From a virus: a stretch of 23,607 nucleotides of DNA. Of the stretch, positions 1 to 23,607 are shown piece by piece. The notes beneath the pieces are model-generated. The model did not search any database and was not told the DNA's origin. It was given only the letters and a program-made list of their open reading frames with translations. Positions within the stretch are counted from its first letter, which is position 1; each line of letters begins with the position of its first letter. The stretch covers positions 1-23,607 of IMG/VR virus record IMGVR_UViG_3300040810_000067; one strand, given 5' to 3'. Made by a program: the position numbers and the translations under genes.

Positions 1-68
1 TTAGTCATTCCATTGCTTTTTGGCGGTCTACCTTTTTTTGAACCGTATGTTCCTTTACCCATTGGCAT
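1..68 (-). CDS. Small basic phage protein, 3' end outside window
   Basis: Only the first 22 codons are inside the window. The ATG is at 66-68 and is preceded by a strong AAGGAGG Shine-Dalgarno 9 nt away, so the start is well supported. The visible peptide begins MPMGKGTYGSKKGRPPK and is very basic; the frame is still open at base 1. Short proteins starting with this kind of MxxGKGTYGSKxGRPPK sequence are common in marine podoviruses (recalled, not searched), and their function is unknown. The GRPPK core resembles an AT-hook minor-groove binder, but this is only a resemblance. It is transcribed divergently from the metallophosphoesterase gene. Confidence 0.7.
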   Translation of the reverse strand, partial: MPMGKGTYGSKKGRPPKSNGMT

Positions 69-82
69 ATTAACTTACCTCC

Positions 83-111
83 TTGTTATAAATTACGAAC
101 AATGTTATTAT
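83..111 (+). promoter_or_regulatory. Sigma70-like extended -10 promoter for the phosphoesterase gene
   Basis: The -35-like hexamer is TTGTTA (83-88). A 17-bp spacer separates it from a -10-like TATTAT (106-111), which is preceded by TGT (103-105), an extended -10 element. The predicted start near 118 leaves an 18-nt leader with a GGAGG ribosome site. It overlaps the oppositely facing promoter at 107-134. Confidence 0.55.
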
Positions 112-134
112 ATCAGAAATTGCGAGGAGGGCAA
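107..134 (-). promoter_or_regulatory. Sigma70-like promoter facing the left-edge gene
   Basis: On the minus strand a perfect -10 TATAAT (107-112) lies 16 bp from a weaker -35-like TTGCCC (129-134). The predicted start is near 100 and the start codon of the left-edge gene is at 68. The -10 shares bases with the -10 of the plus-strand promoter, so the two promoters should exclude each other. Confidence 0.45.
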
Positions 135-135
135 T

Positions 136-834
136 ATGAATAGATGCGTGCTAGTAATAAGTGATTTACACATTCCATATCATCACAAAGATAGTTTTGC
201 TTTTTTGAAAGAAATTAAGAAGCAGTTTAAAATTGATTTTGTAGTCAATATAGGCGATTTGCTTGATATGCATTCAATCAGCTTTCATGAACACAATCCT
301 GACCTACCATCAATAGGAGATGAATTAACAATATCAAAAGAATATATTAAAGAATTAGAAAGTATGTTCCCAGAAGTTGTTGAAGTCCACAGTAACCATA
401 GTTCTTTGGTATACCGTAGAGCATTAAAGTATGGTTTGTCTGCTCAGTTTCTCAGGCCTTATGGTGAGTTCCTAGGCACAAAGAAATGGGAATGGGTAGA
501 TGATCTTACATTAGATATGTCTAACGGCAAGAAGGTGCATTTCACTCATGGTAAATCAGCAGATGTTCTGAAGGTATCTCAGGCTATGAGTATGTCTTGT
601 GTGCAAGGCCACTATCATACGAAGCATAATATTCAGTTCTGGGCCAATCCTAACGATCTGTATTGGGGAATGAATGTGGGCTGTTTAATCAATCAAAAAT
701 CTATGGCATTTGCTTATGCTAAAAACTTTTCCACAAGATTTGTATTAGGTTGTGGGATTATTATTGAAGGTTGGCCAAGACTGTTGCCTATGGTCTTGAA
801 TGATAATGGCGATTGGATTGGTAAGATAGTTTAA
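136..834 (+). CDS. Calcineurin-like metallophosphoesterase
   Basis: Predicted binuclear-metal phosphoesterase of 232 aa. The metal-binding motifs occur in the expected order: DLH (D10, H12), NIGDLLD (D41), SNH (N87, H88), FTHG (H138) and GHYH (H159, H161). The third motif is SNH where most relatives have GNH. The ATG at 136 was chosen because GGAGG lies just upstream and the protein then begins one residue before the core strand and DLH motif; an earlier ATG at 13 would read through the divergent promoter region. Phage members of this family are thought to act on nucleotides or DNA ends, or as protein phosphatases; the substrate here cannot be told. It is the only plus-strand gene in the window, and its stop TAA shares the TTAA at 831-834 with the stop of the converging gene. 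Confidence 0.88.
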   Translation: MNRCVLVISDLHIPYHHKDSFAFLKEIKKQFKIDFVVNIGDLLDMHSISFHEHNPDLPSIGDELTISKEYIKELESMFPEVVEVHSNHSSLVYRRALKYGLSAQFLRPYGEFLGTKKWEWVDDLTLDMSNGKKVHFTHGKSADVLKVSQAMSMSCVQGHYHTKHNIQFWANPNDLYWGMNVGCLINQKSMAFAYAKNFSTRFVLGCGIIIEGWPRLLPMVLNDNGDWIGKIV

Positions 835-1202
835 TCACCTAATACAAATTCACTAGGCTCTAAAAACACAATAGGTATTTCATTGTCTGTTGCGTATTTA
901 ATTTCTAATTGTACTCCTCTGGATAAATCCCAGAAGTCAATCATTAATACATATAATTTTTCTGACACTTCTAAAAAAGCAAGATCATATTTCATCCATT
1001 CCTTGCTTGGCATTTGTATTCTACCGTATCTTTGTATTGTGTGATGATGTGTAATAGGGCTGTATACATTTATGCCCATGCTAAACAATTCCCAAGCAGC
1101 ACGCGTTACCATACCGTACCGTTGCATCCTATCGTATTCACTACTAACACCATCTAAACTATATGGCGCAGCTAAATAACTGATAGGTTTTAAGTCTACC
1201 AT
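831..1202 (-). CDS. DUF1937 / nucleoside 2-deoxyribosyltransferase-like protein
   Basis: 123 aa. An N-terminal YLAAPYS motif (residues 9-15) resembles the nucleotide-binding start of the nucleoside 2-deoxyribosyltransferase-like fold. The C-terminal half has the matching WMKYDLAFL and SRGVQLE stretches (S94 to E100), with E100 in the place of the catalytic-type glutamate of that fold. The length fits DUF1937 proteins, which are common in phages and probably act on nucleosides or nucleotides. A role in nucleotide salvage during infection is inference. The start is 10 bp after the HNH endonuclease stop with only a weak GGTGAG ribosome site, which suggests translational coupling. Its 3' end overlaps the converging phosphoesterase by 4 bases. 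Confidence 0.7.
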   Translation of the reverse strand: MVDLKPISYLAAPYSLDGVSSEYDRMQRYGMVTRAAWELFSMGINVYSPITHHHTIQRYGRIQMPSKEWMKYDLAFLEVSEKLYVLMIDFWDLSRGVQLEIKYATDNEIPIVFLEPSEFVLGD

Positions 1203-1212
1203 TTAAGTCAAC

Positions 1213-1857
1213 TCACCATTTTGTTTTATTAGCCACAGCTTTACACACTTTCATAAACTTATCTTGTGCTAGCTTGTTTTTACTCATATTAACCATTGAG
1301 TGTACCCATTGTACGTTATCTTTTGTATAACCTTTATTGCTATCTATTCTATCTAAACTAGCAGTACAGTTTCCGTATTCTGTGTTAATTTCCCAACCTG
1401 TAAGAGCACATTTACCACCATAGTTATTAAACATGGTATCTAAGTCTAAATCCCACTCTAACCTTCTAGCTTTAGCAGACTTACTAAACTTATTATATAG
1501 TCTTTGCTTTGGGCCTACGTGCTGATTGTTAGAAAACTTTTTAGCGGACTGTGTACATTTTCTGCACTGTCTGTCCTCTTTTTCACTCTCTATTGCATGG
1601 TTTCTTCTTGTATAAGGTTGCTCAACACCACAACCAGAGCACTTACTACACCATTTATTATCTGCGTTTTTGTAAATATTGTATTTTTCTTCTACTGAGA
1701 CATTTCTGTAGTCTTTTTTACAACTTCTACAAACACCCCTATCTAACATTTTTAATGCGGAGTCTTTATTAATAAATTCAGTAGTGTGGCCACATTTACA
1801 AGTAGCTGCAAACTTACTGTTTATCTTAGTTATTATAGAGTCTGTGATTTTTTTCAT
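1213..1857 (-). CDS. Free-standing HNH (homing-type) endonuclease
   Basis: 214 aa. The N-terminal half has a series of Cys pairs (C20/C22, C43/C46, C70/C73/C76, C98/C101) that look like tandem zinc ribbons for DNA binding. The C-terminal half carries an HNH core: CALTGW (150-155), ASLDRID (166-172), GY, then NVQWVH (181-186) and a following Asn. The DRID form replaces the first His, as in many phage HNH nucleases related to endonuclease VII. Such stand-alone enzymes normally cut intron- or gene-lacking relatives and spread by homing, and this one sits between two unrelated small genes as an inserted element would. Its Shine-Dalgarno AAGG lies inside a 14-bp hairpin (1859-1902), which suggests translational control. 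Confidence 0.85.
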   Translation of the reverse strand: MKKITDSIITKINSKFAATCKCGHTTEFINKDSALKMLDRGVCRSCKKDYRNVSVEEKYNIYKNADNKWCSKCSGCGVEQPYTRRNHAIESEKEDRQCRKCTQSAKKFSNNQHVGPKQRLYNKFSKSAKARRLEWDLDLDTMFNNYGGKCALTGWEINTEYGNCTASLDRIDSNKGYTKDNVQWVHSMVNMSKNKLAQDKFMKVCKAVANKTKW

Positions 1858-1858
1858 G

Positions 1859-1902
1859 TTAAATACCTTATACCAATAAAGTATCTATTATAAGGTATTT
1901 AA
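1859..1902 (-). promoter_or_regulatory. Perfect 14-bp inverted repeat masking the HNH gene's ribosome site
   Basis: The arms at 1859-1872 and 1889-1902 are perfect complements (TTAAATACCTTATA against its reverse complement) with a 16-nt loop. In the minus-strand transcript the 3' arm contains AAGG (1866-1869), 8 nt before the HNH start codon, so folding would hide the ribosome site. Early-mRNA hairpins that silence homing-endonuclease translation are established in T4; the same role here is inference. Confidence 0.65.
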
Positions 1903-1926
1903 TTTAAAATTACCACTTTTCTTTTA

Positions 1927-2187
1927 TCACCACTTGACGTGATTACTCCACCATGCAGCAGACATTTTCCCCTTAGCTATATTCTTTGCATGGCGCGCCT
2001 TAAATGACTTTTGTCTTTTGGTTGGTGTTTTATCGCCTGTTACCCCTTGCTGCCCAAATCTTATGGTCTTTACTTGATCTCCTGATTTAGCAACAACAAC
2101 ATGAGATTTCTTAGGGTGGCTAGGAGTTCTTTTTGGTTTGTTGTAACCACTAACACCTGCTCTTTTCAGTCTTGGATCTGTAGCCAT
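1927..2187 (-). CDS. Conserved basic phage protein, function unknown
   Basis: 86 aa and strongly basic, with no membrane segment or signal peptide. It starts MATDPRLKRAGVSGYNKPKR and ends KNIAKGKMSAAWWSNHVKW. I recognise this as a small protein recurring in marine and other podoviruses, but no function is established for it. The basic charge and lack of hydrophobic segments fit a nucleic-acid-associated or structural role (inference). Its ATG overlaps the stop of the preceding 44-aa gene as TAATG, and AGAGGGCAAGG just upstream serves as ribosome site, so the two are probably co-translated. Confidence 0.75.
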   Translation of the reverse strand: MATDPRLKRAGVSGYNKPKRTPSHPKKSHVVVAKSGDQVKTIRFGQQGVTGDKTPTKRQKSFKARHAKNIAKGKMSAAWWSNHVKW

Positions 2188-2321
2188 TATTTACCTTGCC
2201 CTCTATACTTCTTAAAACTTCTGCGCTTTGCTTTATTCATAGTAGATGTAATAGGATTTCTTCCCTGAGAAGATCCCTTACTTGTTCTTATATATTCTTG
2301 CGCAATCTTTTTCATTGACAT
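2187..2321 (-). CDS. Small basic protein (44 aa)
   Basis: Begins MSMKKIAQEYIRTSKGSSQG and ends with the very basic AKRRSFKKYRGQGK. The stop overlaps the start of the 86-aa basic protein by one base (TAATG), a strong sign that this is a real co-translated gene. No good Shine-Dalgarno lies before either ATG (2321 or 2315), so the exact start is uncertain. The 113 bp upstream, to 2434, are very AT-rich and hold a terminator but no clear promoter. Function unknown. Confidence 0.6.
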   Translation of the reverse strand: MSMKKIAQEYIRTSKGSSQGRNPITSTMNKAKRRSFKKYRGQGK

Positions 2322-2394
2322 TAACTATACGTTCATGTTAAAACAATAATTGTAAATGTTTTTATAATATTTATATTTATGTTGGTGATGATTA

Positions 2395-2428
2395 GGCGGT
2401 CTTATTCCCTTGGGCCGCCTTTTCTTTT
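2395..2428 (+). terminator. Rho-independent terminator reading rightward
   Basis: A 6-bp stem AGGCGG/CCGCCT encloses a 14-nt loop, and on the plus strand it is followed directly by TTTTCTTTT. On the minus strand the same stem is preceded by the A-rich tract and followed by TAATCATC, so the terminator is oriented against the leftward late block. It lies just downstream of the last late gene and may also stabilise the 3' end of the late mRNA. Confidence 0.6.
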
Positions 2429-2434
2429 ACTAAT

Positions 2435-2578
2435 TTACAGTAAAAATAGAATAGCCCCTAGAACAGCCAGAGAAGCCCATAGAGAAGGTTTAGGCTTTTT
2501 GTAACCACAGCCACATCTTTCAAAGAATAGGCTACTGTATGGCCATTTATGTGCGATCTCTTTTATCTTTTGTAACAT
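2435..2578 (-). CDS. Small membrane protein (47 aa) ending the late block
   Basis: The start codon is preceded by an excellent AGGAGG at the usual spacing, so the gene is well supported despite its size. It starts MLQKIKEIAHKW, has a CGCGYKKPKP stretch around residues 23-32, and ends in a hydrophobic segment (about 34-47) that could be a C-terminal membrane anchor. It follows the spanin-like gene closely and is the last gene before the hairpin at 2395-2428. A role in lysis is suggested only by position. Confidence 0.7.
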   Translation of the reverse strand: MLQKIKEIAHKWPYSSLFFERCGCGYKKPKPSLWASLAVLGAILFLL

Positions 2579-2586
2579 TGAACCTC

Positions 2587-2940
2587 CTATTTTGCTAATG
2601 GATTCTTATTTTTGTCTTTAATGCCTTTTAATTCTTTATCAATTAGATCAAGTCTAGTTTTTATTATCTCTAAATTGTTTTTGTTGTCAGATAATCCTTG
2701 TTTTATATCTGATATTCTATCCAGTGTACTTTCGTAGTTATCGTTTATTTTATTATTTGTATCTGTTAGATCTACAGTTTCATTAATTACATATTGTCTT
2801 GCATTTAATTCTGAAACTTTTTCTTCTAATATTTCTATGTTGGCAATCAGCTGACCGTATGTAGTAAAGCCTGCGCCTATAGCGCCAACAACGCCTATAA
2901 GGCTAACTATGCCAGCAAGGTTGTTCTTCAATTTATCCAT
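2587..2940 (-). CDS. Membrane-anchored coiled-coil protein, inner-membrane spanin-like
   Basis: 117 aa. A short basic N-terminus is followed by one hydrophobic, glycine-rich membrane segment (about 9-31) and then a long heptad-type coiled coil (about 33-112) rich in Asn, Lys, Asp and Glu. This N-in membrane anchor plus periplasmic coiled coil is the plan of inner-membrane spanins (Rz type), which help fuse the membranes at the end of lysis. No lipoprotein partner (Rz1 type) is seen inside or next to it, so the assignment rests on architecture and position behind the holin. The start overlaps the end of the upstream exported-protein gene by 13 bases, showing translational coupling. It could instead be a holin accessory protein. 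Confidence 0.6.
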   Translation of the reverse strand: MDKLKNNLAGIVSLIGVVGAIGAGFTTYGQLIANIEILEEKVSELNARQYVINETVDLTDTNNKINDNYESTLDRISDIKQGLSDNKNNLEIIKTRLDLIDKELKGIKDKNKNPLAK

Positions 2941-4106
2941 GTCATACTCTCTAGCTTTTCTTTTAGTTTGTATTGTTGCTCTTTGTTCCCTTCAATTAAA
3001 TTAATATAAGCGTTTACTGGATCGTTAGCAACATCATATATAATATTACCATAGATTTGCCTATCATCAAACAAGCTAATTTGCTCAACATAAATATTTA
3101 TTGGCGCATAAAATTCTGGATCTACCATAATTGGCTGCGATTGTATCATTACGGTTATCTTAGTTTGATCTATATCTATAGCTTCAGCAAACATTGTTTT
3201 GCCTATTGTAAAAGTTTGTGGCTCACTTGTTTCTATCTCTTGATCTGGTTCTTCTAATAATTCCTCTGGCATTTTTTCTTCAGTTAATTCTTCTTCTACA
3301 AACTCCTCAATAAACTCATCCACCTTATCTGTTGTTGGTTCTTCTTTGAACTCCTCAATAAATTCTTCTTCTATCTTATCATCCTTGGGTTCTTCCATGA
3401 ACATATACATATCTTCTTCAAAGAGATAATAATCATTCATTTTAATTTCTTCTTCTTTGAATACATCAGTGAATGTAAATGTTTCATCTTTGAACTCAGC
3501 TTCATACTTCTTATCAAAGTCATCAAGCCAGATATCTACATCATCAACAGTTTCTACATCCATTTTAAATGGTTCAAAATATAATATAAGCGAGGGATTT
3601 CGGAGGTCTGCTCCATAATGGTAATCAGGCTGGCTAGGTACAGTAAAACTAAAACGAGAAACAATATCATAATCACTTGCCACATCTGTTATAAGTATAC
3701 TGTTGGTTGGTGCTGTTCCGTAATCACATCCATTCCATGTTGCACAAGTACCAGACACTACAGTATTGTTGCTATATTCTTTTCCATTACTATCAGTAAT
3801 AGTCTGACTTATTGTAACTGATTGGCTTTCATTATTCCAGAACCAAACATCAGCAGTTAAGTCTGATTGGTATACGTTCTCTATATCTATAGAGTTCATA
3901 TGGTCTGATAGAGTTATCTTGCTCTCTACATACTGACCATCAACACCAGCTATTGTATTAGATCCATGATAGCTCTGTATATTCGTTGTCCAATTACCAT
4001 CAGTAAAATCATTTGATAATAAATTACCGCTTGATTCTGCATTTGTCTTTGCACTTGCAAGTGTTACCACAAACAAGATAAGGAATAAGTGTGCCAAGCA
4101 TCTCAT
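2928..4106 (-). CDS. Exported protein with beta-rich N-domain and acidic repeat region
   Basis: 392 aa, function not recognised. Residues 1-23 are a clear Sec signal peptide (hydrophobic core LFLILFVVTLASA). Residues about 24-180 look like a beta-sandwich, opening with NLLSNDFTDGNW, a start typical of carbohydrate-binding-like domains. Residues 176-297 are extremely acidic, with repeated EFIEEF units and few other residue types. The last 95 residues are again folded-looking. It overlaps the preceding exported-protein gene by ATGA and the following spanin-like gene by 13 bases, so it belongs to the lysis cassette transcript. The product should reach the periplasm or outer membrane; envelope disruption, receptor masking or superinfection exclusion are possible but unproven. 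Confidence 0.75.
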   Translation of the reverse strand: MRCLAHLFLILFVVTLASAKTNAESSGNLLSNDFTDGNWTTNIQSYHGSNTIAGVDGQYVESKITLSDHMNSIDIENVYQSDLTADVWFWNNESQSVTISQTITDSNGKEYSNNTVVSGTCATWNGCDYGTAPTNSILITDVASDYDIVSRFSFTVPSQPDYHYGADLRNPSLILYFEPFKMDVETVDDVDIWLDDFDKKYEAEFKDETFTFTDVFKEEEIKMNDYYLFEEDMYMFMEEPKDDKIEEEFIEEFKEEPTTDKVDEFIEEFVEEELTEEKMPEELLEEPDQEIETSEPQTFTIGKTMFAEAIDIDQTKITVMIQSQPIMVDPEFYAPINIYVEQISLFDDRQIYGNIIYDVANDPVNAYINLIEGNKEQQYKLKEKLESMTWIN

Positions 4107-4723
4107 TTTCCTTTAGAGTACATAACCTGTTCGGCTTGTACCTTCTCCATTTTGTTTTTTGTTTCTATATACAGATCATAATCTGGGCGCAAAATATCAT
4201 ATTTATCCCATAAGCGTTCTGCTTCTGTTCCAATCTTTCCAAAAAATGGACATGGCGATCCTGCAGCTTCCATTGCTCTAAATACCCTTGGATCTTGACA
4301 TAAAACAGCAATACCTGCCACACGCATATTATGTACCTGTGCCAGCTCCCTAGCTAGCTTGATCCTCTCACACGTTAAGTCTGGCTGATTAGTTGATGAA
4401 CTTAATCCTATGATAGATGATTGCATACCAAATGATGTTCCTATGTTGCAGACATCAAGTCCTGATTGTGCAGGGGGCGCACTGGCCGTAGGTGGAAAAC
4501 TCTTGATATTGCTCGTGTTGTTGGTGGTGCTGGTACTTGTAGTGTTACTGCTTGAACCAGACTGGTAGGTAGTTGTACTGCTTGATGTATAGCCACCACT
4601 AATCAATGTGTTATCGCCAGATACATTGTTGTTCTCATCACCATAGACAAGTAATGTACCAGCAACGACTATTAGTATTGTTGAAACAAATAGCTTCAAC
4701 ATTCCTTCAAACATATGCAACAT
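4103..4723 (-). CDS. Exported Ser/Thr-rich protein with C-terminal conserved domain
   Basis: 206 aa from the ATG at 4723, chosen because it overlaps the holin stop as TAATG; a GTG at 4735 would add four residues. Residues 8-27 form a hydrophobic signal peptide or anchor. A low-complexity Ser/Thr/Asn linker (about 34-72) and a short Pro/Ala stretch follow. The C-terminal part, about 88-200, looks folded and has four Cys (92, 118, 142, 158), with landmarks LCQDPRVFRAMEAAGSPCP. The Cys residues could form disulfides in the periplasm. I recall similar proteins in other marine phages but know no function. It is wedged between the holin and a second exported protein. Confidence 0.75.
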   Translation of the reverse strand: MLHMFEGMLKLFVSTILIVVAGTLLVYGDENNNVSGDNTLISGGYTSSSTTTYQSGSSSNTTSTSTTNNTSNIKSFPPTASAPPAQSGLDVCNIGTSFGMQSSIIGLSSSTNQPDLTCERIKLARELAQVHNMRVAGIAVLCQDPRVFRAMEAAGSPCPFFGKIGTEAERLWDKYDILRPDYDLYIETKNKMEKVQAEQVMYSKGK

Positions 4724-5133
4724 TATTTTTTCCACTTAGCTATTGTGTTAGCACCAAAACTGCCTGCCGTGATAGTGAGAATCACCCACCAGAACTCCAC
4801 TGGTGCTTGTTTCAGAACTTCCCAACCCTTAATCATGTGTGGTTGAGTTGGCTCAAAAAACGTAGCTGCTATAACTGCACACCAAAAAATTACTAAGAAT
4901 TCATCTTTAAAGCTCTTAGACATACCATCTGCTTGTGCTTTTCTTACTGCCGCATCTGCCTTAGCAATAGCTTCTTCTTTCTTTATCTTAGCAAAGTCTG
5001 TCTGCTTGATAGCTTCTATCTCTGCTTCCCTTACCATCTGTTTCTTTTCCATGGAATGTTTAACACCACCAATAACCTTGTCTGCTACTAGCTTGGTAAT
5101 TGGATTGGATAATAAACTTAGAAAAGGTATCAT
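4723..5133 (-). CDS. Holin, GTA-type 3-TM family
   Basis: 136 aa. An amphipathic or hydrophobic N-terminus (about 1-25), a charged Lys/Glu/Ala helix (28-70), the SKSFKDEF signature (72-79), and two strong membrane segments (about 79-93 and 113-130) match the three-TM holins first described in gene transfer agents (GTA_holin_3TM type). Holins pore the inner membrane and time lysis. The start overlaps the stop of the preceding coiled-coil gene as ATGA, and the stop overlaps the next start as TAATG. No endolysin is adjacent, so the muralytic enzyme that this holin would release must be encoded elsewhere. Confidence 0.78.
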   Translation of the reverse strand: MIPFLSLLSNPITKLVADKVIGGVKHSMEKKQMVREAEIEAIKQTDFAKIKKEEAIAKADAAVRKAQADGMSKSFKDEFLVIFWCAVIAATFFEPTQPHMIKGWEVLKQAPVEFWWVILTITAGSFGANTIAKWKK

Positions 5134-5327
5134 GACACAAACATCCTAATACCAGTATAGATAGCACCGAGCATAGCACCTATCCAGAACACAACCTTGA
5201 CAGCACCCCTGCCCATGTTGACCTGTTCTTTTAGATCATTAATTTCTTTTTGATTCTGGCAGACTTTATCTGTCAGATTATCAATCTTCTCACTAATCAC
5301 TGCTAATGTTATCTCTGTATCTGGCAT
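5130..5327 (-). CDS. Coiled-coil plus C-terminal membrane anchor protein, XhlA-like
   Basis: 65 aa when started at the ATG at 5325-5327. That start lies 4 nt after the stop of the preceding 29-aa gene and gives the compact domain. A longer reading from 5378 would run through that gene in another frame without a ribosome site. Residues about 7-36 are a coiled coil and about 42-60 a membrane segment. This is the layout of XhlA-type lysis accessory proteins, which act with a holin at the inner membrane. The stop overlaps the holin start as ATGA, supporting a shared lysis role. The family assignment is by architecture only. Confidence 0.6.
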   Translation of the reverse strand: MPDTEITLAVISEKIDNLTDKVCQNQKEINDLKEQVNMGRGAVKVVFWIGAMLGAIYTGIRMFVS

Positions 5328-5331
5328 TATT

Positions 5332-5421
5332 TTACTTTGGAAATATATCAAATGGGTGGAAATCTTCCCACACTGCATATTTAAATCCTTCTATTTCTTC
5401 TTCTTTAATTATGTTGAACAT
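5332..5421 (-). CDS. 29-aa micro-protein
   Basis: A short frame beginning MFNIIKEEEIEGFKYAVW and ending PFDIFPK. It has a GGAG ribosome site 5 nt before the ATG, fills exactly the space between two neighbouring genes, and stops 4 nt before the next start. The tiling and ribosome site favour a real gene. It has no membrane segment and its function is unknown. It may mainly couple translation into the lysis genes. Confidence 0.5.
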   Translation of the reverse strand: MFNIIKEEEIEGFKYAVWEDFHPFDIFPK

Positions 5422-5429
5422 TGTTACTC

Positions 5430-5660
5430 CTATTCTACTAGTTCTGCAAGTGGGGGAAACCAAATGCTTTTTATTTGTTGATCTTCTGGGTCATAGTACT
5501 TTAACAAAGCGTCTGTATCATCTGGCACATCAATCCAAAACAATGGATTCGCTATGTCAAATTCCATATCCTCTATTTGTTCTATTCTATATCCTGTTTG
5601 TGTTTGTTCTTGATTCCCATATAGTTCTATTAATGGGTTCACTAATGCTTTCTTTGTCAT
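5430..5660 (-). CDS. Small fibre-associated protein (76 aa)
   Basis: Acidic small protein with the landmark PLFWIDVPDD (about 39-48) followed by YYDPEDQQIK. Short proteins with a similar FxxxxPLFWVDxxDD core occur right after tail-fibre genes in many marine phages (recalled, not searched). Some may be fibre assembly factors or minor virion components, but no function is established. The ribosome site is AGGAG before the ATG, 10 bp after the adhesin stop. The position suggests a role in making or capping the adhesin. Confidence 0.65.
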   Translation of the reverse strand: MTKKALVNPLIELYGNQEQTQTGYRIEQIEDMEFDIANPLFWIDVPDDTDALLKYYDPEDQQIKSIWFPPLAELVE

Positions 5661-5670
5661 TTATAATCTC

Positions 5671-6639
5671 CTAGTATTCTACTATCACTATTCCTTGGTA
5701 ACCATCACCACCAATTCCCTTAATACTATTATATTGTATAGTAGCTGGTCCACCACCACCACACCCATATCCTGTAGCATCATCCCCATTTAAGTATGAA
5801 CTACTTATAGTGCAACCACCCATCCCAGACCTTCCCCCAAAAGGTCCAGCTATTGCAGTTTTGTATAAAAATTCCCAATAAATTGCCCAATCGTTATGGG
5901 CAGTGGATACTTGCTCAAAATATGGATCTCTTCCATTAATTGCCATTGGCGCTCCACCCTCTCCACCAACGCCATGGGCTGGTACCGTCCCGTACATAGA
6001 CCTAGCACCATCACCACCTGAAATATTCAAATCACCACCAGTGCCTACTCCACCATGTTGACCTGAAAGATGTATTCCTTGTTGAGGACTTCCTGAATTT
6101 CTGCCACCTGCGCCACCAGTAGCAGAACAATAAGTGCCAAAAGATGAAGTGCCACCAGTTGTTCCTGGGGAAGTAGATGGATAAGCTGTTCCACCAGTAC
6201 CCCCAGCACCAATAGTAACAGATACAGTATCTCCTGCTGTCAACCCTGTAATCCATTTAATTGCAGTCCCCCCACCAGAGCCACCAGGGGCAACAGTGCT
6301 ATTGTTATAAGCATTTCCACCACCACCACCACCACCAACAACAGTAACTTTACAAGCAGTTACTCCTGCTGGTACAGTAAATGTTCCAGATGTTGTAAAG
6401 ACTTCTGCTCTAGGTCCAGGAAGTCCTGCACTAATACCTGTAAGAGCCGCACCACTAATAGCAGGTAAATCACCAGTTAGTTTACTAGAAGCCATACCAG
6501 AAATCTTAGCATTAGTAATAGAACTATCTGCTATCTTAGCTGTACTGATAGATCCATCAGCTAGTTTAGCTGTACTAATAGCACCATCAGCTATATCGGC
6601 TGTATCTACACCATCTGCTATATCTCTTGCTTTAGTCAT
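5671..6639 (-). CDS. Glycine-rich distal tail adhesin
   Basis: 322 aa. The N-terminus (7-47) is a tandem repeat of about 10 residues (IADGAISTAK, LADGSISTAK, IADSSITNAK). It is followed by a beta-rich lead-in (79-101: FTTSGTFTVPAGVT then CKVTVV) and a long glycine-rich part (102 to about 305) with runs such as VGGGGGGG. The end GGDGYQGIVIVEY is typical of polyglycine tail adhesins, in which packed polyglycine-II helices form the receptor-binding tip. It lies 9 bp after the large fibre gene with an AGGAG site, as a second fibre subunit would. Receptor binding at the virion tip is the likely role. The N-terminal repeat resembles residues 577-590 of the large fibre and may be the docking region. 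Confidence 0.8.
   Translation of the reverse strand: MTKARDIADGVDTADIADGAISTAKLADGSISTAKIADSSITNAKISGMASSKLTGDLPAISGAALTGISAGLPGPRAEVFTTSGTFTVPAGVTACKVTVVGGGGGGGNAYNNSTVAPGGSGGGTAIKWITGLTAGDTVSVTIGAGGTGGTAYPSTSPGTTGGTSSFGTYCSATGGAGGRNSGSPQQGIHLSGQHGGVGTGGDLNISGGDGARSMYGTVPAHGVGGEGGAPMAINGRDPYFEQVSTAHNDWAIYWEFLYKTAIAGPFGGRSGMGGCTISSSYLNGDDATGYGCGGGGPATIQYNSIKGIGGDGYQGIVIVEY
6499..6621 (-). repeat. 30-bp tandem coding repeat in the adhesin N-terminus
   Basis: About four units of a decapeptide of the form IADG-I-STAK are encoded in tandem, with high DNA identity between neighbours. Such units usually form a repeating trimeric shaft. The repeats can expand or contract by recombination. Confidence 0.6.
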
Positions 6640-6648
6640 GTGTTGCTC

Positions 6649-9600
6649 CTATACTAATTCTTTTTCTTCTGTTGTGTAGTAATTTGTTCCACCATCTGGT
6701 GTAACTATTCTCATATATGATGTAGTGGCTGGGTCAGAACCTTGCCCTATATTCAATGGCTCTGTAACACCACTAGGGAATGTAAGTGTATAATCACTAG
6801 CAAAGTTATATTGGAATATAGATTTTTCGTAAGTGTCGTTTGCACTGTTAGATTCTCCCATATAAATATATCTACCATTATTACCTACAGTAATGATTGG
6901 ATTACCATAAAAAGTTCCACCACCTTGCTGTGTTATTGATGATTTAGAAAAGTATTGTAAAGTATTTGGGTCAAAAGAACCCATAGTAAAAGTATATAAG
7001 GTATAGGTAGAACCACCATCAGTATCTTGTACTATAGCATTTAATACTCTACCATTTTTACTAACCTCAGCAGATCTAACACGACCAGTTCCTATTAATG
7101 AATAAGCAGTACTTAAATCTCCATAAGAAATTGGTGCCCAAGTAGAAGTTAAATCCCAAGCTGTAGATAAACTGAAAACTTTTACTCCTTGAGCAGTACC
7201 AATTTTAGGAGCATAAGAACCAGTTGATAGTTTATGACCCTGATTTACCACACAAATTTTAGTTCCGTCAGAATTAAAACTTACACCATTAACACCAGCA
7301 CCATTAAATTCAGCAGTCCAATTTGCATAAGAAGCACTACCCATATCGACAGATTGGTTTGGACTTCCATAAACAACATTTAATGTAGATATATCCCAAG
7401 CAGTACTAAAATCATATCTCCTAACAGTTGTGCCAGTACCACCAAACCAATATAATCCATTGTTGCCTATCTCTCCATGTTTAGGGTGAGGTGCATATTG
7501 TGTAGTAACTGCTCTACTAGAACTAACAGTAGCAGTTGATATATCCCAAGCAGTAGATAAACTTGCATCAACAATATACCAATATCCAGTAGAACCACCA
7601 TACATGTATTGTTGGAAAATTAATTGTGTACCATCATCAGTAAAGTGCATAAAGTCAGGTGCATCAACGCCAGATGAACCTGTATCCCATTGAGTAGGGC
7701 TACTGCCAATAACACTTGAATCATAAGTATTACCAACATTCTTCAAAAACAATTCAATCTCTTTTGCACCACTAACATTACTAAAGCTATATGTGGTATT
7801 GCCACTAAGAGTGTGTGTGAATACATTGCCTGCACTCCAGTCTATTGTAGGGGTAGTACCACTTAAAGTAACAGCAGTTAATCCAGCACTTGGTTGGTCT
7901 ACCCAACTCATTGAACCATCACCATCTGATGTAAGCATCTGTCCACTTGTGCCATTGCCTGATACATCTAATTGTGTAGCACCTACAGCATCATCAGCTA
8001 TGTTAGCTGTATCTACCTTGCCATACTCTAGTGCAGTACCACCAGCATTCATTTGTAATACTTCATCAGCACTACCTAAAGAACCTAGTCCTGTACCACC
8101 TCTTGCATATCCTAGTGTACCACTTGTTATCGCTGAAGCCGCAATAGTGGCAACATTGAAAGTACCATAAGCAATAATATCCACATAATCTGTACCACTA
8201 ATACCAATAGGACTAGCAAAAACCACGCTACTCCCACTAGTAACAGTAACATCCGTTCCGTTAACCATTTTAATACCATTAAGGTATACATCCACATACG
8301 GTGGATCATAAACAAGCGTATTACCATTTGAATCTGTACCAGTTACTGTTGTTGTTGAAGAACTAAAAGAATATTGGAATCTATCTGATGTACCATTAAT
8401 ACTAGATCCTGCATTTTGCCACCCTGATGATCCGTATACTTTCATAGCATTTGATGTTGTATCAAAGTATAACGCACCTATAAGTAAAGCATCCCCATCA
8501 TTGTCTAAAGCAGGGGCAGATGATTTAGGGCCTAAGTATCTATCATCAAAACTATCATAAGAAGCAGCAGCAGCCGTTTCAGATGCAGCAGCATTTGTAG
8601 CAGATGTTGAAGCACTGTTTGAGTAAGTTAACGCATTACTTGCGTATGTTTGAGCAGCATTTTCACTTGTTGACGCATTAGATGCACTCGTAGCTGCTGA
8701 AGTTGCACTTTGAGAAGCTGCAGTTGCAAATGTACTTGCTTCATTTCTATAAGTTAATGCACTTGCTTCACTAGAATTTGCACTTGTAGCTGATGATGCA
8801 GCAGAAGTTGCTGAACTTGCAGCTGAAGTGGCAGATGTTGCGGCATTAGTTTCTGAACTAGCAGCGTTTGTTTCGCTTGTAGCCGCATTACTTTCTGATG
8901 TAGCAGCTGCTGTAGCAGAAGTAGATGCGCTTGTTGCTGATGTACTAGCATTTGTTTCGGATGTAGATGCGTTGCTTTCTGAAGTCGCAGCATTACTTGC
9001 GGAGGTAGCGGCAGCAGTGGCTGATGATGCAGCGGCTGTTGCGCTAGAAGCTGCGGAAGTTGCGCTTGATGTAGCACTAGCAGCATCTACAATTAAATCC
9101 CATTTTGCACTATCTGTATTAGATGATAATGGTTGTGATCCTGATGATGTATGTGATGTATTACATAAATAGATATTATTGTTTGATGTATCTTTAACTA
9201 GATCCCTAGCATTATAATCAGTCGCTGATCCCCAGTTTCCTTGATAAGTACCAAGTTCTTGTGTAACAGATATTTCACCGTTATCATCAAATGCTAATAT
9301 CTTGTTAGCTCTTTCTGCTGATCCTACTGTAAATTCAGTAGAAGTCATAGTGTTTGTTCTGGATAGTTTTATAGATCTATCAACTTCTTCTTGTAGTTCC
9401 TGCGCTATAACAATAGCCCTATCAAATGCACCTTCTACAGTTTCTGCTGTAAACGGATCGTTTTCTACAAGATCAACGCTCTGTGTTTGTGTTGTTTCTC
9501 TGCGTAATACAACTGTTTCTGTTGATAATGGAGCAGTAACAAATGTAACGTTACCACCACCAGCAGATCCTACACCTGATACAGTGTAATCTGTTGTGAG

Positions 9601-9744
9601 TGTTTTAACAGTTTCAGTTCCGTTAGCTGAACGCACAATAACTTCAATATCCCCTTCTGCAAGGATCTTGTATGTGTATGCGAACACTGTGTTACTACCG
9701 TTGCCTGAGTAACTGTTCTTTATTGTTGTAGTTGTTATAGTCAT
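6649..9744 (-). CDS. Tail fibre protein with T7 gp17-like N-terminus
   Basis: 1031 aa. Residues 1 to about 150 match the tail-docking N-domain of T7-type fibres (SYSGNGSNTVFAYTYKI, VVLRRETTQTQ, AFDRAIVIAQEL). Residues 221-396 are an almost pure Ala/Ser/Thr/Asn heptad array, a trimeric coiled-coil shaft. A YLGPKSSAP to LYFDTTSNAMKVY segment follows (about 403-437), as in many marine fibres, then a beta-rich stretch with the YARGGTGL motif. The C-terminal part (about 690-1000) has repeated STAWD units (near 730, 779 and 858), suggesting a beta-propeller-like head. The ribosome site AGGAG is 6 nt before the ATG. It follows the ejection-protein genes, as in T7. The protein should attach to the tail nozzle and contact the host surface together with the downstream adhesin. 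Confidence 0.87.
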   Translation of the reverse strand: MTITTTTIKNSYSGNGSNTVFAYTYKILAEGDIEVIVRSANGTETVKTLTTDYTVSGVGSAGGGNVTFVTAPLSTETVVLRRETTQTQSVDLVENDPFTAETVEGAFDRAIVIAQELQEEVDRSIKLSRTNTMTSTEFTVGSAERANKILAFDDNGEISVTQELGTYQGNWGSATDYNARDLVKDTSNNNIYLCNTSHTSSGSQPLSSNTDSAKWDLIVDAASATSSATSAASSATAAASSATAAATSASNAATSESNASTSETNASTSATSASTSATAAATSESNAATSETNAASSETNAATSATSAASSATSAASSATSANSSEASALTYRNEASTFATAASQSATSAATSASNASTSENAAQTYASNALTYSNSASTSATNAAASETAAAASYDSFDDRYLGPKSSAPALDNDGDALLIGALYFDTTSNAMKVYGSSGWQNAGSSINGTSDRFQYSFSSSTTTVTGTDSNGNTLVYDPPYVDVYLNGIKMVNGTDVTVTSGSSVVFASPIGISGTDYVDIIAYGTFNVATIAASAITSGTLGYARGGTGLGSLGSADEVLQMNAGGTALEYGKVDTANIADDAVGATQLDVSGNGTSGQMLTSDGDGSMSWVDQPSAGLTAVTLSGTTPTIDWSAGNVFTHTLSGNTTYSFSNVSGAKEIELFLKNVGNTYDSSVIGSSPTQWDTGSSGVDAPDFMHFTDDGTQLIFQQYMYGGSTGYWYIVDASLSTAWDISTATVSSSRAVTTQYAPHPKHGEIGNNGLYWFGGTGTTVRRYDFSTAWDISTLNVVYGSPNQSVDMGSASYANWTAEFNGAGVNGVSFNSDGTKICVVNQGHKLSTGSYAPKIGTAQGVKVFSLSTAWDLTSTWAPISYGDLSTAYSLIGTGRVRSAEVSKNGRVLNAIVQDTDGGSTYTLYTFTMGSFDPNTLQYFSKSSITQQGGGTFYGNPIITVGNNGRYIYMGESNSANDTYEKSIFQYNFASDYTLTFPSGVTEPLNIGQGSDPATTSYMRIVTPDGGTNYYTTEEKELV
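8557..9084 (-). repeat. 21-bp-period coding repeat (heptad shaft of the tail fibre)
   Basis: About 25 degenerate heptads of the form (A/S)TS(A/E)(T/S)NA are encoded in tandem at residues 221-396 of the fibre. The antisense reading gives a long spurious open frame. The repeat is coding and is not a CRISPR array. Confidence 0.8.
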
Positions 9745-9797
9745 TTGCCGCTCCTATAAGGTTTTATTTTACTGAAAAACCAGTTTTTTGTCCACAT
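9741..9797 (-). CDS. Possible 18-aa leader peptide between ejection protein and fibre genes
   Basis: The frame MWTKNWFFSKIKPYRSGK begins directly after the gp16-like stop (TAAATG) and ends in an ATGA overlap with the fibre start, so it fills the gap exactly. Its own ribosome site is weak (GAAGAA), and the fibre gene has its own AGGAG, which lies inside this frame. It could couple fibre translation to the upstream gene or be chance. Confidence 0.25.
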   Translation of the reverse strand: MWTKNWFFSKIKPYRSGK

Positions 9798-12700
9798 TTA
9801 TTCTTCTATTGTTTTTAAAGCGTTATTTGTTATATCTATCATATTCATATAAAATTGATCTATTAATTGTCTTTTGTCATTAGGGCTAATCTCGTCATTT
9901 TGATATATTAGATCTATAACATCCCCTAAGTCTTTTAACATTGGGGCAGTCTCAAGCAATAAAAACATATCAGAATCAAAACCTCCTGTTAATTTTATAG
10001 CTTCTTGAACTTTGTTATCACCCATTAACATATCAAAAGTAGCTTGGTTAGTAGCCACAGGTTTATACAATTCCCAAAATTTTTGTATTGGCTCTGCGCT
10101 AGCACTAGGATTTCTAACTACAAATGCACCAACCATAGGTATTTCTGATAAATTCTGAACCCAATTATCTGACCATGGTTTTACTGGCGGCTTTGAAATT
10201 CCAGCTTTTTTAAAAGAATAATCTAAAACGTCTAACACATACTTTCCAAGACCACCAGTCCAACTAGTAATATAATTTTGAACTTTTAAAGGGCTATCCA
10301 AACTTGGCCCAACAAGTTCTTCCCAACCCAAAGTATTTCTTAATTTAGCAGCAGCTTGAGCTATTAATGTTGCTGTTGGGCTAGTGTATTCTGTTGTTTG
10401 ATACTCAGGCAAAACTCTTTCCAAACTATATGGCACTATTGGTCTATCAAAAAAGAAACTTCTATTTTGCGAATCTTCCATAAACGGTCTTATAAATTCT
10501 GGTATTGGTAAAAAAGACATACCATAGTCACCAAGAAATTCTTTTACATCAGGGAAAAGATCTTTATCCTTGTTATAAGCCCAGTCCAACATTTTTTCTG
10601 GGAATGTACCAAACAACCAACCTATTTCAAATGGTTTGGGTATTCTCCAAACAACTTGATCTGGAGTTCCTTCATTAGTTATAATAATCCAATTTAAATC
10701 TTTTTGCCATTGTGGTAGGTTTTTATAAACTTCGCTATCTTTGTTTTTGTACCAAAGAAGTATTGTTGGAGTGGTAATCCACATTACGCTTTGTGATATA
10801 ACTTTTTTTCTTCTTTTAGGATCAAATAACCCCTCTTTTAATTTTAAAGCACCCTGAACCCTAGCGTTAAAAAAGGCATTAAGCATATTTAATCCCACCA
10901 TATCAGTGCCCATTTTTCTAAAATCTATTGTCAATTCTCTTGCTTCAAAACCAGCTGATTCTAAAATTTCTCTAGGGGTAAGTTTTTCTGCATCTGGTTT
11001 TTTTAAGTTTTCTTTTTCAAGTCTTTTAACTGTCATTCTAAAATCTTCTAGTCTTGACGCATTTTCAAAAACTTCTGAAATTGCTCTTAATCCCTCTAAC
11101 CAATTTTTAGGGTTTATGTAATTATGCAATTTTCTTCCAGTTAATTCATTAAGCATTTCTCCAGATCTAAAATACCTTCTATCAAAAGAAATCATTGTAG
11201 ATTGCATAGCGCCTGATTTCATGTAATCAGCAAACAAAGCATCCCCTTTTACTTTATCTTTCAACAAACGAAACATACCTCTCATAGAACTAATAAACGG
11301 TATAAAATTATTTTGAGAAAATGCAGCGGCAAAAAATGTATCTCTGCCAAAGTTTTTTGCAATAAATTCAGGATCTAATGTAGCACCTGCCCTTAAAAGT
11401 CTTGTGGGAATGGCAGCCATTCTGTAAAACAATTCCGCTTGATATTTACTAACATCTTTTAAACTTGTTGCTATTTCTTGTGGCACTTCATAAATTTTCA
11501 ATTTTCCTTTTTCATAAAAAGCAATTTGATTTTCCTTCAACCATCCATCTTGCTTTCTTAAAATTGTCAAACCATCTTTAGCGCTTTCGCTAATTTTTGT
11601 TTTTTTATCAAACAAAGCATCAATTTCTTTTGGTGTAAGTTTTGTTGATTTTAATGATTTTACTTCTTTAACTTCATCAAAAAAACTACCAATCTTTTCT
11701 GATTTAGAAATGTTTTTGCTTTGTTGATATTTTAAAGCTAATTCAATAAACCCTTTGTTTACTGCATTTTTTTCGGCAATTTGCACAAAATGCAATGTAT
11801 TCAAAAGCATAGTTTCTATAGGATCAGCCGCAGCCAATTCTTTTGTTGTGCCTTTCATTTCTTTCAATGGATTCCTAACTAGCGTTCCTAACCCAGTATC
11901 GGTTTTTTTAGCGGCTGTGGTTAAGGAAAGATCCAAAACTTTATTTAAAGGAACATAATCCCTATTTAAATCTAAAATTGTTCTATATAATTCTGGCGAC
12001 AATATACCAGCATCTTGCAAATAAGTTAACACTCTCTGTTGATATTCATTCATTTCTTTAAATGCTTGAGAGTATTGTTTGTTGTAATTTTTTATAACAT
12101 TGTTTAGCTTTGCTCTATCTGATTTTGTTAATGAGTAAACAGTTGATATACCTTGGTTGTATTTTTCCATAGCTCTTTTTGCTATTGCGTAAGCTGTAAA
12201 TTCTTCGTATTTTCTTGGAGTGTCAATTACATCTTTAAAAATCTCCATAAAAGATTTGCCATTAATTTTTAAAGTGTTGTAGTCAAATGTTCCTTTTTTT
12301 ATAAAATGAAACCCCTTCCCTATATTCCCCATTTGTATTCTACTTTTTTGATAAAAATCAAAAGAACTCATGGCAATTCCTTTATCCCTAGCTTGTTGCA
12401 CAGCTTCTTTTATGGGATAAAGTCTATCTAATAAACTTGTTACAATAGCAGACTTAGATAATTGAATGTCTTTTGTATCTAATTTAATTTTACCAATTTC
12501 AGTCTTGCCCAATATAAAATTTACATCTGCGTTTTCATGCTTGCCAAATTCTTTATTTTTGTCGTATGTTCTTTCTATATATTGACCGTTATTTTCTAAT
12601 TCTTTTTCTATTTGTTTAATTCGTTTCTCTTTATTAACAAGTTTTGATGTGTTGGAAATCTGTTGCTTAATATCTTTTGCGTCTTTATTTAGCTTTTTTA

Positions 12701-14063
12701 ATCTCTTTTCGTCATAAAATTCGTTTTTATTTTTCTTTTGCTTTAGTTCATTAAGTTCAATCATTATATTAGATTGCTGTTTTTCCAGTTCGGCAAGCTG
12801 TTCTTTTGATCTAGTTGCTTGTTCTTTTTTAAAGGCAGCAACATCTTTTGATTCAATAAACCTTCCAGTATCTTCAACAAGATCTTTCAAATCTTGCCTT
12901 CTTATTTCTAATTGTGTTTCGTTTAATTTTTTTGCTGATTCTGTAGTAGATTCTAATATGTTCTTTTCTAAAGTCTTTATTTCACTTTCAACTTTTTTAA
13001 TCTCTGCACTTTTGCTTTTAATTACTGTTGGCAAAGCATCTTGCTCTAGCTTGTTTAGTTCCGCTAGTTCTTCTTTTAAGTTTCTAACTTCCGCTTCTAC
13101 AATCTTTCTATCTTTAGAAAAGGTTTTAATGTTTTTGCTACCAGCTTCCTCTTTCATAAGATTGTCATCTAACGTATCTTTCAATATTTCCAAAGGATTA
13201 CCTTTGTTTTTTACAGCGCTGTTTTCTAACATCATTCTTGCTTTTGGATCAAAAAATCCAAATGCACCTAATAAAATTGCATTGTTGACCATTGTTTCTT
13301 TAGTTGGCAATTCTCCTTCTACAGCTGCTCCAATACCTGTTAAAGCAGACCACCTTGATCCAGCAACCGTAAATTTATTTACAGGGAGTTTTAATATAGG
13401 CAAAACATTAGGGGCAACAGTCATTCCTCCAGCAATTAAACCACCCTTTAAACCTTCTTCTATGCCATGTTTTAAAAACTGATCCCAATACTCCCCAAAT
13501 GTATCAACATCACCTCTTTGTAACGCCCCTAAAAACATACCCTTAATAGAATCATTTACAAAACCTGCTGCAAACCCACTTGCAAGAGGACTCCCCCCAG
13601 TAACCAAAGCAGCAGGAACTGCCCCTGCGACAAATGTAGGTGTATCCGCACCCAAAGCAACCAAAGATTCAAAAACCCTTTCTAATGCCCCTGTATCTTC
13701 TGGCTCTGGAGCGTATGCCTTTCTCCAATCTATACCACCACTAAACCTTTTTTTCCCTTGAGCTTCCCTGCTTTGCAGCCAAAGATTAATATTAGATTTT
13801 CCTAAACCTCTTTCCCAGTATGTACCCCAATCAGCATCTTCTCCAACTGCCCAATCTTCTACACCCTCTAAAGTTTTTTTCCACCAAGACCTACTCTCCT
13901 CCTCCATCAAAGTTTCTTTTTTATTTATGCCAAGTATTTCTTCATCATTTGCTCCTGAAAGCCTACCTAAAATAAACTTTTTCCTATCCATTTCCTTTAT
14001 TAGATTTTTGTCTTGAGAAGCGCCACTTGCTTCAAAGATATATTGATAAGGATCTATAGCCAT
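9798..14063 (-). CDS. gp16-like internal virion (ejection) protein with LPD38-like region
   Basis: 1421 aa, the largest protein here. A glycine/alanine-rich hydrophobic stretch (about 130-215) could be membrane-active. A long Lys/Glu coiled coil follows (about 317-495). The region 875-1140, with AELFYRMAAIPTRLLRAG and FIAKNFGRDTFFAA, resembles the large polyvalent-protein-associated domain LPD38 found in giant phage ejection proteins. Position after gp14- and gp15-like genes and size match T7 gp16, which enters the cell first and forms the inner-membrane part of the DNA channel. T7 gp16 starts with a lytic transglycosylase domain; no such motif is visible here, so wall digestion is presumably done by another protein. 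The start overlaps the gp15-like stop by one base (TAATG). Confidence 0.8.
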   Translation of the reverse strand: MAIDPYQYIFEASGASQDKNLIKEMDRKKFILGRLSGANDEEILGINKKETLMEEESRSWWKKTLEGVEDWAVGEDADWGTYWERGLGKSNINLWLQSREAQGKKRFSGGIDWRKAYAPEPEDTGALERVFESLVALGADTPTFVAGAVPAALVTGGSPLASGFAAGFVNDSIKGMFLGALQRGDVDTFGEYWDQFLKHGIEEGLKGGLIAGGMTVAPNVLPILKLPVNKFTVAGSRWSALTGIGAAVEGELPTKETMVNNAILLGAFGFFDPKARMMLENSAVKNKGNPLEILKDTLDDNLMKEEAGSKNIKTFSKDRKIVEAEVRNLKEELAELNKLEQDALPTVIKSKSAEIKKVESEIKTLEKNILESTTESAKKLNETQLEIRRQDLKDLVEDTGRFIESKDVAAFKKEQATRSKEQLAELEKQQSNIMIELNELKQKKNKNEFYDEKRLKKLNKDAKDIKQQISNTSKLVNKEKRIKQIEKELENNGQYIERTYDKNKEFGKHENADVNFILGKTEIGKIKLDTKDIQLSKSAIVTSLLDRLYPIKEAVQQARDKGIAMSSFDFYQKSRIQMGNIGKGFHFIKKGTFDYNTLKINGKSFMEIFKDVIDTPRKYEEFTAYAIAKRAMEKYNQGISTVYSLTKSDRAKLNNVIKNYNKQYSQAFKEMNEYQQRVLTYLQDAGILSPELYRTILDLNRDYVPLNKVLDLSLTTAAKKTDTGLGTLVRNPLKEMKGTTKELAAADPIETMLLNTLHFVQIAEKNAVNKGFIELALKYQQSKNISKSEKIGSFFDEVKEVKSLKSTKLTPKEIDALFDKKTKISESAKDGLTILRKQDGWLKENQIAFYEKGKLKIYEVPQEIATSLKDVSKYQAELFYRMAAIPTRLLRAGATLDPEFIAKNFGRDTFFAAAFSQNNFIPFISSMRGMFRLLKDKVKGDALFADYMKSGAMQSTMISFDRRYFRSGEMLNELTGRKLHNYINPKNWLEGLRAISEVFENASRLEDFRMTVKRLEKENLKKPDAEKLTPREILESAGFEARELTIDFRKMGTDMVGLNMLNAFFNARVQGALKLKEGLFDPKRRKKVISQSVMWITTPTILLWYKNKDSEVYKNLPQWQKDLNWIIITNEGTPDQVVWRIPKPFEIGWLFGTFPEKMLDWAYNKDKDLFPDVKEFLGDYGMSFLPIPEFIRPFMEDSQNRSFFFDRPIVPYSLERVLPEYQTTEYTSPTATLIAQAAAKLRNTLGWEELVGPSLDSPLKVQNYITSWTGGLGKYVLDVLDYSFKKAGISKPPVKPWSDNWVQNLSEIPMVGAFVVRNPSASAEPIQKFWELYKPVATNQATFDMLMGDNKVQEAIKLTGGFDSDMFLLLETAPMLKDLGDVIDLIYQNDEISPNDKRQLIDQFYMNMIDITNNALKTIEE

Positions 14064-15982
14064 TATTTTAATTTTCCATCTGGGGTATGAGTTCTTTCAA
14101 ACAATTTATTCCACGCCAAATAATCTGGATTATCTCTGTATACATTTGGTTTAATCATAATTGTTGGATTTGGCCTTGGATCAACTGTTTCATTTAAATA
14201 TATATTAAATGTTGTGCCATTCATGGTTTTAGTGTCTTTAATCATTGTGTTTGAATCTATTGAAATCAAATCCATTTCTTCTTGTTCAAAAAGTTCTGGA
14301 TTGTTTTTTATCCACTCTTGCACTTCTTCGCTATTGTAAAAAAGATCAAAATCATTATTAAATTTTTCTTTGTTAGCGTCATCCCATTGAGGGCCATTTG
14401 TTTCAGTGTATGTGGATTGTTTTTTTTGAGTAACATCTTTTGAAAACATATTAGCAATATTTTCTGCTTGTTTATTTACGCTTATTGCGTATTTATCTAT
14501 CAAATCATCTGTTATAATAAAATTATCACTAAATGGATCTAGCAATTCTGAAGCAGGAATTTCCTTTACATACTTTCCTTCTTCATAAGCTTGCTCTACT
14601 AAAGTTTCAAATTCGTAAACCCTTCTCCCAGTACTTAAATCTTTGTCTTTAAATAACCCTTGAACTTGAGGAATAAACCTATCAATAAGCCTATCCAAAT
14701 CTTGCAATTCTCTAGCTGTCATTGGACTTTCTAATATTCCAGAAATTCTTGTTAAATCATTTTCACTAATAGCGCCTTCGTTTACTAAGTCTAAAATACT
14801 CATTCCTTCTTTATATTCTTCATCTTTTGCGAACTTACTATTTGCAGAAGGAATGTATGATTTTTCATGCAATGATTTTATTTTATTTTGCAAAGACATT
14901 TTTCTAACATCTCTAAAAATATCAACATCTGATTCGTTTGGTATTAACCCTTGATATTTATTCATAGCTAAATCGCTTAGTGACTGCTTTAATCTAACTC
15001 CTTCTCCATCTTTTGAAAAAGACAATTTGTTAATTTCAGATACTGTTAAACCCTCATTTAAAACTTTTTTATAATTTGTGTCAAAAAGATCATTGTTGTT
15101 TCTTTCTATCTCAGTTGCTATACGCCACTGTTGATTCACAGATTGCTCTTTTAAAAAATCTAAAGTGCTTTGGTACGCATCACTGTCAACAGTTAATACG
15201 TTTTCATTAATATCTGTGTACTCGCCAATTTTATTGTTTAAATTATCAAACATAAGCCCCCAATCAGTTCTTTGGTTTCCTAATGGATCTGTCATTGTTG
15301 GCAAAGTACCACCCCCAGATTGAAGCAAAAGAATTTTTCTATTTGCAGTAGCTTCAATATTATTTTTAGTTTCAATGACCGCATCTGCTGATAATATCCC
15401 ATTGTAAGCATTTAGTTCTTCTGTTAAGATTTTGTAATTAGTTTTTAATTCAAGTTTAGTTTTTGATCTATCTAATGATTCAAGCCCTACTTTTGTTGCT
15501 GTATCAAAAGATGTTATTGTTTCTGCAATTCTTCTTTCGTTAATTAAATTATTTACTTTTTGCAATCCATCAACATAAGCTAAATTCCCATGATTAGCTT
15601 CATACTGTCTAAATGCGTATTCATCAAATACACCATTGCTAGTAAAATGATCTTTTACAATCCTATCTGTATTTCTTTTCCATCTTTTTTTATATTCTGA
15701 ATCAAATGTTTTGTAATCTGATTGTGTTCTTAAATAATCTTCTGCCGAAAGAATAGCCGCTTGAGTATCAGCATAAGCACGAAGTCCTTTGTTTTTAATC
15801 TCTGTTTCTCTGAATTGCTTCTCTATTTCAATCTTTCTTTCATTGTAAGCAAGCAATTCATTTGACAATGTGCTGCCAAGTTGCATTAATGCTTCAGCGC
15901 CAGCTGTACCAGTCTTTAGCGTTCTTCCGCTTCTAATTGGATCTCTACCTAATGAACCTGTATATCTTGGAACAGTAACCAT
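14063..15982 (-). CDS. gp15-like internal virion (ejection) protein
   Basis: 639 aa, mainly alpha-helical and charged, with no membrane segment. It starts MVTVPRYTGSLGRDPIRSG and continues with a helical region (about 25-200) rich in Glu and Lys, e.g. AYNERKIEIEKQFRETEIKN. T7 gp15 is of similar size and forms, with gp16, the periplasmic tube for DNA entry. Sequence conservation in this family is low, so the call rests on gene order between gp14-like and gp16-like proteins, size and composition. The ribosome site is AGGGTG before the ATG. Confidence 0.72.
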   Translation of the reverse strand: MVTVPRYTGSLGRDPIRSGRTLKTGTAGAEALMQLGSTLSNELLAYNERKIEIEKQFRETEIKNKGLRAYADTQAAILSAEDYLRTQSDYKTFDSEYKKRWKRNTDRIVKDHFTSNGVFDEYAFRQYEANHGNLAYVDGLQKVNNLINERRIAETITSFDTATKVGLESLDRSKTKLELKTNYKILTEELNAYNGILSADAVIETKNNIEATANRKILLLQSGGGTLPTMTDPLGNQRTDWGLMFDNLNNKIGEYTDINENVLTVDSDAYQSTLDFLKEQSVNQQWRIATEIERNNNDLFDTNYKKVLNEGLTVSEINKLSFSKDGEGVRLKQSLSDLAMNKYQGLIPNESDVDIFRDVRKMSLQNKIKSLHEKSYIPSANSKFAKDEEYKEGMSILDLVNEGAISENDLTRISGILESPMTARELQDLDRLIDRFIPQVQGLFKDKDLSTGRRVYEFETLVEQAYEEGKYVKEIPASELLDPFSDNFIITDDLIDKYAISVNKQAENIANMFSKDVTQKKQSTYTETNGPQWDDANKEKFNNDFDLFYNSEEVQEWIKNNPELFEQEEMDLISIDSNTMIKDTKTMNGTTFNIYLNETVDPRPNPTIMIKPNVYRDNPDYLAWNKLFERTHTPDGKLK

Positions 15983-15991
15983 AACTACACC

Positions 15992-16417
15992 CTATAAAAT
16001 TGACTGTTGTGCTTGATATTGACCAACAGCCTTACCAAACCCACTTATTATACTAGATCCTGCTGAATAAGTTGTTGCTGCAATTTGCCCTGCTAACTCA
16101 GCATCTCTAGCTTTTGTTTCAGCCCACAGTCCTTTTTCTAAGAACCACATATCGTTTTCAAATTCTTCCATGTCAGTCAGCATAGTAATCAAACTACTAC
16201 CAGTTCCAGCAACAACGCCAGAAGCAGCGGCAGCAGCTCTTTGTTTACTTAATGTTTTTGTCTGCTCTGTTAATCTTTTTTGTTTCTCATATTCGTGATT
16301 TAATTGTGATTCATACTTCTGCCAAGCGGCATTAGCTTTCATCATTTGAATCTGCTGTTGTGCAGCTGCCATTGAAAATGCTGCGTTTATTAATGAACCG
16401 AATAATCCAAAAAACAT
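15992..16417 (-). CDS. gp14-like internal virion (ejection) protein
   Basis: 141 aa. A hydrophobic Gly/Phe/Ala N-terminus (1-20, FFGLFGSLINAAFSMAAA) is followed by a helical central part (QMMKANAAWQKYESQLNHEY, KQRAAAAASGVVAGTGS) and an amphipathic C-terminus. This is typical of T7 gp14-type proteins, which are ejected and build the outer-membrane pore of the entry channel. It lies 9-10 bp from both neighbours and has a clear AGGAG ribosome site. The family diverges strongly, but the ASGVxAGTGSS-like motif is common in marine podovirus members. Confidence 0.75.
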   Translation of the reverse strand: MFFGLFGSLINAAFSMAAAQQQIQMMKANAAWQKYESQLNHEYEKQKRLTEQTKTLSKQRAAAAASGVVAGTGSSLITMLTDMEEFENDMWFLEKGLWAETKARDAELAGQIAATTYSAGSSIISGFGKAVGQYQAQQSIL

Positions 16418-16426
16418 TTTTAACTC

Positions 16427-18913
16427 CTAATCACTTGTTACCAGTGTACCAGTTATTGCAAGAACTGTCATTGGTAAAGGTTGTGTTTGTTCAATGGTGA
16501 TTTGCCCTTCTGTACCCCATCCTAAATTAGTTACCTTCTTATCGCCAGTAAATTCTGGTATATTTTCCCCTACTGGTGTAGATGATGTTCTAAATGGGAT
16601 CTGATCTCCATTAACAGTAATACCAACAGTTTTATGCAATCTAACAGCAACTTCATTAAATCTCTTTGGTCTGTTTTGTGCTGTACCTGCTGATGCTCCT
16701 GCTTCTATCCTCATTGTAACTATTTTACTCGTATATCCTAATCCTATTTCTACATTATGATAACCACTTGCTGATGGTAATGTAACAGTTATTTGTCCGT
16801 TTGTAACAGTTTGATTTGGATAAACAGCATCTCCTACTAATATTTGTACGCTCTCACCTTCTAAATGGTCTAGGTTAGTTATTGTACCTGTTGTACCATT
16901 TATTATACCATTAAGCGTACTATCCATATTTAATGTTTTATCTAAGTATTCTATGTATTGCACTCGTGAACCATTGACCATTCTTTCTACAATAACATAA
17001 ACTTCATTCTCTGTATCACTAGCTATAGAAGCAACTGATTTTACTTTAGCATGATTTTTAAATATATGAGTGCCTGATCCTACAGCTTTTAGTTGATGTA
17101 TTGTTCTATCTAACGCTTGCTTGTAGCTACGAGATAGTTCTATTGTATTAGCATCAACAACATAAACATAATAAGTATCACCATCTGTTAGTCCTGATAT
17201 TTCTGTGTTGCCATTAGCATCATATACCACCGCATCTCCTGTTGTATATCCGTGTGCTGTAATAGTTATATTTCCATTCTGTAATGGATCTGTTGTACTT
17301 GGTGTAATAGCTGTAGCTGCATTTATCTCATGTTTAATATGTCCACCTAATATATGTCTATGCCATGCTATAATATCTTCTTCACGCTTGTAAGTCATAC
17401 CTAACAACACACCATCATCACGAACAGCCCAGTAAATACTCTCAGGTTCTTGAGCATAAGTTATATCGTATATGCCTTCTCCTGTAATATGTTCTGCTAA
17501 TATAGTCATGTCTGGGGCTGAATACGCATCATCATCAAACCTATAAGCAAACTCTCTTAATTTCTTTCTTTGCTTTTGAACAAACAAGATCACATTGCCA
17601 ATCTGCACTGGCTCTGTTGCATAACCACCATAAGTTGTTTGCAGTGTTATGTTTACGTTATCTGGTTGTAATGGCTCACCTGCTGGCTTACCTACTTTAA
17701 ATTCACCACCTGCTGTACCAACTATTAAATCTCTTGCAGGAGCTAACCATCTAATAACATTTACTTTGTTTGCTGCTATTGTATAAATAAAAGCATCAGC
17801 GGCAGCAGATGTTCCTGTATCAAAGTCTGTATATATTCCTGATTGTGAAGCCCATATTGTTTGTGGAAAATACGTTGATCCTGCAAATACTAATCTTTGT
17901 TCAAAAAATGTAACTGTTTTAGGATAGCCAGTATGCTCTGACCACGCTCCTAACGCCCAATCTGTAGATGCAGAAGATGATCCTATATCTTCTTTTATTT
18001 CCCAAGTAACTTGTGTGGGAGATGTGTACGCTGTAATAATGCCATATCCATCATTTAATCTTACTTGTCTGCCTACATCATCTGTATGAAAACCAGTTAG
18101 TCCAGCAACATCTGGGAACAGCCCTGATGCTGTAAGAGTTCTTCCAGTTCCAACGCTTGAATGTGATGAAACAAATGTAAAAGTACTTGTGTTGTCGTCT
18201 AAAAATGGGCCATGGATAAATTCTTCATTTGTAATTGTCCATGATGTATGCCCAGTTCTTGTTAGCTTTTTCGGCTCAAATGTTTCGTGAACGATATACA
18301 TAATGTCTGCTGACTGGGTATATTGTATTTCGTATAAGATTGATTCTGTTATATTGGTAGATATTTCATAAACTCTATTTGCTACACCACCTGATGTATA
18401 AGTGGTATATCCTGTACTATCTATATCAGTGCCACTAAGATCTTGTATTTCAAACGTGTTAGTTGTTGCGTTAGATACTAAAAATCTTTTGCCATTTACT
18501 TCAATCATACCTTCTACACTAGTAATAAATATCTCATCACCATTACTGTAACCATGACCTGTTGCTGTAACAACTGCTGGATCTGCTTGTGTTATCCCTG
18601 ATATTGTTACGTCTGATTCTGTAATAATACCGTTGTCTTTGTAAAAACGAATGTACTGATCGCCAAACTCTAATATATAAGTTTGTTCGTCATTAAACTC
18701 AAAAGGTATTAATCGTGTAGTTTTTGTGTGATCTTTTACTGGGCCAACATAACGTGTGCCATATCTTCTTGAAGCACCTCCTTGTGGGAATACAGTCATG
18801 TTCTCTAGTGTTTCAACTCCATTGCCATACTTTTTAAAGTCTATCTGACCAGCCAACTTAGGACTTAATTCACCAGCAGTAAAATTTGATTGAAAAGGAT
18901 GTACTCTTGCCAT
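16427..18913 (-). CDS. Tail tubular protein B (nozzle, T7 gp12-like)
   Basis: 828 aa. The start is typical (FQSNFTAGELSPKLAGQID, then GGASRRYGTRYV), as is the core EHTGYPKTVTFFEQRLVFAG (about 326-345). This protein forms the nozzle of the short tail and carries the fibres. Two beta-rich inserts (about 102-183 and 530-620) share the pattern ITATGHGYxxGD...V and resemble the FCCH-like modules often inserted in phage nozzle proteins. The start overlaps the tail tube A stop by one base (TAATG). Confidence 0.9.
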   Translation of the reverse strand: MARVHPFQSNFTAGELSPKLAGQIDFKKYGNGVETLENMTVFPQGGASRRYGTRYVGPVKDHTKTTRLIPFEFNDEQTYILEFGDQYIRFYKDNGIITESDVTISGITQADPAVVTATGHGYSNGDEIFITSVEGMIEVNGKRFLVSNATTNTFEIQDLSGTDIDSTGYTTYTSGGVANRVYEISTNITESILYEIQYTQSADIMYIVHETFEPKKLTRTGHTSWTITNEEFIHGPFLDDNTSTFTFVSSHSSVGTGRTLTASGLFPDVAGLTGFHTDDVGRQVRLNDGYGIITAYTSPTQVTWEIKEDIGSSSASTDWALGAWSEHTGYPKTVTFFEQRLVFAGSTYFPQTIWASQSGIYTDFDTGTSAAADAFIYTIAANKVNVIRWLAPARDLIVGTAGGEFKVGKPAGEPLQPDNVNITLQTTYGGYATEPVQIGNVILFVQKQRKKLREFAYRFDDDAYSAPDMTILAEHITGEGIYDITYAQEPESIYWAVRDDGVLLGMTYKREEDIIAWHRHILGGHIKHEINAATAITPSTTDPLQNGNITITAHGYTTGDAVVYDANGNTEISGLTDGDTYYVYVVDANTIELSRSYKQALDRTIHQLKAVGSGTHIFKNHAKVKSVASIASDTENEVYVIVERMVNGSRVQYIEYLDKTLNMDSTLNGIINGTTGTITNLDHLEGESVQILVGDAVYPNQTVTNGQITVTLPSASGYHNVEIGLGYTSKIVTMRIEAGASAGTAQNRPKRFNEVAVRLHKTVGITVNGDQIPFRTSSTPVGENIPEFTGDKKVTNLGWGTEGQITIEQTQPLPMTVLAITGTLVTSD

Positions 18914-19491
18914 TATGTTCTAAAGTCCGTAAATGTTGTTGAAACAAGATCGTCTACAAATCCTTCCATTCCATCAACACTTCTGGCTTCAGATAATTTA
19001 TCTCTATACATTTTTTCCATTTGGCCTTGAAGCTGCACGCTTCCTGTTATTGGATAAGCTAAATCAGCAGCAAGTTTTGATGTTAATGTTTCTACAAACA
19101 TAGAATCAAATAATGTAGGATTTGTAATTCTTGCTATATATAATATTTTAGCAGTGCTTTCATCTGTTACAAGCACCCTGCCATTTGTAGCGTCATTTTC
19201 TATTTTAAATATAAAATCCGCGTATTCCATTTCTAACACACGCAGACAATATGGATCAGTAGGTAAAGCGTACATATAATTATAACCATAAGCAGGAGTA
19301 TCACTAAGTTGTGCTAATGATGCTCTTGTTATAGCAAAATTCCAAGGATGTGAACGTAAAACTAAATCACGCGAATCTTGATAGAACGCGTTACATAATC
19401 TTGCTCTTTCTGTGTCGTCTGTTAGGCTAGTGATTGGATCATCACCTAAACGCCTAAGTGCATTACTGCATATAGAAACTTCAGTTGCCAT
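18913..19491 (-). CDS. Tail tubular protein A (gatekeeper, T7 gp11-like)
   Basis: 192 aa, close to the 196 aa of T7 gp11. The N-terminal ICSNALRRLGDDPITSL and the LRSHPWNFAITRASL stretch are hallmark sequences of this adaptor family, followed by YMYALPTDPYCLRVL. It forms the ring between portal and nozzle. The ribosome site is AGGTGGG before the ATG. A GC-rich hairpin (19509-19528) just upstream separates it from the capsid genes. Confidence 0.9.
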   Translation of the reverse strand: MATEVSICSNALRRLGDDPITSLTDDTERARLCNAFYQDSRDLVLRSHPWNFAITRASLAQLSDTPAYGYNYMYALPTDPYCLRVLEMEYADFIFKIENDATNGRVLVTDESTAKILYIARITNPTLFDSMFVETLTSKLAADLAYPITGSVQLQGQMEKMYRDKLSEARSVDGMEGFVDDLVSTTFTDFRT

Positions 19492-19508
19492 TACCCACCT
19501 ATTAAGTT

Positions 19509-19528
19509 GGGGGGCTTTTACACCCCCC
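19509..19528 (-). terminator. G6/C6 hairpin after the capsid genes
   Basis: A perfect 6-bp GGGGGG/CCCCCC stem with an 8-nt loop lies between the stop of the capsid-associated gene (19536) and the tail tube A start. No U-tract follows on either strand, so it is at best a partial terminator or an RNA-stability and processing element. It would let capsid mRNA exceed tail mRNA. Confidence 0.5.
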
Positions 19529-19535
19529 TGTTATA

Positions 19536-19997
19536 TTAGTCTGTTACATATTGCATTGTAAGTACGATTGTACCTGTAGCGTTTGCTCCACCTAATGTAA
19601 CTGTTACTGGCATACCGTCTTGGTTTGCGTCAACTTCTAAACCGTAGTTTAAAGCAATAGTAGCACAAACATCTACAAGTCCTGCTGTAGCTGAAGATGC
19701 TGCTGCTTTAAATGCGGCTGCTGAAACTGATACTGCTGCATCACTTGAATCTGTGTGAGCAGCGTAACCAACGGATAGAGTTGTTGAAGTACCTAGAGCA
19801 TCATATGCTAAAGATCCACCAACAATTCTTGCGCCATTTGGTAAGTTAAACATTTCAATAGTTTCGCCATTTGTTAGTGCAGATGCTTCGTAAGTTGCAT
19901 AAGCAATTCTAACTCTACCAGCGAGTTCATTGGTTTTAATTCTCTCAGAAGGATTGTTTTGATTCCACTGAGTTTTTTGTGCTGAATATACTGTCAT
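19536..19997 (-). CDS. Capsid-associated virion protein, possible head decoration
   Basis: 153 aa and rich in Ala, Thr, Val and Gly. The pattern is that of a beta-rich virion protein: FNLPNGARIVGGSLAYDALG, then TTLSVGYA and TGTIVLTMQYVTD at the end. It directly follows the major capsid gene (12-bp gap) with a strong AGGAGG site, so it should be made at a high level like the capsid. A head-decoration or capsid-stabilising role fits position and composition. Identity with a named family is not certain. Confidence 0.65.
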   Translation of the reverse strand: MTVYSAQKTQWNQNNPSERIKTNELAGRVRIAYATYEASALTNGETIEMFNLPNGARIVGGSLAYDALGTSTTLSVGYAAHTDSSDAAVSVSAAAFKAAASSATAGLVDVCATIALNYGLEVDANQDGMPVTVTLGGANATGTIVLTMQYVTD

Positions 19998-20009
19998 GCT
20001 ATCCTCCTA

Positions 20010-20873
20010 TTAAGATTCTACGCAAGCTATTTCAACGACTTTTTCGTCCTCAATACGCGTAGCACCGATAGTCATTGAAAGGAAAACTTGAGTTGCATAG
20101 TTTTTGTCTGCACGTTCAGATATTCTAGTGCTAACATCACTACCTACAGCAAGACCTAAACCAGATTGTGTGAAAGCAAGAGCCTGTCTGTTACCATCAC
20201 CATCAAGGCCTAGTCTTTCTGTTCTGACAAAGTTAAAGCCTAAGAATGTGTTAATCTCACCTTGTACTAGGGCTTTAATGCTTGCATAGTCAGCTGATGT
20301 AACTTTTTCAAGCGCCAACAAGTCTGACATTTGTTTTGATGTTGCAATTAAATATCTAGCTTCATCTGGATCAACGTCATTGCCATCTAAAATTTCTTTA
20401 GCTTCAATTAGTTTATCCAAGTTCAAGCCATTTGAACCATGTGCTACTTTTTGACCTGCTGGTAAAGCAACAGTTGTGCCACCTGAAACACCGCCATAAG
20501 CGTTGCCAGTTGCAGCAGAAATAATTGCATCATCCATTGCACGACCCATAGCCCATGCGCCTGCCATTGCATATTCTGATTGAGGTGAGATAAGCATACG
20601 TACCTTATCCTCATTATCAATCAAGTCTGCCCAGTCGTAATCGTCCATAGTTACTTTACGTCTGGAGTGTGGTGTGTCCATTCTTGGAGTGTCAGAATGA
20701 CGTGAAGTCCTTTTCTGAGCAGCAGCAGTTCCGATTCTTTCAAAGAAATGCGATTTACCAACAACCGTTTCAGTTCTAACCGTATCTCTTAATCTTGAAC
20801 CTTTTTGCTGTGCCAAGTGGAACACATTACTTTTGTACTGTTCTACAAAAGCTGTTGTGATTTCTATTGACAT
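20010..20873 (-). CDS. Major capsid protein
   Basis: 287 aa. The sequence pattern, with the basic stretch RTSRHSDTPRMDTPHSRRKV (about 55-74), DYDWADLIDNEDKVRML, then AMGRAMDDAIISAATGNAYGG and ATSKQMSDLLAL, matches the HK97-fold capsid proteins of HMO-2011-like marine podoviruses. It is shorter than T7 gp10. It assembles the icosahedral head on the scaffold protein encoded just upstream. The gene has its own promoter (21021-21048) and a structured 140-nt leader. The ribosome site is AGGAG, 8 nt before the ATG. Confidence 0.88.
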   Translation of the reverse strand: MSIEITTAFVEQYKSNVFHLAQQKGSRLRDTVRTETVVGKSHFFERIGTAAAQKRTSRHSDTPRMDTPHSRRKVTMDDYDWADLIDNEDKVRMLISPQSEYAMAGAWAMGRAMDDAIISAATGNAYGGVSGGTTVALPAGQKVAHGSNGLNLDKLIEAKEILDGNDVDPDEARYLIATSKQMSDLLALEKVTSADYASIKALVQGEINTFLGFNFVRTERLGLDGDGNRQALAFTQSGLGLAVGSDVSTRISERADKNYATQVFLSMTIGATRIEDEKVVEIACVES

Positions 20874-20882
20874 AATAGTTCT

Positions 20883-20942
20883 CCTGTTAAGTTAAAAAAA
20901 GTAAAACGGTTTTTGTCCTGCAAATCAGGGAAACCTTACAGA
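20883..20942 (-). promoter_or_regulatory. Leader helix able to mask the capsid ribosome site
   Basis: In the minus-strand RNA, bases 20942-20932 (UCUGUAAGGUU) can pair with 20893-20883 (AACUUAACAGG). This gives ten pairs, two of them G-U, with a single A-A mismatch. The 3' arm includes the first three bases of the capsid AGGAG (20885-20881). A competing hairpin uses the same GGUUU (20935-20931) with AAACC (20912-20908), enclosing CCUG/CAGG, and is followed by the U-rich tract down to 20894. Two exclusive folds next to a ribosome site suggest regulation; this is inference from pairing only. Confidence 0.4.
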
Positions 20943-20944
20943 TT

Positions 20945-21001
20945 AACGCACTGTCCAACGGATTTTAAGGCATCATGCCCACAGTGCAAGTTGTCCGTTA
21001 G
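20945..21001 (-). ncRNA. Putative H-type pseudoknot in the capsid mRNA leader
   Basis: Read on the minus strand. Helix A pairs CUAACGGA (21001-20994) with UCCGUUGG (20962-20955): 8 bp including one G-U. Helix B pairs GCACUGU (20987-20981) with ACAGUGC (20954-20948): 7 perfect bp, extended by AAC/GUU beyond a 2-nt bulge. The order is A, B, A', B', so the helices cross. A small hairpin GGGCA-UGA-UGCCU (20980-20968) sits between them. The predicted transcript starts only about 13 nt upstream. I do not recognise it as a known riboswitch class. Confidence 0.5.
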
Positions 21002-21020
21002 GGCTTGCTATTGTTAACAT

Positions 21021-21048
21021 ATTATAACATAGAACATTTAGATTACAA
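21021..21048 (-). promoter_or_regulatory. Sigma70-like extended -10 promoter for the capsid gene
   Basis: On the minus strand the -35-like TTGTAA (21043-21048) is separated by 16 bp from a perfect -10 TATAAT (21021-21026) preceded by TGT. The predicted start is near 21014, giving a leader of about 140 nt before the capsid ATG. The -35 lies just after the scaffold stop. The -10 region (ATGTTATAATATG) closely resembles that of the plus-strand promoter at 83-111. Confidence 0.65.
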
Positions 21049-21055
21049 ATCTTAA

Positions 21056-21883
21056 TTATGCTCCATAAACTTTTTCATGCAACTGCCTTACTCTTTCTAC
21101 AGCAGCCCTATGCTCAGGGTGTCCTGCATTAAAATAAGGATGATTACTATTTGCATATATTTGCGAAATTTCATCTTGTGCGTCAAGTCTTGAAACAGCC
21201 AGATTATTGTTCTGAGTGTTCTGTGTCATATCTTCTGTTACCTCTGCACCTAGTCTTGCAAATAGTTTTACAACAGATGGATTGTTCCCAGCAGCTGTAT
21301 TCATAAGTTCCATTATTTCAGGATCTCCATATACTTGCAACGCTCTTTGTGCAGCGCGTATATTCTTATCATAGTCAATACCCCACTCTTGTTTTAGAGC
21401 GTTCTCAGTTTGTTCTTTTTGTGCTGATAATACTGCTGGCATATTTTCCATTTCAGCGTTGACCATACCAGCTTGATAGTCCATAAGTGCATTGACTTGG
21501 TTTTGGCTTAATCCAATCTTGTGAGCAACATTTCTAAACTCACCCATAAGATTTTCATTAAAGTAAGCATCCATACCTTCAGGAACTTTCATTTCATATC
21601 CTGTAGGCTCATCTGGTCTACCTAGTTTGCCGTATAATTCACTATACTCCTCATCTGTTTTAGGCATTGGTATTCTACTGCCCATTTGTTTTTGTTGATG
21701 CACAACTGTTTTAGCAAGACTTTCCACATCTTTAAATTGTGCTATTGTAGGATCTTTTGCTAGATCTTCTGGTAATGATGATTTCCAATCTAGGTTATCG
21801 CTATATCCTTCAGATCCAAGAACTGTTGTGTCTTGGGTTGTCTGAGTTTCCATATCGGCCTGTTCTTCTGGGTACATAATCAT
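21056..21883 (-). CDS. Scaffolding (capsid assembly) protein
   Basis: 275 aa and acidic. It opens with a disordered Gln/Thr-rich segment, followed by DNLDWKSSLPEDLAKDPTIA and FKDVESLAKTVVHQQKQMG. This signature is common to scaffold proteins of marine T7-like and HMO-2011-like phages. The rest is helical and the end (HPEHRAAVERVRQLHEKVYG) is basic, as scaffold C-termini that bind capsid subunits usually are. It guides prohead assembly and leaves before DNA packaging. The start overlaps the preceding stop as ATGA with AAGGAAAG upstream; a second ATG two codons later is possible. Confidence 0.82.
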   Translation of the reverse strand: MIMYPEEQADMETQTTQDTTVLGSEGYSDNLDWKSSLPEDLAKDPTIAQFKDVESLAKTVVHQQKQMGSRIPMPKTDEEYSELYGKLGRPDEPTGYEMKVPEGMDAYFNENLMGEFRNVAHKIGLSQNQVNALMDYQAGMVNAEMENMPAVLSAQKEQTENALKQEWGIDYDKNIRAAQRALQVYGDPEIMELMNTAAGNNPSVVKLFARLGAEVTEDMTQNTQNNNLAVSRLDAQDEISQIYANSNHPYFNAGHPEHRAAVERVRQLHEKVYGA

Positions 21884-22107
21884 TCTTTCCTTTCTTGTAT
21901 TGAACGTAATATGCGTAGATAAACACTACGCTGCCCTTCTTTAAAAGCTGTGCCATAAGGATCTGGTTGAAAACTTAAACGATCCCCATACGCAGTTTTT
22001 AAATCTTCCAATACTTTTTTACCTGCGTCAGTATCAAAGCATTGTTTATAGTTTTGAATAAGATCGTAGTGATCCCTATCCATTTCTTCCATTATTTCTG
22101 TTGACAT
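21880..22107 (-). CDS. Bbp19-like small phage protein
   Basis: 75 aa. The pattern, with YKQCFDTDAGKKVLEDLKTA followed by FQPDPYGTAFKEGQRSVYLR, matches the Bbp19-like domain: a short phage protein with a conserved GxxVLxDL then an EGQRxVxLxI segment. It is usually encoded between portal and scaffold or capsid genes. Its function is not established; the context suggests a minor head or assembly role. The start overlaps the portal stop as TAATG and the stop overlaps the scaffold start as ATGA. Confidence 0.7.
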   Translation of the reverse strand: MSTEIMEEMDRDHYDLIQNYKQCFDTDAGKKVLEDLKTAYGDRLSFQPDPYGTAFKEGQRSVYLRILRSIQERKE

Positions 22108-23607
22108 TATAGACCTTCTAGTTGAGCCGCTGCTTGTTGCATCATTGCTTGAGCGTCTGGATCAGCTGCTGCTTTAGCTGCTTCGGCTTGCTGTTGAGTT
22201 GCTTGAGCTACTTGCTGTTGCATCATAATTTGTTGTTGCATTTGTTGTTGTTCCATTTGAGCCTGTCTTGCTTCTTCCAGATCTTCTCTGCTAACCAAGA
22301 TACTATTTGGAACACCTAACAATTTAGCTCTCATTCTAACAGCTTCCTCATGGTTAATAATTTCCATGACGTTAGGATTGACTTGTGCAATGTTCATAGC
22401 TAGTGCATACAATCTATCTATAGCATTAGCTTCTTCCATGCGCTGAGATCTAGCTAATGGCCCAACATATTCAATATCCAGTTTGCTTTCCTGTATGTTT
22501 TCAGGGGGAGGGAGTAAAGCCCCTGCTCTAAACATAATGCCAAAAATTCTATCAATTAATGGGTTTAGGAACTCTGATTGGAATCTACCTAGTGTTGGGC
22601 CAAGTAGTCTTTGCATCAGTTCATAACGAACTTGCACTTCAGTAGCAGTCATTTGAGGCCCTTCTTGTAACTGCAACTGATCTGAGTAATAAGCCTGCCT
22701 AATAGCAGTACGCAACTGTGTTTCCTTTAGGTCTGTAATTTGCCAGTTGCTACCTATCTGTAACGGTTTGATTGCACCATCATTTCTGATAACTGTTATT
22801 CCTGCTGGTGTAGTTCTTACACGACCAATAACGCCATCATCTTGTACTAATAACGGTGGATCAATAGCTTTTGCCCATGCTTTTAGTCCTATCTCTACAG
22901 CTTTGTTTAGTGTTTTAATATCTGGTAGAGCGTTATAAGATGGACTACGACCGTATATTTCGCCAGTCGCTTTAGCCCATCTTGGAACGAGGTAAGGAAA
23001 CTCGTTGTAACCACCAGTACGCACGACCATTTGGTCTGCTTCACAAACATGACAACTGTGGTATTTTAGTTTGGTAGCTACTTTACCTGTTGCACGTTTG
23101 TAATCTTCTGATGGTTCAACGGCATGGATAAACACAAATTCTTTTTCAGGTTTTTGTTTGACTGCTTCTAGTATTTTTTCTCCTAGATTTTCTTCGCCAA
23201 ATTCTTGAAATGCTTGTCGTGCTGTCATCTTATATTTACGATAAACAGTATCAACATAACCATTTACATTTTCTTGTATGTAGTATTCATTGATGTGAAG
23301 TGTCTTGAAATGTATGCCACCTTCATCAAAACCTTTTGAATCTTCTTCAACAAACAAACATCCTGTACCAATAGATGTAAGATCCAAATACATTTCGTGT
23401 ACTTCGGTATTAAAATTAGCATCATTAAACGCATCATACATACGTCTGGCTGTATCTTCTAGCCATAACTGTGCATCTCGTTGTTCGTTTAATCCTTTAT
23501 CACGCAGTTTAATAGAAAACCAAGGCAATGATGGAGAGGTCAAAGTGCCTTGTAAACTTGCTGATAATAATGTGTTTGCCGTAATAGCTGTACTATCAAA
23601 TAAAACT
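22107..23607 (-). CDS. Portal (head-tail connector) protein, 5' end outside window
   Basis: About 499 residues are visible and the frame is open to the right edge, so the N-terminus is missing. The first visible residues, LFDSTAITANTLLSASLQG then TLTSPSLPWF, are a classic portal N-domain sequence. A TTG at 23541-23543 is therefore an internal Leu, not a start. SIGTGCLFVEED and YGRSPSYNALPDIKTLNKAV are further portal hallmarks. The last about 70 residues are Gln/Ala/Met-rich (MQQQIMMQQQVAQATQQQ), a low-complexity tail common in marine T7-like portals. The dodecameric ring is the site of DNA packaging and ejection. Terminase genes expected near it are not in the window. Confidence 0.92.
   Translation of the reverse strand, partial: VLFDSTAITANTLLSASLQGTLTSPSLPWFSIKLRDKGLNEQRDAQLWLEDTARRMYDAFNDANFNTEVHEMYLDLTSIGTGCLFVEEDSKGFDEGGIHFKTLHINEYYIQENVNGYVDTVYRKYKMTARQAFQEFGEENLGEKILEAVKQKPEKEFVFIHAVEPSEDYKRATGKVATKLKYHSCHVCEADQMVVRTGGYNEFPYLVPRWAKATGEIYGRSPSYNALPDIKTLNKAVEIGLKAWAKAIDPPLLVQDDGVIGRVRTTPAGITVIRNDGAIKPLQIGSNWQITDLKETQLRTAIRQAYYSDQLQLQEGPQMTATEVQVRYELMQRLLGPTLGRFQSEFLNPLIDRIFGIMFRAGALLPPPENIQESKLDIEYVGPLARSQRMEEANAIDRLYALAMNIAQVNPNVMEIINHEEAVRMRAKLLGVPNSILVSREDLEEARQAQMEQQQMQQQIMMQQQVAQATQQQAEAAKAAADPDAQAMMQQAAAQLEGL

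Follow-up and report, generated by a model that had tools for sequence, protein, structure and literature searches.

Does the gap ahead of a phage capsid gene hold a structured RNA and, if so, which of its bases pair and what might the fold be for? The question arises in a 23,607-nt stretch of viral DNA (IMG/VR record IMGVR_UViG_3300040810_000067, hereafter the window), which covers the structural half of the genome of a pelagiphage-like podovirus, its structural genes lying on the minus strand. The closest described phage is Pelagibacter phage EXVC032P Baldr, with a capsid identity of 76.6%; blastn against described phages returned no significant DNA similarity. The hosts of related isolated phages are SAR11, bacteria that rank among the most abundant of the sea; one related isolate has no RNA polymerase of its own, and its group presumably uses that of the host (PMC10504331). 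Since at least some members of the lineage use the host RNA polymerase, the timing and boosting of capsid synthesis in such phages are of interest. Comparison among relatives shows that the predicted capsid mRNA opens with ~100 nt that form a conserved, putatively cis-acting RNA, in which two tiny predicted pseudoknots, clearly preserved, lie between two look-alike hairpins.

The locus has the following features:
21883-21056, minus strand: scaffold gene, upstream of the gap
21021..21048, minus strand: predicted sigma-70 promoter, TTGTAA-16-TATAAT with extended TG
21048-21043, minus strand: -35 box of this promoter, TTGTAA
21029-21021, minus strand: extended -10 box of this promoter, TGTTATAAT
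20881..20885, minus strand: Shine-Dalgarno AGGAG of the capsid gene, in the sequence and outside the RNA element
20010..20873, minus strand: major capsid (head) protein gene, phrog_3437, E 3.8e-98

The scaffold and major head protein genes are separated by 182 nt (20874-21055); this gap size, and a predicted promoter ahead of the element, had been given in an earlier reading of the letters alone (the sequence-only reading), and both were found. Transcription is predicted to start at ~21014, and the major capsid gene would be the first gene of the predicted transcript. When the 45 nt before P1, the first hairpin of the element, were scanned, an extended -10 (TGNTATAAT-like, with 7 or all 8 bases matched) occurred in 62 of 66 distinct leaders vs 3.5% of background windows, and its spacing to P1 was 10-13 nt in 58 of the 66; with P1 at this distance, the element should be the 5'-terminal part of the capsid mRNA. 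Its 3' end is ~22 nt away from the Shine-Dalgarno, which lies within an AU-rich initiation region (20906-20874), and no terminator-like site was found in the gap 20874-21055. A small coding region in the gap was considered and rejected, the gap lengths (133-198 nt) having no regard to three.

As for the pairing, the sequence-only reading had proposed two crossing helices, and these can indeed be drawn in the window: helix A joins CUAACGGA (21001-20994) to UCCGUUGG (20962-20955) on the minus strand by 8 bp, one of them G-U, and helix B joins GCACUGU (20987-20981) to ACAGUGC (20954-20948) by 7 bp plus AAC:GUU; the nested hairpin GGCAUGAUGCC is also there, and the A-B-A'-B' order holds. An equally good crossing pair arose in 16 of 2000 dinucleotide-shuffled gaps and, under a looser rule, in 81 of 1000; given these rates and the free search by which the pattern had been picked, it is by itself only mildly unusual. 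Over 32 related leaders, 65.8% and 66.7% of the cells of helices A and B pair, their covariation score is 0.178 vs 0.157 ± 0.015 in shuffles, and the partner-swap z values are 0.3 (A) and 1.4 (B). On the capsid tree, the two helices have 19 and 21 pair-breaking changes vs 4 and 6 compensatory ones. Thus, the homologous gaps of the relatives break both helices freely, the outcome that the sequence-only reading had itself named as speaking against them, and A and B were given up as a conserved structure.

A different fold emerged from the relatives. Leaders were collected at 80 capsid-gene loci from viral contigs and at a further ~116 loci through a P5-based DNA pattern, partly on the same contigs; the loci are not all independent, several contigs being present twice, and identical leader sequences were counted once. 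The element is numbered 1-103, with the window position equal to 21010 - n, and consists of:
20907..21009, minus strand: whole leader RNA element, found by covariance model R1 at 95.4 bits
20986..21008, minus strand: P1 hairpin at the 5' end, GCAAG/CUUGC with an internal loop of C opposite ACAA and a CC/GG cap
20968..20980, minus strand: P3 hairpin, stem 20980-20977 with 20971-20968, which is also stem 1 of pseudoknot PK1
20961..20974, minus strand: PK1, P3-loop GAU (20974-20972) with AUC (20963-20961)
20947..20960, minus strand: PK2, CGU (20960-20958) with P4-loop GCG (20949-20947)
20938..20954, minus strand: P4 hairpin, ACAGU...A-CUGU, which is also stem 2 of PK2
20908..20935, minus strand: P5 hairpin, GGUUU/AAACC with an internal loop of C opposite ACAA and a CCUG...CAGG cap
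20945..21001, minus strand: helices A and B, in the window sequence and not conserved

The scan of the window with R1 gave nothing above noise besides 21009-20907. RNAalifold, run on 26 long-type leaders with no hint given, recovered P1, P3, P4 and P5, with compensatory change in 15 of its 22 pairs. In alignment A2 (32 sequences), the covariation of the nested helices was 0.457 vs 0.164 in shuffles, and it fell to 0.03-0.06 when the helices were slid by 1-3 columns; like the loop and wobble counts, these figures come from an alignment fitted to the nested structure, hence they lean towards the nested helices, whereas PK1 and PK2 stood outside the model. Taken together, the nested helices, PK1 and PK2 make 30 pairs, with 96.9% of the cells paired and 134 two-sided cells vs 31 in shuffles.

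Regarding the single hairpins, the partner-swap z was at least 5 for every native helix, a test that, like the shuffles, does not control for shared ancestry. Two-sided changes affected 5 of 5 pairs in the P1 lower stem (z 8.7), 4 of 4 in P3 (z 8.3) and 5 of 5 in P4 (z 9.0), and the P5 cells were paired at 98.8% and 98.9%. Shared ancestry is controlled for by a home-made tree-based test (not R-scape) and by change counts on the capsid-protein tree, where P1 had 21 compensatory changes and P4 had 24; many nodes of this tree are unsupported, and the leaders may recombine. In the read strand, the fitted alignment has 52 G-U wobbles vs 2 A-C mismatches, which indicates that the element most likely works as an RNA of mRNA sense. 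Two further candidates were discarded: a nested P2 (e.g. AAUGG with CCGUU), an early guess by eye, because PK1 and PK2 account better for the CCG strand; and P5 as a terminator, because the U run that follows it in the window is not conserved in the relatives.

The two pseudoknots were noticed and tested in the same sequences. For PK1, the non-nested pair 37-48 ranked second of all column pairs, with E < 0.0025 under a tree-based null in which the substitutions are replayed; in an earlier run on a wider alignment of 69 sequences it was only ninth, with E ~0.4. The pair has the composition AU 24, CG 3, GC 3 and UA 2, with zero failures, and the 3-bp helix as a whole is paired at 95.8%, with a covariation of 0.470 vs 0.099 and, on the capsid-protein tree, 9 compensatory changes and 4 breaks. 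PK2 is paired at 100%, with 4 compensatory changes and 0 breaks on the same tree and a partner-swap z of 5.1; its pair 52-61 is UG in 15 leaders, UA in 7, AU in 4 and CG in 3, while its two CG pairs are invariant and therefore uninformative by themselves. The support for PK2 is then one covarying pair, the perfect pairing and an outside hint, namely the S1 pairing of the Rfam family RF01106 described below. UAAA separates the P3 stem from the 3' strand of PK1, and in the sequence both pseudoknots have zero nucleotides between their stems, so that stacking is possible within P3-PK1 and within PK2-P4, which would be joined through their common strand AUC|CGU as two back-to-back H-type pseudoknots.

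The sequence-only reading thus had the right idea and the wrong helices: there is a pseudoknotted RNA in the capsid leader, past the promoter, as it had proposed, and A and B are not its helices. The 5' strand of helix A falls largely inside the variable loop of P1, strand B' corresponds to the 5' strand of P4 plus part of the P4 loop, and the nested hairpin GGCAUGAUGCC provides the stem of PK1, the true first pseudoknot.

The outer hairpins have a feature in common, as P1 and P5 share a 1x4 internal loop, with one base opposite AYAA and a CC:GG cap. The single base is C in 62 of 69 leaders for P1 and in 69 of 69 for P5, and the three A's of AYAA never vary, in either hairpin, across all 69 leaders; the stems around the two loops are instead variable and compensating, and the P5 cap is backed by one leader (L066) in which CC/GG has become CG/CG. 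Invariant loops within variable stems suggest that they are recognised by something. The fold as a whole is a concrete handle, since its 30 base pairs and two invariant loops lend themselves to mutation and compensation one at a time.

What the RNA does is approached from its anatomy and from analogy alone, and the functional readings are ranked on these grounds. The element would act in cis, within the mRNA, for the capsid and the late genes behind it. We slightly favour, with a probability of roughly 0.4, a stability and expression module, that is, a protected, pre-folded 5' end that would keep the ribosome-binding site open. P1 would fold as soon as transcription starts; together with the pseudoknot core, it would deny a single-stranded end to 5'-end-dependent decay, while the AU-rich Shine-Dalgarno region would be left open for translation. 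The two like loops would probably be the binding site of an RNA-binding protein, from host or phage, that locks the protected state. The absence of a terminator-like site from the gap and the position of the Shine-Dalgarno outside the element argue against switching by a terminator or by simple Shine-Dalgarno masking. Some observations run against the protected end: sequence-invariant loops in two hairpins are not obviously needed in a mere stabiliser, some lineages do without the pseudoknot core, and RNAfold prefers a long hairpin in the clade of the window (both discussed below).

The two invariant internal loops in otherwise variable stems resemble a recognition site, and could instead mark a translational operator, in which a phage protein (capsid, scaffold or other) or a host protein would bind the twin C/AYAA loops and control capsid synthesis. 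Phage T4 offers a precedent with a similar layout: gp32 regulates through the 5' pseudoknot of its own mRNA, downstream of which comes an unstructured initiation region containing UUAAA repeats (PMC535899), just as PK1 and PK2 precede an AU-rich initiation region here. However, the T4 operator has one pseudoknot and lies before the gene of its binding protein, whereas this leader has two, plus the twin hairpins, and lies before a capsid gene, whose product is not nucleic-acid-binding; with the Shine-Dalgarno ~22 nt past the element, such an operator appears unlikely.

The position directly past a promoter invites a second analogy, with the put RNAs of phage HK022, which are ~70 nt long, consist of two stem-loops and, for putL, lie just downstream of PL (PMC9378689). 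A put-like antiterminator would act as nascent leader bound to the host RNA polymerase, so that it would neither pause nor terminate readily over the ~20 kb of the late operon. This element is also a short phage RNA, compact, putatively cis-acting and in single copy; relatives use the host RNA polymerase, and the non-overlapping long ORFs downstream to 831 are all on the same strand. Nevertheless, its anatomy is unlike that of put, for which no pseudoknots are described and which serves early operons, as the leader has 103 nt, four hairpins, a double-pseudoknot core between hairpins and a capsid gene behind it. Further, the element is inside the late cluster rather than at its head, and terminator-like sites at 830-20829, counted on both strands, are mildly raised (16 vs 10.1 ± 3.7 in shuffled sequence); on balance, antitermination is rather doubtful, although it ranks marginally ahead of the operator.

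SAM-II and preQ1-I riboswitches are small H-type pseudoknots with an A-rich loop, and the sequence-only reading had likened the leader to them. The likeness is one of topology alone, a compact H-type pseudoknot with an A-rich loop: the leader matches no Rfam riboswitch and has no expression platform that could be found, the gap has no terminator-like site, the Shine-Dalgarno is ~22 nt off and the gene downstream is structural rather than metabolic. Ligand sensing is therefore the least supported of the readings, and very improbable.

The remark of the sequence-only reading that no described class could be recognised holds, since Rfam 15 gave 0 matches at the gathering cut-off in the window and in the loci of three relatives. 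Below the cut-off, a search of 108 bases matched RF01106 (SBWMV1_UPD-PKb) at PK2/P4 with 28.5 bits vs a cut-off of 38 and an E of 0.0033. This family, the upstream pseudoknot domain of furovirus 3' UTRs, is H-type like PK2/P4 and has nearly the same letters (CGUUGGACAGUGCGUUAAUCUGUAA vs CGcuGUACAGUgCGUUAAACUGUAC); its model pairs the same 3+3 bases as PK2, and PK2/P4 conforms to its pattern of an H-type fold with a 3-bp S1 CGN:NCG and a 5-6-bp S2. Conversely, RF01106 belongs to the 3' UTR of plant RNA viruses, as opposed to a phage 5' leader, and its model is devoid of the P1/P5 twin loops, so that convergence is probably likelier than descent. Tandem H-type pseudoknots, familiar above all in the 3' UTRs of plant viruses, would then occur in the 5' leader of a DNA phage, apparently by convergence. 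The Mu-gpT-DE RNA (RF03012), a phage RNA linked by name to the Mu gpT head gene, matched elsewhere in the gap, with 13.8 bits vs a cut-off of 49. No published description was found in the open-access literature, subscription papers lying outside the search. We tentatively propose that phages related to those of SAR11 have a new class of regulatory RNA, in which a double pseudoknot at the 5' terminus is enclosed by the twin C/AYAA hairpins; it might control the late capsid operon either by means of a dedicated RNA-binding partner or via the host RNA polymerase.

As for its occurrence, R1 found the element in 13 longer records, as a single clear copy per record and always before the capsid gene, and it detects the element in Pelagibacter phage Baldr; it had no match in four genomes of the HTVC010P group, nor in distant capsid relatives (freshwater, Alteromonas, Vibrio, Methylophilales). 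The HTVC010P-group leaders, upstream of the capsid gene (L200 1375-1500, L302-L381), have a P3-like hairpin, AGUCUAAYAGACU-UUAAA, and a hairpin with a GAAUAGA loop; by eye, a change of a loop base from A to C goes together with a change of a tail base from C to G. In four other leaders (L028, L031, L083, L086), an extra hairpin (GGAAUAUAG...CUCUAUUC-like) was seen by eye between P5 and the Shine-Dalgarno.

Copies in host genomes were also considered and rejected, because the 29 pattern matches are spread over unrelated phyla, near chance, and one alone scores with the model. This one is in a contig of the marine MAG 'Verrucomicrobia bacterium TMED56', which carries the element at 34.9 bits (L236 3113-3188, minus strand) and is probably a misbinned phage contig.

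Short-type leaders, 75-81 nt long, do without P4 and PK2; some of them retain PK1 as UAUG:CAUA, with 4 bp, and one subgroup is without PK1. Since P4 and PK2, and in one subgroup PK1, are lost in several relatives, some lineages can dispense with the pseudoknot core.

In the clade of the window, the RNAfold optimum is a long hairpin that includes helix B, at -27.7 vs -18.7 kcal/mol for the nested helices alone, the pseudoknots being unscored. The long hairpin is the minimum-energy structure of four leaders (L146 at 5519-5621, L012, L018, L021), where it would exclude P1 and P4; that of L012 reaches 13+7 bp and -37.1 kcal/mol. The clade might accordingly have an RNA that switches between two stable states, the conserved fold and this hairpin; the partner-swap z of the latter is -1.6 over all leaders and the differences within the clade are uncompensated, which makes the switch improbable. 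The long hairpin is real by energy and, with covariation support absent, it was rejected as a conserved fold.

Two other features of the window deserve mention. Positions 19509-19528 (minus strand), flanked by the gene that follows the capsid and by tail tubular A, hold a perfect hairpin of six GC pairs, GGGGGG-TGTAAAAG-CCCCCC, with a counterpart of changed loop in at least eight relatives (L003, L006, L012, L015, L018, L021, L022, L029); no U run follows it on the coding strand, so that it is perhaps a processing or stability site. Finally, positions 1213-1857 (minus strand) encode an HNH/endonuclease VII-like protein that also matches the PHROG annotations 'decoy of host sigma70' and 'Srd anti-sigma factor', with E ~5e-10.
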